NCBI RefSeq assembly: GCF_008360935.1
Contig: NZ_SRXO01000001.1
Span: 186,001-250,000, forward strand
Length of the DNA: 64,000 bases
Direction of reading: 5' to 3'
Source: Siccirubricoccus phaeus
GTDB lineage: Bacteria > Pseudomonadota > Alphaproteobacteria > Acetobacterales > Acetobacteraceae
Under the pieces are notes generated by a model that did no database searches, had not been told where the DNA came from, and was given only the letters and a program-made list of their open reading frames with translations. Position numbers and translations under genes: made by a program. This document shows, in pieces, positions 1 through 64,000 of the stretch. Within the stretch, counting starts at the first letter, position 1; the number at the start of each line of letters is the position of its first letter.

Positions 1-629
1 GCGACCAATTCCGCCGGGCGCCCGGCTTCCTCCGCTTCGCCCCCATCGTCATCGGCCTCGGCGACCTCGAAGCCTCCCCGGAAGAGGTGGATTTCCGCGC
101 CCTGATCGAAGGGCTGCACGCGCTGGAGATCGTGCCCATCGGCACCAGCGGCGGCCAGCCGGCGATGCGCCAGGCGGCCCAGGCCGCCGGCCTGCCCCCC
201 CTGCGCGCCATGGGCGGGCGGGATGCCGAGGAGCTGCCGGGCCCCGCCGCGGCGCCGGAGCCCGCCGCCGCCCCCTTGCCGCCGCCCGCCGAGTCCGGCC
301 GGCCGAGCCTGGTGGTGACGGAGCCGGTGCGCTCCGGCCAGCGGATCTATGCCGCCGGCGCCGACCTCGTCGTCACCGCCACGGTCAATCCGGGGGCGGA
401 GGTGATCGCCGACGGGCATGTGCATGTCTATGGCGCGCTGCGCGGCCGGGCCGTCGCCGGCGCGCGGGACAATCCGGAAGCGCGGGTCTTCGCGCTGAAT
501 TTCGACCCCGAGCTGATCGCCATCGCCGGCTTCTATGCGGTGCGGGAACAGCTCGGGGATGCCGCCTCCGGCCGGCCGACCCAGGTCTGGCTGGAGGGCG
601 AGGAATTGCGTTTCGGGCCGCTGGGCTGA
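1..629 (+). CDS. minC: Septum site-determining protein MinC (5' partial)
   Basis: MinC inhibits FtsZ polymerisation away from midcell together with MinD. The reading frame is open from base 3, so the N-terminus lies outside the window. The first visible residues (APGFLRFAPIVIGLGDLE) match the end of the MinC N-terminal FtsZ-binding domain. A Pro/Ala-rich linker follows, then the C-terminal beta-helix domain with GQRIYAAGADLVVTATVNPG and ADGHVHVYGALRGRAVAG, the usual MinD-binding face. A GTG at 87 is internal and not a start. minD begins 123 bases downstream on the same strand, giving the standard minCDE order. Confidence 0.95.
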   Translation, partial: DQFRRAPGFLRFAPIVIGLGDLEASPEEVDFRALIEGLHALEIVPIGTSGGQPAMRQAAQAAGLPPLRAMGGRDAEELPGPAAAPEPAAAPLPPPAESGRPSLVVTEPVRSGQRIYAAGADLVVTATVNPGAEVIADGHVHVYGALRGRAVAGARDNPEARVFALNFDPELIAIAGFYAVREQLGDAASGRPTQVWLEGEELRFGPLG

Positions 630-752
630 GCGGCGGATGAACGGGGTGGGAGCAGGCGAGGGCGTTTTCCTGCCGGCAAGGCTTGCGGCGCCGCCGCAAC
701 CGGCGTGGAAAGGGCCCGCTGGACCCAGGGGATTCGAGAAGGGAATGCGTTC

Positions 753-1574
753 ATGGCGCAGGTGATCGTCGTCACTTCGGGCAAGGGCGGTGTGGGCAAG
801 ACGACGACGAGCGCGGCCCTCGCGACCGGCCTCGCGCAGCGCGGCAAGAAGACCGTGGTGATCGACTTCGATGTCGGGCTGCGCAACCTGGATTTGATTA
901 TGGGTGTCGAACGCCGCGTGGTGTTCGACATCGTCAACGTCATCCAGGGCGAGGCGCGGCTGAGCCAGGCGCTGATCCGCGACAAGCGGGTGGAGAACCT
1001 CTCCATCCTCCCCGCCTCCCAGACCCGCGACAAGGACGCGCTGACCAAGGAAGGCGTCGCCGAGATCATCGAGGAGCTGGGCAAGGATTTCGACTACATC
1101 CTCTGCGACAGCCCGGCGGGGATCGAGAAGGGGGCGCTGCTGGCGCTCTACTTCGCCGACCAGGCGATCATCGTCACCAACCCGGAAGTCTCCTCGGTCC
1201 GCGACTCGGACCGCATCCTCGGCGTGCTGCAGAGCAAGTCGAAGCGGGCGGAGGAGAAAAGGGAGAAAGTGAAGGAACACCTCCTCGTCACCCGCTACGA
1301 CGCCGGGCGGGTGGAGCGGGGGGAGATGCTGAAGCTCGAGGATGTGCGGGAGATCCTCGCCATCCCGCTGCTCGGCGTGATCCCGGAAAGCGAGAGCGTG
1401 CTGAAGGCCTCCAACACCGGCACGCCGGTGATCATGGATGCCGAGAGCGTGGCGGGGCAGGCCTACAAGGATGCGGTGGGGCGCTTCCTCGGGGATGAGC
1501 TGCCGCATCGCTTCCTCGACCCGGAGAAGAAGCCGGGCATCCTGAAGCGCCTGTTCGGGGGGAGGGCGGCCTGA
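753..1574 (+). CDS. minD: Septum site-determining ATPase MinD
   Basis: This membrane-bound ParA-type ATPase recruits MinC to the poles and oscillates with MinE. The deviant Walker A motif GKGGVGKTTTSA is near residue 10, followed by the switch motif VVIDFDVGLRNLD and a C-terminal amphipathic membrane-targeting helix (GILKRLFGG). The product is 273 residues, normal for MinD. The ATG at 753 is chosen over an in-frame ATG at 705 because the family starts directly before the Walker motif and a GAGAAGGGA ribosome site lies 10 bases upstream. Its stop overlaps the minE start by one base, so the two are probably translationally coupled. Confidence 0.98.
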   Translation: MAQVIVVTSGKGGVGKTTTSAALATGLAQRGKKTVVIDFDVGLRNLDLIMGVERRVVFDIVNVIQGEARLSQALIRDKRVENLSILPASQTRDKDALTKEGVAEIIEELGKDFDYILCDSPAGIEKGALLALYFADQAIIVTNPEVSSVRDSDRILGVLQSKSKRAEEKREKVKEHLLVTRYDAGRVERGEMLKLEDVREILAIPLLGVIPESESVLKASNTGTPVIMDAESVAGQAYKDAVGRFLGDELPHRFLDPEKKPGILKRLFGGRAA

Positions 1575-1873
1575 TGAGCTGGCTTGATTTCTTCCGCAGC
1601 ACCCGCAAGCCGGAACCGGCCGCCGCCAGCGCCAGCGCGGCGAAGGAGCGGCTGCAGATCGTGCTGGCGCATGAGCGCATCGGCCGGACGCGGGAGGATT
1701 TCCTGCCGCGGCTGCAGCAGGAGCTGGTGGCGGTGGTGGCGCGCTACGTGGCGATCGACCCGGGGAAGGTGAACGTCAACCTCGACCGGGGCGGGGATCT
1801 GTCCACCCTGGCGATTGAGATCGAGCTGCCGGGGCCGAAGGCGGCGGTGCGGACGCCGGCCGCGGCGCGGTAG
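1574..1873 (+). CDS. minE: Cell division topological specificity factor MinE
   Basis: MinE stimulates MinD ATPase activity and drives pole-to-pole oscillation. The 99-residue product has the amphipathic N-terminus (MSWLDFF), then the anti-MinCD contact segment KERLQIVLAHER, and a C-terminal topological specificity domain with VNVNLDRGGDLSTLAIEIELP. The start ATG overlaps the minD stop (TGATG). It is the last gene of the minCDE operon; the following 278 bases are non-coding and hold palindromes. Confidence 0.97.
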   Translation: MSWLDFFRSTRKPEPAAASASAAKERLQIVLAHERIGRTREDFLPRLQQELVAVVARYVAIDPGKVNVNLDRGGDLSTLAIEIELPGPKAAVRTPAAAR

Positions 1874-1994
1874 GCGCTGCCCGGTATCCTGCAGGGGCGC
1901 TGCCCCCATCGAATGCATGCGTTCGATCCCCGCCGGAGGGTGGACCATCCCCCGGACCCCGGTGGGAGTTTGGGATCCGACCGGCCGGAGCAAA

Positions 1995-2024
1995 CTCCGA
2001 TCAGGTGGAAGCACCTGATCGGAG
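1995..2024. other. 13-bp perfect stem-loop downstream of minE
   Basis: CTCCGATCAGGTG (1995-2007) and its exact reverse complement (2012-2024) are separated by GAAG. The stem is followed by AATTTGCTCGCTT, not a clean T-tract. It may be the terminator of the min operon, since 1874-2048 otherwise shows no gene. The segment just upstream (about 1948-1975) is a fragment of the CCCCGGACCCCGGTGGGAGTTT intergenic sequence seen again near 44757 and 56275. Confidence 0.5.
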
Positions 2025-2048
2025 CAATTTGCTCGCTTGAACAAAGAT

Positions 2049-2155
2049 CTAGAGCATGATCGGTTGAGGTCGAGTCGACTGAAACCGTGAATCACGCGAC
2101 CGAACAATGAGCTAAAGCGGGGCGGGTGAGCGCAGCTCAACCGATCACGCTCTAG
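2049..2155. repeat. Composite palindromic element type 1, copy A
   Basis: The ~107-bp element is bounded by CTAGAGC and GCTCTAG. Its outer inverted repeats of about 20 bp read CTAGAGCATGATCGGTTGAG and CTCAACCGATCACGCTCTAG. The centre contains CAATGAGCTAAAGCGGGGCGG. Near-identical copies lie at 44824-44930 and 47677-47781, and a decayed inverted copy at about 23095-23188. The right end supplies the stop codon (TAG, minus strand, 2152-2154) of the 651-residue unknown protein. It looks like a REP/BIME- or MITE-type element; there is no coding capacity. Confidence 0.85.
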
Positions 2156-4107
2156 GCCGCCGCGGCCGCCGGCTGCGACAGTTCCGGGGCGATCAGCCCC
2201 AGCAGCACCCAGGGCTGGGTTTCCGAATTGGTCTCCCCGGCCGTCGGGCTCGTCAGGTGCTCGATGCCGTCCGGGGTGGGGCGGGCGGTCATCGCCAGGC
2301 GCTCCTGGCATAGCCGGGTCAGCATCGCGAGCCGGTCCCATTCCTCGGGCAGCCAGGCCAGCACGCCCTCCGCCCGGCGGGCCCGCACCAGCTTCAGGGC
2401 GCGCAGCAGCAGCCCGGCCTTGTAGGTCCAGAAGGCGCCTTCCTCGTACCAGTCGCCATCCGGCTTGCGGCTGCGCAGGGTGATGGTGTCGAAGGGCAGG
2501 GTGACGCCGTCGCGCTGCATGGTGACGGTGCCGAGCCGCAGCGCATGCAGGGCGCGGCGCAGCGCCTGGGGCAGGCGGGGGTCGCCATCCCGCCGCGCCA
2601 GCCGGGCCAGGGCCAGGATGGCGGCGGCGTGGCAGTCCAGATGCGCGACGATGCCGCCGGAATCCACGAACAGCCCGTCATTCGCGCCGTCCTTCTGCGC
2701 CTGCAGCAGCATGTCGAGCGCCGCGTCCCGCGCCAGCCGATAGCGCGCCTCGCCGCTGGCCTGGAGCATGGTGTCGAGGGCGAGGAGGACGAAGGAGATG
2801 CCGCGGACGAACACCGCCGGGCCGGCATGCCCGGCCGGGGTGGCGAAGGCGAAGAACCCGTCCAGATGGCGGTCGAACCAGGATTTCAGCATCGCCAGCC
2901 GGGCCGGGGCGACCGGGTGCCGGTAGCTGCCGAGCGTCGCATGCGCCCAATAGGTGGCGACCGCGTTCAGCTCCGCGCCGTAATCATAGCTGGCGCTCGG
3001 GTCGATGCAGGCATGGCCGGCGGGGTCGCGCAGCGGCGCCTCCACCCCTGGCGTCGGCACCGGCGTGCCGCCGGTCACCAGCAGCCGGTTCTCGCTGATG
3101 GCGAATTCGCCGCCCGGCGGCACCGAGTCGGCGGCGTAACGGGTGAGGCACCAATGCAGCTGCCCCTCCCCGGCGACCGTCGCGCTGACGGTCTTCACCG
3201 CCTCCGGCTGCTGCGGCTGGATGTGCAGCGCATGGGCGTAATTGCCCAGCCCGGCTTCCTGCAGGACAAGCTGGCGGAAGGGGCCGGTATGGATATAGGC
3301 CTGCCCCTCGGCCGGCAGGCCGGGCGTGACATAGCCGGCCGCGGTGCCGATGCGGCAATGCCGGGTGCGTTCCGAGAGGTTGTCGCAGGCCGTGGTGATG
3401 CGCACCGCCTTCAGCGTCACCCCGGCTTCCGCCCGCAGCCGGACCTTGAGCTGGATCACCGGGCTGTCCGCCCGGATGATGTATTCGTAGCGCAGCGTGC
3501 CGACCCGTTCCGGGCGGTTGTTGAAGCGGCTGTTCGGCGCCATCAGCACGCTTTCATGGAACAGCACCACCGCTTCCGGCGTGCGGAGCATGCCATGCTC
3601 GGCGATGCTGTCCTCGACATCGATGCAATGCGTCCGGCCTTGCAGGCGGAACTCGACCAGGTTGCCGGTATGCGCCGCCGCCTCCCGGTCGCGGCCATCG
3701 TTGAACCGGCCGCCCTGCAGCACCATGCCGCGGGAGAGGTCGCCCCAGAAGCGGTGGAAGGGGTTGACGACCTCGAACACCTGCGGCGCCGGTTGCGAGG
3801 CCTGCAATTGCGGCTCCGCCAGCCGGCGCCAGATCAGGTCGCTGGCGGACATGCCGAGGACGAAGTCGAGGATCTGGTCGGTGAAGCCTGGATCGGCGTC
3901 GCGGATCGCCGGCTGGGCCAGCAGCTCCAGCGCCTTGGCGTTGTCGTCCGTCCAGTACCAGCGGCTGTTGTTGAAGGGCTGGGCGGTTTCCGCCAGCGCC
4001 AGGGTCCGGCCGCCCTGGAAGCTCACCGGCTTGGCCAATTGCGCCTTGAGGAAGGCGAGGCCGGCGGCGATGGGGTCGGCGGGCGGCGGCGGGGCGGAGA
4101 TGCTCAT
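2152..4107 (-). CDS. Uncharacterised 651-residue protein
   Basis: I do not recognise this family. The N-terminal half holds Trp/Asn/His-rich stretches (NNSRWYWTDDNAKALELL, VVNPFHRFWGDLSRGMVLQ) and many beta-strand-like segments. The C-terminal half is helical with regularly spaced Leu/Ala and aromatic residues (CHAAAILALARLARRDG, WYEEGAFWTYKAGLLLRALKL), which recalls an alpha/alpha toroid as in carbohydrate-active or lyase-like enzymes. That resemblance is inference. No signal peptide or membrane segment is evident. The ATG at 4107 (MSISAPPPP) is chosen because the longer frame upstream overlaps the divergent gene and is low in complexity. The stop codon lies in the palindromic element at 2049-2155, so the Ala-rich C-terminus may have been reshaped by insertion. 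Confidence 0.75.
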   Translation of the reverse strand: MSISAPPPPADPIAAGLAFLKAQLAKPVSFQGGRTLALAETAQPFNNSRWYWTDDNAKALELLAQPAIRDADPGFTDQILDFVLGMSASDLIWRRLAEPQLQASQPAPQVFEVVNPFHRFWGDLSRGMVLQGGRFNDGRDREAAAHTGNLVEFRLQGRTHCIDVEDSIAEHGMLRTPEAVVLFHESVLMAPNSRFNNRPERVGTLRYEYIIRADSPVIQLKVRLRAEAGVTLKAVRITTACDNLSERTRHCRIGTAAGYVTPGLPAEGQAYIHTGPFRQLVLQEAGLGNYAHALHIQPQQPEAVKTVSATVAGEGQLHWCLTRYAADSVPPGGEFAISENRLLVTGGTPVPTPGVEAPLRDPAGHACIDPSASYDYGAELNAVATYWAHATLGSYRHPVAPARLAMLKSWFDRHLDGFFAFATPAGHAGPAVFVRGISFVLLALDTMLQASGEARYRLARDAALDMLLQAQKDGANDGLFVDSGGIVAHLDCHAAAILALARLARRDGDPRLPQALRRALHALRLGTVTMQRDGVTLPFDTITLRSRKPDGDWYEEGAFWTYKAGLLLRALKLVRARRAEGVLAWLPEEWDRLAMLTRLCQERLAMTARPTPDGIEHLTSPTAGETNSETQPWVLLGLIAPELSQPAAAAA

Positions 4108-4241
4108 TCTGGGCGATGCTTCCGTCTGGCGGGCAGGGTCTTCCGGCCGGGACGCAGCTAAGGCCGGGACGTCTGAAGGGAGTCTTACAGCAGGAGGCGG
4201 CCAGTTTGCCACGCGGCCGGGCAGGCCGCATCCTGGGCGGC

Positions 4242-5318
4242 ATGACCTTGCCGCCGATTCCGGAGCCCGTACCGGGCTTCGACCCCGCCGCGCTGCAGGC
4301 TGCCGTGGAATTCGCGGCAGCGCATGAGACGCCCTGGCCGCGCGACCTGAAGGCCCATATCGAGGCCGGCTATTTCGAGGGGCCGCCGGACAACGCCATT
4401 CTCGGCCGCACCGCGCCACGCGGGGCGCCGAACGGGCTGGTGCTGCGGCATGGCCGGCTGGCGGCGCGCTGGGGCGATACGCGCCAGGTGGACATGACCT
4501 TCAGCGTGGCGAAGAGCTACCTGGCGATCCTGGCCGGGCTGGCGGTGGGGGACGGGCTGATCCCGGACCTCGATGCCCCGGTGCGGACGCTGGTGGCGGA
4601 TGGCGGCTTCGAGGGGGCGCAGAACGGCGCCATCACCTGGCGGCATTTGCTGCAGAACACCTCGGAATGGGAGGGGGAGCTCTTCGGCAAGTCCGACGTG
4701 ATCGACCGCGGGCGGAGCCTGGCGGTGGAGGGGCGGGGGCGGAAGGGCCTGCCACGGCCCTTGCAGCCGCCCGGAAGCTATTGGGAATACAATGACGTGC
4801 GGGTGAACCGGCTGTCCCTGGCGCTGCTCCGGGTATTCGGCCGGGCGCTGCCGGAGGTGTTCGCCGAGCGGATCATGCGGCCGATCGGGGCGTCCGATGA
4901 CTGGCGGTGGGAGGGGTATGAGACCTCCTGGGTCGAGATCGGCGGGCGGCGCGTGCAGAGCGTGTCCGGCGGCGGGCATTGGGGCGGCGGCGTCTTCATC
5001 CATGCCGAGGACCAGGCGCGGATCGGCCAGCTCTGCCTGCAGGACGGGGTGTGGGAGAGGCGACGGCTGCTGCCGGCGGGCTGGGTGGCGCAATGCCGCA
5101 CCCCGTGCGCCCTGAACCCGCATTACGGGCTGCTGTGGTGGCTGAACACCGGACGGACGCGCTGGCCGGCGGCGAGCGCGGCGAGCTTCTGCTTCTCCGG
5201 CGCAGGGGGGAACATCACCTGGGTGGAGCCGGAGGGCGGGGTGGTGGCGGTGCTGCGCTGGGTGGACCCCACGGCGCTGAACGGCTTCATGGAGAGGGTG
5301 GGGGCGGCCCTGGCCTGA
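4242..5318 (+). CDS. Serine hydrolase, beta-lactamase / penicillin-binding-like family
   Basis: This is a predicted class C beta-lactamase-fold hydrolase (esterase, amidase or peptidase). The catalytic SxxK motif is SVAK, with Ser88 and Lys91. The second motif is WEYND near residue 183, and a glycine-rich HWGGGVF segment near 247 lies where this family has its third motif. The product is 358 residues with no clear signal peptide, so it may be cytoplasmic. The start at 4242 (MTLPPIPEP) gives a normal family length; the in-frame ATG at 4116 would add a 42-residue low-complexity tail. It is divergent from the unknown gene at 2152-4107, with 134 bases between starts for both promoters. Confidence 0.85.
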   Translation: MTLPPIPEPVPGFDPAALQAAVEFAAAHETPWPRDLKAHIEAGYFEGPPDNAILGRTAPRGAPNGLVLRHGRLAARWGDTRQVDMTFSVAKSYLAILAGLAVGDGLIPDLDAPVRTLVADGGFEGAQNGAITWRHLLQNTSEWEGELFGKSDVIDRGRSLAVEGRGRKGLPRPLQPPGSYWEYNDVRVNRLSLALLRVFGRALPEVFAERIMRPIGASDDWRWEGYETSWVEIGGRRVQSVSGGGHWGGGVFIHAEDQARIGQLCLQDGVWERRRLLPAGWVAQCRTPCALNPHYGLLWWLNTGRTRWPAASAASFCFSGAGGNITWVEPEGGVVAVLRWVDPTALNGFMERVGAALA

Positions 5319-5320
5319 GA

Positions 5321-5358
5321 CTCAAGGGGTCCAGGGGCCTTTCGGCCCTTGGCGGGGT
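5321..5358. terminator. Terminator-like hairpin between convergent genes
   Basis: CTCAAGGGGTCCAGGGGCC, TTTC and GGCCCTTGGCGGGG form a GC-rich stem-loop in the 43 bases between the serine hydrolase stop and the ruvX stop. The same sequence, with small changes, recurs at 23787-23826 and 63362-63403. There is no long T-run, so it may act as a bidirectional terminator or as a 3' RNA-stabilising hairpin. Confidence 0.5.
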
Positions 5359-5361
5359 GGG

Positions 5362-5847
5362 TCAGGGAGGGGCGGCGCCCCTCGCTGGCTGGGTGGCGTC
5401 CAGCGCGGATTGCAGCATCCAGGCCGCCGCCGCCCGGTCCACCACTTCGGCGCGTTTGGCCCGGCTGAGATCGGCCTCCTGCACCAGCATCCGGTTCACC
5501 GCGGCGGAGGAGAGCCGTTCGTCCCAGAGGGCGACGGGAAGCTGGGTGGCCGTGGCGATGGCCATCCCCCAATCCTTCGCCGCCTGGGCGGCCGGGCCGA
5601 AGCTGCCATCCATGCCGAGCGGCAGGCCGACCACCAGCCCGCCCGCCCCTTCCTTGCGCGCAATGGCCGCCACCTCCGCCGCATTGGCCGCCAGCTTGCC
5701 CCGCTTCAGCACCGCATAGGGGCTGGCGAGTAGCAGCGAGACGTCGGACAGCGCCACGCCGATCTGCTTCGCCCCAGGGTCGAGGCCGATCAGCCTTTGT
5801 CCGCGCGGCAGGGCGGCCCGGAGGTCCCTCAGGTTGAAGAGCGCCAT
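5362..5847 (-). CDS. ruvX: Putative pre-16S rRNA nuclease (YqgF/RuvX)
   Basis: This RNase H-fold nuclease is implicated in maturation of the 16S rRNA 5' end. Family motifs are clear: [17 protein letters not shown] near the N-terminus (first catalytic Asp), [18 protein letters not shown], and [19 protein letters not shown] (second acidic site). The 161-residue length is usual. The start at 5847 (MALFNLRDL) sits 43 bases from gatC on the opposite strand, so the two share a divergent promoter region; ruvX next to gatC is a common alphaproteobacterial arrangement. Confidence 0.95.
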
Positions 5848-5890
5848 GCCGGGCCTTATAGCCCCCCTATCGCTTGCAACGGGAACCCCC

Positions 5891-6178
5891 ATGTCGCTCG
5901 ATACCGCCACCATCCGGCGCATCGCCTCGCTGGCCCGCATCCGGCTGGAAGACGAGGAGGTCGGCCGCATGCAGGCGGAGCTGAACGGCATCCTCGGCTG
6001 GATCGAGCAATTGCAGGCGGTGGACACCGAGGGGGTGGAGCCGATGGCGGGCGGCGGCGCCGTCGCCCTGCGCATGCGGGAGGATGTCGTCACCGATGGC
6101 GGCATTCCGGACCAGGTGCTGGCCAATGCGCCGGACCGCCAGGGCGAATATTTCGGCGTGCCGAAGGTGGTCGAGTAA
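5891..6178 (+). CDS. gatC: Asp-tRNA(Asn)/Glu-tRNA(Gln) amidotransferase subunit C
   Basis: GatC stabilises the GatA-GatB interface of the enzyme that converts misacylated Glu-tRNA(Gln) or Asp-tRNA(Asn) to the cognate amidated form. The 95-residue product starts [17 protein letters not shown] and has the typical [17 protein letters not shown] segment and the conserved LREDVV turn. The in-frame ATG at 5834 is rejected because it would overlap ruvX. Its TAA overlaps the gatA ATG by one base. Confidence 0.97.
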
Positions 6179-7668
6179 TGCATCCCACGGATTTCACCCT
6201 GCGCGGCGCCATCGAGGCGCTGAACGAGGGCCTCGTCACCAGCGTCGAGCTGACCGAGGCGCATCTGCGCGCCATCGAGGCGCTGAACCCGCGGATCAAC
6301 GCCTTCACCACAGTGACGGGGGAGCAGGCGCTGGCCCAGGCGCGCGCCAGCGATGCGCGGCGGAAGGAGGGGATCGCCGGGCCGCTGGAAGGCGTGCCGC
6401 TGGCGATCAAGGATCTGTTCTGCACCGCCGGCGTGCGGACCACGGCGGGCAGCCGGATCCTGGGCAATTTCATCCCGCCCTATGAGAGCACGGTGAGTGC
6501 CAACCTGCTGCGGGACGGCGCGGTGTTCCTCGGCAAGGTGAACATGGACGAGTTCGCCATGGGCTCCTCCAACACCACCTCCGCCTTCGGGCCGGTGGAG
6601 AATCCCTGGAGCCGGGCGAACGACCCGGATACGCGGCTGGTGCCGGGCGGCTCCTCCGGCGGCTCGGCGGCGGCGGTCGCGGCGCGGCTGGCGCTGGGGG
6701 CGACGGCGACGGATACGGGCGGTTCCATCCGGCAGCCGGCGGCCTTCTGCGGCATCGCCGGCATCAAGCCGACCTACGGGCGGTGCAGCCGCTACGGCAT
6801 CGTGGCCTTCGCCTCCTCACTGGACCAGGCGGGGCCGGTGGCGCGGACGGTGGAGGATTGCGCCATCCTGCTGCGGAGCATGGCCGGCTTCGACCCGAAG
6901 GACAGCACCAGCGCGGATGTGCCGGTGCCCGACTTCGCCGCCGCCTGCGCCCGCGGGGTGAAGGGCTTGCGCATCGGCGTGCCGCAGGAATACCGGCTGG
7001 ACGGCATGGCGCCGGAGATCGAGGCGCTGTGGCAGCAGGGGCTGGACTGGCTGCGGGCCGAGGGTGCCGAGACGGTCGAGATCAGCCTGCCGCACACCAA
7101 ATACGCGCTGCCGACCTACTACATCGTGGCGCCGGCCGAGGCGTCCTCGAACCTCGCCCGCTATGACGGCGTGCGCTTCGGGCTGCGGGTGGCGGAGAAG
7201 GGCAGCGACCTGAAGGACCTCTACGAACGCACCCGCGCGGCGGGGTTCGGGGCGGAGGTCAGGCGACGCATCATGATCGGCACCTATGTGCTGAGCGCCG
7301 GCTATTACGACGCCTACTACCTGAAGGCGCAGAAGGTCCGCACGCTGATCAAGCGGGACTTCGACGCAGCCTTCGCGGGGGTGGACGCCATCGTGACGCC
7401 GGCGACCCCGAGCGCTGCCTTCGGCATGGACGAGAAGCAGGACGACCCGGTGACGATGTACCTGAACGACGTCTTCACCGTGCCGGCGAACCTGGCAGGG
7501 CTGCCGGGGCTGGCGGTGCCGGCGGGGCTGGACGGGCAGGGGCTGCCGCTGGGGCTGCAGGTGATCGGGCGCGCCTTCGACGAGGAAACGGTGTTCGCGG
7601 TGGGTACTGCCATCGAAAAGGCGGCAGGGTTCGACGCGCTGCCCCGGCTGCGGGCGGGGGCGGTGTGA
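6178..7668 (+). CDS. gatA: Asp-tRNA(Asn)/Glu-tRNA(Gln) amidotransferase subunit A
   Basis: GatA is the glutaminase subunit that releases ammonia for tRNA-dependent transamidation. The amidase-signature triad is visible: Lys in LAIKDLF, the cis-Ser in [18 protein letters not shown] and the nucleophilic Ser in [15 protein letters not shown]. The 496-residue product is of normal length. The start overlaps the gatC stop (TAATG), indicating coupling. Unusually, gatB does not follow directly: a small gene sits between them, overlapping this gene's stop through GTGTGA. Confidence 0.98.
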
Positions 7669-8213
7669 GCATCGCCTCCCCGGCACTGCGAGGATGGCAG
7701 GACGGCATCGCCGGCCTCAAGGACGCTGCGCGCCGGCTGCGCCGGTCGCCTGCGGCGATCCTTGACCCCGGCGATGCCGCCCCGCCCTACAAAACTGTGG
7801 CCGGGACGGAGGAGCAGGCGCTTCAACCGAACATAGGAACATTGGATCTGGCGCGGAGCTTCGCGGCGATCCGGGCGGCAGCGGAAGCGCGGCGGTTTTT
7901 GAGCTATGGCGATGTCGCTGAGGCATCCGGGGTGCCGTGGAACGCGGCGCGGCGGCGGATGGATCCGCATCTCTTCCATCTCTGCCGCCGGGCGACGGAA
8001 CATGGGTGGCCGCTGCTCTCGGCCATCGTGGTGGACAAGCGCAGCGTGCCGCACGGCGCCATGCGCGGACGGCCGCTGATCGGCTTCGCCCGGGCCGCGG
8101 AGCGCTGCGGCCGCATCATCCCGGACGGCGACGCCGTCGCCTTCCTCGCGGCGGAACAGCGCCGCGTCTTCGAATGGGCCGAGAAGGAACGAGGCCATGT
8201 CCTACACGCTTGA
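7665..8213 (+). CDS. Uncharacterised protein inside the gatCAB operon (winged-helix-like)
   Basis: The GTG at 7665 overlaps the gatA stop and the 3' end overlaps gatB by 17 bases, so it is embedded in the amidotransferase operon. The first 55-60 residues are low in complexity and may not be translated; a TTG near 7842 is an alternative start. The C-terminal part ([16 protein letters not shown], then [16 protein letters not shown], then a GF segment) resembles the winged-helix module found in alkyltransferase-like and some restriction-associated proteins, with the YG(D/E)xA and GxPxLxAIVVxK pattern. That assignment is inference. No catalytic PCHR motif of a methyltransferase is present. The function is unknown. 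Confidence 0.7.
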
Positions 8214-9645
8214 AGGCCGCACCGGCCCCTGGGAAATCGTCGTGGGCCTGGAAGTCCACGCCCAGGTCACGTCGCTGGCAAAACTGTTCTCCGGCGCCGC
8301 CACCGAATTCGGCGCCGCGCCGAACAGCCAGGTGAGCCTGGTCGATGCCGGCTTCCCCGGCATGCTGCCGGTCATCAACCGCGAATGCGTGGCGCAGGCC
8401 GTCCGCACCGGCCTCGGGCTGAAGGCGCAGGTGAACCTCTGGTCGCGCTTCGACCGGAAGAACTACTTCTACGCCGACCTGCCGCAGGGCTACCAGATCA
8501 GCCAGTACGCCCACCCGATCATCGGCACCGGCGCCATCGAGATCGAACTCGGCGACGGCACGGTGAAGACCATCGGCATCACCCGCCTGCACCTGGAACA
8601 GGATGCGGGAAAGAGCCTGCACGACCAGCACCCGACCAAGAGCTTCATCGACCTCAACCGCTCCGGCGTCGCGCTGATGGAGATCGTCTCCGAGCCCGAC
8701 ATGCGCTCGCCGGAGGAGGCCGGGGCCTATCTCTCGAAGCTCAGGCAGATCCTCCGCTACCTCGGCACCTGCGACGGCAACATGGACGAGGGCTCGATGC
8801 GGGCCGACGTCAATGTCTCCGTCCGCAAGGCCGGGGAGGGCTACCGCACCCGCTGCGAGGTGAAGAACGTCAACTCCATCCGCTTCGTCATGCAGGCGGT
8901 GGAGGCCGAGGCGCGCCGCCAGATCGAGGTGTGGGAGGAGGGCGGCACGGTCGAGCAGGAAACCCGGCTGTTCGACACCGGCCGCGGCGTCACGCGCTCC
9001 ATGCGCTCCAAGGAGGATGCGCATGACTACCGCTACTTCCCGGACCCTGATCTGCCGCCGCTGGTGATCGAGCAATCCTGGGTGGAGCGGCTCAAGGCCT
9101 CCCTGCCGGAGCTGCCGGATGAGCGGCGCGCGCGCTACGTCGCCATGGGGCTGACGCCCTATGACGCGCATGTGCTGACGCTGGAGAAGGAGACCGCTGC
9201 CTATTTCGAGACGGTAGCCAAGGGGCGCGATGCCAAGGTTGCGGCGAATTGGGTGACGGGCGACCTCTTCGCCGCCATCAACCGCCTCAAGACCAGCATC
9301 GCGGAGCCGCCGGTGCCGGCTGAGCATCTCGGCCAGTTGCTGGATCTGCTGGCGGACAAGACCCTGTCGGGCACCCTGGCCAAGGCGGTGTTCGAGGCGA
9401 TGATCGAGACCGGCAAGTCGCCCGGCGCCATCGTGCAGGAGCGCGGACTGCGCCAGGTGACGGATACCGGCGCCATCGACCGCATGGTGGCGCAGGTGCT
9501 GGAGGCGAATGCCGACAAGGTCGCCGAGTACAAATCCGGCAAGGAGAAGCTGTTCGGCTTCTTCGTCGGCCAGGTGATGAAGGCGATGCAGGGCAAGGGC
9601 AACCCGGCCCTGGTGAATGAGGCGGTGAAGCGGGCGCTGGGCTGA
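8197..9645 (+). CDS. gatB: Asp-tRNA(Asn)/Glu-tRNA(Gln) amidotransferase subunit B
   Basis: GatB binds the misacylated tRNA, phosphorylates the acyl group and accepts ammonia from GatA. The N-terminus has [13 protein letters not shown] and the conserved [14 protein letters not shown] segment. The middle has DFNRxG-type [20 protein letters not shown] and CEVKNVNS, and the C-terminal YqeY-like helical tail has [13 protein letters not shown]. The product is 482 residues, full length. The ATG at 8197 lies inside the preceding reading frame and follows GAAGGAACG as a ribosome site. Confidence 0.98.
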
Positions 9646-9732
9646 CCACCCGGCCCCACCCGCCCAGGAATTGCCGACCGCCCGGATAATTTACCGGCCG
9701 GAAAATCGCCTCTGCGTGACTATACTGGTGCC

Positions 9733-10236
9733 ATGTCCAGATTGGACCCGATTCCTGCGCTCTCCCGCCTGACCCTCCAGCTCGCCGAGGCCGATCAGGT
9801 GGAGGCGGGCTACCTGGCCCTTGGCGCCGCGGCAGAGGAGATGTTCTCGCCCCTGCTCTTCTCCATCATGCTGCATGATGCCGAGGCCGGGTGGAATCTG
9901 CGGGTCCATTCCAGCCAGCCGGAGATCTACCCGCCCGGCGGGCGCAAGCCGGTGCAGGACACGCCCTGGACCCGGCGGCTGTTCCAGCAGGGCAAGCCCT
10001 GGCTGTCCGTGGATGTGGCGGCCATCCGCGCCACCTTCGCCGACCATGTGCTGATCGAGGCGCTGGGCTGCGGCTGTGCCATGAACCTGCCGGTGCGCTG
10101 GCGCGGCCGTACCCTCGGCACGCTGAACGTCCTGGCGGAGGAGGGGCGCTACACCCCGGGTGATCTCGCCCCCGGCCGGGTGCTGGCGGCCCTCGCCCTG
10201 CCGGTGCTGCAGGAGGCGCGGCGGCAGCACGGCTGA
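9733..10236 (+). CDS. GAF domain-containing protein
   Basis: A single-domain 167-residue protein. The pattern SRLTLQLAEADQVEAGYLAL, HDAEAGWNLRVHSSQPE, and then a basic-hydrophobic core MNLPVRWRGRTLGTLNVLAEEGRYTPGDL (shown here only as position about 115-145) fits a GAF sensor fold. There is no linked output domain, membrane segment or DNA-binding motif, so it may sense a small ligand or be a stand-alone enzyme-like GAF. It stands alone after gatB with a 87-base gap and is convergent with the receptor gene downstream. Confidence 0.75.
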   Translation: MSRLDPIPALSRLTLQLAEADQVEAGYLALGAAAEEMFSPLLFSIMLHDAEAGWNLRVHSSQPEIYPPGGRKPVQDTPWTRRLFQQGKPWLSVDVAAIRATFADHVLIEALGCGCAMNLPVRWRGRTLGTLNVLAEEGRYTPGDLAPGRVLAALALPVLQEARRQHG

Positions 10237-10408
10237 GCCCGGCCGCCCACCCCAGCCCGCGCGGCGCCCCAGCCCGCGCAGCGCTATGGAATTCCGGCGA
10301 GCGGAGCGGCAAGGCAGGCCACTGCCAGGGCTGGCATCACGGGCCGCTGCCCCGCGGAGCCGGGGCGCTGGCGGCCGGGCTTCCCGGCGCCGCACCGCCG
10401 TCGCCGGC

Positions 10409-11377
10409 TCAATCCACCCGGATATTCGCTGTCTGAGCGACGCGGCGCCACACCTCGGATTCCTGCAGGATGCGGGCGCGGAAGGCCTCCGGCGTGGTCC
10501 AGCTTGCCTGGGCGCCCTGGGCGGCCAGGCCGTCCTTCACCTCCGGCGCCTCGCTGGCGATCTTGGCCACCTCCGAGAGCTTCGCCAGGATCGGCGCCGG
10601 CAGCCGGGCGGGGCCGAGCAGGCTGTACCAATTATCCGCCAGCAGCTCCGGGTAGCCGTATTCGGCGGTGATGGGCAGGTCCGGCAGGCTGGGGCTGCGC
10701 TGGCGGCTGGCCAGGGCCAGGGGCAGCAGCGCCCCGCTGCGGAGATGCGGCATCACCACCGGCAGATCGGCGAAGAGGAGCTGGACGGAGCCGCCGAGCA
10801 GATCCGTCACGGCCGGCGCGGCGCCGCGATAGGGCACCACGGTGATGTCGGTCTCGGTCTGGATGCGCAGCAGCTCGGCGGCGAATTGGGAAATGCCGGC
10901 GGCGCCGGCGGTGCCGATATTGATCTTCCCCGGCTGGCGCTTCGCCAGGGCGATCAGCTCCGGCAGCGTCTTCACCCCCAGCGAGGGCGGCGCCACCAGC
11001 GCTTCCGGCACCAGGGTGACGATGCTGATGGGCGTCAGGTCGTCCGGCACCTTGTAGGGCAGGGTGCCGGTATGCGGGTTGATGACGAGGGAGCCGGAGG
11101 AGGTGATGACCAGCGTATAGCCATCCGGCGCTGCCTTGGCGGTGGCGTCCACGCCGATGCCGCCGCCGGCGCCGGCGCGGTTCTCGACGACGATGGGCTG
11201 CTTCAGCAGCGTCATCATGGGCTGGGCGTAGAGCCGGGCGATGATGTCGTTCGGCCCGCCGGGCGGGAAGGGGACGATGAGGCGGATGGGGCGGTTCGGC
11301 CAATCTCCCGTGCCCTGGGCGAGGGCCGGGGCGGGCAGGGCGAGGGCTGCGGCGGCAAGCAGGTGGCGGCGGCGCAT
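10409..11377 (-). CDS. Bug-type (tripartite tricarboxylate transporter) substrate-binding protein
   Basis: This 322-residue periplasmic receptor of the TctC/Bug family binds small carboxylates or related polar compounds. A Sec-type leader (MRRRHLLAAAALALPAPALAQ) ends in AxA. The mature protein opens with the family signature WPNRPIRLIVPFPPGGPNDI, followed by VVENRAGAGGGIGV and the GYTLVI segment. No tctA/tctB permease is adjacent, so it is an orphan receptor, a situation common in Acetobacteraceae and Bordetella. The ATG at 11377 is the only start that gives a proper signal peptide; the longer frame upstream is low in complexity. Confidence 0.92.
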   Translation of the reverse strand: MRRRHLLAAAALALPAPALAQGTGDWPNRPIRLIVPFPPGGPNDIIARLYAQPMMTLLKQPIVVENRAGAGGGIGVDATAKAAPDGYTLVITSSGSLVINPHTGTLPYKVPDDLTPISIVTLVPEALVAPPSLGVKTLPELIALAKRQPGKINIGTAGAAGISQFAAELLRIQTETDITVVPYRGAAPAVTDLLGGSVQLLFADLPVVMPHLRSGALLPLALASRQRSPSLPDLPITAEYGYPELLADNWYSLLGPARLPAPILAKLSEVAKIASEAPEVKDGLAAQGAQASWTTPEAFRARILQESEVWRRVAQTANIRVD

Positions 11378-11678
11378 GGCGTTTCCCGAAGGCTGGTTGG
11401 GCGGGATGATGCCTTCGTTCCGGCGTGGAGGCCAGGGGAGGAAGGGGCAGCATCCGCATGCCGGCCGGCCTGGAAAAGGAAGCCGAAGAATGGGCAAGAG
11501 CGGGCTTGCCGCCTGGCACCCGCCGGATGACGGGGCGCTGCCTGCGGAGTTCGATGAGCCGGCGGGTTCGCCCCTCGGCTCCGAAGCTCTCACCGGGGGT
11601 CCGGGGAGTGGTCCGCCCTCCGGCGGCGGCATGGGGCGGCGTCCCCATTTCCGCTTTATCCGATACGGCGGCCCTGCC
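11378..11678. other. Intergenic region, no gene recognised
   Basis: This 301-base gap separates the start of the Bug receptor and the stop of the lipoprotein, both on the minus strand. It holds a fragment of the common GGGGTCCGGGGAGTGGTCC intergenic sequence near 11597-11615 and must include the receptor's promoter. No conserved reading frame or strong terminator was seen. Confidence 0.5.
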
Positions 11679-12104
11679 TCAGTAGCCCTGTGCCCCGTAT
11701 CCCGGGTAGGGCGCGCCGTAGCCATAGCCCTGCGGCGCATAGCCCGGCTGCGGCGGCTGGGTATAGGGCGGGGACGGGGCGTAGCCATAGCCCTGCGGCG
11801 GCGGCTCCACATAGGTCGGCGGCGCGGGCGGCGGCCGCTGCTCGGCCTCCGCCGCATGGCCCAGCAGCCCGCCCACCAGCGCCCCGGCCGCGGCGCCGCC
11901 GATGATGCCCGCCCCGCGGTCGTGGCGGCTGGAGAGCAGCCCGCCCAGCAGCCCGCCCGCCGCTGCGCCGGTGACGGCGCCCGCCGCGGTGGGGGAGCCG
12001 ACGGCCGGCGCCGGCGCGGCGTAGTAGGGCGTGGGCTGCACCTGCACGCAGCCGGGCAGCAGCGCCAGCGCCGCGCCGGCGCAAAGCCATCGGGTCCCGA
12101 TCAT
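11679..12104 (-). CDS. Glycine-zipper lipoprotein (outer-membrane type)
   Basis: This 141-residue protein has a lipoprotein signal ending in the lipobox LLPGC, so Cys19 is probably lipidated. Two glycine-zipper segments follow: GAVTGAAAGGLLGGLL and GIIGGAAAGALVGGLLG, as in SlyB/17-kDa-antigen type membrane proteins. The C-terminal third is a Pro/Tyr/Gly-rich low-complexity tail (repeats of PPQGYGY and PGYAPQGYGYG) that could be extracellular or bind the cell wall. The start ATG at 12104 is the only one that gives the signal sequence. Confidence 0.82.
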   Translation of the reverse strand: MIGTRWLCAGAALALLPGCVQVQPTPYYAAPAPAVGSPTAAGAVTGAAAGGLLGGLLSSRHDRGAGIIGGAAAGALVGGLLGHAAEAEQRPPPAPPTYVEPPPQGYGYAPSPPYTQPPQPGYAPQGYGYGAPYPGYGAQGY

Positions 12105-12281
12105 CGCCTGCCGGCGCTCCGCAACATGGGCCCGTAACCTGGCGCCAGGCTGTGGCCGCTTCAGGGCAGGCTCGACAGCCTGCCGGCTTTGCCGGACAAC
12201 AGATGCGTGATCGGCGGGGGCGGCGTGGCGCAACAGGCAAGGCCCAATGAGGCGAGGCCCAATGAGGCAAAGCCCAGGGGG

Positions 12282-12821
12282 ATGGCGGCCGGGGAGGCGG
12301 GGCTCGGCGAGATCCTGCGGGTCTTCGTCACCCTGGGCATGCTCAGCTTCGGCGGCGGCCTTTCCGGCTGGATCCATCGGGAAGTGGTGGTGAAGCGCCG
12401 CTGGATGGGCGACGAGGCCTTCCTCGCCGGCATCGCCCTCTGCCAGGTGCTGCCCGGGCCGAACGCGGTCAACCTCGCGCTCTATATCGGCCAGCAATTG
12501 CGCGGGCTGCCGGGCGCGGCCATGGCCTTTCTCGGCATTCTCGGCCCGCCCTTCCTGTTCATCCTGGGTCTTGCCCTGGCCTATGGCTGGGGCGCCGGCA
12601 TGGCCGGCTTCGGCGTGGTGCTGGGCGGCCTGGCGGTGGCGGGGCTGGCGAATTCCCTCACCGTCGCGGCCCGGGCAGGGCGGCGGCTGCGCGGTGTGCG
12701 CGCCTGGGGCATCGTGGTGCTGGTCTGCGTCGCGGTCGGCGTGCTGCGCTGGCCCATGCTCCCGGTGGTGGCCGTGGCCATCCCGCTCTCCCTCGCTTTG
12801 TCCTGGCATGAGCATGTTTGA
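12282..12821 (+). CDS. chrA: Chromate transporter, N-terminal-type subunit
   Basis: One half of a two-gene (short-chain) CHR-family chromate efflux system. The family signature LGMLSFGGGLSGWIHREVV lies near residue 20, followed by the conserved LCQVLPGPNAVNLALYIG motif and four to five hydrophobic helices. The ATG at 12282, preceded by CAGGGGG, is preferred over 12189. The longer form would add 31 residues encoded by a short direct repeat (GCCCAATGAGGC-type, 12240-12275). The downstream subunit starts 13 bases before this stop, so the two are coupled and probably form a heterodimer. Confidence 0.9.
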   Translation: MAAGEAGLGEILRVFVTLGMLSFGGGLSGWIHREVVVKRRWMGDEAFLAGIALCQVLPGPNAVNLALYIGQQLRGLPGAAMAFLGILGPPFLFILGLALAYGWGAGMAGFGVVLGGLAVAGLANSLTVAARAGRRLRGVRAWGIVVLVCVAVGVLRWPMLPVVAVAIPLSLALSWHEHV

Positions 12822-13347
12822 GCGGCTGCTGGCGCTGATCCTGGTCTTTGCGCCGCTGTCCCTCGTCTCGCTCGGCGGCGGCACCTCGATCTTCGCCGAG
12901 ATGCAGCGCCAGGCGGTGGAGGTGCATGGCTGGATGACGGCGCGGACCTTCAATGAGCTCTTCGCCATCTCCCGCGCCGCGCCGGGGCCGGGCTCGCTGA
13001 TCTCCGCCCTGGTGGGGTGGGAGGCGGCAGGGTTCCTCGGCGCCACGGCCGCGGCGCTGTCGCTCTACCTGCCCTCTTCCGCGCTGCTGCTGGCGGTGGG
13101 CGGCTGGTGGCGGCGGCGCGGGGACAGCCCGGTGCGGCGCCGGATCGAGCGCGGCCTGGCGCCGGTGGCGGTGGGGCTGATCCTGGCCGGCGTGCTGACA
13201 TTGATGCGCGCGGATGGGGCAGGATGGCTGGACTATTTGCTGCTGCTTTCCTGCACCGCGGCGCTGCTGGGCGGGGCCAGCCCCTATCTGGTGATGCTGG
13301 CGGTGGCGTTGCTTTATATCGGGCTGCTGCGCGGCGGCTGGCCGTAG
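12808..13347 (+). CDS. chrA: Chromate transporter, C-terminal-type subunit
   Basis: The second half of the paired chromate transporter is a 179-residue membrane protein. It repeats the family motif as PLSLVSLGGGTSIFAEMQ and the second motif as FAISRAAPGPGSLISALVG, corresponding to the PGP loop of the first subunit. Five or so hydrophobic segments follow. The start ATG at 12808 overlaps the upstream gene by 14 bases; an ATG at 12814 is possible. In long-chain ChrA proteins these two modules are fused in one chain. Confidence 0.9.
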   Translation: MSMFERLLALILVFAPLSLVSLGGGTSIFAEMQRQAVEVHGWMTARTFNELFAISRAAPGPGSLISALVGWEAAGFLGATAAALSLYLPSSALLLAVGGWWRRRGDSPVRRRIERGLAPVAVGLILAGVLTLMRADGAGWLDYLLLLSCTAALLGGASPYLVMLAVALLYIGLLRGGWP

Positions 13348-13522
13348 GGCGGCTTGCCGAAAAGCGTGAATCGCGCCGCAAGCTACGTAGAATGCGCGGC
13401 GCTGGCGAAGCTGGCGGCGTCGCGCCCAGGCCCCCGCCGCGGTTGACGCGCCTGTTTCACCGGCCGAAAATAGTTAGCTAGCTTGCTGACAAGAACCCCA
13501 AGGGATGGAGAGGACCGGCGCC

Positions 13523-15610
13523 ATGGCCGAGGAGCCCCGATACGTCGAGCACGCCTTCGATGGCGATGTTCACATCCTGCGGATTGCCAATGCCCCGGTG
13601 AACACGCTGCGCACGGAAGTGCGGGCGGGGCTGCTGCAGGGGCTGCAGAACGCGGCGAAGCAGGGCGCGCGGGCCATCGTGCTGATCGGCACCGGCCGGG
13701 GCTTTTCCGCCGGCGCGGAGATGACGGAATTCGGCAAGCCGCGGAAGCCGCCTTCCCTCAACGAGGTGTTCGACGCCATCGAGAATTCCCGGGCGCCGGT
13801 GATCGCCGCCATCCATGGCAATGCGCTGGGCGGCGGGCTGGAGCTCGCCCTGGCCTGCCATGCGCGCGTCGCCGCGCCGGGCGCGCAGCTTGGCCTGCCG
13901 GAGGTGAAGCGGGGCTTCGTGCCGGGCGCCGGCGGCACCCAGCGCCTGCCGCGGCTGATCGGGCTGGAGGCGCTGCGGCTGATCGTCACCGGCGATCCGG
14001 TGAGCCCGGCGGAGGCGTTGAAGCTCGGCTTCATCGACGCGGTGCTGGAGGGCGAGCTGGAGCACGCGGCGGTGGCCTGGGCGCGGCAGCATGCGGGCGA
14101 CAAATTCGTGCTGGCGAAGAACCGCACGGACAGGATCGCCGGCTATGACGCGGCGGCGTTCGACGAGGCGGCAAAGAAGCTGACGGCGCGGAGCCGCGGC
14201 CAGGAGAGCCCGAAGGGCTGCGTCACCGCCGTGCGGGCCGCCTTCACCATGCCCTTCGAGGACGGGCTGAATGTGGAGCGGGAGCAATTCCAGACGCTGG
14301 TCGCCGGCGAGCAGAGCCAGGCGCTGCGCCACATCTTCTTCGGCGAGCGCGAGGCGGTACGCATCCCGGACCTGCCGGCGGATGCGAAGCCGTTGCCGGT
14401 GAACAAGCTGGTCGTCATCGGCGGCGGCACCATGGGCGGCGGCATCGCGATGTCGGCGGCGAATTTCGGCCTGCCGGTGACCATCGTGGAGACCAGCGAG
14501 GAGGCGCTGCAGAAGGGCCTGAAGCGCTGCGAGGCGAATTGGGAGCGCACGGTGAAGAGCGGCCGGCTCTCCCAGGCGGAGTACGAGAAGCGCCGCGCCC
14601 TGCTCTCCGGCACCACCGCGTTCGAGAAGGCGGTGGGCGAGGCGGACCTCGTCATCGAGGCGGTGTTCGAGAACATGGAGGTGAAGAAGGAGGTCTTCGC
14701 GCGGCTCGACAAGGCGGCGCGGCCCGGCATCGTGCTGGCCTCCAACACCTCGACGCTCTCCATCGACGAGATCGCCAGCGCGACCAAGCGGCCGGAGCTG
14801 GTGATCGGGATGCATTTCTTCAGCCCGGCCAATGTCATGCGCCTGCTGGAGAATGTGAAGGGGACGAAGACCAGCCCGGTCGCGATCGCCACCGCGACCG
14901 AGGTGGGCAAGCGGATCGGCAAGCTGCCGGTGCTGGTGGGGAATTGCGACGGCTTCGTCGGCAACCGGATGACCGGCAAGCGCGGCCCGCAGATCGAGAA
15001 GCTGCTGCTGGAAGGCTGCCTGCCGCAGGATGTCGACCGGGTGATGGAAGGCTACGGCATGGCCATGGGGCCGCTCGCCACCGGCGACCTGGCGGGGCTC
15101 GATATCGGCGCCGCGGTGCGCAAGGCGCGCGGCACGGTGGCGCCGGTTGCCGATGCGGTGGTGGCGGCCGGGCGGCTCGGGCAGAAGACCTCCAAGGGCT
15201 ATTACGACTACGACGAGAACCGCAAGCGCATGCCCTCCAAGGAGGTCGAGCGGATCATCCTCGACCTGGCGGAAAAGATGCAGGTGCGGCGGCGGAAGAT
15301 CGAGGACCAGGAGATCCTGGAGCGGGTGCTGCTGCCGATGGTGAATGAGGGCGCGCGTATCCTGGAGGAAGGCATCGCCTACCGGCCGATCGATATCGAC
15401 GTGATCTTCATCAACGGCTTCGGCTGGCCGGCCTTCCGCGGCGGGCCGATGTTCTTCGCCGACCGGCTGGGGCTGAAGGCGGTGCGGGACAAGCTGGCGC
15501 ATTACGCCGAGGCGACGGGCGACCCCAATCTCAGGCCCGCCGCGCTGATCGAGAAGCTGGCCGCCGAGGGCGGCAGCTTCGCCACGCTGAAATCCGCCAA
15601 GGCCGCCTGA
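13523..15610 (+). CDS. Bifunctional enoyl-CoA hydratase / 3-hydroxyacyl-CoA dehydrogenase (PimF/FadJ-like)
   Basis: This 695-residue enzyme carries out the hydration and second oxidation of beta-oxidation. Residues 1-190 form a crotonase domain with both catalytic glutamates visible ([14 protein letters not shown] and [19 protein letters not shown]). From about 295 an NAD-binding Rossmann motif [19 protein letters not shown] begins the 3-hydroxyacyl-CoA dehydrogenase domain, with the active-site His in [15 protein letters not shown]. The ATG at 13523 is favoured by a GGAGAGGA site 8 bases upstream. A possible promoter is TTGACG at 13443 with AAAATA 18 bases on. Two acyl-CoA dehydrogenases follow closely, matching the pimF-pimC-pimD order for pimeloyl-CoA breakdown. 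Confidence 0.93.
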
Positions 15611-15622
15611 GGGAGAGGAACC

Positions 15623-16825
15623 ATGGATCTCCGCTTCACCGAAGAGGAAATCGCCTTCCGCCGGGAGGTGCGCGATTTCATCGCCAGGGAGCTGCCGGCG
15701 GCGACGCGGGAGCGCATGATCGCCGGCAAATCCCCCACCAAGGAGATGGTGGTGGAATGGCAGCGCAAGCTGAACGCCCGCGGCTGGGCCGCGCCGGAAT
15801 GGCCGAAGGAGGCCGGCGGCCCGGGCTGGAGCCTGGCGCAGCGCTACATCTTCCGCGAGGAGCTGCAGCAGGCGCCGGCGCCCTCGCCGCTCGGCTTCAA
15901 CATCAACATGTGCGGGCCGGTCATCATCGAATTCGGCACCGAGGCGCAGAAGCAGCGCTTCCTGCCGCGCATGCTGAACCTCGACGATTGGTGGTGCCAG
16001 GGCTTCTCCGAGCCCGGGGCCGGCTCCGACCTCGCCAGCCTGAAGACGCGGGCGGTGCGGGAGGGCGACCACTACGTCGTCAACGGCCAGAAGACCTGGA
16101 CCACCCTGGCGCAGCATGCCGACTGGATCTTCCTGCTGGTCCGCACCGATCCGACTGCGAAGAAGCAGGAGGGGATTTCCTTCCTGCTGGTGGACATGAA
16201 GACGCCGGGGATCACGGTGCGCCCGATCATCACCATTGAGGGCGGCCACGAGGTCAACGAGGTGTTCTTCGACGATGTGAAGGTGCCGGTCGAGAACCTG
16301 GTCGGCGAGGAGAACCGCGGCTGGGATTGCGCCAAGTTCCTGCTGGGCAATGAGCGCTTCGGCCAGGCCCGGGTCGGCGCCAGCCGGGAGCGGATCCGCC
16401 GGCTGAAGGTCATCGCCCAGGAAAGCATGGATGGCGGCCGGCCGCTGATGGAGGACCCGGATTTCCGCCGCAAGGTGACGGAGATCGAGGTCGAGCTGAA
16501 GGCCCTCGAGATGACCGTCATGCGCGTCATCGCCACCGAGACCAAGCGGAAGGACAAGAAGCCCGATCCCGCGACCTCCGTCCTCAAGATCAAGGGCACC
16601 GAGATCCAGCAGATGTGCGCCGAGCTGCTGATGAAGGCGGCCGGCCCCTATGCCTGGGTGGATGGCGACCCGGAGGGCGAGGATGACGGCAACGAGGTGG
16701 ATGTGGCGCCGGACTGGGCGCTCGGCCTGGCCGGCATCTACTTCAACTGGCGCAAGCAGAGCATCTATGGCGGGTCCAACGAGATCCAGCGCAACATCAT
16801 GGCCAAAGCGTTTCTGGGGTTGTAA
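15623..16825 (+). CDS. pimC: Acyl-CoA dehydrogenase, pimeloyl-CoA dehydrogenase large subunit-like (PimC)
   Basis: An FAD-dependent acyl-CoA dehydrogenase that introduces the trans-2,3 double bond. The 400-residue protein has the N-terminal MDLRFTEEEIAFRREVRDF, the middle-domain signature GFSEPGAGSDLASLKTRA, and the C-terminal IYGGSNEIQRNIMAKAFLGL. The opening and its pairing with a smaller paralogue match the large subunit of pimeloyl-CoA dehydrogenase as named in Rhodopseudomonas. It starts 12 bases after the multifunctional enzyme with a GAGGGAGAGG ribosome site. The substrate (pimelate, glutarate, other dicarboxylates) cannot be fixed from sequence. Confidence 0.88.
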   Translation: MDLRFTEEEIAFRREVRDFIARELPAATRERMIAGKSPTKEMVVEWQRKLNARGWAAPEWPKEAGGPGWSLAQRYIFREELQQAPAPSPLGFNINMCGPVIIEFGTEAQKQRFLPRMLNLDDWWCQGFSEPGAGSDLASLKTRAVREGDHYVVNGQKTWTTLAQHADWIFLLVRTDPTAKKQEGISFLLVDMKTPGITVRPIITIEGGHEVNEVFFDDVKVPVENLVGEENRGWDCAKFLLGNERFGQARVGASRERIRRLKVIAQESMDGGRPLMEDPDFRRKVTEIEVELKALEMTVMRVIATETKRKDKKPDPATSVLKIKGTEIQQMCAELLMKAAGPYAWVDGDPEGEDDGNEVDVAPDWALGLAGIYFNWRKQSIYGGSNEIQRNIMAKAFLGL

Positions 16826-16831
16826 CGCATC

Positions 16832-17977
16832 ATGGATTTCGACCTGAGCGAGGAGCAGCGGCTGCTCCAGGACAGCCTGGCCAAGCTGCTGGCGGACAAG
16901 TACGGCTTCGAGCAGCGCAAGGCCTATCTGAAGTCGAAGGCAGGCTGGAGCACGGAGGTCTGGGGGCAGTTCGCCGAGCTCGGCCTGCTCGGCCTGCCCT
17001 TTGCCGAGGATGAGGGCGGCTTCGGCGGCGGCGCGGTGGAGACCATGCTGGTGGCCGAGCAGCTCGGCCGCGCCATCGCGCTGGAGCCCTGGCTGACCAC
17101 GGTGGTGATCGGCGGCAGCTTCCTGCGCAACGGCGCCTCCGCCGAGCTGCGCGGGGAGCTGGTGCCAAAGATCGCCGCCGGCGAGCTCAAGCTCGCCTTC
17201 GCCCAGGTGGAGCGGCAGTCGCGCTACGATCTGTTCGACGTGCTGACCAGCGCGCGGAAGGATGGCAGCGGCTACGTGCTGAATGGCCGCAAGGGGTATG
17301 TGGTGCATGGCGATTCGGCGGAGAAGCTGATCGTCACCGCCCGCACCGCCGGCGGGCAGCGCGACCTGAAGGGCATCGGCGTCTTCCTGGTGGATGCCAA
17401 TGCGCCCGGCGTGCAGCGCCGCGGCTACCGCACCGTGGACGGCCAGCGGGCGGCGGAAATCGAGCTCTCCGACGTGCGGGCCGAGGCGGTGCTGGGCAAC
17501 CCGGAGAACGGCCTGCCCCTGGTGGACCAGGTGGTGGATGAGGCGATCGCCGCCCTGGCGGGGGAGGCGGTGGGTGCCATGCAGGTCGCCCATGACATGA
17601 CCGTGGACTACATGAAGACCCGCCAGCAATTCGGCCGCCCCATCGGCAGCTTCCAGGCGCTGCAGCACCGCGCCGCGGACATGCTGGTGGCGCTGGAGCA
17701 GGCGCGGTCCATGTCGCTCTTCGCCGCCATGGCGGTGGCGGAGCGGGACCCGGCGGAACGGCGCAAATCCATGGCGGCGGTGAAGGTGCAGATCGGCCGC
17801 TCCGCCCGCTTCGTCGGGCAGCAGAGCATCCAGCTCCATGGCGGCATCGCCATGACCATCGAGTATGCCTGCGGCCACTACTTCAAGCGGCTGACGGTGA
17901 ATGACGCGATGTTCGGGGATGCGGACCACTATGTCCGCTACCTGTCGGACACCGGCGGGCTGGTGCAGGCGGCCTAG
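16832..17977 (+). CDS. pimD: Acyl-CoA dehydrogenase, pimeloyl-CoA dehydrogenase small subunit-like (PimD)
   Basis: The 381-residue partner of the preceding dehydrogenase. It begins MDFDLSEEQRLLQDSLAKLL and has LGLLGLPFAEDEGGFGGG typical of the PimD group. The middle domain is shortened relative to PimC, and the C-terminal flavin/acyl-binding segment is QQSIQLHGGIAMTIEYACG. It is separated from PimC by only 6 bases, so they are co-translated and probably form a heteromer. This is the last enzyme gene of the operon; an ABC importer begins 282 bases downstream. Confidence 0.88.
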   Translation: MDFDLSEEQRLLQDSLAKLLADKYGFEQRKAYLKSKAGWSTEVWGQFAELGLLGLPFAEDEGGFGGGAVETMLVAEQLGRAIALEPWLTTVVIGGSFLRNGASAELRGELVPKIAAGELKLAFAQVERQSRYDLFDVLTSARKDGSGYVLNGRKGYVVHGDSAEKLIVTARTAGGQRDLKGIGVFLVDANAPGVQRRGYRTVDGQRAAEIELSDVRAEAVLGNPENGLPLVDQVVDEAIAALAGEAVGAMQVAHDMTVDYMKTRQQFGRPIGSFQALQHRAADMLVALEQARSMSLFAAMAVAERDPAERRKSMAAVKVQIGRSARFVGQQSIQLHGGIAMTIEYACGHYFKRLTVNDAMFGDADHYVRYLSDTGGLVQAA

Positions 17978-18049
17978 GGGTTGGCGCTGGGAACCGGCGG
18001 GTAAGGTTGGGGGCTCTGCCCATTGGCGGCAGCGCCCCCAAACCCCCCC

Positions 18050-18160
18050 CCCGGCCCTCGGTGTGAGTCGGCAGGTTCAACCCACGGGTCCGAAACTCGG
18101 ACCGGGGTCCGGGGAGGAGTATCCTCCCCGGCGGGGGTTTGGGGGCGGAGCCCCCAACCT
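18050..18160. repeat. Intergenic hairpin cluster after pimD-like gene
   Basis: The 282-base gap between the acyl-CoA dehydrogenase and the receptor gene carries a recurrent sequence. GGTCCGA-AAC-TCGGACC (18086-18102) is a perfect 7-bp stem, and GGGGGC-GGA-GCCCCC (18141-18155) is a second stem. The same order, with a compensated base pair, occurs at 44757-44823, and the second stem recurs at 45099-45113. It may be a transcription terminator or a processed 3' structure; no gene is seen here. Confidence 0.6.
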
Positions 18161-18259
18161 TGCTCGCCGCAGCATCCACCGTCGAAAACCGTTTGCACAA
18201 TAACGGATGTTGCGGTTCCATAGCGGCGCTTCGCAGCTGCAGCGAAACCGGGGGCTGAC

Positions 18260-19486
18260 ATGGGTGAATGGTCTGTTGCGCGCCGCCTTCTCCTGGGGGG
18301 AGCCGCCGCGACCCTGGCGTTGCCGCGCCTCGGCCGCGCCCAGGGGGGGGGCGCCGGGGGGCCGATCCGCATCGGCGAGATCAACTCCTACTCCTCCCAG
18401 CCCGCCTTCCTGCAGCCCTACCGCAATGCCTGGACCCTGGCGGCGGAGCAGGTGAATGCCGCGGGCGGCATCAAGGGCCGGCCGCTGGAGACGCTGCACC
18501 GCGACGATGCCGGCAAGCCGGAGGACGCCGTGCGCCTGGCGGGCGAGCTGGTGAATGCCGAGCGGGTGGCGCTGCTCTCCGGCGGGTTCCTCTCCAATGT
18601 CGGCCTCGCCATCGCGGATTTCGCCAACCAGAACAAGCGGCTCTTCGTGGCGTCGGAGCCGCTGACGGATGCCATCGTCTGGGGTCGCGGCAACGCCTAT
18701 ACCTTCCGGCTGCGCGCCAGCACCTACATGCAATCCGCCATGCTGGTGGAGGAGGCGGCGAAGCTGCCGGCGAAGCGCTGGGCGACGGTCGCGCCGAATT
18801 ACGAATACGGCCAATCCGCCGTGCGCTGGTTCAAGGAGCTGCTGACGCGGGCGAAGCCGGATGTGCAATTCGTCGCGGAGCAATTCCCGGCGCTCGGCCG
18901 CATCGATGCCGGTGCCACAGTGCAGGCGCTGGCGGCGGCGAATCCGGAAGCGATCTTCAACGTCACCTTCGGCGCCGACCTGACCAATTTCGTCCGCCAA
19001 GGCGCGACGCGCGGGCTGTTCGAGCGGCGGAGCGTCGTCTCCCTGCTGACCGGCGAGCCGGAATATCTCGACCCGCTGCAGGATGAGGCGCCGGAGGGCT
19101 GGATCGTCACCGGCTACCCCTGGGAGCAGATCAACACGCCGGAACACGCCGCCTTCCGCGAGGCCTATCGGCGCCGGTTCAACGACTACCCGCGGCTCGG
19201 CAGCGTGGTGGGCTACGACACGGTGATGGCGATCGCCGCCATGCTGAAGAAGGCGAGCGCGGTGGAGACCGAGCCGATGGTGGCGGCGATGAAGGGGCTG
19301 CAATTCCAATCGGTGTTCGGCCCGGTGGAATTCCGCGCCGTCGACCACCAATCCACCATGGGCGCCTTCGTCGGCCGCACCGTGCTGCGCAACGGCAAGG
19401 GCACCATGGCGGAGTGGCGCTACGCCGACGGCAAGAACTACCTACCGTCGGATGAGGTGGTGCGGACGCTGCGGCCCCAAGGCTGA
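18260..19486 (+). CDS. ABC transporter substrate-binding protein, branched-chain amino acid (LivJ) type
   Basis: This 408-residue periplasmic receptor feeds the fused permease and two ATPases that follow. The leader has a twin-arginine-like ARRLLLGGAAATLALPRLGRAQ, so export may be by Tat. The mature protein begins IRIGEINSYSSQPAFLQPYR and has the type-I periplasmic fold signature AAEQVNAAGGIKGRPLE, followed by the ligand-cleft loop LSGGFLSNVGLA. Its position directly after dicarboxyl-CoA beta-oxidation genes suggests a carboxylate or acyl ligand rather than an amino acid; that is inference. Confidence 0.92.
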   Translation: MGEWSVARRLLLGGAAATLALPRLGRAQGGGAGGPIRIGEINSYSSQPAFLQPYRNAWTLAAEQVNAAGGIKGRPLETLHRDDAGKPEDAVRLAGELVNAERVALLSGGFLSNVGLAIADFANQNKRLFVASEPLTDAIVWGRGNAYTFRLRASTYMQSAMLVEEAAKLPAKRWATVAPNYEYGQSAVRWFKELLTRAKPDVQFVAEQFPALGRIDAGATVQALAAANPEAIFNVTFGADLTNFVRQGATRGLFERRSVVSLLTGEPEYLDPLQDEAPEGWIVTGYPWEQINTPEHAAFREAYRRRFNDYPRLGSVVGYDTVMAIAAMLKKASAVETEPMVAAMKGLQFQSVFGPVEFRAVDHQSTMGAFVGRTVLRNGKGTMAEWRYADGKNYLPSDEVVRTLRPQG

Positions 19487-21345
19487 TCGAGGCCACTCTG
19501 CTCGAGAATCTGATCCTCCAGGCGCTGAGCGGCCTGGCAAGCGCGTCCTCGCTCTTCCTGGTGGCGTCGGGGCTGACGGTGATCTTCGGCGTCAGCCGGA
19601 TCGTCAATTTCGCGCATGGCTCCTTCTACATGCTGGGCGCCTACCTGGCCTGGACGCTGGTGACCAGCCTGCCGCGCGGGCATCTCGGCTTCTGGGGCGG
19701 GGTGCTGGGTGCCGCGCTGCTGGTGGGCGTCATCGGGCTGGTGGTGGAGATGCTGCTGCTGCGACGCATCTACCGGGCGCCGGAGCTGTTCCAGCTGCTC
19801 GCCACCTTCGGGGTGGTGCTGGTGGTGCAGGATGTGGCGCTGCTCACCTGGGGGGCGCAGGATCTGCTGGGGCCGCGGGCACCGGGATTGCGGGGCAGCA
19901 CGGAGATCCTGGGGCTGCGCTTCCCGCTCTATGAGCTGTTCCTGATCGTGGTCGGGCCGGTGGTGCTGGGGCTGCTGCTGCTGCTGTTCCACCGCACCCG
20001 CTGGGGCACGCTGGTGCGGGCGGCGACGCAAGACCGGGAAATGGTGGGGGCGCTGGGGGTGAACCAGCGGATGCTGTTCACCTCGGTGTTCTTCCTCGGC
20101 TCCGTGCTGGCGGGGCTGGGCGGGGCGCTGCAGCTGCCGCGGGAGAGCGTGAACCTGCACATGGACCTCGCCATCATCACCGAGGCCTTCGTGGTGGTGG
20201 TGGTGGGCGGGCTCGGCAGCCTTTCCGGCGCGGCGCTGGCGGCGCTGCTGATCGGGGAGCTGCATGCCTTCGGCATCCTGGTCTTCCCGAAGATCACCCT
20301 GGTGCTGGTCTTCCTGGTGATGGCGGTGGTGCTGGTGGTGCGGCCGCATGGGCTGCGCGGCAAGCCGCAGCCCGCGGCGCACGGGGTGGCGGCGGCGGAA
20401 CCGATGATCGGCGCGGCGCCGCGCGCGCTGAAGCTGGCGGGGGCGGTGGGGCTGGCGCTGGCGGTGGCGCTGCCGCCCTTCCTCGGCGATTACGCGCTGA
20501 CGGTGCTGACGGAGATCGCCATCTGCATCCTGTTCGCCGCCTCGCTGCACCTCATCATGGGGCCGGGGGGCATGGCGAGCTTCGGCCATGCCGCCTATTT
20601 CGGCCTCGGCGCCTATGGTGCTGCGCTGGCGGCGACCTGGCTGGGCGTGCCGATGCTGGGGGGGATGCTGCTGGCGCCGGTGCTGGCGGGCATCTTCGGC
20701 GTGGTGTTCGGCTGGTTCTGCGTGCGGCTCTCCGGCGTCTATTCCGCCATGCTGACCCTGGCCTTCGCGCAGATCGCCTGGTCCGTCGCCTTCCAATGGG
20801 TGGAGGTGACGGGGGGCGACAACGGCATTCTTGGAGTTTGGCCGGATGCCTGGGCGGCGGGGAAGCTGACCTATTACTACCTGGCGCTGGCGCTGTGCCT
20901 GGGTGGCACCTTGCTGCTGCGGCGGGTGGTACACGCGCCTTTCGGCTATGCGCTGCGGGCGCAAAGGGACAGTGCGCTGCGGGCGGAGGCGATCGGGATC
21001 GACGCCTTCCGCATCCGCTGGTGGGGATTCACTTTGGCGGCCGTCGCGGCGGGGGTGGCAGGCGGGCTGTTCGCCTATGGCAAGGGCAGCGTCTTTCCCA
21101 CCTACCTCGCCATTCCGCGCAGCGTGGATGCCCTGCTGATGGTGCTGCTGGGCGGGGTGCAGACGCTGACGGGGCCGATCATCGGCGCCATCGCCTATAC
21201 CGGGTTGCAGGAACAGCTCATGCGGCTGCTGGAGTATTGGCGGCTGGTGCTGGGGGCGGTGATCATCCTGCTGGTGCTGTTCTTCCCCCAGGGGCTGGCC
21301 GGCGCGGCGCGCGCGATGTGGGAGCGGCGCCATGGCGACGCTTGA
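19483..21345 (+). CDS. Fused branched-chain-type ABC permease LivH-LivM
   Basis: Two permeases are joined in one 620-residue chain. Residues about 1-300 are LivH-like (GLTVIFGVSRIVNFAHGSFYM; VVVVGGLGSLSGAALAALL). A linker at about 300-325 leads into the LivM-like half (LHLIMGPGGMASFGHAAYFG; VLLGGVQTLTGPIIGA). No ATG, GTG or TTG precedes the first transmembrane segment: the first is GTG at 19561, which would remove 26 conserved residues. The frame is open from 19456, and CTG at 19483 overlaps the receptor stop as CTGA and would give the typical start (M)IEATLLENLILQALSG. I therefore propose CTG initiation by coupling. Confidence 0.85.
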   Translation: MIEATLLENLILQALSGLASASSLFLVASGLTVIFGVSRIVNFAHGSFYMLGAYLAWTLVTSLPRGHLGFWGGVLGAALLVGVIGLVVEMLLLRRIYRAPELFQLLATFGVVLVVQDVALLTWGAQDLLGPRAPGLRGSTEILGLRFPLYELFLIVVGPVVLGLLLLLFHRTRWGTLVRAATQDREMVGALGVNQRMLFTSVFFLGSVLAGLGGALQLPRESVNLHMDLAIITEAFVVVVVGGLGSLSGAALAALLIGELHAFGILVFPKITLVLVFLVMAVVLVVRPHGLRGKPQPAAHGVAAAEPMIGAAPRALKLAGAVGLALAVALPPFLGDYALTVLTEIAICILFAASLHLIMGPGGMASFGHAAYFGLGAYGAALAATWLGVPMLGGMLLAPVLAGIFGVVFGWFCVRLSGVYSAMLTLAFAQIAWSVAFQWVEVTGGDNGILGVWPDAWAAGKLTYYYLALALCLGGTLLLRRVVHAPFGYALRAQRDSALRAEAIGIDAFRIRWWGFTLAAVAAGVAGGLFAYGKGSVFPTYLAIPRSVDALLMVLLGGVQTLTGPIIGAIAYTGLQEQLMRLLEYWRLVLGAVIILLVLFFPQGLAGAARAMWERRHGDA

Positions 21346-22087
21346 GGTGGAGGGCATCCAGAAAAGCTTCGGCGGCGTGCAGGCGGTGCGGGGCGTCTCC
21401 TTCGCCGTCGAGCCCGGCGAGATGCTGGCGCTGATCGGGCCGAACGGCGCCGGCAAATCCACCTGCTTCAACATGCTGAACGGGCAACTGCAGCCGGATG
21501 CCGGGCGGGTGCGGCTGAAGGGGCGGGACATCACCGGGCTGAAGCCGCGGCAGGTCTGGCGCCTCGGCGTGGGGCGGACCTTCCAGGTCACCGCCACCTT
21601 CGGCTCCATGACGGTGCGGGAGAATGTGCAGATGGCGCTGCTCTCCCACCATCATCGCCTCGGCCAGCTCTGGCGGCCGGTGGCGCGGATGGATGCGGCG
21701 GAGGCGGAGGCGCTGCTGGCGCGGCTCGGCATGGCGGGGCAGGCGGGGCGGCCCTGCGGGATTCTCGCCTATGGCGATTTGAAGCGGGTGGAGCTGGCGA
21801 TCGCGCTGGCCAACCAGCCCGCCCTGCTGCTGATGGATGAGCCGACGGCGGGGATGGCGCCGCAGGAGCGGGTCTCGCTGATGGCGCTGACGGCGGAGAT
21901 CGCGCGGGAGAGGGGGATCGCCGTGCTGTTCACCGAGCACGACATGGATGTGGTGTTCAGCCATGCCGACCGCATCCTGGTGCTGGACCGCGGCGCGCTG
22001 ATCGCCGAGGGCGCGCCGCAGGCGGTGCGCAACGATCCGCGGGTGCGGGAGGTCTATCTCGGCTCCGGCGCCACCTCGGGGCACTGA
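21332..22087 (+). CDS. livG: ABC transporter ATP-binding protein, LivG type
   Basis: One of two ATPases energising the importer. Walker A is GPNGAGKST, Walker B is LLLMDEPTAGMAPQE, and the signature region is AYGDLKRVELAIAL in place of LSGGQ, a known trait of LivG proteins. The 251-residue product has a full C-terminal LivG tail with VLDRGALIAEGAP. The start overlaps the permease gene by 14 bases. Together with the next gene it completes a five-component importer encoded by four genes. Confidence 0.95.
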   Translation: MATLEVEGIQKSFGGVQAVRGVSFAVEPGEMLALIGPNGAGKSTCFNMLNGQLQPDAGRVRLKGRDITGLKPRQVWRLGVGRTFQVTATFGSMTVRENVQMALLSHHHRLGQLWRPVARMDAAEAEALLARLGMAGQAGRPCGILAYGDLKRVELAIALANQPALLLMDEPTAGMAPQERVSLMALTAEIARERGIAVLFTEHDMDVVFSHADRILVLDRGALIAEGAPQAVRNDPRVREVYLGSGATSGH

Positions 22088-22089
22088 CG

Positions 22090-22791
22090 ATGCTGCGCGT
22101 TTCTGGCCTCTCCGCCCATTACGGCCGCGCCCATATCCTGGAGGATGTGGCGCTGGAAGTGGCGGCGGGAGAGGTGGTGGTGCTGCTCGGCCGCAACGGC
22201 GCGGGCAAGAGCACGACGATGAAGGCGATCATGGGTCTGGTGCCGTCCAGCGCCGGGCGGGTGGAATTCGACGGGGCGGAAATCACCGGGCGGGAGCCGT
22301 TCGAGATCGCGCGGCGCGGCCTGGGCTATGTGCCAGAGGAACGGCGCATCTTCACCGAGCTGACGGTGCTGGAGAATCTGGAGGTGGGACGACGGCCAGC
22401 GATGGCGGGCCAGGCGCCCTGGACGCCGGCGCGGCTGTTCGAGCTGTTCCCGAGCCTTGGCCGGATGCAGGACCGGGCCGGCGGGCGGATGAGCGGCGGC
22501 GAGCAGCAGATGCTGACCATCGCCCGCACCCTGATGGGCAACCCCCGCCTGATCCTGCTGGACGAGCCGAGCGAGGGGCTGGCGCCGGTGGTGGTGGAGC
22601 GGATGGCGGAGGCGATCGTCACGCTGAAGGCGAGCGGGCTGGGCATCCTGCTCTCGGAGCAGAACCTCCATTTCGCGCGCGGGGTAAGCGACCGGGCGAC
22701 GATCATCGAAAAGGGACGGATCCGGTGGAGCGGAACGATCCCGGCGCTGCTGGAGGCGGAGGAGGTGCGGGAGCAATACCTTTCGGTGTGA
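22090..22791 (+). CDS. livF: ABC transporter ATP-binding protein, LivF type
   Basis: The second ATPase of the importer. Walker A is GRNGAGKST, the signature motif is MSGGEQQML, and Walker B is LILLDEPSEGLAPVVVE. The 233-residue length and the end VREQYLSV are typical of LivF. It starts two bases after the livG stop. It is the last gene of the operon; a 546-base non-coding region rich in palindromes follows. Confidence 0.95.
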   Translation: MLRVSGLSAHYGRAHILEDVALEVAAGEVVVLLGRNGAGKSTTMKAIMGLVPSSAGRVEFDGAEITGREPFEIARRGLGYVPEERRIFTELTVLENLEVGRRPAMAGQAPWTPARLFELFPSLGRMQDRAGGRMSGGEQQMLTIARTLMGNPRLILLDEPSEGLAPVVVERMAEAIVTLKASGLGILLSEQNLHFARGVSDRATIIEKGRIRWSGTIPALLEAEEVREQYLSV

Positions 22792-23337
22792 GGGGCTTTG
22801 TTCCCCTCAAGCTCCCCCGTCGGGGTTCGCATCGACGATGCACGGCATCGTCGGTGGGTCGTCCGCCGCGTCCCTGGATCAGGCCGGTGCCTGGCAAGGC
22901 CCTGGCCGCACAAGGGCCAGGGAGGCCCGGCGCCGGGAGGCGAGTCCCATGCCCCTCGGGCATGCTCGATCTTCGGTCGATTGGCGACAGCGATTCAGCG
23001 GGCATCGGTCACCGGAGCATTCCCGGTTCGCCTGCGCTCACCGGAGATGTTCCAGGCTGCCGTTCATGCCGCCCGGGGCGATCCGCCCCAGCGCAGGATC
23101 GGTTGAGCTTCGCTCATCCACGCCGCTCCGGCATTGTCCGGTTGCGCGATCACGGTTGCGATCGATTCGCCCGCAACCGACCATGGTTCGGAAAATGTGA
23201 CGTCTGGAGCAGCTTATCTCCGATAGGAGGCTGCTCTGGCGCGGTCTCGCGCTGGCTGTGCAGCGTGAAACCGCTCCAGCTCATTGGTTGCAGGGCAGAT
23301 TGAGGCCTCCGGGGGTTCCGCCCTCCGGCGATCTGCT
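22792..23337. other. Gene-free interval with decayed palindromic elements
   Basis: I see no convincing gene here; the open frames are low-complexity shadows. The interval contains a decayed, inverted copy of the type 1 element at about 23095-23188 (GGATCGGTTGAGCTTCGCTCA ... CATTGTCCGGTTGCGCGATCA, each half recognisable but diverged). Most of a type 2 element follows, starting near 23235. The left part (22800-23090) shows several short GC-rich inverted repeats without T-tracts. Confidence 0.55.
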
Positions 23338-23341
23338 TTAG
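23235..23341. repeat. Composite palindromic element type 2, copy A
   Basis: Two adjacent hairpins joined by CCAGCTCATTGGTTGCAGG. The left hairpin pairs GCGGTCTCGCGCTG with CAGCGTGAAACCGC. The right one pairs GCAGATTGAGGCCTCCGGGG with a CCCTCCGGCGATCTGC arm. An inverted second copy lies at 47778-47884. The right end (CTGCTTTAG) overlaps the stop codon of the DUF6481 gene. The shared GCTC(T/C)AGCTCATT core links it to the type 1 elements. Confidence 0.7.
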
Positions 23342-23739
23342 CGGCGGCGTGCCTTGCGGGCGGCGTAGCGAGCATCGCGGGCGGCCTTCTGCTCGGCCGC
23401 CAGGGCAAGGGCGCGTGCCTTCTTTTCGGCGTCCAGGATCTCCGCACGGGTGCGGTGTTCGGCTTCCAGGGCTGCCTGGCGCGCTGCTTCCTCGGCCTCG
23501 CGGGCCAGCTTGGCGGCCTGCTCGGCGGCGAGTCGTTCCGCTTCGGCGGCACGGGCGGCCTTGCGCTCGGCGGCGCGGGCCTCGCGGGCGATGGCGACCG
23601 CCTTGCGGGCCGCCTGCTGTTCGAGAACCGCAGGGTCATCGGCCGCCGGCCGGGCCCGGAACTTTTCCAATATCGCTTGCTTGGCGGCCGCCGCAGCCTT
23701 CAGGCGGGCGTTGAAATGGTCTTTTTCGTAAGAAAGCAT
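23338..23739 (-). CDS. DUF6481 family coiled-coil protein
   Basis: A 133-residue, highly charged Ala/Arg/Glu-rich protein. It starts MLSYEKDHFNARLKAAAAAKQ and has the segment ILEKFRARPAADDPAV found at the N-terminus of DUF6481 proteins. A long uninterrupted helix (coiled coil) ends in a basic tail, AARKARRR. Function is unknown in the family. The stop codon (TAA, 23338-23340 on the minus strand) lies in the end of the type 2 palindromic element. No operon partner: the next gene upstream on this strand ends 51 bases before its start, behind a terminator-like hairpin. Confidence 0.82.
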   Translation of the reverse strand: MLSYEKDHFNARLKAAAAAKQAILEKFRARPAADDPAVLEQQAARKAVAIAREARAAERKAARAAEAERLAAEQAAKLAREAEEAARQAALEAEHRTRAEILDAEKKARALALAAEQKAARDARYAARKARRR

Positions 23740-23786
23740 GGGCGCTGCTTACCAGCAGATACGCCGGATGTACAGAGGCACAGCCA

Positions 23787-23826
23787 AACTCAAGGGTTCC
23801 AAGGGCCTTTCGGCCCTTGGCGGGGA
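23787..23826. terminator. Terminator-like hairpin at the 3' end of the UPF0280 gene
   Basis: CCAAGGGCC (23799-23807), TTTC and GGCCCTTGG (23812-23820) form a perfect 9-bp stem preceded by AAACTCAAGGGTT. It belongs to the same family as 5321-5358 and 63362-63403. Here the stem lies within the last codons of the UPF0280 reading frame: the residues PRQGPKGPWNP are encoded by it. Confidence 0.55.
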
Positions 23827-24686
23827 GAGTTTGAGAGGGGCAGCGCCCCTCTCAAGACCTCGCCGACGACTCGCACCTCCTCCCCGATGGCGAGCATCGC
23901 CGCCACGATCAGCCCGCGCTGCACCAGGCGTTCGGCCATCGCCTCGCCGGAGTCCAGCGCCGCGGCCACGACGTCTTCGGGCAGCGCGCCGACCTCCACC
24001 GTCACCGGCAGCTCGCCCAAATCGCTGTCCGGGTCCAGGCTCACCGCCGGGGCGCGGCGGATGGCGGGGTGTTCGGCATTCACCGCGTTGGCGATCACCG
24101 TCGCCGCCGCATCGGCCTGCGCCGCCTGCGCCGCCAGCACCGCCACCGCATCGGCGATGCCGAGCGAGAAGCTCCGTCCCGGCCAGCCGCTGGTGGCGAT
24201 GCCGCGCACCGGGTCCGCGGCGGTGAGGCGCACCAAGCCGCCCGGCACCGCCTCCTCCAGCCGGCGCACCAGGCCGACGCGCAGGGTCTCGCCGGGCGCG
24301 AGGAAGACCGCGATGTCGCCGCCATTGTTCACATGCGCGGTGGCGAGGCCCGGTACCGTGGTGATGGCGGCCAGCACCTCCTCCGCCACCGCGCCCGCCA
24401 CCGCCGCCATGGGGGTGATGAAGCCGGTGCGGTAGGGCCAGCAGGCTTCCAGCATCCGTCGTGCCACGCGGCCACGCAGCGGCGGCGGATCGGCGCCGAG
24501 CGGTGTGCGGAGCAGGGGCAGCTCCGCCACCAGCCCGGCGAGCAACCCGTCGAAGGCCCGGGCGGCGCGGCGGTGCGCCTCGGCCATGGCGGCGCGGGTG
24601 CCTTCCACGCCGATCACCAGGTCGATCGGGCCCTCCTGCAGATGCAGGCGGCCATCGGGGAGGAAGGCGCTTACGGCACCGGCCAC
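23790..24686 (-). CDS. UPF0280 family protein, ApbE-like
   Basis: This 298-residue protein has ApbE (flavin transferase) fold hallmarks. HVNNGGDIAVFL corresponds to the NxGGD motif, GIATSGWPGRSFSLG to the ATSG motif, and ADAAATVIANAVN to the ADALATA helix. UPF0280 has no assigned function. The GTG at 24686 lies in the last codons of the preceding reductase gene (16-base overlap), so the two are translationally coupled. That coupling suggests a dedicated maturation role: covalent flavin attachment to the reductase is my hypothesis. The C-terminal tail after EVLRG (about 15 residues) is encoded by a terminator-like repeat and is probably not conserved. Confidence 0.85.
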   Translation of the reverse strand: MAGAVSAFLPDGRLHLQEGPIDLVIGVEGTRAAMAEAHRRAARAFDGLLAGLVAELPLLRTPLGADPPPLRGRVARRMLEACWPYRTGFITPMAAVAGAVAEEVLAAITTVPGLATAHVNNGGDIAVFLAPGETLRVGLVRRLEEAVPGGLVRLTAADPVRGIATSGWPGRSFSLGIADAVAVLAAQAAQADAAATVIANAVNAEHPAIRRAPAVSLDPDSDLGELPVTVEVGALPEDVVAAALDSGEAMAERLVQRGLIVAAMLAIGEEVRVVGEVLRGALPLSNSPRQGPKGPWNP

Positions 24687-26230
24687 TGGTTCTCCGCCTG
24701 CCAGGGTTCGTGCCGGGCGGTGGCGCCATAGGCGGCCAGCACCTCGCGCAGCGGCAGCGCATGGGCGACATGGCCGCCGAGCCTGGCGTAGCGCTCGGCA
24801 TCGAGGGTGAATTCGATGGGCGCGACCAGCGCCGGGGTCGGGACGTAGCCGAAGGCGCCTTCGGGCACCTTCAGGACATCCGCCATGATGGTGATGCCGC
24901 CGCCGGGCCAGAGCGTCGCGGGCGCGCCGCCGATGGTGACGCGGACCAGCGATTGCTGCACGGCGCGCGTCAGCAATATGGGGTTCTCGGTGACGCCGGC
25001 GCGGAGGCTGCCGCCGGCGCCGGCCATGAAGAGGATGGAGGTCAGCGCCGGCTCGCAATTCTCGCCGATGCGCTCGACGGTTTGCAGCACCTCGGGCGGG
25101 GTCGGCGCCGGCACCGGGCGGAGATTCTCGTCGAGTTCCAGGTACAGATGGTCCTCGCCCGTGGTGCTGGTGAGCAGGAGGCGGAGACCGGGCCAGGCAG
25201 TCTTCCGGTCGATGCTCTCGATGATGGCGAGCGGGTCGGTGATATCCGTCCCGCCCCAGCCGGTGCCGGGATGCGCCACCTGGAAGTAGCGGCCGGGCGT
25301 GGAGCGGCGGCCGCGCACGCGGATGCCGGCGGGCTGGATGTTCAGGCATTTGCCGGCCTGGTGCTCCGACAGCACGCCGGTGATGTGGTCGTCCACCACG
25401 ATCACCTCATCCACATGGCCGTGCCATTGCTGGGCGAAGATGCCGATGGTGGCGCTGCCGCAGCCGACGCGCATCCGCGCCTCCGGCACGCCGTTCACGA
25501 TGGGGGCGGCGCCGGCCTGCAGCACGAGTTTCGCGCCGCCGTCGATGGTGACCTCGACGGGCTGCTTCTCGCACAGCGCCAGCATGGCGGCGCAGGTGAC
25601 GTTGCCTTCCTTCTTGCTGCCGCCGGTGAGGTGGCGGACGCCGCCGAGGGAGAGCATCTGGCTGCCATACTCGGCGGTGGTGACATGGCCGATCTGCTCG
25701 CCATCGACGCGCACGGCGGCGGTCTCGGCGCCGAGATGGCGGTCGGTGTCGATCTTCACCTTCAGCCCGCAATAGCTGAAGATGCCCTCGGTCACGACGG
25801 TGACGGTATCGACGCCGTCATGCCGGCTGCTGACGATGAAGGGCGCCGGCTTGTAGTCCGGATAGGTGGTGCCGGCGCCGATGGCGGTGACGAAGGTGTC
25901 GCGCTCGGCGAGGAAGGGGACGGTCTGGCCGCCTTCCTCCAGCGTGCGTTCCAGCAGCACCAGGGGATCGACGCGGATGAGCGCGCCCTCCTGGTTCGCG
26001 TAGCGGCTGCAGGCGCCGCTGCGGCCGGGGCGGATGCGGCAGAGGACGGGGCAGGCATCGCAGCGGACGATGCCCTCATTGCCCTCGCGGGCGCCGAAGA
26101 TGGTCGTGCGGTCCTGTGCGGCGGAGGTGGCCATGCGGTTGCTGCTGGCGGCATCCGCCATGCGGTCCGGCGTCGTGGCCTCATCCATGGCGCGGGGTAC
26201 GCCGGCATTCGACTCGCGGTCCATGCTCAT
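24671..26230 (-). CDS. hnr: 6-hydroxynicotinate reductase-like iron-sulphur flavoprotein
   Basis: Resembles 6-hydroxynicotinate reductase (Hnr) of Eubacterium barkeri, which reduces 6-hydroxynicotinate to 1,4,5,6-tetrahydro-6-oxonicotinate. The 519-residue product has an N-terminal Fe-S ligand set CDACPVLC plus C74 (Cys57, 60, 64, 74). A Gly/Thr turn IGAGTTYPDY follows near 117-126, then VEVTIDGGAKLVLQAG and the Cys-containing VGCGSATIGIF. The first 45 residues look like a non-conserved extension. The start overlaps the molybdoenzyme stop as ATGA. Family naming rests on memory of Hnr and on the gene neighbourhood, because enamidase lies 4 kb away. The exact substrate is uncertain. Confidence 0.8.
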   Translation of the reverse strand: MSMDRESNAGVPRAMDEATTPDRMADAASSNRMATSAAQDRTTIFGAREGNEGIVRCDACPVLCRIRPGRSGACSRYANQEGALIRVDPLVLLERTLEEGGQTVPFLAERDTFVTAIGAGTTYPDYKPAPFIVSSRHDGVDTVTVVTEGIFSYCGLKVKIDTDRHLGAETAAVRVDGEQIGHVTTAEYGSQMLSLGGVRHLTGGSKKEGNVTCAAMLALCEKQPVEVTIDGGAKLVLQAGAAPIVNGVPEARMRVGCGSATIGIFAQQWHGHVDEVIVVDDHITGVLSEHQAGKCLNIQPAGIRVRGRRSTPGRYFQVAHPGTGWGGTDITDPLAIIESIDRKTAWPGLRLLLTSTTGEDHLYLELDENLRPVPAPTPPEVLQTVERIGENCEPALTSILFMAGAGGSLRAGVTENPILLTRAVQQSLVRVTIGGAPATLWPGGGITIMADVLKVPEGAFGYVPTPALVAPIEFTLDAERYARLGGHVAHALPLREVLAAYGATARHEPWQAENQWPVP

Positions 26231-28944
26231 CGCCGCGCCTCCCGGATCGCCGCCAGCACGCGGTGGGGCAGGGCAGGCGCCCGGGTGATCCAGGCGCCGG
26301 TCGCGTGGTTGATGGCGGAGAAGATGGCCGGCGCGGTCGGCACCAGGGCCGGCTCGCCGATGCCCTTGGCACCGAAGGGGCCGAGCGGCTCGCGGTCCTC
26401 GATCAGCAGGCACTCGATCGCCGGCACGTCGCCCACCGTCGGGATCAGGTAGTCGTGCAGATTCTCGGTGCGGCCGGGGAGGTATTCCTCCATCAGGGCA
26501 AGGCCGATGCCCTGGGCGATGCCGCCATGGATCTGCCCCTCCACCATGGTGGGGTTGATGGTGCGGCCGACATCATGGGCGGCGACAATGCGTTCCAGAT
26601 GCACGGTGCCGAGCTCCATATCGACCGAGAGCGCGGCGAGTTGCGCGGCGAAGCCATAGGTGGCGTAGGGCACGCCCTGGCCATCGGCGTCGAGCGGCAC
26701 GGTCGGCGGGTCGAAGCGGCCGATGCCTTCCAGCGGCGCCTCCAGCGGCAGGGGGCGGCCATCCACATGCAGGATGCCGTCGCGGAGGTCCAGCTTCGCA
26801 TCCTCGCCGGCATTGGCGCGCAGCAGGATCTGCCGGCGCAGCGCCAGCGCGGCGTCCTGCGCGGCGCGGCCGCTGACGAAGGTCTGGCGGCTGGCGCTGG
26901 TCTTGCCGGCGTCGAAGGTCAGGTCGGTGTCGTAGAGGACGAGGTGGATGTCTCTGGGCGGCAGGCCCAGCGCCTCCGCCAAGATCTGCAGCAGGATGGT
27001 GGTGCTGCCCTGGCCGATATCGACGGCGCCATTGTGGAAGGTGACGCCCTCCGGACCCAGCGTGACCCGCATGGTGGAGGGGTTGGACATGCCGGTATTG
27101 CCGATGCCGTACCACATGCAGGCGATCCCGACGCCATGCCGGCGCGAGCCGCCACCGGCGTTGCGGGAAGCGGCCGCGTCGCGCAGGGCGTGCCAGCGGG
27201 GGCGCAGCGCCTCCAGGCAGGCGACCAGCCCGACCGAATGGGTCAGCACCTGGCCGCTCGCCGTGGCATCCCCGGCGCGCAGCGCGTTGCGGAGGCGGAA
27301 TTCCAGCCGGTCGAGTCCGGCGGCATCGGCGAGGCGGTCCCAGAGCGCTTCCTGGGCGATGGCGGCCTGGGGCACGCCGAAGCCGCGGAAGGCGCCCGAG
27401 GGCGGCTGGTGGGTGAGGATGGCGCGCGCCCGGGTGGCGACGGCCGGCACGCGATAGGGGCCCATGGCCTGCACCGGCACGCGGCCGGCGACGGTCGGGC
27501 CCCAACTCGCATAGGCGCCGGTGTCGTAGAGCCCCTCGAAGGCGAAACCGGTCAGGCGCCCCTCGGCGTCGCAGCCGGCGCGGGCGGCGATGCGGGCGGG
27601 GTGGCGCTTGGTGCTGCTGGCCATGCTTTCCGGGCGCGACCAGACGGCGCGCACCGGCCGGCGCAACAGCCAGGCGGCCACCGCCAGCATGGGCTGCACC
27701 GAGACATCCAGCTTGCCGCCGAAGCCGCCGCCACAGGCGGAGGGGATGATGCGCACGCGGTCCTGCGGGATGCCCAGTACCCCGGCGACCTCGTCCAGGT
27801 CCATATAGGGGGCCTGGGTGGTGGCGAAGACCTCGATCCTGTCCGATGCCTCGGGCCCGCCGCCCTCCGGGCGGACCATCTGCGCCCAGCCGGCTTCCGG
27901 CTCGATATAGGCGTGCTCGACGAAGCTGGTCTCGTACTCGCCCGCGGCGGTGAAGGCGCTGGCGGCCAGCGCCGCCTCGGCATCCCCGGCGCGGAGGCGG
28001 CCGGTGGCGAGGACATTCTCCGCCCAGCGGTCATGCAGCAGCGGGCCGGCGAGGGCGGCCGAAGGGTCGGTGAGGGCGGGCAGCACCTCCCAGGTGAGGG
28101 GCAGCTCCTCGAACCGCACCGCCTCCACCGCTTCGCGGCTGCCGACCAGGGCGGCGATGCAGTCGCCGCGATAGCGGACCAGGCCGTCGCAGAAGACCGG
28201 CTGGTCCTTGATGTCCGGATAGACGCCGAAGCCGTTGCGGCCGGGGATGTCGGCGGCGGTCAGCACCCGCTCCAGCCCGGGGTGGCGGGCGAGCAGGGGG
28301 GCGCAATCGCCGAGGGTGAAGCGGGCATGGGCGTGCGGGCTGCGGATCGGCTTCAGCCAGAGCGCATCGGAAGGCGCCGCATCCGCGCCGAAGAGGGCGG
28401 TGCCGGTGACGCGGGCGGGGCCGTCCACCCGCGGCAGGCGCTCGCCCACCGCACCGGCGGAGGACGGCGCCTCGGCCTCGCGGAAGAGATGCGCGGCCTG
28501 GATCGCCTCCAGGATCTTGCGGTAGCCGGTGCAGCGGCAGAGCACGCCGCCGATGGCGTCCATGGCCGCGCCTTCATCGGGCTGCGGCGAGGCGCGCAGC
28601 AGGGGCAGGGCGGCCATCAGCATGCCGGGGGTGCAGATGCCGCATTGCGCCGCGCCATGCGCCAGGAAGGCGCGCTGCAGCGCGGCGCCCCAGGGGTCGG
28701 CGGCCAGGCCTTCCACCGTCTCCACCGCCTGGCCGGCGGCCTGGGCCAGCGGGACGAGGCAGGCGCAGGCGGGCGCCCCGGCGAGCAGCACGGTGCAGGC
28801 GCCGCAATCGCCGGCATCGCAGCCGACCTTGGTGCCGGTGAGGCCAAGCTCCTCCCGCAGCACGGCGGTGAGGCGCTGGTCCGGCGGCGCCACCACCGCA
28901 TGGGGGGCGCCGTTGACCGTCAGGGCGAAGGGCGGGGCGCTCAT
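26227..28944 (-). CDS. Molybdenum hydroxylase, fused [2Fe-2S] and molybdopterin-binding subunit (xanthine dehydrogenase family)
   Basis: Hydroxylates an N-heterocycle or aldehyde using water-derived oxygen. Residues 1-150 are the ferredoxin-like subunit: Cys42, 47, 50, 62 bind one [2Fe-2S] cluster and Cys101, 104, 136, 138 (CGIC and CRCTGY) the other. From about 160 the molybdopterin domain begins, with ACGGGFGGKLDVSV and, close to the end, the catalytic Glu in GAKGIGEPALVP. The product is 905 residues; small and large subunits are usually separate genes, so this is a fusion. The FAD subunit gene lies upstream and overlaps as ATGA. Context suggests 6-hydroxylation of nicotinate or a related pyridine; that is inference. 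Confidence 0.9.
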   Translation of the reverse strand: MSAPPFALTVNGAPHAVVAPPDQRLTAVLREELGLTGTKVGCDAGDCGACTVLLAGAPACACLVPLAQAAGQAVETVEGLAADPWGAALQRAFLAHGAAQCGICTPGMLMAALPLLRASPQPDEGAAMDAIGGVLCRCTGYRKILEAIQAAHLFREAEAPSSAGAVGERLPRVDGPARVTGTALFGADAAPSDALWLKPIRSPHAHARFTLGDCAPLLARHPGLERVLTAADIPGRNGFGVYPDIKDQPVFCDGLVRYRGDCIAALVGSREAVEAVRFEELPLTWEVLPALTDPSAALAGPLLHDRWAENVLATGRLRAGDAEAALAASAFTAAGEYETSFVEHAYIEPEAGWAQMVRPEGGGPEASDRIEVFATTQAPYMDLDEVAGVLGIPQDRVRIIPSACGGGFGGKLDVSVQPMLAVAAWLLRRPVRAVWSRPESMASSTKRHPARIAARAGCDAEGRLTGFAFEGLYDTGAYASWGPTVAGRVPVQAMGPYRVPAVATRARAILTHQPPSGAFRGFGVPQAAIAQEALWDRLADAAGLDRLEFRLRNALRAGDATASGQVLTHSVGLVACLEALRPRWHALRDAAASRNAGGGSRRHGVGIACMWYGIGNTGMSNPSTMRVTLGPEGVTFHNGAVDIGQGSTTILLQILAEALGLPPRDIHLVLYDTDLTFDAGKTSASRQTFVSGRAAQDAALALRRQILLRANAGEDAKLDLRDGILHVDGRPLPLEAPLEGIGRFDPPTVPLDADGQGVPYATYGFAAQLAALSVDMELGTVHLERIVAAHDVGRTINPTMVEGQIHGGIAQGIGLALMEEYLPGRTENLHDYLIPTVGDVPAIECLLIEDREPLGPFGAKGIGEPALVPTAPAIFSAINHATGAWITRAPALPHRVLAAIREARR

Positions 28945-29819
28945 GCCGCTTGGCTCCCCCCTTGGGCCTGCGGGGCGGCGAGGCCGGCCAGCAGCCGGCG
29001 CAGCAGCACCAGGGCGGCGTGGCGGCGGTACTCGGCGGTGGCGCGGACGTCGTCGATGGGGGAGAGGGGGGCGAGGTGCTCGGGGGCGGCCAGAGCGGCG
29101 GCCTCCTCCGGCCTGGCGCCGATGAGCGCGGCCTCCAGCTCCGGCAGGCGCTGCGCCACGGGCGAGCAGGCGCCGATGGCGAGGCGGGCGGCGGCGATGC
29201 GGCCCGAGTCGATCTCCAGCAGCCCGGCGACCATGGCGATGGAAATGACGAGGTAGGACCGCGCGCCAAGCTTGAGGAAGGCGCTGCGCGTCTCGCCTGC
29301 AGGTTTCGGCACCAGGATCGCGGTGGCGATCTCATCCGGCGCCAGGGCGGTGCGGCGGTTGCCGAGGATGAACGCCCCGAGCGGCAGGCGCCGCGTGCCG
29401 CGCCGGCTGGCCAGCTCCACCTCGGCCTCCAGGGTGAGCAGCGGCGGCACGCCATCCGCGGCCGGGGAGGCGTTGCAGAGATTGCCTAGCACTGTCCCCC
29501 GCGCCTGCACCTGCACCCCGCCGACCTGTCGCGCCGCCTGGCGCAGCCCGTCGAACCAGGGGGGCAGGGGGGCGTCGCGCAGCGCCGCCCAGGTCACGCC
29601 GGCGCCGATGCGGTGGTGGTCGCCCCGGTCCTCGATGCCGGCGAGGCCGAGGCCGGACAGGTCCAGCACCGGGCGCGGCGCGTAGCGTCCCCAGGCCTCC
29701 GCCACGGCGCGGGCGGGATAGACATCCGTTCCCCCGGCCAGCAGCAGCGGCGCTTCCGGCGCGCCGGCCAGCAGGGACAAGGCCTCAGCGAGACTTGCGG
29801 GTTTGCGGTCGCCGCTCAT
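28941..29819 (-). CDS. Molybdenum hydroxylase FAD-binding subunit
   Basis: The 292-residue middle subunit (CoxM type) passes electrons from the [2Fe-2S] clusters to an acceptor. FAD-binding motifs are LLLAGGTDVYPARAVAE near the N-terminus and the TVLGNLCNASPAADGVP loop. The C-terminal CO dehydrogenase flavoprotein domain follows, ending in a short Ala/Gln tail. The ATG at 29819 has a GGCAGGAG site 5 bases upstream and is preferred over a TTG at 29831. It is the first gene of the minus-strand catabolic operon (FAD subunit, Fe-S/Mo subunit, reductase, UPF0280), all with short overlaps. Confidence 0.92.
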   Translation of the reverse strand: MSGDRKPASLAEALSLLAGAPEAPLLLAGGTDVYPARAVAEAWGRYAPRPVLDLSGLGLAGIEDRGDHHRIGAGVTWAALRDAPLPPWFDGLRQAARQVGGVQVQARGTVLGNLCNASPAADGVPPLLTLEAEVELASRRGTRRLPLGAFILGNRRTALAPDEIATAILVPKPAGETRSAFLKLGARSYLVISIAMVAGLLEIDSGRIAAARLAIGACSPVAQRLPELEAALIGARPEEAAALAAPEHLAPLSPIDDVRATAEYRRHAALVLLRRLLAGLAAPQAQGGSQAA

Positions 29820-29883
29820 GGCTCCTGCCAATCGTTTGCAGGATAACGAGCTTAGCCAGCCCTGGTTTGCGGCTCAACCGAAA

Positions 29884-30315
29884 TCAGGTGAGATCGCGCA
29901 ACAAGCGTGCCAGCCGCGCCGCATCGGAAGGCGAGAGCGGCGCCAGGGTGGCGGCGGTGATGGCCTTGGCCTTGGCCACCCAGCCGGGCAGCGCCGCCTC
30001 CGCCGCCGGCGTCAGCGCCACCAGCAGCAGGCGGGCATCGCCGGGGTCCTTCTGCCGCACCACCAGGCCGCGGGCCATCAGCCGGGTGACCACCCCTTTC
30101 ACGGTGGGCGGGTCCATGGCCAGCATGCGGCCGAGCAGATTCTGCGAGAGCGGGCCGCGCTGCGACAGGGTGACGAGGGTGGCGAATTGCATGGAGGTCG
30201 GCCCATCCTCCCCCATGATGCCCTGGAACAGCGCGAGATGCCGCTGATAGGCGCGGCGGAGCAGATGCCCCACCTGCGCCTCCAACGCGTAATCGCTCGG
30301 GTCCCCGTCGCTCAT
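29884..30315 (-). CDS. MarR family transcriptional regulator
   Basis: A 143-residue winged-helix dimeric regulator. The recognition part is GPLSQNLLGRMLAMDPPTVKGVVTRL, with the wing GLVVRQKDPGDARLLLVALT. It lies 64 bases upstream of the molybdenum hydroxylase genes on the same strand and divergent from the enamidase gene. It is well placed to repress both arms in response to a pathway substrate, as the MarR-type NicR does for 6-hydroxynicotinate in Pseudomonas. An imperfect dyad ATCGTTTGCAGGAT (29830-29843), between this gene and the FAD subunit start, is a possible operator. Confidence 0.9.
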   Translation of the reverse strand: MSDGDPSDYALEAQVGHLLRRAYQRHLALFQGIMGEDGPTSMQFATLVTLSQRGPLSQNLLGRMLAMDPPTVKGVVTRLMARGLVVRQKDPGDARLLLVALTPAAEAALPGWVAKAKAITAATLAPLSPSDAARLARLLRDLT

Positions 30316-30480
30316 TCGCCATTTCTAGGCTTATGATCCGGGCTGGGCTAGGCTGGTGGTGATACCGGCGCCCGCAGGGCCGGCCGGTATCGCGCGCAGG
30401 CGCGCCCTCTGCCGTGGCTTCGCCTTGGATGGGCCGCGGAGTGGCGCGCGCGTGAGACCTGTATGGGGAGAGATGACGCG

Positions 30481-31680
30481 ATGGCGTTGGAGGCGGCGAC
30501 GGGGCCCGCGAAGGGCCGCACCCTGGTGCGCAATATCGGCCTGCTGCTCTCCGGCGACCTGGCCGCGCCGGTGCTGGCGGCGGAGGCGATCCTGGTCGAG
30601 GACGGGAAGATCGCCGCCCTCGGCAGCGTCGCGGAGCTGAAGGACCGCGGCCCCTTCACCGGGGAGATCGACGCGCATGGCTGCGCCGTCTCGCCCGGGC
30701 TGGTGGACAGCCATGTGCATCCGGTGGTGGGCGACTGGACGCCGCGGCAGAACCAGATCGGCTGGGTGGAGAGTTTTCTCAATGGCGGCGTGACCACCAT
30801 GATCTCGGCCGGCGAGGTGCATTCGCCGGGGCGGCCGCGCGACATCACCGGGCTGAAGGCGCATGCCATCTTCGCCCAGCGCAGTTTTTTCAACATGCGC
30901 CCCGCGGGGGTGAAGGTGCTGGCGGGGGCGCCGGTGCTGGAGAAGGGCATGGTCGAATCGGACTTTTCCGAATTGGCCGCGGCCGGCGTGACCTTGCTGG
31001 GCGAGATCGGGCTCGGCTCGGTCAAGGCGGGCTACGAGGCGCGGGAGATGGTCGCCTGGGCCCGCAAGCATGGCATCCAGAGCACCATCCATACCGGCGG
31101 GCCCTCGGTGCCCGGCAGCGGCTATATCGACAAGGACACGGTGCTGGAGGCCGACGCCGACATCATCGGCCATATCAATGGCGGCCATACCAGCCTGCCG
31201 GAAGGCCATGTCTGCGAACTCTGCGAGCGGTCGAGCCGCGCCATCGAGATCGTCCATAACGGCAATGAGCGGGTGGCGATCGCGGCGGTGCAGGCGGCGC
31301 GGGACCTGGGCCAGCTTCACCGCGTCATCCTGGGCACGGACAGCCCGGCCGGCTCCGGCGTGCAGCCGCTGGGCATATTGCGGCTGATCTCGCTGCTTTC
31401 TGCGCTCGGCGGCATTCCGGCGGCGCAGGCCATCGCGCTGGCCACCGGCAACACCGCCCGCATCCGCAAGCTGGAGGCCGGGCTGATCGAGGTGGGACGG
31501 TCGGCGGACCTGGTCTTCCTCGACCGGGCGCAGCATACGGCGGGGCGCGACCTGTTGCAGAGCATCGAGCTGGGCGACATCCCGGGCATCGGCGGGGTGA
31601 TGATCGACGGCGCCATGCGCTGCTTCCGCAGCCGCAACACGCCGCCGGCGGAGCGGGTGCCCGAGGTGCTGGGGCACTGA
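30481..31680 (+). CDS. Enamidase-like amidohydrolase
   Basis: Closely resembles enamidase of Eubacterium barkeri, which hydrolyses 1,4,5,6-tetrahydro-6-oxonicotinate to 2-formylglutarate and ammonia at a binuclear metal centre. Shared stretches recalled from that protein include VRNIGLLLSGDL, GGVTTMISAGEVHSPGRP, RPAGVKVLAGAPVLEKGM and the C-terminal SRNTPPAERVPEVL. Metal ligands are apparent: His78 and His80 in DSHVH, the His of IHTGG, the His of GHINGG and the Asp of GTDSPAGSG. The 399-residue form starts at 30481 after GGGGAGAG; an ATG at 30463 is possible. It is divergent from the MarR gene, with the hydroxylase operon beyond. Confidence 0.88.
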   Translation: MALEAATGPAKGRTLVRNIGLLLSGDLAAPVLAAEAILVEDGKIAALGSVAELKDRGPFTGEIDAHGCAVSPGLVDSHVHPVVGDWTPRQNQIGWVESFLNGGVTTMISAGEVHSPGRPRDITGLKAHAIFAQRSFFNMRPAGVKVLAGAPVLEKGMVESDFSELAAAGVTLLGEIGLGSVKAGYEAREMVAWARKHGIQSTIHTGGPSVPGSGYIDKDTVLEADADIIGHINGGHTSLPEGHVCELCERSSRAIEIVHNGNERVAIAAVQAARDLGQLHRVILGTDSPAGSGVQPLGILRLISLLSALGGIPAAQAIALATGNTARIRKLEAGLIEVGRSADLVFLDRAQHTAGRDLLQSIELGDIPGIGGVMIDGAMRCFRSRNTPPAERVPEVLGH

Positions 31681-31685
31681 GTCTT

Positions 31686-31716
31686 CCCCACGACACCGCT
31701 GCGCGGCGTCGCGGGG
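31686..31716. terminator. Stem-loop after enamidase gene
   Basis: CCCC-a-CGAC-ac-CCGC, loop TGC, GCGG-c-GTCG-c-GGGG forms a long stem with two small internal mismatches, 5 bases after the enamidase stop. A structurally identical but sequence-diverged copy lies at 51726-51756, where the pairs have changed together. Probably a terminator or RNA-stabilising hairpin. Confidence 0.55.
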
Positions 31717-31780
31717 ACCCCGGGGAGATCGCAAGCCTGAAGTGGCGGCGCTGCTTCGGGCCACCAGGAGAGGGCAGGGT

Positions 31781-32827
31781 TTGACAGGCGCACCGAGCAT
31801 CCCCGCCCCCATCGCCCGCGCCCCCTGGTGGCGCCGCGGCATCCGCAACGGGCTGCTGCTCGGCGCGCTGGTGCTGCTGGCGGCGCTGGCCCTCAATTAC
31901 GATGATTTGCCGGCGCTGCGGCGCATGCTGGCGGAGGCGCCCTTCGGCATTGCCATCTCGCTCGCGGTGCATATTCCGCAGATCGGCATCACCGCCCTCG
32001 CCTGGCGGTCCCTGCTGCCGCCGGCGGAGCGGCCGCCCATCCTGGTCATGGCCAGGCTGCGCTGGTTCCGCGAATCGGCCAATGCGCTGCTGCCGGCCGG
32101 CGCCCTGGTGGGGCAGGCGGCGGCGGCCAGGCTGCTGGCGCGGCGGGGCATCGCCGGCGATAGGGCGGGGGCGACGGCGACGGTGGACCTCACCCTGGAG
32201 GCCGTCTCCCAGCTTTTCTTCACCCTGGCCGGGGTCGCCCTGCTGCTGGGGGGCGGGGAGGGGGAGGGGCTGCTGCGCTTCGCCCTGGCCGGCTTCGGCA
32301 TCGCCCTGGGTGGTGCCGCCGCCATGGTGCTGCTGCAGCGCCGCCTGCCGCTGGCCCTGCTGGAACGCGGGCTGGCGCGCCTCGCCCGGCGCTGGCCGGC
32401 GATCCAGCCCGGGGCGATCCGCGACTTCCAGGCGGCGATCCTCGCCCTGCATGCCGATTGGCCGCGGCTGGTGGCCGCCTGCCTCTGGCACAGCCTGGCC
32501 TGGCTGCTGGGGGCGGTGGAGGTGGCCGGGCTGCTCTGGCTCATGGGGCAGGACGTCACCCTGGCGGAGGCGCTGGTGATCGAAAGCCTGGCCCAGGCGT
32601 TGCGCAATGCCGGCTTCATGCTGCCGGGGGCGCTGGCGGTGCAGGAAGGCGCCATCATCGGCGCCGCCGCCCTGGTGGGGGTGCCGCCGGGCGCCGCCCT
32701 GGCCGTAGCCCTCACCCGCCGGGCGCGGGAGGTGGTGCTGAGCCTGCCCGGGCTTCTGGCTTGGCAAAGGGCGGAAATCCGGGCTACAGCGGCGGCCGAT
32801 CAGCCTGCCGCGCGGACGCCGCTATAG
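31781..32827 (+). CDS. HpnL-like flippase / lysylphosphatidylglycerol synthase TM region protein
   Basis: A 348-residue integral membrane protein with about seven to eight hydrophobic segments. Motifs of the HpnL/UPF0104 group are visible: RWFRESANALLPAGALVGQ, ATATVDLTLEAVSQLFFTL and the QALRNAGFMLPGALAVQEG box. In hopanoid producers HpnL is a predicted lipid transporter. The TTG start at 31781 is chosen because AGGAGAGGG lies 10 bases upstream and the product begins just before the first helix; an in-frame GTG at 31742 is less likely. Its place between enamidase and a DUF1185 gene is odd: there is no obvious link to heterocycle breakdown. Confidence 0.82.
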   Translation: MTGAPSIPAPIARAPWWRRGIRNGLLLGALVLLAALALNYDDLPALRRMLAEAPFGIAISLAVHIPQIGITALAWRSLLPPAERPPILVMARLRWFRESANALLPAGALVGQAAAARLLARRGIAGDRAGATATVDLTLEAVSQLFFTLAGVALLLGGGEGEGLLRFALAGFGIALGGAAAMVLLQRRLPLALLERGLARLARRWPAIQPGAIRDFQAAILALHADWPRLVAACLWHSLAWLLGAVEVAGLLWLMGQDVTLAEALVIESLAQALRNAGFMLPGALAVQEGAIIGAAALVGVPPGAALAVALTRRAREVVLSLPGLLAWQRAEIRATAAADQPAARTPL

Positions 32828-32918
32828 TTTTTCGTTGTGTCGCATTCCCCGCAATCGCCCGGCGCCGCCGGCGGGCCCGGGAATGCTCCGGGCGGTCGGG
32901 ATTGGCAGGGGGCCGGTG

Positions 32919-34025
32919 ATGGCGAGTTTCTCAGGCGCGATGGATCTGCTGCGGCTGGTGCCGAAGGGGGGACCCGCGATCTGCAACGTTTCCGTGACCA
33001 ACCTGTGCAACGCGACCTGCGATTTCTGCAATTTCGCGCATGACAAGGGCTTCGTCACCGATCGCCGCAGCCTGGATGCCAGCCGCTTTGCCGCGGGGCT
33101 GGCGCGGCTGAAGGAGCAGGCGGGGGTCCGCTTCGTCACCTTCATGGGCGGCGAGCCGCTGCTGCACAAGAACATCGTGGACATGGTCCGCACCGCGACC
33201 GAGATGGGCGTGCAGCCCACCCTGGTGACCAATGGCTGGCTGCTGCCGCCCAAGGTGGACGCCCTGGCGGATGCGGGCATCACCACCCTCTTCATCTCCA
33301 TCGACGCCCCGACCGCCGAGGTGCATGAGAAGAATCGCGGGCTGCGCGGCGTCTGCGAGCGCATCCGCGAGGCCAATGCGAGGCTGACGGCGCGGGGCGT
33401 CACCGTCATCGCCTCGGTTGCGATGACGCGCCTCGTCACGGATTACGCGGCGCTGGCGCGCTTCGTGAAGTCGCTCGGCTTCTCCGCCATCACCTTCTCC
33501 TATCCGCGCAAGGCGCAGCTCGGCTCCTCCTCCCTGGTCTGGTCGGAAGACAGCGACCTGGTGGACATGTCCCCGGCGGAGATCCTGGCGGCCTTCGACG
33601 CGGCGGAGGGCGCGCGAGAGATCATCCCGGTGCACAATCCGCGCGCCGGGCTGGCCGATATGCGCCGCCGGCTGACCGGCCAGGGCGAGCGCTTCGTCTG
33701 CCATGCCGGCTACAAGTATTTCTACCTGGACTGGAATTACGACCTGTGGCGTTGCGAGGACTGGGATAAGCCGCTCGCCTCGCTGTGGGATTTCACCGCC
33801 CGGGACATGGTGCGGGATGGCTGCCAGGCCTGCACCACGGACTGCTATCGCGATGCCAGCATCATGCTGCATTTCGCCATCGCCATCGGCGACGCCTTCG
33901 CCCGGGTGAAGGAAGGCCGGCCGGTGGCCGCCTTCAAGGCCCTGGCGGATCGCCGCAATGCCGGCTCCATCGGCGCCGTCATCGGCCATGGCACGCGGCT
34001 GAGCCGGCTGGCCGGCGCCGGCTGA
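32919..34025 (+). CDS. Radical SAM protein with C-terminal Cys-rich domain
   Basis: This 368-residue enzyme generates a 5'-deoxyadenosyl radical. The [4Fe-4S]-SAM motif is CNATCDFC (CxxxCxxC) near residue 29, followed by the GGEPLLHKN SAM-binding loop and the usual TIM-barrel core. A C-terminal region with CHAGYKYFYLDWNYDLWRCE and CQACTTDCYRD resembles a SPASM-type auxiliary cluster. It is not the HpnH hopanoid enzyme, whose motif differs. It begins 91 bases after the HpnL-like gene, so the two may form a lipid-modifying pair. The substrate is unknown. The ATG at 32919 after CAGGGGG is preferred over an ATG at 32883 and a GTG at 32835. Confidence 0.85.
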   Translation: MASFSGAMDLLRLVPKGGPAICNVSVTNLCNATCDFCNFAHDKGFVTDRRSLDASRFAAGLARLKEQAGVRFVTFMGGEPLLHKNIVDMVRTATEMGVQPTLVTNGWLLPPKVDALADAGITTLFISIDAPTAEVHEKNRGLRGVCERIREANARLTARGVTVIASVAMTRLVTDYAALARFVKSLGFSAITFSYPRKAQLGSSSLVWSEDSDLVDMSPAEILAAFDAAEGAREIIPVHNPRAGLADMRRRLTGQGERFVCHAGYKYFYLDWNYDLWRCEDWDKPLASLWDFTARDMVRDGCQACTTDCYRDASIMLHFAIAIGDAFARVKEGRPVAAFKALADRRNAGSIGAVIGHGTRLSRLAGAG

Positions 34026-34056
34026 GCGCGCCCAAAGGGGGGGAGAAAGAGAGACG

Positions 34057-34638
34057 ATGCCCGCCGTCATCCGCAAGCTGGTGACCCTTCTGGACGAGAC
34101 GCGGCGGGAGATGGGCCGCGACATCCCGCCCATCCGCCGCGCCATTGCCTGCGCCGTCATCGCGAACCCCTTCGCCGGCCGCTATGTCGAGGACCTCTCG
34201 GAGCTGATCGCCCAGGGCGAGGAGCTGGGGGCGCTACTCGCCGCCCGCGCCATCGCCGCCCTCGGCATCCCCGGCGAGCAGGTGCAGAGCTTCGGCAAGG
34301 CCGCGGTGGTGGGGGAGGCGGGGGAGCTGGAACACGCCGCCGCGCTGCTGCACCCGAAGATGGGCGCGCCGGTGCGCGCGGCGCTGGGCAGGGGGCCGGC
34401 GCTGATCCCCTCCGCCAAGAAATCCGGCGGGCCGGGCACGCCGGTGGATGTGCCGCTGGGGCACAAGGATGCCGCCTTCGTGCGCAGCCACTTCGACGCG
34501 ATCGAGGCACGCGTGACGGATGCGCCGCGTGCCGGGGAGATCCTGCTCTGCCTGGCGCTGACCACGGGCGGGCGGCCATTGCCGCGCATCGGCGGCCTCA
34601 CCGTCGCGGAGATCGAGGGCAAGGACGGGTTGCGCTGA
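34057..34638 (+). CDS. Amino acid synthesis family protein (DUF1185)
   Basis: This 193-residue protein matches the DUF1185 / AA_synth family in its opening RKLVTLLDETRREMGRDIPP and the segment IANPFAGRYVEDLSELI. The central Gly/Lys-rich GKAAVVGEAGELEHAAALLHPK and the SAKKSGGPGTPVDVPLGHKDAAF loop (about residues 120-145) fit the family. Biochemical function is unproven. The family recurs next to amidohydrolases and ABC importers in heterocycle-degradation neighbourhoods, as here, so a role in handling the ring-opened product is plausible but inferred. Ribosome site: GGGGGGAGAAAGAGAG just before the ATG. Confidence 0.82.
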   Translation: MPAVIRKLVTLLDETRREMGRDIPPIRRAIACAVIANPFAGRYVEDLSELIAQGEELGALLAARAIAALGIPGEQVQSFGKAAVVGEAGELEHAAALLHPKMGAPVRAALGRGPALIPSAKKSGGPGTPVDVPLGHKDAAFVRSHFDAIEARVTDAPRAGEILLCLALTTGGRPLPRIGGLTVAEIEGKDGLR

Positions 34639-34883
34639 CGCGGCGCCACGGGGCAGGGCGCCGGGCAGTCGGCTTCGGCTAGGCCGGGCGCCGCGCCCTC
34701 GCGTCGCCGTGTTGGCTGCAGGCCGTCGCGGCGTGTCGCGGTTTCGCAAAGCGGCACCCGCTATCCACCGCGTGAAAAGCGTGGAATTCACCGCCAACAC
34801 CCTTGCATCCCGTCCCCATCCCCGGCATACCTTGCTGAAATACATGGCCATTCAGGCTAGCTTCAGCGGGGAGTAGCGTCCGG

Positions 34884-35658
34884 GTGCAAGACACCATTCT
34901 GGAAACCGAAGGGCTGACCAAGGAGTTCCGGGGCTTCGTCGCGGTCAGCGACGTGTCCCTGAAGATCCGCCGCGGCAGCATCCATGGGCTGATCGGGCCG
35001 AACGGCGCCGGCAAGACCACCTGCTTCAACCTGCTGACGAAATTCCTGCAGCCGACGCGCGGCAGCATTCGCTATGACGGGCGCGACATCACCGGGATGA
35101 AGCCGGCGGAAGTCGCCCGGCTCGGCCTGGTGCGCAGCTTCCAGATCTCCGCCGTCTTCCCGCATCTCTCGGTGCTGGAGAATGTGCGCGTCGCGCTGCA
35201 GCGGGACCGCGGTGGCAGCTTCGATTTCTGGCGCTCCGATTCCCTGCTGCGGAAATATGACGACCGGGCGATGGCGCTGCTCGAGGATGTCGGCCTCACC
35301 GGCTATGCCGGCCTGACGGCGGGCGAGCTGCCCTATGGCCGCAAGCGGGCGCTGGAGATCGCGACGACGCTGGCCCTCGACCCCGTCATGCTGCTGCTGG
35401 ACGAGCCGACGGCCGGCATGACGCATGAGGATGTGGACCGCATCGTGGCGCTGGTGAAGCGCGTTTCCTCCGGGCGTACCGTGCTGCTGGTGGAGCACAA
35501 TTTGAAGGTGGTCTCCGGCCTCTGCGACACCATCACCGTGCTGGCGCGCGGCAGCGTGCTCGCGGAAGGCGATTATGCGAGCGTCGCCCGCAACCCGGAT
35601 GTCATCGCCGCCTATCTCGGCTCCGAAGCCCATACCGCGACCGAGGGAGTGGCCGTCC

Positions 35659-35666
<8 letters not shown>
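34884..35666 (+). CDS. livG: ABC transporter ATP-binding protein, LivG type (second importer)
   Basis: First gene of a second branched-chain-type importer. The GTG start gives MQDTILETEGLTKEFRGFVA. Walker A is GPNGAGKTT, Walker B is MLLLDEPTAGMTHEDVD, and the signature region is LPYGRKRALEIATTLAL, as in LivG proteins. The length is 260 residues. The 245-base gap upstream must hold the operon promoter. The livF start lies inside its last codons. The whole operon runs livG, livF, four receptors, livH, livM. Confidence 0.94.
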
Positions 35667-36414
<748 letters not shown>

Positions 36415-36463
36415 GAAGAACGACCGACCGCGCGAAGACGCGGCGGCGATGGAGGGCTCTGGG

Positions 36464-37699
36464 ATGACGATGATCGAGAGGAGGAGTCTGCTCGCCGGCG
36501 CCGCCGCGGCGCCGGTGCTGGCAGGCTGGACCAGGCGAAGGGCGAAGGCGCAGGCGGCGAACACCATCAGGGTGGCGCTGCTCTGCGACTTCTCCGGCAC
36601 CTACCGCGACGTGACCGGGCCGACCGAGCTCGCCTGCATTCGCCAGGCGGCGGCGGAGTTCAACGCCACTGGCATGAATGTCGAGGTGGTTTTCGCCGAC
36701 AACCAGAACCGGCCCGATGTCGGTTCCAACGTCACCCGCACCTGGATCGACCGGGACGGCGTGGATGCGGTGGTGGATGGCGGCGCCTCCTCCGTCGCCC
36801 TCGCCGTGAACGACATCGTGCGGGAGAAGAACAAGGTCTTCCTCAACACCTCCTCCGCCACCTCCGATCTCACCGGCCGCGCCTGCTCGCCCAACACGGT
36901 GCACTGGACCTACGACACCTGGATGCTGGCGCGCAGCACCGGCGGCGCGACGGTGAAGGCGGGCGGCGACGCCTGGTTCTTCATCACCGCCGACTACGCC
37001 TTCGGCCATGCGCTGGAACGCGACACCGCGAATTTCGTGAAGGCGCAGGGCGGCCGCGTGCTGGGCCAGGTGCGCACCCCCTTCCCCGGCACCACGGATT
37101 TCAGCAGCTTCCTGGTGCAGGCCGTGGCCGCCAGGCCGAAGGTGATCGGCCTGGCCAATGCCGGCTCCGACACCGTGAACTGCATCAAGCAGGCCTCGGA
37201 ATTCGGCCTCGGGCGGCGCGGCATCCGCCTCGCCTCCCTGCTGATGTTCCTGCCGGACGTGCATGCCATCGGCCTCTCCACCGCGCAGGGGCTGATCTGC
37301 ACCGAGACCTTCTACTGGGACCTGAATGACCGCACCCGCGCCTTCAAGGCGAAGATGCGGCCGCAGGTCAGCGTGCCGCTCTGCATGAACCATGCCGGCG
37401 GCTATGCCGCGGTGCTGCACTACCTGAAGGCCGCCGCCGATATGGGCGTGGCCGCGGCCAAGGCCAGCGGCGCCGAGACGGTGGCGCGGATGAAGGCCAT
37501 GCCCTGCGACGATGACTGCTTCGGCCCGGGCCGCATCCGCGAGGATGGCCGCAAGCTGCACCCCGCCTATCTTTTCCAGGTGAAGTCGCCGGAGGAAAGC
37601 CGGGGCGAGTGGGATTACTACAAGCTGCTGCAGACCACGCCGGGGGAGGACGCCTTCCGGCCGATGAGCGAAGGCGGCTGCGCCTTCGTGCGGAGCTGA
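36464..37699 (+). CDS. ABC transporter substrate-binding protein, tandem paralogue 1
   Basis: The first of four adjacent, homologous periplasmic receptors (411 residues). The leader MTMIERRSLLAGAAAAPVLAG has a Tat-type RR motif. The mature protein begins IRVALLCDFSGTYRDVTGP. All four share the block around YDT(W/Y)MLA(R/K)STG ... DYAFGHALERDT and the end FRP-EGGC/N-VRS. This copy differs in reading NQNRPDVGSNVTRTW and DGGASSVALAVND in the ligand-cleft region. The ATG at 36464 has GGAGGG 8 bases upstream. Confidence 0.92.
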   Translation: MTMIERRSLLAGAAAAPVLAGWTRRRAKAQAANTIRVALLCDFSGTYRDVTGPTELACIRQAAAEFNATGMNVEVVFADNQNRPDVGSNVTRTWIDRDGVDAVVDGGASSVALAVNDIVREKNKVFLNTSSATSDLTGRACSPNTVHWTYDTWMLARSTGGATVKAGGDAWFFITADYAFGHALERDTANFVKAQGGRVLGQVRTPFPGTTDFSSFLVQAVAARPKVIGLANAGSDTVNCIKQASEFGLGRRGIRLASLLMFLPDVHAIGLSTAQGLICTETFYWDLNDRTRAFKAKMRPQVSVPLCMNHAGGYAAVLHYLKAAADMGVAAAKASGAETVARMKAMPCDDDCFGPGRIREDGRKLHPAYLFQVKSPEESRGEWDYYKLLQTTPGEDAFRPMSEGGCAFVRS

Positions 37700-37755
37700 G
37701 GATGGAAGGGCCGGGCAGCAAGCACCGGCCCCCGATAATTGGGGGACAGTTCGAG

Positions 37756-38985
37756 ATGACACCGACGAGACGCGGCCTGCTGGCCGCAGGGGCCGTGACG
37801 ACATTGGCGCCTTCCCTGCCGCGCCTTTCGCGCGCGCAGGCGGCCAACACCTATCGCATCGGCGTGCTGACCGACATGTCCGGCACCTACCGCGACAATA
37901 CCGGCCCCACCTCGGTCATCTGCGTCCGCCAGGCGGTCGCGGAATTCGCCGCCCAGGGCTTCAATGTCGAGGTGATCGAGGCAGACCACCAGAACCGGCC
38001 CGATCTCGGCGTCAGCCTGGCGCGGCAATGGTACGACCAGGGCATCGACCTGATCGCCGACGTGCCGACCAGCTCGGTCGGCCTCGCCGTGCAGCAGGTG
38101 GCGCGGGAGAAGAACAAGGCGGTGCTGCAGGTCGGCTCCGCCACCGCCGACCTCACCGGGGCGCAATGCAGCCCGAATTCCGTGCACTGGGCCTACGACA
38201 CCTACATGCTGGCCAAATCCACCGGCGCCGCCATGGTGAAGGCGGGCGGCGACAGCTGGTACTTCATCACCGCGGACTATGCCTTCGGCCATGCGCTGGA
38301 GCGCGACACTTCCGCCCTGGTGCGGGCCAGCGGCGGCCGGGTGCTGGGCAGCGTGCGCACGCCCTTCCCGGGCACCACGGATTTCAGCAGCTTCCTGGTG
38401 CAGGCGGTGGCGACGCGGCCGAAGGTCATCGGCCTCGCCAATGCCGGCCTCGACACCATCAATTGCGTGAAGCAGGCGGCGGAATTCGGCGTCACGCGGC
38501 GGGGCGTGAAGCTGGCCTGCATGCTGCTCTTCATCACCGATGTCCATTCCATCGGGCTGGAGCAGGGCGCCGGGCTGGTGCTGACCGAAAGCTTCTACTG
38601 GGACCTGAACGATCGCAGCCGCGCCTTCCTCAACCGGGTGAAGCCGCGGCTGGCCAATGTCTACCCGAACTGCATCCATGCCGGGAATTACTCCGCCGTG
38701 CTGCATGCGCTGAAGGCGGTGGCCGATATGGGCGTGCCCGCCGCGCGGGCCAGCGGGACGGAGCTGGTCAACCGCATGAAGGCGATGCCCTGCGACGATG
38801 ACTGCTTCGGCCCCGGCCAGATCCGCGCCGATGGCCGCAAGATCCACCCCTCCTTCCTGTTCGAGGTGAAGGCGCGGGCGGAGAGCAAAGCCCCCTGGGA
38901 TTACCTGAAATTGCTGCAGACCACGCCGGCGGAGGAGGCCTTCCGGCCAATCACCGAAGGCGGCTGTCCGTTGGTCCGCAGCTGA
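37756..38985 (+). CDS. ABC transporter substrate-binding protein, tandem paralogue 2
   Basis: A 409-residue receptor with Tat-type leader TPTRRGLLAAGAVTTLA and signal end SRAQA. Its mature start is YRIGVLTDMSGTYRDNTGP, and its cleft region reads DHQNRPDLGVSLARQWYDQG and VPTSSVGLAVQQVAREKNK. It follows paralogue 1 after 56 bases, with no permease between. It shares the common C-terminal motif MKAMPCDDDCFGPGQIR. The high similarity to its neighbours at both protein and DNA level points to tandem duplication. Confidence 0.92.
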   Translation: MTPTRRGLLAAGAVTTLAPSLPRLSRAQAANTYRIGVLTDMSGTYRDNTGPTSVICVRQAVAEFAAQGFNVEVIEADHQNRPDLGVSLARQWYDQGIDLIADVPTSSVGLAVQQVAREKNKAVLQVGSATADLTGAQCSPNSVHWAYDTYMLAKSTGAAMVKAGGDSWYFITADYAFGHALERDTSALVRASGGRVLGSVRTPFPGTTDFSSFLVQAVATRPKVIGLANAGLDTINCVKQAAEFGVTRRGVKLACMLLFITDVHSIGLEQGAGLVLTESFYWDLNDRSRAFLNRVKPRLANVYPNCIHAGNYSAVLHALKAVADMGVPAARASGTELVNRMKAMPCDDDCFGPGQIRADGRKIHPSFLFEVKARAESKAPWDYLKLLQTTPAEEAFRPITEGGCPLVRS

Positions 38986-39005
38986 GACTGCGAGAGGAAA
39001 GCCTC

Positions 39006-40235
39006 ATGACCGCCACTCGACGTAGCCTGCTTGCCGCTTCCGTTGGTGCCACGCTGGTGCCCGCCCTGCCGCGCCTGACCCGCGCCCAGGCGGCCAACAC
39101 CATCCGCATTGGCGTGCTGAACGACCAGTCCGGCACCTACCGGGATATCTCCGGCCCCTATGGCGTGGAATGCGCCCGCCAGGCGGTGCAGGAATTCGGC
39201 AACAAGGGCTTCGCCGTCGAGGTCACCTTCGCCGACCACCAGAACAAGCCCGATGTCGGCGCCAACATCGCCCGGCAATGGTACGACCAGGGCGTCGATC
39301 TCATCATCGACGTCCCCACCAGCTCGGTCGGCCTCGCGGTGAACCAGGTGGCGCGGGAAAAGAACAAGGCCTACATCAATTGCGGCGCCGCCACCTCGGA
39401 CCTCACCGGCAGCCAGTGCAGCCCGAACACCGTGCACTGGATGTACGACACCTACATGCTGGCGAAATCCACCGGCGGCGCCATGGTGAAGGCGGGCGGC
39501 GACAGCTGGTACTTCATCACCGCCGACTACGCCTTCGGCCACGCGCTGGAACGCGACACCACCGCCTTCATCAACGCCGCCGGCGGCAAGGTGCTGGGCA
39601 GCGTGAAATACCCCTTCCCGGCGACCACCGATTTCTCCTCCTTCCTGTTGCAGGCGCAGTCCTCCCGCGCCAAGGTCATCGGCCTGGCCAATGCCGGCGC
39701 GGACACCATCAACAGCATCAAGCAGGCGGCGGAATTCGGGCTGATGCGGCGCGGGGTGAAGCTCGCGGCGCTGCTGATGTTCCTGCCGGACGTCCATGCC
39801 CTCGGCCTGCAGACCGCGCAGGGGCTGGTGCTGACCGAGAGCTTCTACTGGGACCTGAACGACCGCACCCGCGCCATCACCCAGCGCTTGCAGCCGCGGC
39901 TGAGGGACCAGAAGCCGAACATGTCCTCCATCGCCGATTATTCGGCGACGCTGCATTTCCTCAAGGCGGTGGCGGATATGGGCGTGCCGGCCGCCAAGGC
40001 CTCCGGCATCGAGCTGGTGAACCGCATGAAGGCGATGCCCTGCGATGACGACGCCTTCGGCCCCGGCCGCATCCGCGAGGATGGCCGCAAGCTCTGCCCC
40101 AGCTACCTGTTCGAGGTGAAGAAGCCGGAAGAAAGCCGTGCGCCCTGGGACTACTACAAGCTCGTCCAGACCACCCCGGCCGAGGAAGCCTACCGCCCGC
40201 TGAATGAAGGCGGCTGCCCGCTCGTCCGGAGCTGA
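39006..40235 (+). CDS. ABC transporter substrate-binding protein, tandem paralogue 3
   Basis: A 409-residue receptor, closest by eye to paralogues 2 and 4. Leader TATRRSLLAASVGATLVPA, end LTRAQA. The mature start is IRIGVLNDQSGTYRDISGP, and the cleft region has DHQNKPDVGANIARQWYDQG and VPTSSVGLAVNQVAREKNK. It begins 20 bases after paralogue 2 with a GAGAGGAAA site. Its stop is followed directly by a strong GC hairpin (40244-40268) that separates it from paralogue 4. Confidence 0.92.
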   Translation: MTATRRSLLAASVGATLVPALPRLTRAQAANTIRIGVLNDQSGTYRDISGPYGVECARQAVQEFGNKGFAVEVTFADHQNKPDVGANIARQWYDQGVDLIIDVPTSSVGLAVNQVAREKNKAYINCGAATSDLTGSQCSPNTVHWMYDTYMLAKSTGGAMVKAGGDSWYFITADYAFGHALERDTTAFINAAGGKVLGSVKYPFPATTDFSSFLLQAQSSRAKVIGLANAGADTINSIKQAAEFGLMRRGVKLAALLMFLPDVHALGLQTAQGLVLTESFYWDLNDRTRAITQRLQPRLRDQKPNMSSIADYSATLHFLKAVADMGVPAAKASGIELVNRMKAMPCDDDAFGPGRIREDGRKLCPSYLFEVKKPEESRAPWDYYKLVQTTPAEEAYRPLNEGGCPLVRS

Positions 40236-40243
40236 GCCGGGAA

Positions 40244-40268
40244 GGGCCCCGGGGCGCGCCCCGGGGCC
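40244..40268. other. Intercistronic GC stem-loop between receptor paralogues 3 and 4
   Basis: GGCCCCGGGG (40245-40254), loop CGCG and CCCCGGGGCC (40259-40268) form a perfect 10-bp GC stem inside the operon, 10 bases after the stop codon and 41 bases before the next start. There is no T-tract. It could act as a 3'-end barrier that raises the amount of receptor mRNA relative to permease mRNA, a known arrangement for ABC importer operons. Confidence 0.55.
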
Positions 40269-40308
40269 TGGCTCCCGGCCCCCAACAAAGAGGAAGGGAG
40301 AGAAACGG

Positions 40309-41535
40309 ATGGTCCTGCAGAGAAGAGACTTGCTCGGCACCGCCGTAGCCGCGGCGGCCGGCACGGCCTGGCCCCGGCGGCGCGCCCGGGCTCAGGCGCA
40401 GACCATCCGCATCGGCGTGATGAACGACATGTCGGGTCCCTATCGCGACGGCTCCGGCCCGGGCAGCGTGGTGCTGACCCAGCAGGCGGTGCAGGATTTC
40501 GGCAGCCGCGGCTTCAACGTGGAAGTGCTGCAGGCCGATCACCAGAACAAGCCGGATGTCGGCGCCAATATCGCACGGCAGTGGCTCGACCAGGGCGTGG
40601 ATGTGGTGGCGGATCTGCCCACCTCCTCCGTGGCCCTCGCGGTCAATCAGATCGCGCGGGAGAAGAACAAGGTCCATCTGAATTCCGGCGCCGCCACCAG
40701 CGACCTGACCGGCGCGATCTGCAGCCCGAACACGGTGCATTGGACCTACGACACCTACATGCTGGCGAAATCCACCGGCGCCGCCATCGTGAAGGCGGGC
40801 GGGGATAGCTGGTTCTTCATCACCGCCGACTACGCCTTCGGCCATGCGCTGGAACGCGACACGGGCAATTTCGTGAAGGCCCAGGGCGGCACGGTGCTGG
40901 GCAATGTCCGCTTCCCCTTCCCGGCGACGACGGATTTCTCCGCCTTCGTGGTGCAGGCCCGGGCCAGCCGCGCCAAGGTGCTGGGCCTTGCCACCGCCTC
41001 CACCGATACGGTGAACGCCATCAAGGGCGCGCGGGAATTCGGCCTGCAGCGCTCGATGAAGATCGCCGCCCTGCTGATCGGCCTGCCGGATGTGAAGGCG
41101 CTGGGCCTGGAGAGCGGCCAGGGGCTGCTGCTGACCGAGCCCTTCTACTGGGACATGAACGATCGCACCCGGGCGCTGACCCAGCGGGTGAAGGCGAAGA
41201 ACCAGGACCGCCCGCCGGCCATGGAGCCGGCCGGCTGCTACGGCATGGTGCTGCATTACCTGAAGGCGGTGGCCGATATGGGCGTGGCCGCCGCCAAGGC
41301 CAGCGGCGCGGATGCCGTGGCGCGGATGAAGGCCATGCCCACGGATGACGACGCCTTCGGCCCCGGCCTGATCCGCGCCGATGGCCGCAAGATCCATCCC
41401 AGCTACCTGTTCCAGGTCAAGACGCCGGCGGAATCCCGCAACCCCTGGGACCTCTACAAGCTGGTGGCCACCACGCCGGCGGAGGAGGCCTTCCGCCCCC
41501 TCTCCGAGGGCAATTGCCCGCTGGTACGGAGCTAG
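40309..41535 (+). CDS. ABC transporter substrate-binding protein, tandem paralogue 4
   Basis: A 408-residue receptor with leader VLQRRDLLGTAVAAAAGTA and signal end RARAQA. The mature start is TIRIGVMNDMSGPYRDGSGP. Several cleft positions differ from the other three: LPTSSVALAVNQIAREKNK, LATASTDTVNAIKGAREFG instead of LANAG, and ALLIGLPDVKALGLESGQG. It is therefore the most likely of the set to bind a different ligand. GAAGGGAGAG upstream is the ribosome site. The livH permease follows after 37 bases. Confidence 0.92.
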   Translation: MVLQRRDLLGTAVAAAAGTAWPRRRARAQAQTIRIGVMNDMSGPYRDGSGPGSVVLTQQAVQDFGSRGFNVEVLQADHQNKPDVGANIARQWLDQGVDVVADLPTSSVALAVNQIAREKNKVHLNSGAATSDLTGAICSPNTVHWTYDTYMLAKSTGAAIVKAGGDSWFFITADYAFGHALERDTGNFVKAQGGTVLGNVRFPFPATTDFSAFVVQARASRAKVLGLATASTDTVNAIKGAREFGLQRSMKIAALLIGLPDVKALGLESGQGLLLTEPFYWDMNDRTRALTQRVKAKNQDRPPAMEPAGCYGMVLHYLKAVADMGVAAAKASGADAVARMKAMPTDDDAFGPGLIRADGRKIHPSYLFQVKTPAESRNPWDLYKLVATTPAEEAFRPLSEGNCPLVRS

Positions 41536-41572
41536 GACCTCATGTTCACCGCGAAGGATCGGGACGACCTGC

Positions 41573-42457
41573 ATGGATGACATCTTCGGCATACCCGCGC
41601 CGCTGCTCTTCGGGCAGTTGCTGCTCGGCCTGATCAACGGCGCTTTCTACGCCATGCTCTCGCTCGGCCTCGCGGTGATCTTCGGCCTGCTCAACATCGT
41701 CAACATGGCGCATGGCGCGCAGTTCATGATGGGCGCCTTCGCCGCCTGGATGCTGCTCGCCTGGTTCGGCATCGGCTATTGGTGGGCGCTGCTGCTCGCG
41801 CCCATCATCATCGCCATCACCGGCATCATCCTGGAGCGATTGCTCATCTCCAGGCTCTACAAGCTGGACCACCTGTATGGCCTGCTGCTGACCTTCGGCC
41901 TGGCGCTGATCATCGAGGGCGTGTTCCGCAACGAATTCGGCTCCTCCGGCCTGCCCTACCGGATTCCGGACGCGCTCAGCGGCGCCTGGGATCTCGGCTT
42001 CATGTTCATGCCGGTCTATCGCGGCTGGGTGGTGATCGCGGCCCTGGTGCTCTGCCTCGCCACCTGGCTGATCATCGAGAAGACGCGGCTCGGCGCCTAT
42101 CTCCGCGCCGCGACGGAAAATGCCGCGCTGGTCCAGGCCTTCGGGGTGAACGTGCCGCGCATGGTCACGCTCACCTACGGCTTCGGCGTGGCGCTCGCCG
42201 CCGTCGGCGGCGTGCTGGCGGCGCCGATCTATTCGGTGAATCCGCAGATGGGCTCCAACCTCATCATCGTGGTCTTCGCCACCGTCGTCATCGGCGGGAT
42301 GGGCTCGATCCTCGGCGCCATCCTCACCGGCTTCACCCTGGGCGTGGTGGAGGGGCTGACCAAGGTCTTCTGGCCCGAAGCCTCCGCCACCGTCATCTTC
42401 GTCATCATGGCGATCGTGCTGCTGGCACGTCCCGCCGGCCTGTTCGGGAGGGCCTGA
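41573..42457 (+). CDS. livH: Branched-chain-type ABC permease LivH (second importer)
   Basis: A 294-residue membrane permease with about eight hydrophobic segments. It begins MDDIFGIPAPLLFGQLLLGL and has the LivH signature LAVIFGLLNIVNMAHGAQFMM and the coupling-loop region ATVVIGGMGSILGAILTGF. Unlike the first importer at 18-22 kb, LivH and LivM here are separate genes. The upstream in-frame ATG at 41381 lies within the receptor gene and is rejected. Confidence 0.94.
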   Translation: MDDIFGIPAPLLFGQLLLGLINGAFYAMLSLGLAVIFGLLNIVNMAHGAQFMMGAFAAWMLLAWFGIGYWWALLLAPIIIAITGIILERLLISRLYKLDHLYGLLLTFGLALIIEGVFRNEFGSSGLPYRIPDALSGAWDLGFMFMPVYRGWVVIAALVLCLATWLIIEKTRLGAYLRAATENAALVQAFGVNVPRMVTLTYGFGVALAAVGGVLAAPIYSVNPQMGSNLIIVVFATVVIGGMGSILGAILTGFTLGVVEGLTKVFWPEASATVIFVIMAIVLLARPAGLFGRA

Positions 42458-42460
42458 GCC

Positions 42461-43456
42461 ATGGCGTCCGATACCACCATCACCGCCGGCGCGCTGGCCG
42501 CCTCGGAAAAGCCGGGGGAGGGGGTGTGGGGCTTCTCCCGCGCCCAGATCATCGCGCTCGGGGCGCTGGTCGTCTTCCTCGCGGTGGCGCCCTTCGTGCT
42601 CTACCCGGTCTTCCTGATGAAGCTGCTCTGCTTCGCCTTGTTCGCCTGCGCCTTCAACCTGCTGATCGGCTATGTCGGGCTGCTGAGCTTCGGCCACGCC
42701 GCCTATTTCGGCATGGGCGGTTACCTGGCGGGCCATGCCGCGAAGGTCTGGGGGCTGACGCCGGAGCTCTCCATCATCGTCGGCGGGGCGACGGCGGCGG
42801 CGCTCGGCGCGGTGGCCGGGTGGATCGCCATCCGCCGCCAGGGCATCTACTTCGCCATGATCACCCTGGCGCTGGCGCAGATGGTCTATTTCTTCTGCGT
42901 CCAGGCCCCCTTCACCGGCGGCGAGGACGGCATCCAGGCCATCCCGCGCGGCAACCTCCTCGGCGTGCTGCCGCTGGACCGGGACATGAACATGTACTGG
43001 GTGGTGGTGGCGGTCTTCCTGGGCGGCTTCCTGCTGATCCACCGCATCATCCACTCGCCCTACGGCCAGGTGCTGAAGAGCATCCGGGAGAATGAGCCGC
43101 GCGCCACCTCCCTTGGCTACCGGACGGATGACTACAAGCTGATGGCCTTCATCCTTTCCGCGACGCTGGCCGGCGTGGCGGGGGCGACGAAGTCGCTGGT
43201 CTTCGGCATCGCGACGCTGACGGATGTGCACTGGGCGATGTCGGGCGAGGTGGTGCTGATGACGCTGGTCGGCGGGCTCGGCACGGTGTTCGGGCCGCTG
43301 GTCGGCGCCGCGGTCATCGTGACGATGCAGAATTACCTGGCGGAGATGGGTGCCTGGGTGACGGTCATCCAGGGCGTGATCTTCGTCGCCTGCGTGATCG
43401 CCTTCCGCCGCGGCATCGTAGGGGAGATCGCCAGGCTGCTGAAGGTGAAGCTCTGA
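42461..43456 (+). CDS. livM: Branched-chain-type ABC permease LivM (second importer)
   Basis: A 331-residue permease partner of LivH. The N-terminal 30 residues are hydrophilic, followed by LivM motifs: FNLLIGYVGLLSFGHAAYFG, AIRRQGIYFAMITLALAQM and MTLVGGLGTVFGPLVGAAV. It starts 3 bases after the livH stop. It is the last gene of the operon; three consecutive stem-loops follow from 43469. Confidence 0.94.
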   Translation: MASDTTITAGALAASEKPGEGVWGFSRAQIIALGALVVFLAVAPFVLYPVFLMKLLCFALFACAFNLLIGYVGLLSFGHAAYFGMGGYLAGHAAKVWGLTPELSIIVGGATAAALGAVAGWIAIRRQGIYFAMITLALAQMVYFFCVQAPFTGGEDGIQAIPRGNLLGVLPLDRDMNMYWVVVAVFLGGFLLIHRIIHSPYGQVLKSIRENEPRATSLGYRTDDYKLMAFILSATLAGVAGATKSLVFGIATLTDVHWAMSGEVVLMTLVGGLGTVFGPLVGAAVIVTMQNYLAEMGAWVTVIQGVIFVACVIAFRRGIVGEIARLLKVKL

Positions 43457-43468
43457 TGTATTCCTCAT

Positions 43469-43556
43469 GGCGTTGCTGCGCAACGCCAAGGGGGGCCCAG
43501 GGCGGCGCCGGGCGATCGGCGCCGCGCACCGCCTGAAGCGGCAGGGCCGCTTCAGG
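43469..43556. terminator. Three successive stem-loops after livM
   Basis: GGCGTTGC-TGC-GCAACGCC (43469-43487), GGCGCCG-GGCGAT-CGGCGCC (43504-43523) and CCTGAAGCGGC-AGG-GCCGCTTCAGG (43532-43556) stand one after another at the end of the eight-gene importer operon. None is followed by a T-run, so termination may be factor-dependent with these protecting the 3' end. The rest of the 367-base gap to the next gene shows no coding feature. Confidence 0.5.
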
Positions 43557-43823
43557 GCAAGGGGCGGGGGCGCAGGGCGAGGAAGCCTGACGTGATCGCA
43601 ATGCCGGCTTCGCGCCTCCCCGGCCGGTCTCCTACATTTTGATGCAAACCGCGGGGCGGGCCTTCACCTCTCCGTAGCTTCTTCCCGCCTAATCCTGCCT
43701 CAGCGCCGGCCGCCAGGATCGCGGGTGGCTTGCCGCCCTGTGCGCGCTGCCACGCCCATCTCCCGGCACCTATCGCCCTTGCCCGGACATTCCGGCGGGG
43801 CCGGCCGGGGGCGCAGCGCGCGC

Positions 43824-44723
43824 ATGAGGATCATCCGCCATTTCCGTCCGGCCGGCCTTTGGCTCGGCCTGCTTCTGCTGCTGGGTGCCTGCGGCGGGCT
43901 GCCGCCCATGGAACCGCTGCCGCCTGCCGAGGGCGAGATCGGCGTCGAGCGCGACCTGCGCTATGGCGAGGGGGAGCGGCAGGTGCTGGACATCTACCGT
44001 CCGCTTGGCGCCGAGGGTCCGGCGCCGGTGGTGATGTATTTCCATCACGGCGCCTTCTACATCGGCGACAAGGCGGAGCTGTCCAACCGCACCCTGGCCC
44101 GTGCCCTGGCGCGCCGCGGCTTCCTGGTGGCGGTGCCGAACTACCGGCTGTACCCGGAGGGGCGCTTCCCCGCCTTCCTCGAGGATGCGGCCGCGGCCAC
44201 CGCCTGGATGCGGCGGGAAGCGGCGCAGTTCGGCGGCGACCCGGAGAGGGTGGTGCTCACCGGGCATTCCGCCGGCGGCTATATGGCGGTGATGCTGACG
44301 CTGGACGGGCAATGGCTGCGCCAGGCGGGGGTGCCGGCGCGGGCGGTACGGGCGGGCATCGGCCTGGCCGGGCCCTATGTGGACCATTTCACCGCCAACC
44401 CCTTCCTGATGCAGGGCATCTTCGGCCGGGTGACGGACCAGGAGAGGCTGATGCCGGAGAATTTCGCCCGTCCCGGCGCGCCGCCCTTGCTGCTGCTGGC
44501 CGGCAGCTTCGACATTGTCGGCGGGCAGTACCACGCCTGGCAGCTCGGCCGGCGGGTGCGGGCGGCGGGGGGCGAGGCGGCGTGGAAGATCTATTTCGGC
44601 CTTGGCCATATCGGCCTGCTGATGTCGCTGCCCGGCCTGCCCAGCCTGGCGCCGGTGGCGGATGACATGGCGGGGTTCATCCGCCGGCATGCAGGGGAGG
44701 CGCAGCGCGTGGCGCTGCGGTGA
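43824..44723 (+). CDS. Alpha/beta hydrolase lipoprotein (carboxylesterase / BD-FAE-like)
   Basis: A 299-residue secreted or membrane-anchored esterase. A lipoprotein leader ends in the lipobox LLGAC near residue 20. The oxyanion-hole segment is MYFHHGAFYIGDKAELSN, and the nucleophile elbow is GHSAGGYMAVML with Ser as nucleophile. Asp in LLLAGSFDIVGG and His in GLGHIGLL complete a plausible triad. This matches the BD-FAE / HSL-like esterases related to kynurenine formamidase. The start at 43824 gives the signal sequence directly. Confidence 0.87.
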   Translation: MRIIRHFRPAGLWLGLLLLLGACGGLPPMEPLPPAEGEIGVERDLRYGEGERQVLDIYRPLGAEGPAPVVMYFHHGAFYIGDKAELSNRTLARALARRGFLVAVPNYRLYPEGRFPAFLEDAAAATAWMRREAAQFGGDPERVVLTGHSAGGYMAVMLTLDGQWLRQAGVPARAVRAGIGLAGPYVDHFTANPFLMQGIFGRVTDQERLMPENFARPGAPPLLLLAGSFDIVGGQYHAWQLGRRVRAAGGEAAWKIYFGLGHIGLLMSLPGLPSLAPVADDMAGFIRRHAGEAQRVALR

Positions 44724-44756
44724 GCCGGGGCTTCGGCGGGGCGCGCTGCCTCCTGC

Positions 44757-44823
44757 ACCCCCCGGACCCCGTGTGAGTTTGCGGTTCGACCGTCGGGTCT
44801 GAAACTCAGACCGGGGTCCGGGG
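44757..44823. repeat. Intergenic hairpin sequence, second copy
   Basis: CCCCCCGGACCCCGTGTGAG, then GGTCTGA-AAC-TCAGACC (44796-44812), then GGGGTCCGGGG. The same layout is at 18050-18102, where the stem reads GGTCCGA-AAC-TCGGACC: the fifth pair is C-G there and T-A here, a compensatory change. It immediately precedes a type 1 palindromic element. Possibly the terminator of the esterase gene. Confidence 0.6.
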
Positions 44824-44930
44824 CTAGAGCGTGATCGGCTGAGGTCGAATCGACCGAAACGGTGAATCACGCGACCGAACAATGAGCTAGAGCGGGGCGG
44901 GTGAGCGTAGCTCAACCGATCCCGCTCTAG
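44824..44930. repeat. Composite palindromic element type 1, copy B
   Basis: 107 bp, bounded by CTAGAGC and GCTCTAG. The outer arms are GTGATCGGCTGAGG and CTCAACCGATCCCGC, and the interior is AACAATGAGCTAGAGCGGGG. It lies in the same orientation as copy A (2049) and copy C (47677). Copies B and C bracket the monooxygenase and cyclase genes at 45173-47679. Confidence 0.88.
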
Positions 44931-45074
44931 TGTCCCGATTCCGAAGCCCTGCGGACTTCGTTCTCGGGCCACCAGCTTGTGTTTTCGGTGGCCTGCTTGT
45001 CTGCTGCGTTCGCTGGAAGTCCAGCGACCTTCGCGGGCAGGACACCAGGTCCTGGCCCCGGCGGGCGGGGCCCG

Positions 45075-45125
45075 GGGGCAGAGCCCCTGGTGGGGCATGG
45101 GGGCGGAGCCCCCATTTCTTCCCCT
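45075..45125. other. Paired GC stem-loops followed by a T/C tract
   Basis: GGGGC-AGA-GCCCC (45075-45087) and GGGGGC-GGA-GCCCCC (45099-45113), the latter followed by ATTTCTTCCCCTTTC. The second stem is identical to 18141-18155. The region 44931-45172 contains no gene apart from these structures; they lie 48 bases upstream of the monooxygenase start, so they could also affect its leader RNA. Confidence 0.45.
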
Positions 45126-45172
45126 TTCGATAGCCTGCTAACCTCCCGCCAAAGGCAGCGAGGACGCCCGCC

Positions 45173-46777
45173 ATGGCGCAGCCAGGCTATGAGGCCATCA
45201 TCATCGGCGCCGGCATTGCCGGCATGTACCAGCTCCACCGGCTGCGGGAGCTCGGCATGCGCGCGCGGGTCTTCGAGGCCGGCAGCGATGTCGGCGGCAC
45301 CTGGTACTGGAACCGCTATCCCGGCGCCCGCTTCGATTCCGAAAGCTGGTCCTATGGCTATTCCTTCAGCCAGGAGCTGCTGCAGGAATGGGAATGGCCG
45401 GAGCATTTCGCCGCCCAGCCGGACACGCTCCGCTACCTGAACCATGTCGCCGACAAATTCGATTTGCGGCGGGACATGCAATTCCACAGCCGCGTCACCG
45501 CCGCCACCTGGGACGAGGCGGCGACGCGCTGGACCATCACGCTGGAAAGTGGCGAGGAGGCGAGCGCGCCCCTGCTCATCACCGCGCTCGGGCCGCTGTC
45601 CGCCTATACCCTGCCGAACATCCCGGGGCGCGACGATTTCGCCGGCCCCGCCTTCCACACCGCCCGCTGGCCGCGGGAGGGGGTGGATCTCCGGGGCAAG
45701 CGCGTCGGCATCATCGGCACTGGCGCGACGGCGATCCAGACCATCCAGACCATCGCCAAGGAAGTCGGGCACCTCACGGTGTTCCAGCGCACGCCGAATT
45801 GGGCAGCGCCGCTGCACAACCGGCGGATCACGCCGGAGGAGCAGGCGCAGATCAAGGCGAGCTATGCCGAGATCTTCGAGCGCTGCCGCCAGACCGATAC
45901 CTGCTTCATCCATCAGGCCGATCCGCGCCGCGCGCTGGATGTCTCGCCCGAGGAGCGCGAGGCCTTCTGGGAGAAGCTCTATGCCGAGCCGGGCTTCGGC
46001 ATCTGGGTCGGCAATTTCCGCGACGTGCTGGTGGACCCGGCGGCGAACGCCCTCATGACGGAATGGGCGAAGAAGAAGATCCGGGAACGGGTGAAGGACC
46101 CCGTCACGGCGGAGAAGCTGATCCCGAAGAATCACGGCTTCGGCACCCGCCGCCTGCCGCTGGAGAGCGGCTATTACGAGGTGTACAACCAGCCGAACGT
46201 CGCGCTGGTTGACATCAACGAGACGCCGATCGAGCGCATCACCCCGCGCGGCATCCTGACCAGCGCGCGGGAGCATGCATTCGACATCCTGATCTACGCC
46301 ACCGGCTTCGACGGCGTGACCGGCCCCTATGACCGCATGGCCATCACCGGCCCGGGCGGGCGCAGCCTCAGGGAGGATTGGCAGGGCACGCCGCGTACCT
46401 TCCTCGGCATGCTGGCGGAGGGGTTCCCGAACATGCTGATGGTCCTCGGGCCCCACACCGCGCGCGGCAATATCCCGCGCAATATCGAGGAGATCGTCGA
46501 TTGGCTGACCGGCCTCGTCCGCTACATGCGCGAGCATGGCCACCGGCGGGTGGAGGCGCGGGAGGACGCGGTGGAGTACTGGGCGCGGCATGTGGAGGCG
46601 GCGGCCTCCGGCCTGCTGTTCAGCCAGGTGGCCTCCTGGCAGACCGGGGTGAACCGCAATGTCGCGGGGCGGGAGGAGGTGCGGCGCACCCTCGGCTACT
46701 ACGGCGGGGCGGTGAAATACCGGCGCATCGCCGAGCGCGTGGCGGCGGCGGGCTACCGGGAGCTGCGCTTCGCGTGA
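45173..46777 (+). CDS. Flavin-containing (Baeyer-Villiger-type) monooxygenase
   Basis: A 534-residue NADPH/FAD-dependent oxygenase that converts ketones to esters or lactones, or oxidises soft nucleophiles. The first Rossmann motif is IIGAGIAGMYQLHRL (FAD), the Baeyer-Villiger fingerprint is FAGPAFHTARWP near residue 158, and the second Rossmann motif is VGIIGTGATAIQTIQ (NADPH). The conserved ATGFD-type ILIYATGFDGVTG is near 375. It is followed 113 bases later by a cyclase-family hydrolase, and the pair is flanked by two direct copies of the type 1 palindromic element. Confidence 0.93.
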   Translation: MAQPGYEAIIIGAGIAGMYQLHRLRELGMRARVFEAGSDVGGTWYWNRYPGARFDSESWSYGYSFSQELLQEWEWPEHFAAQPDTLRYLNHVADKFDLRRDMQFHSRVTAATWDEAATRWTITLESGEEASAPLLITALGPLSAYTLPNIPGRDDFAGPAFHTARWPREGVDLRGKRVGIIGTGATAIQTIQTIAKEVGHLTVFQRTPNWAAPLHNRRITPEEQAQIKASYAEIFERCRQTDTCFIHQADPRRALDVSPEEREAFWEKLYAEPGFGIWVGNFRDVLVDPAANALMTEWAKKKIRERVKDPVTAEKLIPKNHGFGTRRLPLESGYYEVYNQPNVALVDINETPIERITPRGILTSAREHAFDILIYATGFDGVTGPYDRMAITGPGGRSLREDWQGTPRTFLGMLAEGFPNMLMVLGPHTARGNIPRNIEEIVDWLTGLVRYMREHGHRRVEAREDAVEYWARHVEAAASGLLFSQVASWQTGVNRNVAGREEVRRTLGYYGGAVKYRRIAERVAAAGYRELRFA

Positions 46778-46890
46778 TGGCCAGGGCGCGCGGGGCCGAC
46801 TAGCCTGGGGGCCAGCGATTGCGGAGCAGAGTCTCGCCTCCGGCCCTGCGGCCCTCCGGCGAACTGCCCCGAGCAAAGGGAGGACAGGCC

Positions 46891-47679
46891 ATGGCCCGCC
46901 GCTTCATCGACATCTCCGTGCCCCTGAAGGCCGGGATCAGATCCGACCCGCCGGGGATGGAGCCGAAGATCGAGTATATCGACCACCACCAATCCGCGCC
47001 GCGCATGGCGGACTATATGGGCGTGAAGGTCTCCGACCTGCCGGAGGGCGAGTATGCGGCGGTGGAGCGGGCGGATATCTCCACCCATAACGGCACCCAT
47101 CTGGACGCGCCCTACCACTATTTCTCCCGCATGAACGAGCGTCTCAAGCCGGGGGGCGAGCCCTCCTGGCGGATCGACGAGGTGCCGCTGGAATGGTGCC
47201 ACCAGCCGGGGGTGAAGCTGGATTTCCGGCATTTCGAGGATGGCTACGTGGTGCAGCCGGCGGATGTGGAGGCGGAGCTGCAGCGCATCGGCCATACGCT
47301 GAAGCCGCTGGAGATCGTGGTGGTGAACACCGCCGCCGGCGCGCGCTACGGCGAGGATGACTACATCGACCGCGGCTGCGGCATGGGCAAGGCGGCGACG
47401 CTCTGGCTGCTGGAGCGCGGGGTGCGGCTGGTGGGGACGGATGGCTGGTCCTGGGACGCGCCCTTCAGCCATACCCGCCGCCGCATCGCCGAAGGCGGCA
47501 GCCCGGACCTGATCTGGGAAGGGCACCGGGCGGGCAGGGATATCGGCTACTCGCATCTGGAGAAGCTGCACAATCTGGAAGTGCTGCCGGCGGATGGCTT
47601 TCAGGTGGTGTGCTTCCCGGTGAAGGTGCATCGGGGCTCGGCGGGGTGGACGCGGGCCGTCGCCATTATCGACGATTAG
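46891..47679 (+). CDS. Cyclase family protein (kynurenine formamidase-like metal hydrolase)
   Basis: A 262-residue protein of the cyclase superfamily, which includes bacterial kynurenine formamidases and isatin hydrolases. The metal-binding motif HxGTHxDxPxH is HNGTHLDAPYHY near residue 71. Other conserved parts are RFIDISVPLKAGI at the N-terminus and LVGTDGWSWDAPFSH. AAAGGGAGGA precedes the ATG at 46891. The stop codon TAG (47677-47679) is the first part of a palindromic element, so the last residues AIIDD may be set by that insertion. It may hydrolyse the product of the neighbouring monooxygenase; that is inference. Confidence 0.9.
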   Translation: MARRFIDISVPLKAGIRSDPPGMEPKIEYIDHHQSAPRMADYMGVKVSDLPEGEYAAVERADISTHNGTHLDAPYHYFSRMNERLKPGGEPSWRIDEVPLEWCHQPGVKLDFRHFEDGYVVQPADVEAELQRIGHTLKPLEIVVVNTAAGARYGEDDYIDRGCGMGKAATLWLLERGVRLVGTDGWSWDAPFSHTRRRIAEGGSPDLIWEGHRAGRDIGYSHLEKLHNLEVLPADGFQVVCFPVKVHRGSAGWTRAVAIIDD

Positions 47680-47781
47680 AGCGTGATCGGTTGAGGTCGA
47701 ATCACCGAAACCGTGAATCACGCGATCGAACAATGAGCTAGAGCGGGGCGGGTGAGCGCAGCTCAACCGATCCCGCTCTAG
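47677..47781. repeat. Composite palindromic element type 1, copy C
   Basis: 105 bp, bounded by TAGAGCGTGATCGGTTGAGG and CTCAACCGATCCCGCTCTAG. Two bases are missing in the left half relative to copies A and B (GAATCACCGAAACC). The first three bases form the stop codon of the cyclase-family gene. It abuts a type 2 element at 47778. Confidence 0.88.
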
Positions 47782-47884
47782 AGCAGACCGCCGGAGGGCG
47801 GCATCGCCCGGAGGCGTGAAGCTGCTCTACCATCCATGAGCTAGAGCGGTTTCGCGCTGCACAGTCAGCGTGAAACCGCTCTAG
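47778..47884. repeat. Composite palindromic element type 2, copy B (inverted)
   Basis: Two hairpins: AGAGCAG...CTGCTCT around a GGAGGGCGGCATCGCCCGGAG core, then CTAGAGCGGTTTCGCGCTG-CACAGT-CAGCGTGAAACCGCTCTAG (47841-47884), a 19-bp stem with one G-T pair. It is the reverse complement of the arrangement at 23235-23341. Downstream, 47885-48143 holds a CCAAAGGCC-CTGC-GGCCTTTGG hairpin (48001-48022) and no gene. Confidence 0.75.
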
Positions 47885-48000
47885 CAGCGGCTCCGCCCCT
47901 CTCGAACTCTTCCCGCAAAGGGCCGGTCGGACGCAGTGCATCCAACCCCGTTCGAACCCTTGAGCTTGGCGTTCGCCAACGGGTCCGAGACTCATGGTTG

Positions 48001-48022
48001 CCAAAGGCCCTGCGGCCTTTGG
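48001..48022. terminator. Perfect 9-bp stem-loop upstream of Bug receptor
   Basis: CCAAAGGCC, loop CTGC, GGCCTTTGG. A second copy with loop GAAG stands at 63305-63326. It lies in a gene-free interval (47885-48143) and is not followed by a T-tract. It may be remnant terminator sequence carried with the neighbouring repeats. Confidence 0.4.
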
Positions 48023-48143
48023 CGGGATCGGACGCGCTGCGTCCGATGCCCGGAAGAGAGGGGCAGAGCCCCCTCTCGGCACCGTTGACCCAAGCCCTGC
48101 GCTACCGCATCGTCCCGGCAACGACATTCGGGGAAACTCCCAT

Positions 48144-49100
48144 ATGCTGCCCACCCGTCGCAGCCTACTGCTTGCTGCCCTCGCCACGCCCGCTTTGGCC
48201 CAGGCCCCCTGGCGCCCCAACCGCCCGGTGCGCGTCGTCGTGCCCTTCCCCCCGGGCGGCGCCACGGACATGCTGGCGCGCCTCATCTCCCAGCGCCTCG
48301 GCGACCGGCTGGGCCAGCCTTTGGTGGTGGAGAACCGGCCGGGCGGCGTCGGCGTCGTCGCCAGCCAGAACATCCTGGCCTCGCCGGCGGATGGCCATGC
48401 GCTGATCCTCGCCACCTGCGACACCCATACGGTGATGCCGGCCGCCAACCCCAGGCTGCCCTTCAGGGCGGCGGACTTCGTCCCCGTCACCGGCATCGCC
48501 AATGTGGTGATGGCGCTGATCGCGCGGCCCGGCCTCGGCACCACCAATCTTCAGCAATTCCTGGAAAAGGCGCGTGGCGCGCAGCCGGCGCTCACCTATG
48601 GCTCCTACGGCGTCGCGACCGTCTCCCATGCGGCAGGGGAGATGGTGAAGCAGGCGGCCGGGCTGGACCTGACGCACATCCCCTATGGCGGAGCGGGGCC
48701 GGCCATGCTCGCCGCCACGGCGGACCAGGTGGATGTCACCGTGGTGCCGGTCGCCGTGGGCCAGCCGCAGCGCGCCCGTTCCACCATGCTGGCCGTGCTC
48801 TCGGCCGAGCGCTTCCCGCTGGTGCCGGAAGTGCCGACCATGGCGGAGGCCGGCATGCCCGTGGTCGCCGATGCCTGGATCGGCCTGCTCGCCGCCCCCG
48901 GCACCCCGCGCCCGGTGGCGGAAGCGCTGCATGCCGCCGTGGCCGAGGTGCTGGCCACCGCCGATTTCGCCGAGACGCTGAAGACCAACGGCTTCAGCCA
49001 GCTCGGCTACGGCCCCGCCCGCTATGCGGACTACCTGAAGGCGGAAGCCGAGCGCTGGGGCAAGGTCGTCCACGACGCCCACATCACCCTGGAGGGTTAA
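48144..49100 (+). CDS. Bug-type (tripartite tricarboxylate transporter) substrate-binding protein
   Basis: A 318-residue periplasmic receptor with a Sec/Tat leader MLPTRRSLLLAALATPALAQ. Family signatures are WRPNRPVRVVVPFPPGGATD, VVENRPGGVGVVA and YGGAGPAMLAATADQVDV. Like the receptor at 10409-11377 it has no adjacent TctA/TctB permease. The longer in-frame starts lie in repeat sequence and are rejected. It is followed by a convergent membrane-protein gene; the 39 bases between hold GGGGTCCGGGGG. Confidence 0.92.
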   Translation: MLPTRRSLLLAALATPALAQAPWRPNRPVRVVVPFPPGGATDMLARLISQRLGDRLGQPLVVENRPGGVGVVASQNILASPADGHALILATCDTHTVMPAANPRLPFRAADFVPVTGIANVVMALIARPGLGTTNLQQFLEKARGAQPALTYGSYGVATVSHAAGEMVKQAAGLDLTHIPYGGAGPAMLAATADQVDVTVVPVAVGQPQRARSTMLAVLSAERFPLVPEVPTMAEAGMPVVADAWIGLLAAPGTPRPVAEALHAAVAEVLATADFAETLKTNGFSQLGYGPARYADYLKAEAERWGKVVHDAHITLEG

Positions 49101-49139
49101 CTCAGGGCGGGGTCCGGGGGGCAGGAGCAGAGCCCCGGA

Positions 49140-49622
49140 TCACGCCAAGGCCGGCCGCGCCGCCCTGGTCGCCCGCACCCCCAGCAGCACGAACCCCGCC
49201 AGCGCCGCAAGCTGCGCCACCGCGAAGGCCGGCTCGGAACCGGTCGGCGCCAGGGCGTGCAGCGCCGGGATCTTCTGGAAAGCCTGGGCGATCCCGACGA
49301 AGACCAGCAGATAGAGGCTCGCCACCATCCCCGCCGCGAAGACCCGCCTGGCCGGCGCGGAAGGCCCTGCGCTGCGCGCCGCGATCAGCGTCGCCGCCAG
49401 GATCAGCAGCGCCACCACGCCGGTGATGACCGCCGGCGTCACGCTGAGATCGGGAAACATGAACCCCGTCACGCTGGTCAGCCCGGCGGTCCAGAGGAAG
49501 GCGCTGCGCGCCGCCGGCGCCCCGCCCGGGCGGAACAGCCCGGCCACGGCCGGTACCCCGACCAGGATGGCGACCAGGCTCAGCGCCGTATGCACCAGAG
49601 TGATGGCAGACAGATAGGTCAT
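49140..49622 (-). CDS. Small four-helix integral membrane protein of unknown function
   Basis: A 160-residue hydrophobic protein with four predicted membrane segments: near 5-28 (LVHTALSLVAILVGVPAVAG), near 40-60, near 63-84 (VITGVVALLILAATLIAA) and near 97-150, interrupted by a short loop. No catalytic or binding motif is recognised. It is convergent with the Bug receptor and divergent from the AraC gene, so it is probably transcribed alone. Confidence 0.72.
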   Translation of the reverse strand: MTYLSAITLVHTALSLVAILVGVPAVAGLFRPGGAPAARSAFLWTAGLTSVTGFMFPDLSVTPAVITGVVALLILAATLIAARSAGPSAPARRVFAAGMVASLYLLVFVGIAQAFQKIPALHALAPTGSEPAFAVAQLAALAGFVLLGVRATRAARPALA

Positions 49623-50012
49623 GGCGGTGGCTCTCCCTCCGGCCCGGCCCGGGCCCGGGGATGCTACCTTTGCAGTCCCTCACCGTTGCGGTCTTGTAGA
49701 AAGTTGCCGCCCGCCCGGGGCGTGGCGATCGCGCCCCGGCCCCGCCGCCGCCCCGGGCCGGCAGCCTAGGGGTCCGCCCCGCGACAGGGCGCCCTTTCGC
49801 CGTCGGCACACGGCGATTTGGATAAGGCAGGAAGCTTCAATTCGTGCGAACATCCTGCAAGGCCGGATGCGGCCGAGGCCCGACCTTGCCCGGCGGGACA
49901 CCAGCCCGCCGGCGGCCGCGCACCGCCGAGCCGGGGGAGCAGGCAGCAAGAACCGACCGGCCGGCGGGCCGCTTCCGGCCCGGCCTGGCACGGCACAGCC
50001 GGGGAACAGGGC
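49623..50012. other. Gene-free region upstream of the AraC regulator
   Basis: This 390-base divergent region lies between the membrane protein and the AraC-type regulator. An open frame continuing from the regulator back to 49818 exists but its sequence (Arg/Pro/Ala-rich) does not look like protein. The region contains AT-richer patches (AAGCTTCAATTCGTGCG near 49831) that could hold the regulator's promoter. No strong palindrome was seen. Confidence 0.4.
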
Positions 50013-50921
50013 ATGACGACGAGCGTCGACCGCATATCGCCGCCCACCGCGTCGCCCAGGCAGGACAGCCTGGGCTGCACCCTGGCCGGCTTTGCCGAGA
50101 ACCGGGAATTCGCCGTCCCCGGCCTTACCCTCTACCGCAAGCGGCATAGCGGGACGGAGCTCGGCCGGGTGGCGACGCCGCCCAGCGACCGCGGGCTGCT
50201 GATCGGCGTGGCGCTGGAAGGCGGGCACCGCCGGCGGATCTTCCGCGCCAGGGCCTCCACCCTGCACGGCTTCGCCGCGGACAGCATCTACATCCGCAGC
50301 TTCGGCGATTCCTATGCGGCCGATATGGAGAACGGCTTCGACTTCCTGCTGCTGGAGATCAGCGAAGCGGCGATGCAGCAGGGCTGTGCCGAGACCGGCC
50401 TGGCGCGCAGCGAGGGGCTTGCCTGCACCCCGGGCGAGCGCGACCCGGTGCTGCCGCATCTGGCCCGCGCGCTGCTGCCGGTGCTGGCGGCACCTGCCGA
50501 AGGCTGCGCGCTCTTCGTCGACCAGGTGGCGCTGGCGATCCAGAGCCATATCGCCAGGCGCTACCATGGCGGCACGCCGCGGCCCAGCCGGATTCGCGGC
50601 CTCTCCCGCGCCCAGGAAGCGCTGGCGAAGGAGCTGCTGGTGGCGCAGCTCGACGGCGGCGTGCTGATCGGCGACGTCGCCGCCGCCTGCCGCCTCTCCC
50701 GCAGCCATTTCATCCGCGCCTTCCGCCAGACCACGGGGCAGACGCCCTATCAATGGCTGCTGGCGCAGCGGGTGGAGCGGGCGCGGCAGTTGCTGCGCGA
50801 CCCGCGCATGCCGTTGGCCGAGGTGGCGGTGGCCTGCGGCTTCGCCGACCAGAGCCACTTCACCCGCATCTTCAGCCGCCAGATGGGCATGGCCCCTGGA
50901 AGCTGGCGGCGCCGGCAATAG
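50013..50921 (+). CDS. AraC family transcriptional regulator
   Basis: A 302-residue regulator. The C-terminal 100 residues hold two helix-turn-helix motifs: GDVAAACRLSRSHFIRAFRQ and LAEVAVACGFADQSHFTRIF, followed by the family end MGMAPGSWRRR. The N-terminal sensor region has no recognised ligand motif. The ATG at 50013 (MTTSVDRISPP) is chosen because the frame upstream is low in complexity. It precedes the hydrolase/XapX/amidohydrolase operon on the same strand and is a candidate activator of it. Confidence 0.92.
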   Translation: MTTSVDRISPPTASPRQDSLGCTLAGFAENREFAVPGLTLYRKRHSGTELGRVATPPSDRGLLIGVALEGGHRRRIFRARASTLHGFAADSIYIRSFGDSYAADMENGFDFLLLEISEAAMQQGCAETGLARSEGLACTPGERDPVLPHLARALLPVLAAPAEGCALFVDQVALAIQSHIARRYHGGTPRPSRIRGLSRAQEALAKELLVAQLDGGVLIGDVAAACRLSRSHFIRAFRQTTGQTPYQWLLAQRVERARQLLRDPRMPLAEVAVACGFADQSHFTRIFSRQMGMAPGSWRRRQ

Positions 50922-51069
50922 CGCGGCGCCGCGCGCCGGCGGCGGGGATGGCGCCGCCGGTGCACCACCTCTCCATCCTTCAACCACCGCGCCTTTCGAA
51001 CAAGACGCGGCAGGGGCGATGCGGGGAAGGTCCCGCCGCCTGAGGCCACACACCGCCGGAGAGACAGCC

Positions 51070-51723
51070 ATGCCGAAAGCATCCGCCAAGCCGGGCGCCA
51101 AGCTGCTGAAGCCCGATGACCACATCCTCGTCATGATCGATTTCCAGTCGCAGATGTCCTTCGCGACCAAGTCGATCGACGCCGTCACGCTGCGCAACAA
51201 CGCCGCGCTGGTGGCGCATGCGGCCGCCGGCTTCGGCGTCTCCACCATCCTGACGACCGTAGCCGAGAAGAGCTTCTCCGGCCCGATGTTCACCGAGATC
51301 ACGGCGGCCTTCCCGGAGGAGACGTTGCTCGACCGCACCTCCATGAACACCTGGGAGGACGAGGCGGTGATTGCTCGGGTGAACGAGATCGGCAAGGGGC
51401 GCATCGTGCTGTCCGGTCTCTGGACCTCGGTCTGCATCGTCGGGCCGGCGCTGTCGGCGCTGGACCAGGGCTTCGAGGTCTATGTCATCGCCGATGCCTG
51501 CGGCGATGTCTCGGAGGAAGCGCATGAGCGCGCCATGGAGCGCATGGTGCAGGCGGGGGCGCGGCCGATGACCTCGCTGCAATATCTGCTGGAGCTGCAG
51601 CGCGACTGGGCGCGCACCGGCACCTACGAGCTGACGACCGGGATCGCGAAGCTCTATGGCGGCGCCTATGGCCTCGGCATCATCTACGCCAAGACCATGT
51701 TCGGCGCTTCGGAAGCACACTAG
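51070..51723 (+). CDS. Isochorismatase-fold hydrolase (YcaC-like)
   Basis: A 217-residue cysteine hydrolase of the isochorismatase superfamily. Catalytic residues are Asp in VMIDFQSQM near residue 24, a likely Lys in VAEKSFSGPMF and the nucleophile Cys in SGLWTSVCIVGPALSALDQG. The layout matches YcaC-type proteins rather than nicotinamidase, since no metal-binding DxHxxH is present. GGAGAGACAGCC precedes the ATG. A stem-loop follows the stop (51726-51756), then XapX. Confidence 0.88.
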   Translation: MPKASAKPGAKLLKPDDHILVMIDFQSQMSFATKSIDAVTLRNNAALVAHAAAGFGVSTILTTVAEKSFSGPMFTEITAAFPEETLLDRTSMNTWEDEAVIARVNEIGKGRIVLSGLWTSVCIVGPALSALDQGFEVYVIADACGDVSEEAHERAMERMVQAGARPMTSLQYLLELQRDWARTGTYELTTGIAKLYGGAYGLGIIYAKTMFGASEAH

Positions 51724-51725
51724 AT

Positions 51726-51756
51726 CCCCACGAAGTCGCTTCGCGCCTTCGCGGGG
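51726..51756. terminator. Stem-loop after the YcaC-like gene
   Basis: CCCC-a-CGAAG-t-CGC, loop TTC, GCG-c-CTTCG-c-GGGG. It has the same architecture as 31686-31716 with covarying pairs, and both are followed by CCCGGG sequences. It lies 2 bases after the stop codon, so the downstream genes may rely on readthrough or on their own promoter in 51757-51936. Confidence 0.55.
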
Positions 51757-51936
51757 GCCCCGGGTTTCGCCCCAGGCGGGCGCTGGCGCGCCGCCATGGG
51801 GCCCATGCAAGCCCCGTGGCCCACGCCTCGCACAGCCTTCCGCGGCAAAGCCGCGGAAGGACAACAGGCAGCGCTGATGGCGGCATCCGTCCGGTGCCGG
51901 CGTGCAGTGCATGCCCGAGCTTTCAGGACATCCGGA

Positions 51937-52203
51937 ATGCAGACCTATCTGACGGCCATCGGGGCCGGGGTGCTGGTGGGGGTGATCTACAGCCTGCTCG
52001 GCGTGCGCTCGCCGGCGCCGCCGGTGGTGGCGCTGCTCGGGCTGCTCGGCATGCTGGCCGGGGAGCAGATCGTGCCCATCGCGAAGCGCATGCTCGGTGG
52101 CGAGCAGCTCAGCCTCTCCTGGCTGAAGCGCGAATGCGGCGAGCATGTCTTCGGCGCCCTGCCGGGCCGGCCTGCCCCCGGCGCCGACAAGGACGCCACC
52201 TGA
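51937..52203 (+). CDS. XapX domain-containing membrane protein (DUF1427)
   Basis: An 88-residue protein matching the XapX family: MQTYLTAIGAGVLVGVIYSL, then VRSPAPPVVALLGLLGMLAGEQ, giving two transmembrane helices. The C-terminal tail is hydrophilic. XapX was named for a xanthosine-operon protein; its function is uncertain. The start at 51937 is chosen because the family begins at this Met. The stop is followed at once by the amidohydrolase leader, and XapX next to amidohydrolase and isochorismatase-fold genes is a recurrent arrangement. Confidence 0.85.
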   Translation: MQTYLTAIGAGVLVGVIYSLLGVRSPAPPVVALLGLLGMLAGEQIVPIAKRMLGGEQLSLSWLKRECGEHVFGALPGRPAPGADKDAT

Positions 52204-52309
52204 TGCGCCCGGCGCGCCGCCAGGCCGCGCTCGGCGGCAGCGCCGCCGCCTTCGTCCGCCTCCTCGGCGGCCCCGCCGCCGCCCGGACCTCCGGCCAGGG
52301 AAACCGCCC

Positions 52310-54166
52310 ATGCAAGCAGAACTCCTTCTGACCAATGGCCGCTTCACCACGCTGGACCGCGCCAACCCGGCGCCGGAAGCGGTGGCGATCGCCGGCGGCC
52401 GCATCCTCGGCGTCGGCACGGCGGCGGAGATGCAGGCGCTCGCCAGCCCGGCGACGCAGATCCTCGACCTCGGCGGGCGGCGGGTGATCCCGGGGCTGAT
52501 CGACAGCCACATGCACATCATCCGCGGCGGGCTGAACTACAATATGGAGCTGCGCTGGGACGGGGTGCGCAGCCTGGCCCAGGCGATGGAGATGCTGAAG
52601 CGCCAGGTGGAAGTCACGCCGCCGCCGCAATGGGTGCGCGTGGTCGGCGGCTTCACCGAATACCAATTCGCGGAACGCCGCCTGCCGACGCTGGACGAGC
52701 TGAACGCGGTGGCGCCGGACACCCCGGTCTTCATCCTCCACCTCTATGACCGTGCCTTGCTGAACGCCGCCGCGCTGCGCGCCGTGGGCTACACCAGGGA
52801 CACGCCGGAATTCCCCGGCGGCGAGATCCAGCGCGACGCCGCCGGCAACCCCACCGGCCTGCTGCTGGCCAAGCCCAACGCCACCATCCTCTATGCGACC
52901 CTGGCCAAGGGGCCGAAGCTGCCGCCGGAGTACCAGCTCAACTCCACCCGCCACTTCATGCGGGAGATGAATCGCCTCGGCGTCACCACCATCATCGATG
53001 CCGGCGGCGGCTACCAGAACTACCCGGACGACTACGCCATCATCGAGAAGCTGCACGAAGATGGCGAGATGACGCTGCGCATCGCCTACAACCTCTTCAC
53101 CCAGAAGCCGAAGCAGGAGCTGGCGGACTTCGCCGGCTGGGTGAAGCAGGTGAAGCCGGGCCAGGGCGACGATCTCTACCGCCACAACGGCGCCGGCGAG
53201 ATGCTGGTCTACACCGCCGCCGATTTCGAGGATTTCCGCGTGGAGCGGCCGGACATGCCGCCGGGCATGGAAGCCGACCTCGAACCCGTCGTGCGGCTGC
53301 TGGCGGAGAGTCGCTGGCCCTGGCGGCTGCACGCGACCTACAACGAGACCATCTCCCGCGCCCTCGACGTGTTCGAGAAGGTGCACCGCGACGTGCCGCT
53401 GACCGGCCTGCACTGGTTCTTCGACCATTGCGAGACCATCACCGACCGCAATATCGACCGCATCGCCGCGCTCGGCGGCGGCATCGCCGTGCAGCACCGC
53501 ATGATGTACCAGGGCGAGGATTTCGTCGCCCGCTACGGCGCCCAGGCCGCGGAGCGCACGCCGCCCATCGCCCGGATGCTGTCCGCCGGGGTGCCGGTCG
53601 GTGCCGGCACGGATGCGACCCGTGTTGCCAGCTACAACCCCTGGGTCTCGCTCGCCTGGCTGGTGACGGGGCGGACGCTGGGCGGGTTCCGCCTCTATCC
53701 GCCGCAGAACCGGCTGGACAGGGAGACGGCGCTGCGGCTCTGGACCGAGGCGAATACCTGGTTCTCCACGGAGCAGGGCAAGAAGGGCCGCATCGCCGCC
53801 GGCGAGCTGGCCGATCTGGTGGTGCTGGACCGCGACTATTTCGCGGTGCCGGAGGCGGAGATCCAGGACATCGAAAGCGTGCTGACCCTGCTGGGCGGCA
53901 AGCCGGTGCATGGCGCGGGCGATTTCGCCGGGCTGGCGCCGCCTTTGCCGCCGGCCATGCCGGACTGGTCGCCGGTGCGCAGCTTCGGCGGCTACCAGCG
54001 GCGCGCGGCGGCGGCCAGCACGCAGCCCTTCAGCGTGGCCTGCGGCTGCGCCAGCCCCTGCGGGGTGCATGGCCATGCCCATGCGCGGGCCCTGGCGGCC
54101 GACATACCGGTGCGGGACGAGGCCGGGTTCTGGGGCGCCCTCGGCTGCTCCTGCTGGGCCTTCTGA
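52310..54166 (+). CDS. YtcJ-like metal-dependent amidohydrolase
   Basis: A 618-residue amidohydrolase of the YtcJ / NfdA group. The N-terminal metal motif is GLIDSHMHIIRGG near residue 67. Further conserved elements are GVTTIIDAGGGYQNYP, LHWFFDHCETITDRNID and GVPVGAGTDATRVASYNPW with the late Asp ligand. The last 45 residues are Cys/His-rich (ACGCASPCGVHGHAHARAL ... LGCSCWAF), unusual for the family and perhaps a metal-binding tail. The start at 52310 follows CAGGGAAA. The DoxX gene begins 3 bases after its stop. Confidence 0.88.
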   Translation: MQAELLLTNGRFTTLDRANPAPEAVAIAGGRILGVGTAAEMQALASPATQILDLGGRRVIPGLIDSHMHIIRGGLNYNMELRWDGVRSLAQAMEMLKRQVEVTPPPQWVRVVGGFTEYQFAERRLPTLDELNAVAPDTPVFILHLYDRALLNAAALRAVGYTRDTPEFPGGEIQRDAAGNPTGLLLAKPNATILYATLAKGPKLPPEYQLNSTRHFMREMNRLGVTTIIDAGGGYQNYPDDYAIIEKLHEDGEMTLRIAYNLFTQKPKQELADFAGWVKQVKPGQGDDLYRHNGAGEMLVYTAADFEDFRVERPDMPPGMEADLEPVVRLLAESRWPWRLHATYNETISRALDVFEKVHRDVPLTGLHWFFDHCETITDRNIDRIAALGGGIAVQHRMMYQGEDFVARYGAQAAERTPPIARMLSAGVPVGAGTDATRVASYNPWVSLAWLVTGRTLGGFRLYPPQNRLDRETALRLWTEANTWFSTEQGKKGRIAAGELADLVVLDRDYFAVPEAEIQDIESVLTLLGGKPVHGAGDFAGLAPPLPPAMPDWSPVRSFGGYQRRAAAASTQPFSVACGCASPCGVHGHAHARALAADIPVRDEAGFWGALGCSCWAF

Positions 54167-54169
54167 CCC

Positions 54170-54601
54170 ATGGCCAGCCCAGCCGACCGCATCGCCGCCC
54201 TGCTGGACCAGCCCTGGTTCGGCTTCCTCGCCAGGCTGGCGGTGGCCTTGCCCTTCCTGCTCAGCGGCCTCGCCAAGCTGGCGGATTTCGCCGGCGCCAT
54301 GGCGGAGGTGCGCGCCCTGGCGGGGCTGGAGCCGGCCTGGCTCTTCGCCGCCCTCGTCATCCTGACGCAGCTCGGCGGCGCCGCCCTGCTGCTCTTCGGC
54401 GGCCGCCGGGCCTGGCTCGGCGCCGCGCTGCTGGCGGGCTTCACCGCCGTCGCCACGCTGCTGGCGCATGCCTTCTGGACGAAGCCCGCGGCGGAGCGAT
54501 TCCTGCACCAGAACATCTTCTTCGAGCATGTCTCGATCATCGGCGGGCTGCTGGCGGCGGCCATCCTGGCGCAGCGCGCCAGCGCCCGGGCGGCGGCCTG
54601 A
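54170..54601 (+). CDS. DoxX family membrane protein
   Basis: A 143-residue protein with four hydrophobic helices typical of DoxX/SURF4-like proteins: FLARLAVALPFLLSGLAKLA, LAALVILTQLGGAALLLFGG and the conserved AFWTKPAAERFLHQNIFFEHVSIIGGLLA segment (about residues 100-128). Family members have been linked to thiosulphate:quinone oxidoreduction and to membrane redox balance, but the role here is unknown. Its TGA overlaps the ATG of the MFS gene by one base. Confidence 0.87.
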   Translation: MASPADRIAALLDQPWFGFLARLAVALPFLLSGLAKLADFAGAMAEVRALAGLEPAWLFAALVILTQLGGAALLLFGGRRAWLGAALLAGFTAVATLLAHAFWTKPAAERFLHQNIFFEHVSIIGGLLAAAILAQRASARAAA

Positions 54602-56205
54602 TGGCGGCGGAGCCCCAGGCGCACCGCCCGGCGGAGGGCGGCGGGCGCTCCGCCTTCTCGCCGCTGAAGCGGCCGGCCTTCGCCGTGCTCTGGGTGGCGA
54701 CCATCCTCGGCAATACCGGCACCTTCATGCGGGACGTCGCCAGCGGCTGGCTGGTGACGGAGCTCTCCGCCGCCCCCTCCGCCGTCGCGATGATCCAGGT
54801 GGCGGGCACCCTGCCGGTCTTCCTGCTGGCCATCCCGGCCGGCGTGCTGACGGATATCGTCGATCGCCGCCGCCTGCTGGTCGGGGTGCAGATCCTGCTC
54901 GGCGGCGTCAGCGCCGCGCTCATGTTCTGCGCGCTGACCGGGGCGCTGACGGTCGGGCTGCTGATCGGCCTCACCTTCCTCGGCGGCATCGGCGCGGCGC
55001 TGATGGGGCCGGCCTGGCAATCCATCGTGCCGGAGCTCGTGCCGAAGCCGGATCTGCGCAATGCGGTGGCGCTGAACTCGCTGGGCTTCAACATCGCCCG
55101 CGCCATCGGCCCGGCGGTGGGCGGGGCACTGCTGGTGGCCTTCGGCGCCGCCACCACCTATGGCGCCGATGTGGCGAGCTATGCGGTGGTGATCGCCGCC
55201 CTGTTGTGGTGGCGCCGGCCGGCGGCGGCCGAGGACGGGCTGCGCGAGGAATTCGGCGGCGCCTTCCGCGCCGGCCTGCGCTATGCCCGGGCCAGCGCGG
55301 AGCTGCGGCTGGTGCTGCTGCGCGCGGCGCTGTTCTTCCTCTGCGCCAGCGTGGTCTGGGCGCTGCTGCCGCTGGTGGCGCGGCAGCTCCTCGGCGGCGA
55401 TGCCGGCTTCTACGGGCTGCTGCTGGCGGCGGTCGGGGCAGGGGCCATCCTCGGCGCGGTGCTGCTGCCGCGGCTGCGCAAGAAGCTGGATACGGACGGG
55501 GTGATGCTCTGCGCCGCGCTCGGCGCCGCAGCCGTCACCGCGCTGCTGGCGGCGGGGCCGCCGCAGGCGCTGGCGGTGGTCCTGCTGCTGGCGCTCGGCG
55601 CCGCCTGGATCGCGGCGCTGACCACGCTGAACGGCACCGCCCAGGCCATCCTGCCCAATTGGGTGCGGGGGCGGGGGCTGGCGATCTACCTGATGGTGTT
55701 CAACGGCGCCTCCGCCCTGGGCAGCCTGGCCTGGGGGCTGGTGGCGGAGCTGGCAGGGCTGCGCGGCACGCTGCTGATCGGCGCGGCGATGCTGGCGGCG
55801 GTGGCGCTGCTGGCGCGGCGCCTGGCGCTGCCGGCAGGGGAGGCGGACCTCACCCCCTCCTCCCACTGGCCGGAGCCGGCGCTGGCGGAGCCGGTGGCGC
55901 ATGACCGCGGGCCGGTGACCGTCACCATCGAATACCGGGTGCGGGCGGCGGACCGCGCCGCCTTCCTGGCGGCGATCGGCAGGCTGGCGCCGGAGCGGCG
56001 GCGGGACGGCGCCTTCTTCTGGGTGGTCAGCGAGGATGCGGCGGACCCGGAGCGGCTGGTGGAGATCTTCATGGTGGAAAGCTGGGCGGAGCATCTGCGC
56101 CAGCACCGCCGCGTCTCGCAGGCCGATGCCGATCTGCAGGCGGAGGTGGTGCGGTTCCATGCCGGGCCGGAGAAGCCGGTGGTGACGCATCTGCTGGGGG
56201 TGTGA
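54601..56205 (+). CDS. MFS transporter of the MFS_3 / EntS-like family
   Basis: A 534-residue exporter with about 11-12 membrane helices. The early signature FAVLWVATILGNTGTFMRDV and GVLTDIVDRRRLLVGVQ (motif A) mark the family. From about residue 435 a soluble C-terminal ferredoxin-like domain follows: VTVTIEYRVRAADRAAFLAA, RRRDGAFFWVVSED and VESWAEHLRQHRRVSQAD. This domain is the standard tail of MFS_3 proteins. It is the last gene of the AraC/hydrolase/XapX/amidohydrolase/DoxX/MFS series and may export a product of the amidohydrolase. Confidence 0.9.
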   Translation: MAAEPQAHRPAEGGGRSAFSPLKRPAFAVLWVATILGNTGTFMRDVASGWLVTELSAAPSAVAMIQVAGTLPVFLLAIPAGVLTDIVDRRRLLVGVQILLGGVSAALMFCALTGALTVGLLIGLTFLGGIGAALMGPAWQSIVPELVPKPDLRNAVALNSLGFNIARAIGPAVGGALLVAFGAATTYGADVASYAVVIAALLWWRRPAAAEDGLREEFGGAFRAGLRYARASAELRLVLLRAALFFLCASVVWALLPLVARQLLGGDAGFYGLLLAAVGAGAILGAVLLPRLRKKLDTDGVMLCAALGAAAVTALLAAGPPQALAVVLLLALGAAWIAALTTLNGTAQAILPNWVRGRGLAIYLMVFNGASALGSLAWGLVAELAGLRGTLLIGAAMLAAVALLARRLALPAGEADLTPSSHWPEPALAEPVAHDRGPVTVTIEYRVRAADRAAFLAAIGRLAPERRRDGAFFWVVSEDAADPERLVEIFMVESWAEHLRQHRRVSQADADLQAEVVRFHAGPEKPVVTHLLGV

Positions 56206-56349
56206 GAAAGGGGGGCGCCGGGCCCAAACCCCCAGGCAGGGGGCGCTGCCCCCTGCACCCTCGCCGGGGAGGGGACCCCTCCCCGGACCCCGGTGGGAGT
56301 TTGCGGTTCAACCTGCCGACTTTGCCGGGGGGCGGGGGCGCGAAGCGCC
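56206..56349. repeat. Intergenic repeat between convergent MFS and histidine kinase genes
   Basis: Contains GGGGGCGCTGCCCCC-type stems, CCTCGCCGGGGAGGGGACCCC and CCCCGGACCCCGGTGGGAGTTT (about 56282-56303). The last of these is shared with 1948-1975 and the segment at 44757. It is the only sequence between two converging transcripts and probably terminates both. No coding capacity. Confidence 0.5.
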
Positions 56350-57777
56350 CTACACCGGCAGCCGGAACCTGGCCCGCAGCCCGCCCAGCGGGCTCTCCTC
56401 CAGCGCAATCTCCCCCCCATGCGCCCGCACGATGTCCCGCGCGATGGCCAGGCCCAGCCCCGTCCCCCCCGGCGCGCCGGAGGCGAAGGGCCGGAACGCC
56501 GCCTCCCGCGCCTCCGCCGGAATGCCCGGCCCATCGTCATCCACCGTCACTTGCGCCCAGAGCGTGCCCTCCCCGCGCGCCGCGGTTTCCACCGTCACCC
56601 GGATCCGCGTCGCGTGCCGCCTGGCATTGTCCAGCAGATTGCCGAGGCAGCGCCGCACCGCATCGGCCCGCAGCTTCATCTCCAGCCGCTCCGGCGCCGT
56701 CACCTCCACCTCGGCGCCGGAGCGCCGGGCATTCGCCGCCACCTCCTGCACCAGCGCCACCAGATCGGCCGGCGCCGCCTGTTCCGTGCCCTCGCCGCGG
56801 GCGAAGGCCAGATAGGCGGCGACCATCCGCTCCATCTCCTCCACATCCGCGGTCAGGGCGGCGAGATCCTCCTCCACCTCGGCCGGCCGCGGCAGCATGG
56901 CCAGGGTCAGCCGCATGCGGGTCAGCGGGGTGCGGAGATCGTGGCTGATGCCCGCCAGCATGTCCGTGCGCTGGCCGACGAAGCGGCGGATGCGGTCCTG
57001 CATGCGGTTGAAGGCGAGCGCCGCCTGCCGCACCTCGGCCGCGCCCTCCGGCTTGATGCTGCCGATGTCGCGGCCGAGGCCGAAGGCCTCCGCCGCCACC
57101 GCCAGGCGGTGGATGGCGCGCACCTGGTTCTTCATGAACACCACCGCCACCGCCGAGAGTAGCAAGGCGGAGCCGACCAGCCAGATGACGAAAAGATAGA
57201 GCGTGGCGGTGAAGAGGCGCTTGCGCGGCGCCTCCACATGCAGGACGCCTTCCGGCGTCTGCACCCGGATGATGACGCTGCGCGGATCGCTCTGCCAATC
57301 CGTGTCGAAGGGACGCTGCACGCGTTCCATCAGCGCGTGGTTCAGGTCTTCCTCCAGCGGCAGCAGCGGCATGCTGGCGCGGCGCTCCACCGGCGCCAGC
57401 CGCGCGCCCGGCTCGAAGGCCAGGGAGAGGTCGAGGCGCCAGGCGGCCTCGCGGAAGATCCAGACGCGGTCCTCCGGCGGCTCGCGCCGCAGCAGCTCCA
57501 CGATCATCGCCACGTCGCCGGCGACGCCGCCGGCGAGGCGGCGGGAGATGACGTCCAGATGCCCGCCGTAGAAGAGCTGCAGCGCGACGAGCTGCAGCAC
57601 GATGATGGGGCCGAGAATGATGAGGACGGAGCGGCCGAGCAGGCCGCGCGGCATCAGCTCCCGCAGCCAGCGCGGCGGGCTGGCCCGCTTGGCCGGGGCG
57701 GCGGGCGCTTCGGCCGCATCGTCCGCCTGCCGTCCCTGGAGCCGGCCGCCCCACCAGGCCCAGACGCGGCCGCTCAT
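56350..57777 (-). CDS. Sensor histidine kinase (EnvZ-type, HAMP)
   Basis: A 475-residue inner-membrane kinase. It has two transmembrane segments (SVLIILGPIIVLQLVALQLF near 50 and YLFVIWLVGSALLLSAVAVV near 205), with a periplasmic domain of about 130 residues between. A HAMP linker leads to the H-box AGISHDLRTPLTRMRL, the N-box CLGNLLDNARRHA, G1 DDDGPGIP and G2 GGTGLGLAIAR. The ATG at 57777 overlaps the stop of a 204-codon frame running through the 90-bp repeats. A longer in-frame form could start as far up as 58317 inside the repeats. It pairs with the OmpR-type regulator upstream on the same strand. Confidence 0.92.
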   Translation of the reverse strand: MSGRVWAWWGGRLQGRQADDAAEAPAAPAKRASPPRWLRELMPRGLLGRSVLIILGPIIVLQLVALQLFYGGHLDVISRRLAGGVAGDVAMIVELLRREPPEDRVWIFREAAWRLDLSLAFEPGARLAPVERRASMPLLPLEEDLNHALMERVQRPFDTDWQSDPRSVIIRVQTPEGVLHVEAPRKRLFTATLYLFVIWLVGSALLLSAVAVVFMKNQVRAIHRLAVAAEAFGLGRDIGSIKPEGAAEVRQAALAFNRMQDRIRRFVGQRTDMLAGISHDLRTPLTRMRLTLAMLPRPAEVEEDLAALTADVEEMERMVAAYLAFARGEGTEQAAPADLVALVQEVAANARRSGAEVEVTAPERLEMKLRADAVRRCLGNLLDNARRHATRIRVTVETAARGEGTLWAQVTVDDDGPGIPAEAREAAFRPFASGAPGGTGLGLAIARDIVRAHGGEIALEESPLGGLRARFRLPV

Positions 57778-57841
57778 GGTCCTGGCCTTGACATACATGC
57801 CGGGCGCGTGCCGGTCCCGTCGCCCGCCAGCGCCGCCGCCC

Positions 57842-58312
57842 TGGCACTGCGCGCCGTCGCATCCCGGGGCCGCGAAGCAGGGGCGGGGCGCCGGTGCTTG
57901 GCCGCGCCGCCGACACTTTGTGCCAGCGCCCTGGCACTGCGCGCCGTCGCATCCCGGGGCCGCGAAGCAGGGGCTGGGCGCCGGTGCCTGGCCGCGCCGC
58001 CGGCACCTTGTGCCAGCGCCGTGGCGCTGTGCGTCGTCGCGCCCCTGGGCCGCGAAGCAGGGGCTGGGCGCCGGCGCCTGGCCGCGCCGAAGACACTTTG
58101 TGCCAGGACTGTGGCGCTGTGCGTCGTCGCGCCCCTGGGCCGCCAAGCAGGGGCCGGGTGCCGGCGCGTGGCTGCGCCGCCGACACTTTGTGCCAGCACC
58201 GTGGCGCTGCGCGCCGTCGTGTCGCCGGGCCACGAAGCAGGGGCTGGGCGCCGGTGCGTGGCTGCGCCGCCGGCCCCGTGCGCCAGCACCGTGGCGATGC
58301 GCGCCGTCGCTG
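57842..58312. repeat. Exact-period 90-bp tandem repeat between response regulator and kinase genes
   Basis: Five full units start at 57842, 57932, 58022, 58112 and 58202, and a sixth, soon degenerate, at 58292. Every step is exactly 90 bases, i.e. 30 codons, so all frames stay open. On the minus strand a 204-codon frame (57774-58388) starts with GTG overlapping the regulator stop and ends overlapping the kinase ATG; it would encode an Ala/Arg/Pro-rich repeat protein (RRPAPASRPRDATARSARAL). By hand I count 26 variable columns among the five units, distributed 10/6/10 over the three codon phases. No frame shows third-position bias, which argues against selection on a protein. Confidence 0.9.
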
Positions 58313-58384
58313 CCCATCGGGTCAGGCCTCGGCGCAGGGCCGCTCCGCCACTCCCCTGGGACGGCGCCCCGGCCAGGCGCGGCC

Positions 58385-59095
58385 TCACGGTCCTGGCCTC
58401 AGCACATAGCCGCGGTGGCGGACGGTATGGAGGAAGCGCGGCTCGCGCGGGTCGGGCTCGATCTTGCGGCGCAGCCGCGTCACCTGCACGTCCACCGCGC
58501 GTTCGCCGGCTTCCGGCGTGCCGAGGGCGGCGGCGATCTCCTCGCGGCTCAGCACCTCCCCGGCGCGGCGGGCGAGGGCGATGAGCAGCGCCGCCTCGCC
58601 GCCGGTCAGCCGCACCGTGCCCTCCGGGCCGCGCAGCTCGCTGCGCTCCGCGTCGAACCAGCGCATACCGAGCTGGACGGGGGCGGTGGGCAGGGCCTGC
58701 GGCGCCGGGGCGACGCGGCGCAGGATGGTGCGGATGCGCAGCGCCAGCTCGCGCGGGTCGAAGGGCTTCGGCAGGTAGTCATCGGCGCCGAGCTCGAAGC
58801 CGGCGACGCGGTCATCCGGCCCGCCGCGCGCAGTCAGCATCAGCACCGGCACGTCATTGCCCTCCCGCCGCAGGGATTCGACGAGCTGCAGGCCGCTTTC
58901 CCCCGGCATCATCACGTCCAGCACCACCAGGTCGAAGGCGACGGCGGCGAGGGCGGCGCGGGCGGCCGCGGCATCGGCGGCGGTGGTGACGCGGAAGCCC
59001 TGTTCCGCCAGGAAGCGTTGCAGCAGCGCGCGCAGCCTGGCGTCGTCATCGACGACGAGCAGATGCGCGCTGTCCACCAAGGTTTCGCCGGCCAT
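58385..59095 (-). CDS. OmpR-family response regulator (PetR-like)
   Basis: A 236-residue two-domain regulator. The receiver has the acidic pocket LLVVDDDARLR, the phospho-acceptor Asp in VVLDVMMPGESGL and Lys in YLPKPFDPRELALR. The winged-helix domain ends VDVQVTRLRRKIEPDP and HTVRHRGYVLRPG. The ATG at 59095 (MAGETLVDSAH) is preferred; 59134 is possible. With the MarR gene upstream it resembles the petP-petR pair of Rhodobacter, often near ilvE in alphaproteobacteria. The cognate kinase follows after the 90-bp repeat array. Confidence 0.92.
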   Translation of the reverse strand: MAGETLVDSAHLLVVDDDARLRALLQRFLAEQGFRVTTAADAAAARAALAAVAFDLVVLDVMMPGESGLQLVESLRREGNDVPVLMLTARGGPDDRVAGFELGADDYLPKPFDPRELALRIRTILRRVAPAPQALPTAPVQLGMRWFDAERSELRGPEGTVRLTGGEAALLIALARRAGEVLSREEIAAALGTPEAGERAVDVQVTRLRRKIEPDPREPRFLHTVRHRGYVLRPGP

Positions 59096-59215
59096 GGCGC
59101 CGATACCCCCCAGAGAATGCGACCATTGCGCCAAGGCCGTACCGACTCGGCGCAGTTGGCGGGCGGCCCTCGGTCGCTCACAGGAAAGCTAGTGATCCTT
59201 GCCCGGGGGGCAAAG

Positions 59216-59345
59216 AGGCGACAGGCGCAACGGCAAACTCAGGGTGGGGTCCGGGGGGTCAAGGCACGGCCTTCGACGACCCCGCCCGGCGGGCTGGCGG
59301 CACTGCCGCCAATGGGCAGCGCCCCTGGCGGGGGCGCGGGGACGA
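59216..59345. repeat. Intergenic repeat between MarR and response regulator genes
   Basis: Contains AAACTCAGGGTGGGGTCCGGGGGG, GGCGGCACTGCCGCC (a short stem) and CCCCTGGCGGGGGCGCGGGG, i.e. fragments of the intergenic hairpin sequences seen after other genes here. It lies in the 259-base gap of an apparently co-oriented gene pair, so the regulator may be transcribed separately from the MarR gene. Confidence 0.4.
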
Positions 59346-59354
59346 CGCCCCGCC

Positions 59355-59906
59355 TTACCCCTTCGGCCTCTCCAGCCATTCCAACTGCGCCCGCGCCTCC
59401 GGCCCCATCAGCCCGTGCATCACCCGGCGGAAGCCTTCCACCGCCGTCGGCCCGGCTTCCCGGTAGGCCCGCATCACCCATTCCCTTTGCCGCTCGAACA
59501 GCCGGCGCTCCAGCGCCTGGCCCTTCGGCGTCAGGGAGAGCAGGCGCTGGCGGCGGTCGCTGCGGCCTGTCGCCTGGTGGACGTACTCCTCCTCCACCAG
59601 CGGGGTCAGCACCCGGGCCAGCGACTGCTTGGTGATGCCGAGGATGCCGAGCAGCGCCCCCACCGTGATGCCCGGCCGCCTGCCGACGAAATGCAGCACC
59701 CGGTGATGCGCCCGCCCCATGCCGAGCTCCGCCAGGATCTGGTCCGCCCCGGCGGTGAAGTCGCGATAGCCGAAGAAGAGCAGGTCCTGCGCCAGACGCA
59801 GCTCCTCCTCGCGCAGGAAGAGCAGGTTGCGGCCGGCGGCGACGGGGGCGCCGGTGGCGGCGGGTTCGGCGGTGGGGGCGTCGGTGCGTTCAGGCATGGC
59901 TGGCAT
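59355..59906 (-). CDS. MarR family transcriptional regulator (PetP-like)
   Basis: A 183-residue winged-helix regulator. After a 25-residue Ala/Pro-rich N-terminus come LRLAQDLLFFGYRDFTAGAD and the HTH GITVGALLGILGITKQSLARVLTPLVEEEY, with the wing GRSDRRQRLLSLTPKG. The sequence type fits PetP, the MarR partner of PetR. The ATG at 59906 or 59897 (MPERT) may be used. It is divergent from ilvE, with a 347-base shared region. Confidence 0.88.
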   Translation of the reverse strand: MPAMPERTDAPTAEPAATGAPVAAGRNLLFLREEELRLAQDLLFFGYRDFTAGADQILAELGMGRAHHRVLHFVGRRPGITVGALLGILGITKQSLARVLTPLVEEEYVHQATGRSDRRQRLLSLTPKGQALERRLFERQREWVMRAYREAGPTAVEGFRRVMHGLMGPEARAQLEWLERPKG

Positions 59907-60106
59907 GCTGCCCTTTCAAGCCTGGTTTGGTCAGCGTCATTGACACATTTTTCCGATCCATTCTAGCTTACGGCTCAGGACGAAAGGAAATTGCGAGGAA
60001 GCGGATCAAGACGCTGCTTCATTGCATCTTCCCGGCCGGCCCGCTAGGCCAGAGGCGCGCGACCCTGCCGCCCCCGCGCCATGGCGCGGTCCGCCGCCGT
60101 CCCGCA

Positions 60107-60173
60107 GGTGTCCTGCCCCTTCCGGCCCCGGCCCGGCCCCGGCCCGGCTCGGAGCCGGAAGGGGCAGGACACC
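60107..60173. promoter_or_regulatory. 20-bp perfect inverted repeat in the ilvE leader
   Basis: GGTGTCCTGCCCCTTCCGGC (60107-60126) and its exact complement (60154-60173) flank a 27-base GC-rich loop (CCCGGCCC repeats). The stem is far longer than expected by chance. It is 80 bases upstream of the ilvE start, in the direction of transcription, so it would fold in the leader RNA. Possible roles are attenuation, a protein-binding site or a REP-like insertion. Confidence 0.6.
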
Positions 60174-60189
60174 GAGACCAAAGATTGTT

Positions 60190-60228
60190 GCCCCGGGCCA
60201 GCGTCGGGAGGACGCTGGCACGGGGCAC
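60190..60228. promoter_or_regulatory. Second leader hairpin just upstream of ilvE
   Basis: TGCCCC (60190-60195) and CCAGCGTC (60199-60206) pair with GACGCTGG (60212-60219) and GGGGCA (60223-60228) around a 3/3 internal loop, with hairpin loop GGGAG. It ends 25 bases before the ilvE ATG, leaving the AAGGAC ribosome site (60240-60245) exposed. No leader peptide with Leu/Ile/Val codon runs was found. Confidence 0.5.
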
Positions 60229-60253
60229 CGGATCACCCGAAGGACACGCCCAG

Positions 60254-61333
60254 ATGGCCAGCTTCCCCACCACCCGCACCACCACGCCGAAACAGAAGCC
60301 GGCGGATGACGCCCTGGCCTTCGGCCGGGTGCTGACCGACCACATGTTCCTGATGGACTACACGGACGGGGAGGGCTGGCATTCGCCGCGCATCCTCCCC
60401 CATGGCCCGCTCAGCCTGGACCCGGCCACCACCGTGCTGCATTACGGCCAGGCGATCTTCGACGGGCTGAAGGCCTTCCGCGGCGCCGATGGCCAGATCC
60501 GGCTGTTCCGCGCCGACCGCCATGCGCAGCGCTTCAACCGCTCGGCAAAGCTGATGTGCATGCCGGAGCTGCCGGTGGACGTCATCCGCCAGAGCTTCGA
60601 CGCGCTGGTCGGGCTGGATGCGGATTGGGTGCCGCGCAAGCCCGGCACCTCGCTCTATCTGCGGCCGACCATCATCGCCACGGATGTGATGCTCGGCGTG
60701 CATCCCTCGCACAGCTATCTCTACTTCCTGATCCTCTCGCCGGTGGGCAGCTACTACAGGGAGGGGGTGAAGCCGGTGCGGATCCTGGCGACCGACAGCC
60801 ATGTGCGGGCGGTGAAGGGCGGCACGGGCGAGGCGAAGACGGCGGCGAATTACGCGCAATCCCTGGCCGGCCAGCGCGATGCGGAGGCGGCGGGCTACAC
60901 CCAGGTGCTCTACCTGGACGGCGTGCACCGGAAATACCTGGATGAGGTCGGCACCATGAACATCATGGTGAAGATCGGCGATGAGGTGATCACCCCGCCG
61001 CTGGCCGGCACCATCCTGGATGGCGTGACGCGCGCCTCCGCGCTGGAACTGATGCGCGACTGGGGGCTGAAGGTGACGGAGCGGCCGATCACCATCGATG
61101 AGGTGATGCAGGCCGGCCGCGACGGCTCGCTGCAGGAGATGTGGGGCACGGGCACTGCGGCCGTGGTCTCCCCGGTGGGGACGCTGGGCTACCAGGGCGA
61201 GGACGTCACCATCAATGGCGGGCAGACGGGCGCGCTGACCCAGAAGCTCTACGACGCCATCACGGCCATCCAGTACGGGCGCAGCAACGACCCGCATGGC
61301 TGGACCAGCGTCGTGCCGGAGGTGCGCGGGTAG
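60254..61333 (+). CDS. ilvE: Branched-chain amino acid aminotransferase (class II BCAT)
   Basis: A PLP enzyme interconverting Leu/Ile/Val and their 2-oxo acids with glutamate. The 359-residue protein has the family features VLHYGQAIFDGLKAFRG near residue 61, RFNRSAKLMCMPELP and LYLRPTIIATDVMLGV. The PLP lysine is Lys195 in GTGEAKTAANYAQSL, and VLYLDGVHRKYLDEVGTMN and GTILDGVTRASALEL follow. The ATG at 60254 (MASFPTTRT) is preferred because the open frame upstream (to 59927) runs through the hairpin leader. The stop TAG is part of the first unit of a downstream minisatellite. Confidence 0.95.
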   Translation: MASFPTTRTTTPKQKPADDALAFGRVLTDHMFLMDYTDGEGWHSPRILPHGPLSLDPATTVLHYGQAIFDGLKAFRGADGQIRLFRADRHAQRFNRSAKLMCMPELPVDVIRQSFDALVGLDADWVPRKPGTSLYLRPTIIATDVMLGVHPSHSYLYFLILSPVGSYYREGVKPVRILATDSHVRAVKGGTGEAKTAANYAQSLAGQRDAEAAGYTQVLYLDGVHRKYLDEVGTMNIMVKIGDEVITPPLAGTILDGVTRASALELMRDWGLKVTERPITIDEVMQAGRDGSLQEMWGTGTAAVVSPVGTLGYQGEDVTINGGQTGALTQKLYDAITAIQYGRSNDPHGWTSVVPEVRG

Positions 61334-61580
61334 CTGGGTGCCGGTGGCGCGCGGGTGGCCTGGATGCCGGAAGTTCGTGGGTAGCTGGGTGCCGGCGGTG
61401 CGTGCGTGGCAGGTGCCGGTGGTGCACGGGTAGCTGGGTGCCGGCGGTGCGTGCGTGGCCAGGTGCCGGTGGTGCACGGGTAGCTGGGTACTGACGGTGC
61501 GTGCGTGGCCAGGTGCCGGTGGTGCACGGGTAGCTGGGTACTGGCGGTGCACGGGGAGCTGCGAGCCGACGGCGGGCCAC
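61330..61580. repeat. ~50-bp minisatellite downstream of ilvE
   Basis: Units begin with GTAGCTGGGT at 61330, 61381, 61430, 61480 and 61530 (spacing 51, 49, 50, 50). Each unit is itself two related halves, GGTGCCGGCGGTGCGTGCG and GGTGCCGGTGGTGCACGGG. Unit length is not a multiple of three, so it is not coding; long frames on both strands here are artefacts. Decaying repeats of GTGCCGGCGGTGC continue to about 61680. The remaining bases to 61843 show no gene, only the promoter zone for the exporter. Confidence 0.85.
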
Positions 61581-61843
61581 TCGGTGCCAGCGGTGCGTGG
61601 TTACCGGTGCCGGCGGCGTGCGGCTGGCTGAACGCCGGCGGTGCGCGCGTCGCCGGGTGCCGGCGGCGCACCGGTAGCCGGGAGCCGCGGCGCATAAGGA
61701 GCCATGCCGGCGGCCGGCTGAACTCAAATTCCCCGGCCCGGGCGGCCCGCCCCGGCCGAGACAGATCTCCCTTCCCGCGGACCGGGCGCGCCACCCTCCC
61801 CGAGGCGGCGGCGGGCCGCGCCTGCCCTGCAAGGAGAACGCTC

Positions 61844-62467
61844 ATGGACGCCGCCTGGGACGCCGCCTGGCTGGCTGCTGCCGCCGGCTTCGCCATCGCC
61901 ATGTCGGCGACGCCGGGGCCGAACAACGCCATGGTCGCCGCCTCCGGCGCCCGCTTCGGGCTGCGCCGGACCTTGCCGCATATGCTCGGCGTCTCGCTGG
62001 GCTTTCCGGTGATGCTGGTGCTGGTGGCGCTGGGCGCGGCGGAGCTGCTGCAGCGCAGCACCGCGCTGCAGGCGGCGCTGCGCTGGGTGGGCGCGGCCTG
62101 GATGCTGTGGCTCGCCTGGGGCCTGTTCACCGCGGCCCCCGCCGCGCCGGAGGCAGCAGCGGCGCCGCCGGGTGGGGCGCGGCCGATGCGGCTGTGGCAG
62201 GCGGCGCTGTTCCAATGGGTGAACCCCAAGGCCTGGATCATCGCCGCCGGCGCCATCGCCACCTATACCGGCAGCAGCGCCGGCGTGCTGCCGGATGCGC
62301 TGGCCCTGGCGGCGATCTTCATCCCGGCCGCCTTCCTCTCCCTGCTGGTCTGGGCGGCGATGGGGCGCGGGGTGGCCCGGCTGCTCTCCCCTGCCGGGCT
62401 CCGCTGGTTCAACCGGGCGATGGCGGTGCTGCTGCTGCTTTCCCTGGTGCCGCTGCTGCGCGGGTGA
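61844..62467 (+). CDS. LysE family translocator (RhtB-like amino acid exporter)
   Basis: A 207-residue inner-membrane exporter with about six helices. Family signature SATPGPNNAMVAASGARFG is near residue 21, with the conserved FQWVNPKAWIIAAGAIATY near 122. LysE/RhtB proteins expel amino acids and their analogues. AAGGAGAACG lies just before the ATG at 61844. Following ilvE, it may relieve excess of branched-chain amino acids, but the minisatellite between them argues against a shared transcript. Confidence 0.9.
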   Translation: MDAAWDAAWLAAAAGFAIAMSATPGPNNAMVAASGARFGLRRTLPHMLGVSLGFPVMLVLVALGAAELLQRSTALQAALRWVGAAWMLWLAWGLFTAAPAAPEAAAAPPGGARPMRLWQAALFQWVNPKAWIIAAGAIATYTGSSAGVLPDALALAAIFIPAAFLSLLVWAAMGRGVARLLSPAGLRWFNRAMAVLLLLSLVPLLRG

Positions 62468-62545
62468 GGCGAGGCGAGCCTCCGGGGCTTGCGGCCCGGC
62501 CCCTGCCATTCCCACCTCCTCCGGCGGACGGCGCGGGAGGTGGCG

Positions 62546-62953
62546 ATGCGGATCCGGTTTTGCCTGGCGATGGGGGCGGCCCTGCCCCTGCTGGTGGCCT
62601 GCACGGCCGGCCCCACCACCTCCGCCCCCGTGGCGGCCGCCGCGGCCGGCACGCAATTCGACGGGCGCTATGCCGGCCCTGGCATGCTGACCGCGGCCCG
62701 CGGCCAGAGCTGCGGCCCGATGGCCTATAATTACCTCGTCACCGTGCAGAACGGCACGGCGGAGGTGATCTACGACCGGCCGCGGATCTTCGGCGCCAAG
62801 GGCCCGGTGCGGGGGGATGGCAGCTTCACCCTGCAGCCGACCATCGGCGACACCGACCTGGTCTTCAGCGGCCGCATCGCCGACGGGAAGATGACCGGCG
62901 AGGCGCGCGACCAGAATTGCTCCCGCAGCCTCACCCTGCAGAAGCAGGGCTGA
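62546..62953 (+). CDS. Small predicted lipoprotein of unknown function
   Basis: A 135-residue protein with a lipoprotein leader MRIRFCLAMGAALPLLVAC; Cys19 is the likely lipidation site. After an Ala/Thr-rich linker the mature part has FDGRYAGPGMLTAARGQSCG, YLVTVQNGTAEVIYD and GRIADGKMTGEARDQNCSR, with two Cys that may form a disulphide. This is a compact beta-type domain common in Acetobacteraceae hypothetical proteins. GGGAGG precedes the ATG. No partner genes are evident. Confidence 0.75.
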   Translation: MRIRFCLAMGAALPLLVACTAGPTTSAPVAAAAAGTQFDGRYAGPGMLTAARGQSCGPMAYNYLVTVQNGTAEVIYDRPRIFGAKGPVRGDGSFTLQPTIGDTDLVFSGRIADGKMTGEARDQNCSRSLTLQKQG

Positions 62954-63021
62954 GTTCCGCTATCGCCGCGATCCGCGCTTCGGATTGGACGCGGCGGGCG
63001 CCGGCGGGGCAGGGTGGTGGC

Positions 63022-63261
63022 ATGACGACAACGCCAAGCCTTGCGCCGGACCGGATGCTGCTGCGGCAATTCCTCGCCTGGGTGGCGGCGGAGCCGCGGC
63101 CCTATGCGGTGGCGATGGAGGCTTGGTGCACCTCCTGCCCCCGGCTCTCGATCTGGGAGGATGCGCTGGCGGAAGGGCTGGTGCGGATCCGGCCGGGCGG
63201 GGAAGGCGGGATGGCGGCGGCCAGGATCGTGGTGACGGAGGCGGGGCGGGCGCTGCTTTGA
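63022..63261 (+). CDS. Short hypothetical protein (79 residues)
   Basis: The frame encodes MTTTPSLAPDRMLLRQFLAW followed by PYAVAMEAWCTSCPRLSIWED and a basic-hydrophobic end ARIVVTEAGRALL, which resembles the tail of small winged-helix proteins. No family is recognised. The start at 63022 is chosen because GGTGGTGGC precedes it and the frame upstream (62917) overlaps the lipoprotein gene. Codon usage and the ordered hydrophobic pattern suggest a real gene, but support is modest. Confidence 0.55.
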   Translation: MTTTPSLAPDRMLLRQFLAWVAAEPRPYAVAMEAWCTSCPRLSIWEDALAEGLVRIRPGGEGGMAAARIVVTEAGRALL

Positions 63262-63304
63262 ACGTAGTGCCGAGAGGGGCTTTGCCCCCCTCGGGCTCCC
63301 CCCA

Positions 63305-63326
63305 CCAAAGGCCGAAGGGCCTTTGG
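63305..63326. other. 9-bp stem-loop, inverted member of the GGCCTTTGG family
   Basis: CCAAAGGCC, loop GAAG, GGCCTTTGG, in the 170 bases between the 79-residue gene and galE. The same stem is at 48001-48022. It is followed at 63377 by another hairpin of the CTCAAGGGTT family, so two terminator-like structures stand between two converging genes. Confidence 0.5.
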
Positions 63327-63361
63327 AAACCATGAGTCCTGGACCCGTCGGTCGAAGCGCC

Positions 63362-63403
63362 AAACTCAAGGGTTCTAAAGGGCCTTTCGGCCCTTTGCGG
63401 GTG
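63362..63403. terminator. Terminator-like hairpin near the galE 3' end
   Basis: AAACTCAAGGGTTCTAAAGGGCC, TTTC and GGCCCTTTGCGGG; the stem AAAGGGCC (63377-63384) with GGCCCTTT (63389-63396) is perfect. Compared with 23799-23820, two outer G-C/A-T pairs differ but pairing is retained. It is positioned to end galE and the opposing small gene. Confidence 0.5.
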
Positions 63404-63431
63404 GGGGTTTGGGGGAGGGCAGAGCCCTCCC

Positions 63432-64000
63432 TCAACGGTCCCCGTAGCCCTGCGGACGCGCGCTATGCCACGCCCAGGCGGTGCGCACGATGTCGTCCAG
63501 CGCCCCGAAGCGCGGCGCCCACCCGGTCTCCGCCTTCAGCCGTTCCGAGGACGCCACCAGCACCGCCGGGTCCCCCGCCCGCCGCGGCCCCAGGCTGTGC
63601 GGCACGGGCCGGCCGCCGATGCGCTCCACCGCCTCGATCACCTGCTTCACCGAATAGCCAGTGCCGCTGCCGACATTGTAGCGGACGCTGCCCTGCTCCA
63701 GCCGCTCCAGCACCCGCAGATGCGCATCGGCCAGGTCCGTCACATGCACATAGTCGCGGATGCAGGTGCCGTCCGGCGTCGGGTAATCGGTGCCGAACAC
63801 CGTCAATGGCTGGCGGGTGCCGAGGGCGGCGCCGATGGCCAGCGGCACCAGATGCGTCTCCGGCTCATGGTCCTCGCCGATCCGCCCCTGCGGATCCGCC
63901 CCGGCGGCGTTGAAATAGCGCAGGCAGGCGAAGCGCAGCCCATGCACCCGGTCCGCCCAGGCCAGCCCCTTCTCCACCATCAGCTTGCTTTCGCCATAGG
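63432..64000 (-). CDS. galE: UDP-glucose 4-epimerase (C-terminal part; gene continues beyond window)
   Basis: GalE interconverts UDP-glucose and UDP-galactose for exopolysaccharide and LPS synthesis. The frame is open to the window edge, where the catalytic YxxxK motif is just visible (YGESK). It is followed by FACLRYFNAAGADPQGRIGE, the TPDGTCIRDYVHVTDLADAH motif, YNVGSGTGYSVKQVIEAV and RRAGDPAVLVASSERL, all standard GalE C-terminal signatures. About 189 residues are present; the NAD-binding N-terminus lies outside. Confidence 0.95.
   Translation of the reverse strand, partial: YGESKLMVEKGLAWADRVHGLRFACLRYFNAAGADPQGRIGEDHEPETHLVPLAIGAALGTRQPLTVFGTDYPTPDGTCIRDYVHVTDLADAHLRVLERLEQGSVRYNVGSGTGYSVKQVIEAVERIGGRPVPHSLGPRRAGDPAVLVASSERLKAETGWAPRFGALDDIVRTAWAWHSARPQGYGDR

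Follow-up and report, generated by a model that had tools for sequence, protein, structure and literature searches.

A COG2122 family protein paired with a 6-hydroxynicotinate reductase-like protein in a nicotinate-type gene cluster of Siccirubricoccus phaeus

Gene content and recurrence of the locus

The window, a stretch of 64,000 nucleotides from a Siccirubricoccus phaeus contig, was analysed with a focus on the genes surrounding a 6-hydroxynicotinate reductase-like protein (Hnr). The following features were located, with positions counted from the first letter of the window.

18260-22791, + strand: BCAA-type ABC transporter, putative nicotinate importer; homologues recur in Hnr loci
18260-19486, + strand: transporter binding protein (LivK), Peripla_BP_6
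19561-21345, + strand: transporter fused permease (LivHM), from the translation
21332-22087 and 22090-22791, + strand: transporter ATPases (LivG/LivF), from the translations
23790-24686, - strand: COG2122/UPF0280 protein, 298 amino acids with a GTG start chosen; NF003322, putatively of the ApbE superfamily
24671-26230, - strand: Hnr, 6-hydroxynicotinate reductase-like Fe-S protein, 519 amino acids, from the annotation of relatives
26227-28944, - strand: fused 2Fe-2S and molybdopterin subunit, 905 amino acids; MoCoBD_1/2, Fer2, Fer2_2
28941-29819, - strand: FAD subunit of the Mo hydroxylase; FAD_binding_5, CO_deh_flav_C
29823-29843, no strand: near-palindrome of 21 bp with 9-nt arms, weak candidate for a MarR operator
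29884-30315, - strand: MarR-family regulator, PF01047
30463-31680, + strand: enamidase (amidohydrolase), match to PDB 2vun
34057-34638, + strand: PF06684 (AA_synth/DUF1185) protein, 231 bits

An initial annotation of this DNA had described genes for a Mo hydroxylase (a fused Fe-S/Mo subunit plus an FAD subunit), an Hnr-like protein, an enamidase, and a MarR regulator, and all were found as placed. The overlaps that it reported are real, with 4 bases shared by the FAD and Mo genes, 4 by the Mo and Hnr genes, and 16 at the end of Hnr, but the partner in the 16-base overlap is the COG2122 gene, which was missing from its gene list. The interval then described starts with this gene, which was left unnamed. 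The regulator had been called divergent; this is true relative to the enamidase gene, but MarR is co-oriented with the FAD/Mo/Hnr operon. GC content of the cluster ranges from 0.69 to 0.75, compared to 0.67 to 0.76 for the 64-kb window.

The near-palindrome between the MarR and FAD genes has arms that are 89% complementary. When 15 loci were scanned for it with as many as 5 mismatches allowed, the equivalent place held a copy, beyond the window, in a single locus of the same genus (L017), and one copy lay elsewhere in another locus (L031). A conserved MarR operator was therefore rejected.

Relatives of Hnr were found in at least 589 confirmed stretches of a species-genome collection, and this kind of cluster is a common one. 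Among the matches listed, the nearest relatives are those of Roseicella aerolata (84%) and Paracraurococcus ruber (83%), both Roseomonadaceae within the Acetobacterales. Gene content was surveyed in the best 80 of the at least 589 stretches, many of which end at contig ends that were counted as absences. Homologues of window genes occurred in these 80 loci as follows: COG2122 in 80, the Mo subunit in 70, the FAD subunit in 64, PF06684 in 60, LivF1 in 41, LivG1 in 39, MarR in 39, LivHM1 in 38, LivK1 in 33, and enamidase in 19. Of 14 Hnr stretches of related genomes, several of them cut by early contig ends, 12 carried COG2122, 11 a Mo subunit with >50% identity, and 9 an FAD subunit with >45%; the two stretches that lack COG2122 are from G008 and from a contig-end Hnr copy in G004. 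This recurrence around Hnr indicates that the gene grouping is more than chance. The earlier view that the genes form one functional unit is borne out insofar as they recur together in related genomes, but the recurring unit is wider than the interval proposed, which was too short because the Liv transporter (18260-22791) and the PF06684 gene (34057-34638) are further recurrent members of such clusters.

Nicotinate as the likely substrate

The enamidase aligned with the E. barkeri enamidase (PDB 2vun) over residues 19-403 with an E value of 1.4e-107. Residues H84, H86, E181, H210, H237, and D293, which we take to be the binuclear metal ligands, are identical to the aligned residues of 2vun (H-x-H, Glu, His, His, and Asp motifs). 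A comparison of metal ligands with the E. barkeri enzyme had been suggested in the initial annotation as a check, and every motif residue is kept in this alignment. Strong enamidase matches (>450 bits) were detected in 12 of 15 Hnr genomes and in none of the 25 others among 40 relatives. For the Mo protein, chains A, B, and D of the E. barkeri nicotinate dehydrogenase (3hrd) gave 262+203+126 = 591 bits, the highest sum among the PDB rows listed, with the summed score serving as a rough yardstick; the best single chain was that of the aldehyde oxidoreductase 1dgj (369 bits), and 4-hydroxybenzoyl-CoA reductase gave 277+131 bits. Motif positions, presumably the Fe-S and Moco sites, were also located in this protein. 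Relatives of Hnr on 26 plasmids (59-69% identity) comprise 17 annotated as 6-hydroxynicotinate reductase, 3 annotated as hypothetical, and 6 with no gene annotated there.

The nicotinate fermentation cluster of Eubacterium barkeri, reportedly described by Alhapel in 2006, resembles the present one in its nicotinate dehydrogenase, Hnr, and enamidase types. It differs in that 3hrd consists of three chains, whereas the Fe-S and Mo parts are fused in one chain here. A further precedent in print is the same cluster type from Azorhizobium, Bradyrhizobium, R. palustris HaA2, and Bradyrhizobiaceae SG-6C (Shettigar 2012, PMC3511419). In the excerpts of that paper, the cluster includes a "putative nicotinate ABC transporter," SG-6C degrades nicotinate with the transient appearance of 6-hydroxynicotinate, and the later route is expected to proceed via glutarate. 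The glutarate-type continuation, as in Azorhizobium, that had been proposed for the present cluster would agree with this expectation. Likewise, the nicotinate-type reading itself appears sound at the sequence level, with support from the 2vun and 3hrd matches, the annotation of Hnr relatives, and the published cluster as excerpted. The cluster is one more host for a published nicotinate pathway, which is itself not new, although the host here belongs to the Acetobacterales. Judging from the same excerpts, we infer that two genes of the published Azorhizobium-type cluster are COG2122 and PF06684.

Another pyridine carboxylate, or a pyrimidine, could be degraded by the same logic of hydroxylation, reduction, and ring opening. 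Membership of a Mo hydroxylase family says little about the substrate, the Mo and FAD proteins reached no NCBIfam cut-off, and the Mo subunit was not matched in 10 of the best 80 of at least 589 Hnr loci, in part as a result of contig ends. We nevertheless consider a different substrate improbable, as the enamidase and the Mo protein each have a nicotinate enzyme of E. barkeri among their matches and SG-6C, which carries the published cluster, degrades both nicotinate and 6-hydroxynicotinate according to the excerpts of PMC3511419.

Loci differ in the gene that would open the ring. HyuA/HyuB hydantoinase genes were found in 31 or 32 (depending on the threshold) of the best 80 of at least 589 loci, and none of these coincided with the 19 enamidase loci. 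Among the 47 loci with more than 9 kb on both sides of Hnr, 14 had enamidase, 24 had HyuAB, none had both, and 9 had neither; the chance of such zero overlap is 2.4e-6 if loci are independent, which they are not. On an Hnr tree of 81 rows, at least 6 state changes were counted, compared to a mean of 16.2 and a minimum of 11 in 200 shuffles; the enamidase/HyuAB state follows the Hnr tree, yet it has changed repeatedly. An independent-pairs test, in which 3 pairs were supported and 2 or 3 went the expected way, was not significant (p >= 0.25). Where HyuAB is present (31 loci), its genes share the strand of Hnr and the nearer one is within 6.7 kb. The window is of the enamidase kind. These results suggest that HyuAB replaces enamidase as an interchangeable ring-opening module, and that two unrelated enzymes may carry out lactam opening, one of them of the ATP-dependent type. 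The terms "6-hydroxynicotin" and "hydantoinase" were not found together in a limited full-text search of the literature.

The PF06684 protein scored 231 bits against a cut-off of 27. Among the 40 relatives, its family was present in all 15 genomes with Hnr and in 2 of the 25 without; among 398 Pseudomonadota genomes, the figures were 31 of 32 with Hnr and 28 of 366 without. Excerpts of the literature describe a chorismate-mutase-like fold and a position beside BCAA-type transporters for this family (PMC2954203), as well as a homologue, TgnF, that stimulates semialdehyde oxidation in trigonelline breakdown; for the PF06684 protein studied in that same report, no such stimulation could be seen (PMC7913881, as excerpted). 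These observations suggest that the PF06684 protein of the window may handle 2-formylglutarate or a semialdehyde formed from it. In three genomes (G007, G017, and G024), the PF06684 gene adjoins an enamidase gene away from Hnr.

Co-occurrence of COG2122 with Hnr

The COG2122 gene was identified by NF003322 (366 bits, cut-off 290) and by a profile match (E 4.7e-11) to the solved family member 2o34, which is DVU1097 of D. vulgaris and was released in 2006. Whole-genome searches of the 40 relatives placed Hnr in 15 genomes and COG2122 in the identical 15. Both are present on separate contigs in G008, and in G004 COG2122 lies on a contig other than that of the contig-end Hnr copy. In the 398 Pseudomonadota genomes, searched with at most 3 or 6 candidates scored per genome, Hnr matched 34 and COG2122 matched 33, and the same 32 remained for both after chance-level hits were dropped (G041 and G380 for Hnr and G331 for COG2122; E 7e-4 to 9e-4 over 31-70 positions). 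The sampled genomes are interrelated, and at least the window's own genome is in both samples. In the best 80 of at least 589 loci, COG2122 was on the Hnr strand in all 80, at a distance of no more than 200 bases in 65 and no more than 700 in 78. Distance correlation was considered as a mark of a special link and set aside, as the value for Hnr and COG2122 (0.57) did not separate from that for Hnr and another cluster gene, the Mo subunit (0.58).

Dedication of COG2122 to Hnr is supported by this co-occurrence. A one-to-one pattern and a gene overlap would also fit if COG2122 belonged to the reductase as a stable subunit or itself catalysed a reaction of some pathway intermediate, an arrangement that we consider quite unlikely. 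It sits poorly with the separate contigs in G008 and with the need for the same family in the DUF39 homocysteine synthesis pathway (Price 2018, PMC5764234, as excerpted), in which the COG2122 family, exemplified by 2o34 (DVU1097), has a different partner. DUF39 (PF01837) did not appear when 13 Hnr proteins were matched to Pfam at E values up to 1, and it was found in 0/20 relatives and 0/398 Pseudomonadota genomes; homology of DUF39 with Hnr is not supported by these searches. With fair confidence, we infer instead that COG2122 serves as a maturation factor dedicated to Hnr. A limited full-text search of the literature returned no mention of "UPF0280," and no assignment of chemistry to COG2122 was found in the literature excerpts available.

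COG2122 as a candidate maturation factor

The predicted structure of COG2122 (pLDDT 94.0) matched 2o34 best, followed by ApbE/FmnB/Ftp chains. There were 22 such chains at E <= 0.001 with TM scores of 0.32-0.48, the best of them being 7esb (E 1.2e-5, probability 1.00, TM 0.48/0.46). By this model, COG2122 is predicted to have the ApbE flavin-transferase fold. Comparison with an ApbE profile, built from six proteins that represent 6 of the 12 loci from the ApbE search of the relatives, gave 96% probability and a pairwise E value of 2.5e-9 over 94 columns that include the NxGGDI, ATSG, and ADAxAT stretches, with the first half of the protein outside the alignment. Pfam returned no match for the window protein at E <= 0.1, and a COG2122 gene of another genome (G197) reached 20.5 bits against Pfam ApbE, below the cut-off of 25.6.

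The conserved active-site residues of ApbE are Ser241, His257, and Asp285 in Vibrio numbering. In an alignment of the window protein with 86 of 112 rows (146 rows overall), the counterparts of the Ser and Asp, Ser166 and Asp192 of COG2122, are present in every one of the 87 rows. COG2122 thus shares the fold, the three sequence stretches, and these two residues with ApbE/FmnB, but it differs in the catalytic His, which is not kept: any His between ATSG and ADA was seen in 15 of 87 rows, and no column is 97% His, the best being His15 at 91%, far from the place of the ApbE His. ApbE/FmnB clients also carry a target motif, D-x-x-[S/T]-G-A-[S/T], that was found in 0 of 86 Hnr rows, with a looser form, [ST]G[AS][ST], in 6 of 86. 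The lost His and the absent motif both count against flavin attachment by COG2122.

A role in sulfur chemistry, in which an ApbE-like fold is reused to supply sulfur or persulfide or to help build the Fe-S clusters of Hnr, would fit the missing His. Persulfide modification was proposed for COG2122 by Rauch and colleagues (quoted in Price 2018, PMC5764234, as excerpted), and the known partner pathway of COG2122 uses DUF39 and NIL/ferredoxin proteins. The invariant ApbE-site Ser and Asp and the aligned NxGGDI, ATSG, and ADAxAT stretches are harder to reconcile with such a role, as is the finding that no COG2122 column is 97% Cys. Overall, we rate sulfur chemistry as rather unlikely, and attachment of flavin is the favoured chemistry for COG2122, held tentatively and with the balance still tilted against it.

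The E. barkeri Hnr reportedly carries covalently bound flavin and holds three clusters. In an alignment of the window Hnr with 85 of 93 less redundant rows (150 full-length rows overall), Cys 57, 60, 64, 74, 154, 213, 257, and 392 are kept at >=97% of 86 rows; eight conserved Cys are too few for three clusters, and this counts against the favoured reading. The predicted model of Hnr (pLDDT 86.3, pTM 0.83) matched nothing in the PDB at E <= 0.001 (best E 0.017, probability 0.08). Twelve of 13 members gave a GCV_T_C hit (best E 0.00018), which was dismissed as too weak, the window Hnr scoring 18.6 bits against a cut-off of 25.9. The Hnr gene of one genome (G055) is apparently split by what looks like a one-base frameshift.

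Canonical ApbE above its cut-off was missing from 10 of 15 Hnr genomes in the 40 relatives and from 12 of 32 in the 398 Pseudomonadota; it is therefore not the general flavinylator of Hnr, and if Hnr proteins generally carry the flavin, another factor must attach it. The presence of canonical ApbE in the remaining 5 of 15 and 20 of 32, including the window's own genome (281 bits), weighs against the favoured reading. It is possible, if doubtful, that COG2122 is a second, cytosolic flavin transferase of the ApbE superfamily that does without the His, uses a new acceptor site, and installs the covalent flavin of Hnr, with its archaeal and Desulfovibrio relatives acting likewise on the DUF39 homocysteine synthase.

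Overall, we consider it likely that the cluster serves reductive nicotinate catabolism as a regulated unit, with COG2122 as a dedicated Hnr maturation factor. The ABC transporter would import nicotinate, which the FAD and Fe-S/Mo proteins, by homology, would convert to 6-hydroxynicotinate. Hnr, again by homology, would reduce this to 1,4,5,6-tetrahydro-6-oxonicotinate, from which the enamidase, a close homologue of the solved enzyme, would probably release 2-formylglutarate and ammonia. Further conversion may proceed via glutarate, as the literature expects for Azorhizobium. COG2122 would mature Hnr, possibly as a flavin transferase.

The pathway cluster was already known, and the new point is the pairing of COG2122 with Hnr. 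It provides a functional link for a family with a structure since 2006 and a genetic phenotype (PMC5764234, as excerpted). The partner is an Fe-S reductase of known reaction, and the one-to-one pairing gives a clean assay. The ring reductase was first described from an anaerobe, and its assembly in aerobes could also find an explanation in COG2122.

Hnr fold and reading frame, and a COG2122 gene of G197

The predicted structure of the 6-hydroxynicotinate reductase-like protein Hnr (24671-26230, minus strand; model m3a8ea11d25e5, pLDDT 86.3) was compared with solved structures, and no match to its fold was found at E <= 0.001. In L155, the Hnr locus on contig 1 of genome G055, an apparent one-base frameshift interrupts the Hnr reading frame near position 700; this may be a sequencing error or real. 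The COG2122 gene of genome G197 (contig 18, 859752-859979) scored 20.5 bits against the Pfam ApbE (flavin transferase) model, below the cut-off of 25.6.

PF06684 copies and other genes of the window

With the window protein (34057-34638) as reference, PF06684 copies adjacent to Hnr fell into two identity classes, 41-50% and 55-89%. Some Hnr loci carry one copy of each class, and the window's own genome contains a single PF06684 copy. Other genes of the window are as follows.

31742-34025: genes for an LPG_synthase_TM protein and a radical SAM protein, lying between the enamidase and PF06684 genes
34884-43456: second ABC transporter gene set, including three Peripla_BP_6 binding proteins
45173-47679: flavin monooxygenase-like protein, then PF04199 cyclase

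Matches to both the LPG_synthase_TM and the radical SAM protein were seen near Hnr only in L017, from the same genus, among 14 fetched stretches, and only in L031 among the best 80 of at least 589 loci, several contigs being short in both sets. ATPases and permeases of the ABC set were identified from translations only. The last gene pair is perhaps a further catabolic unit.

HyuA/HyuB genes and the enamidase

Hydantoinase/oxoprolinase HyuA/HyuB genes (PF01968, PF05378, and PF02538) were present in 31 or 32 of the 80 best Hnr loci (L030-L109, from at least 589), for example, L050, L051, L058, L097, and L100. None of these 80 loci combined HyuA/HyuB with an enamidase; it is possible that HyuA/HyuB substitutes for the enamidase in such loci.
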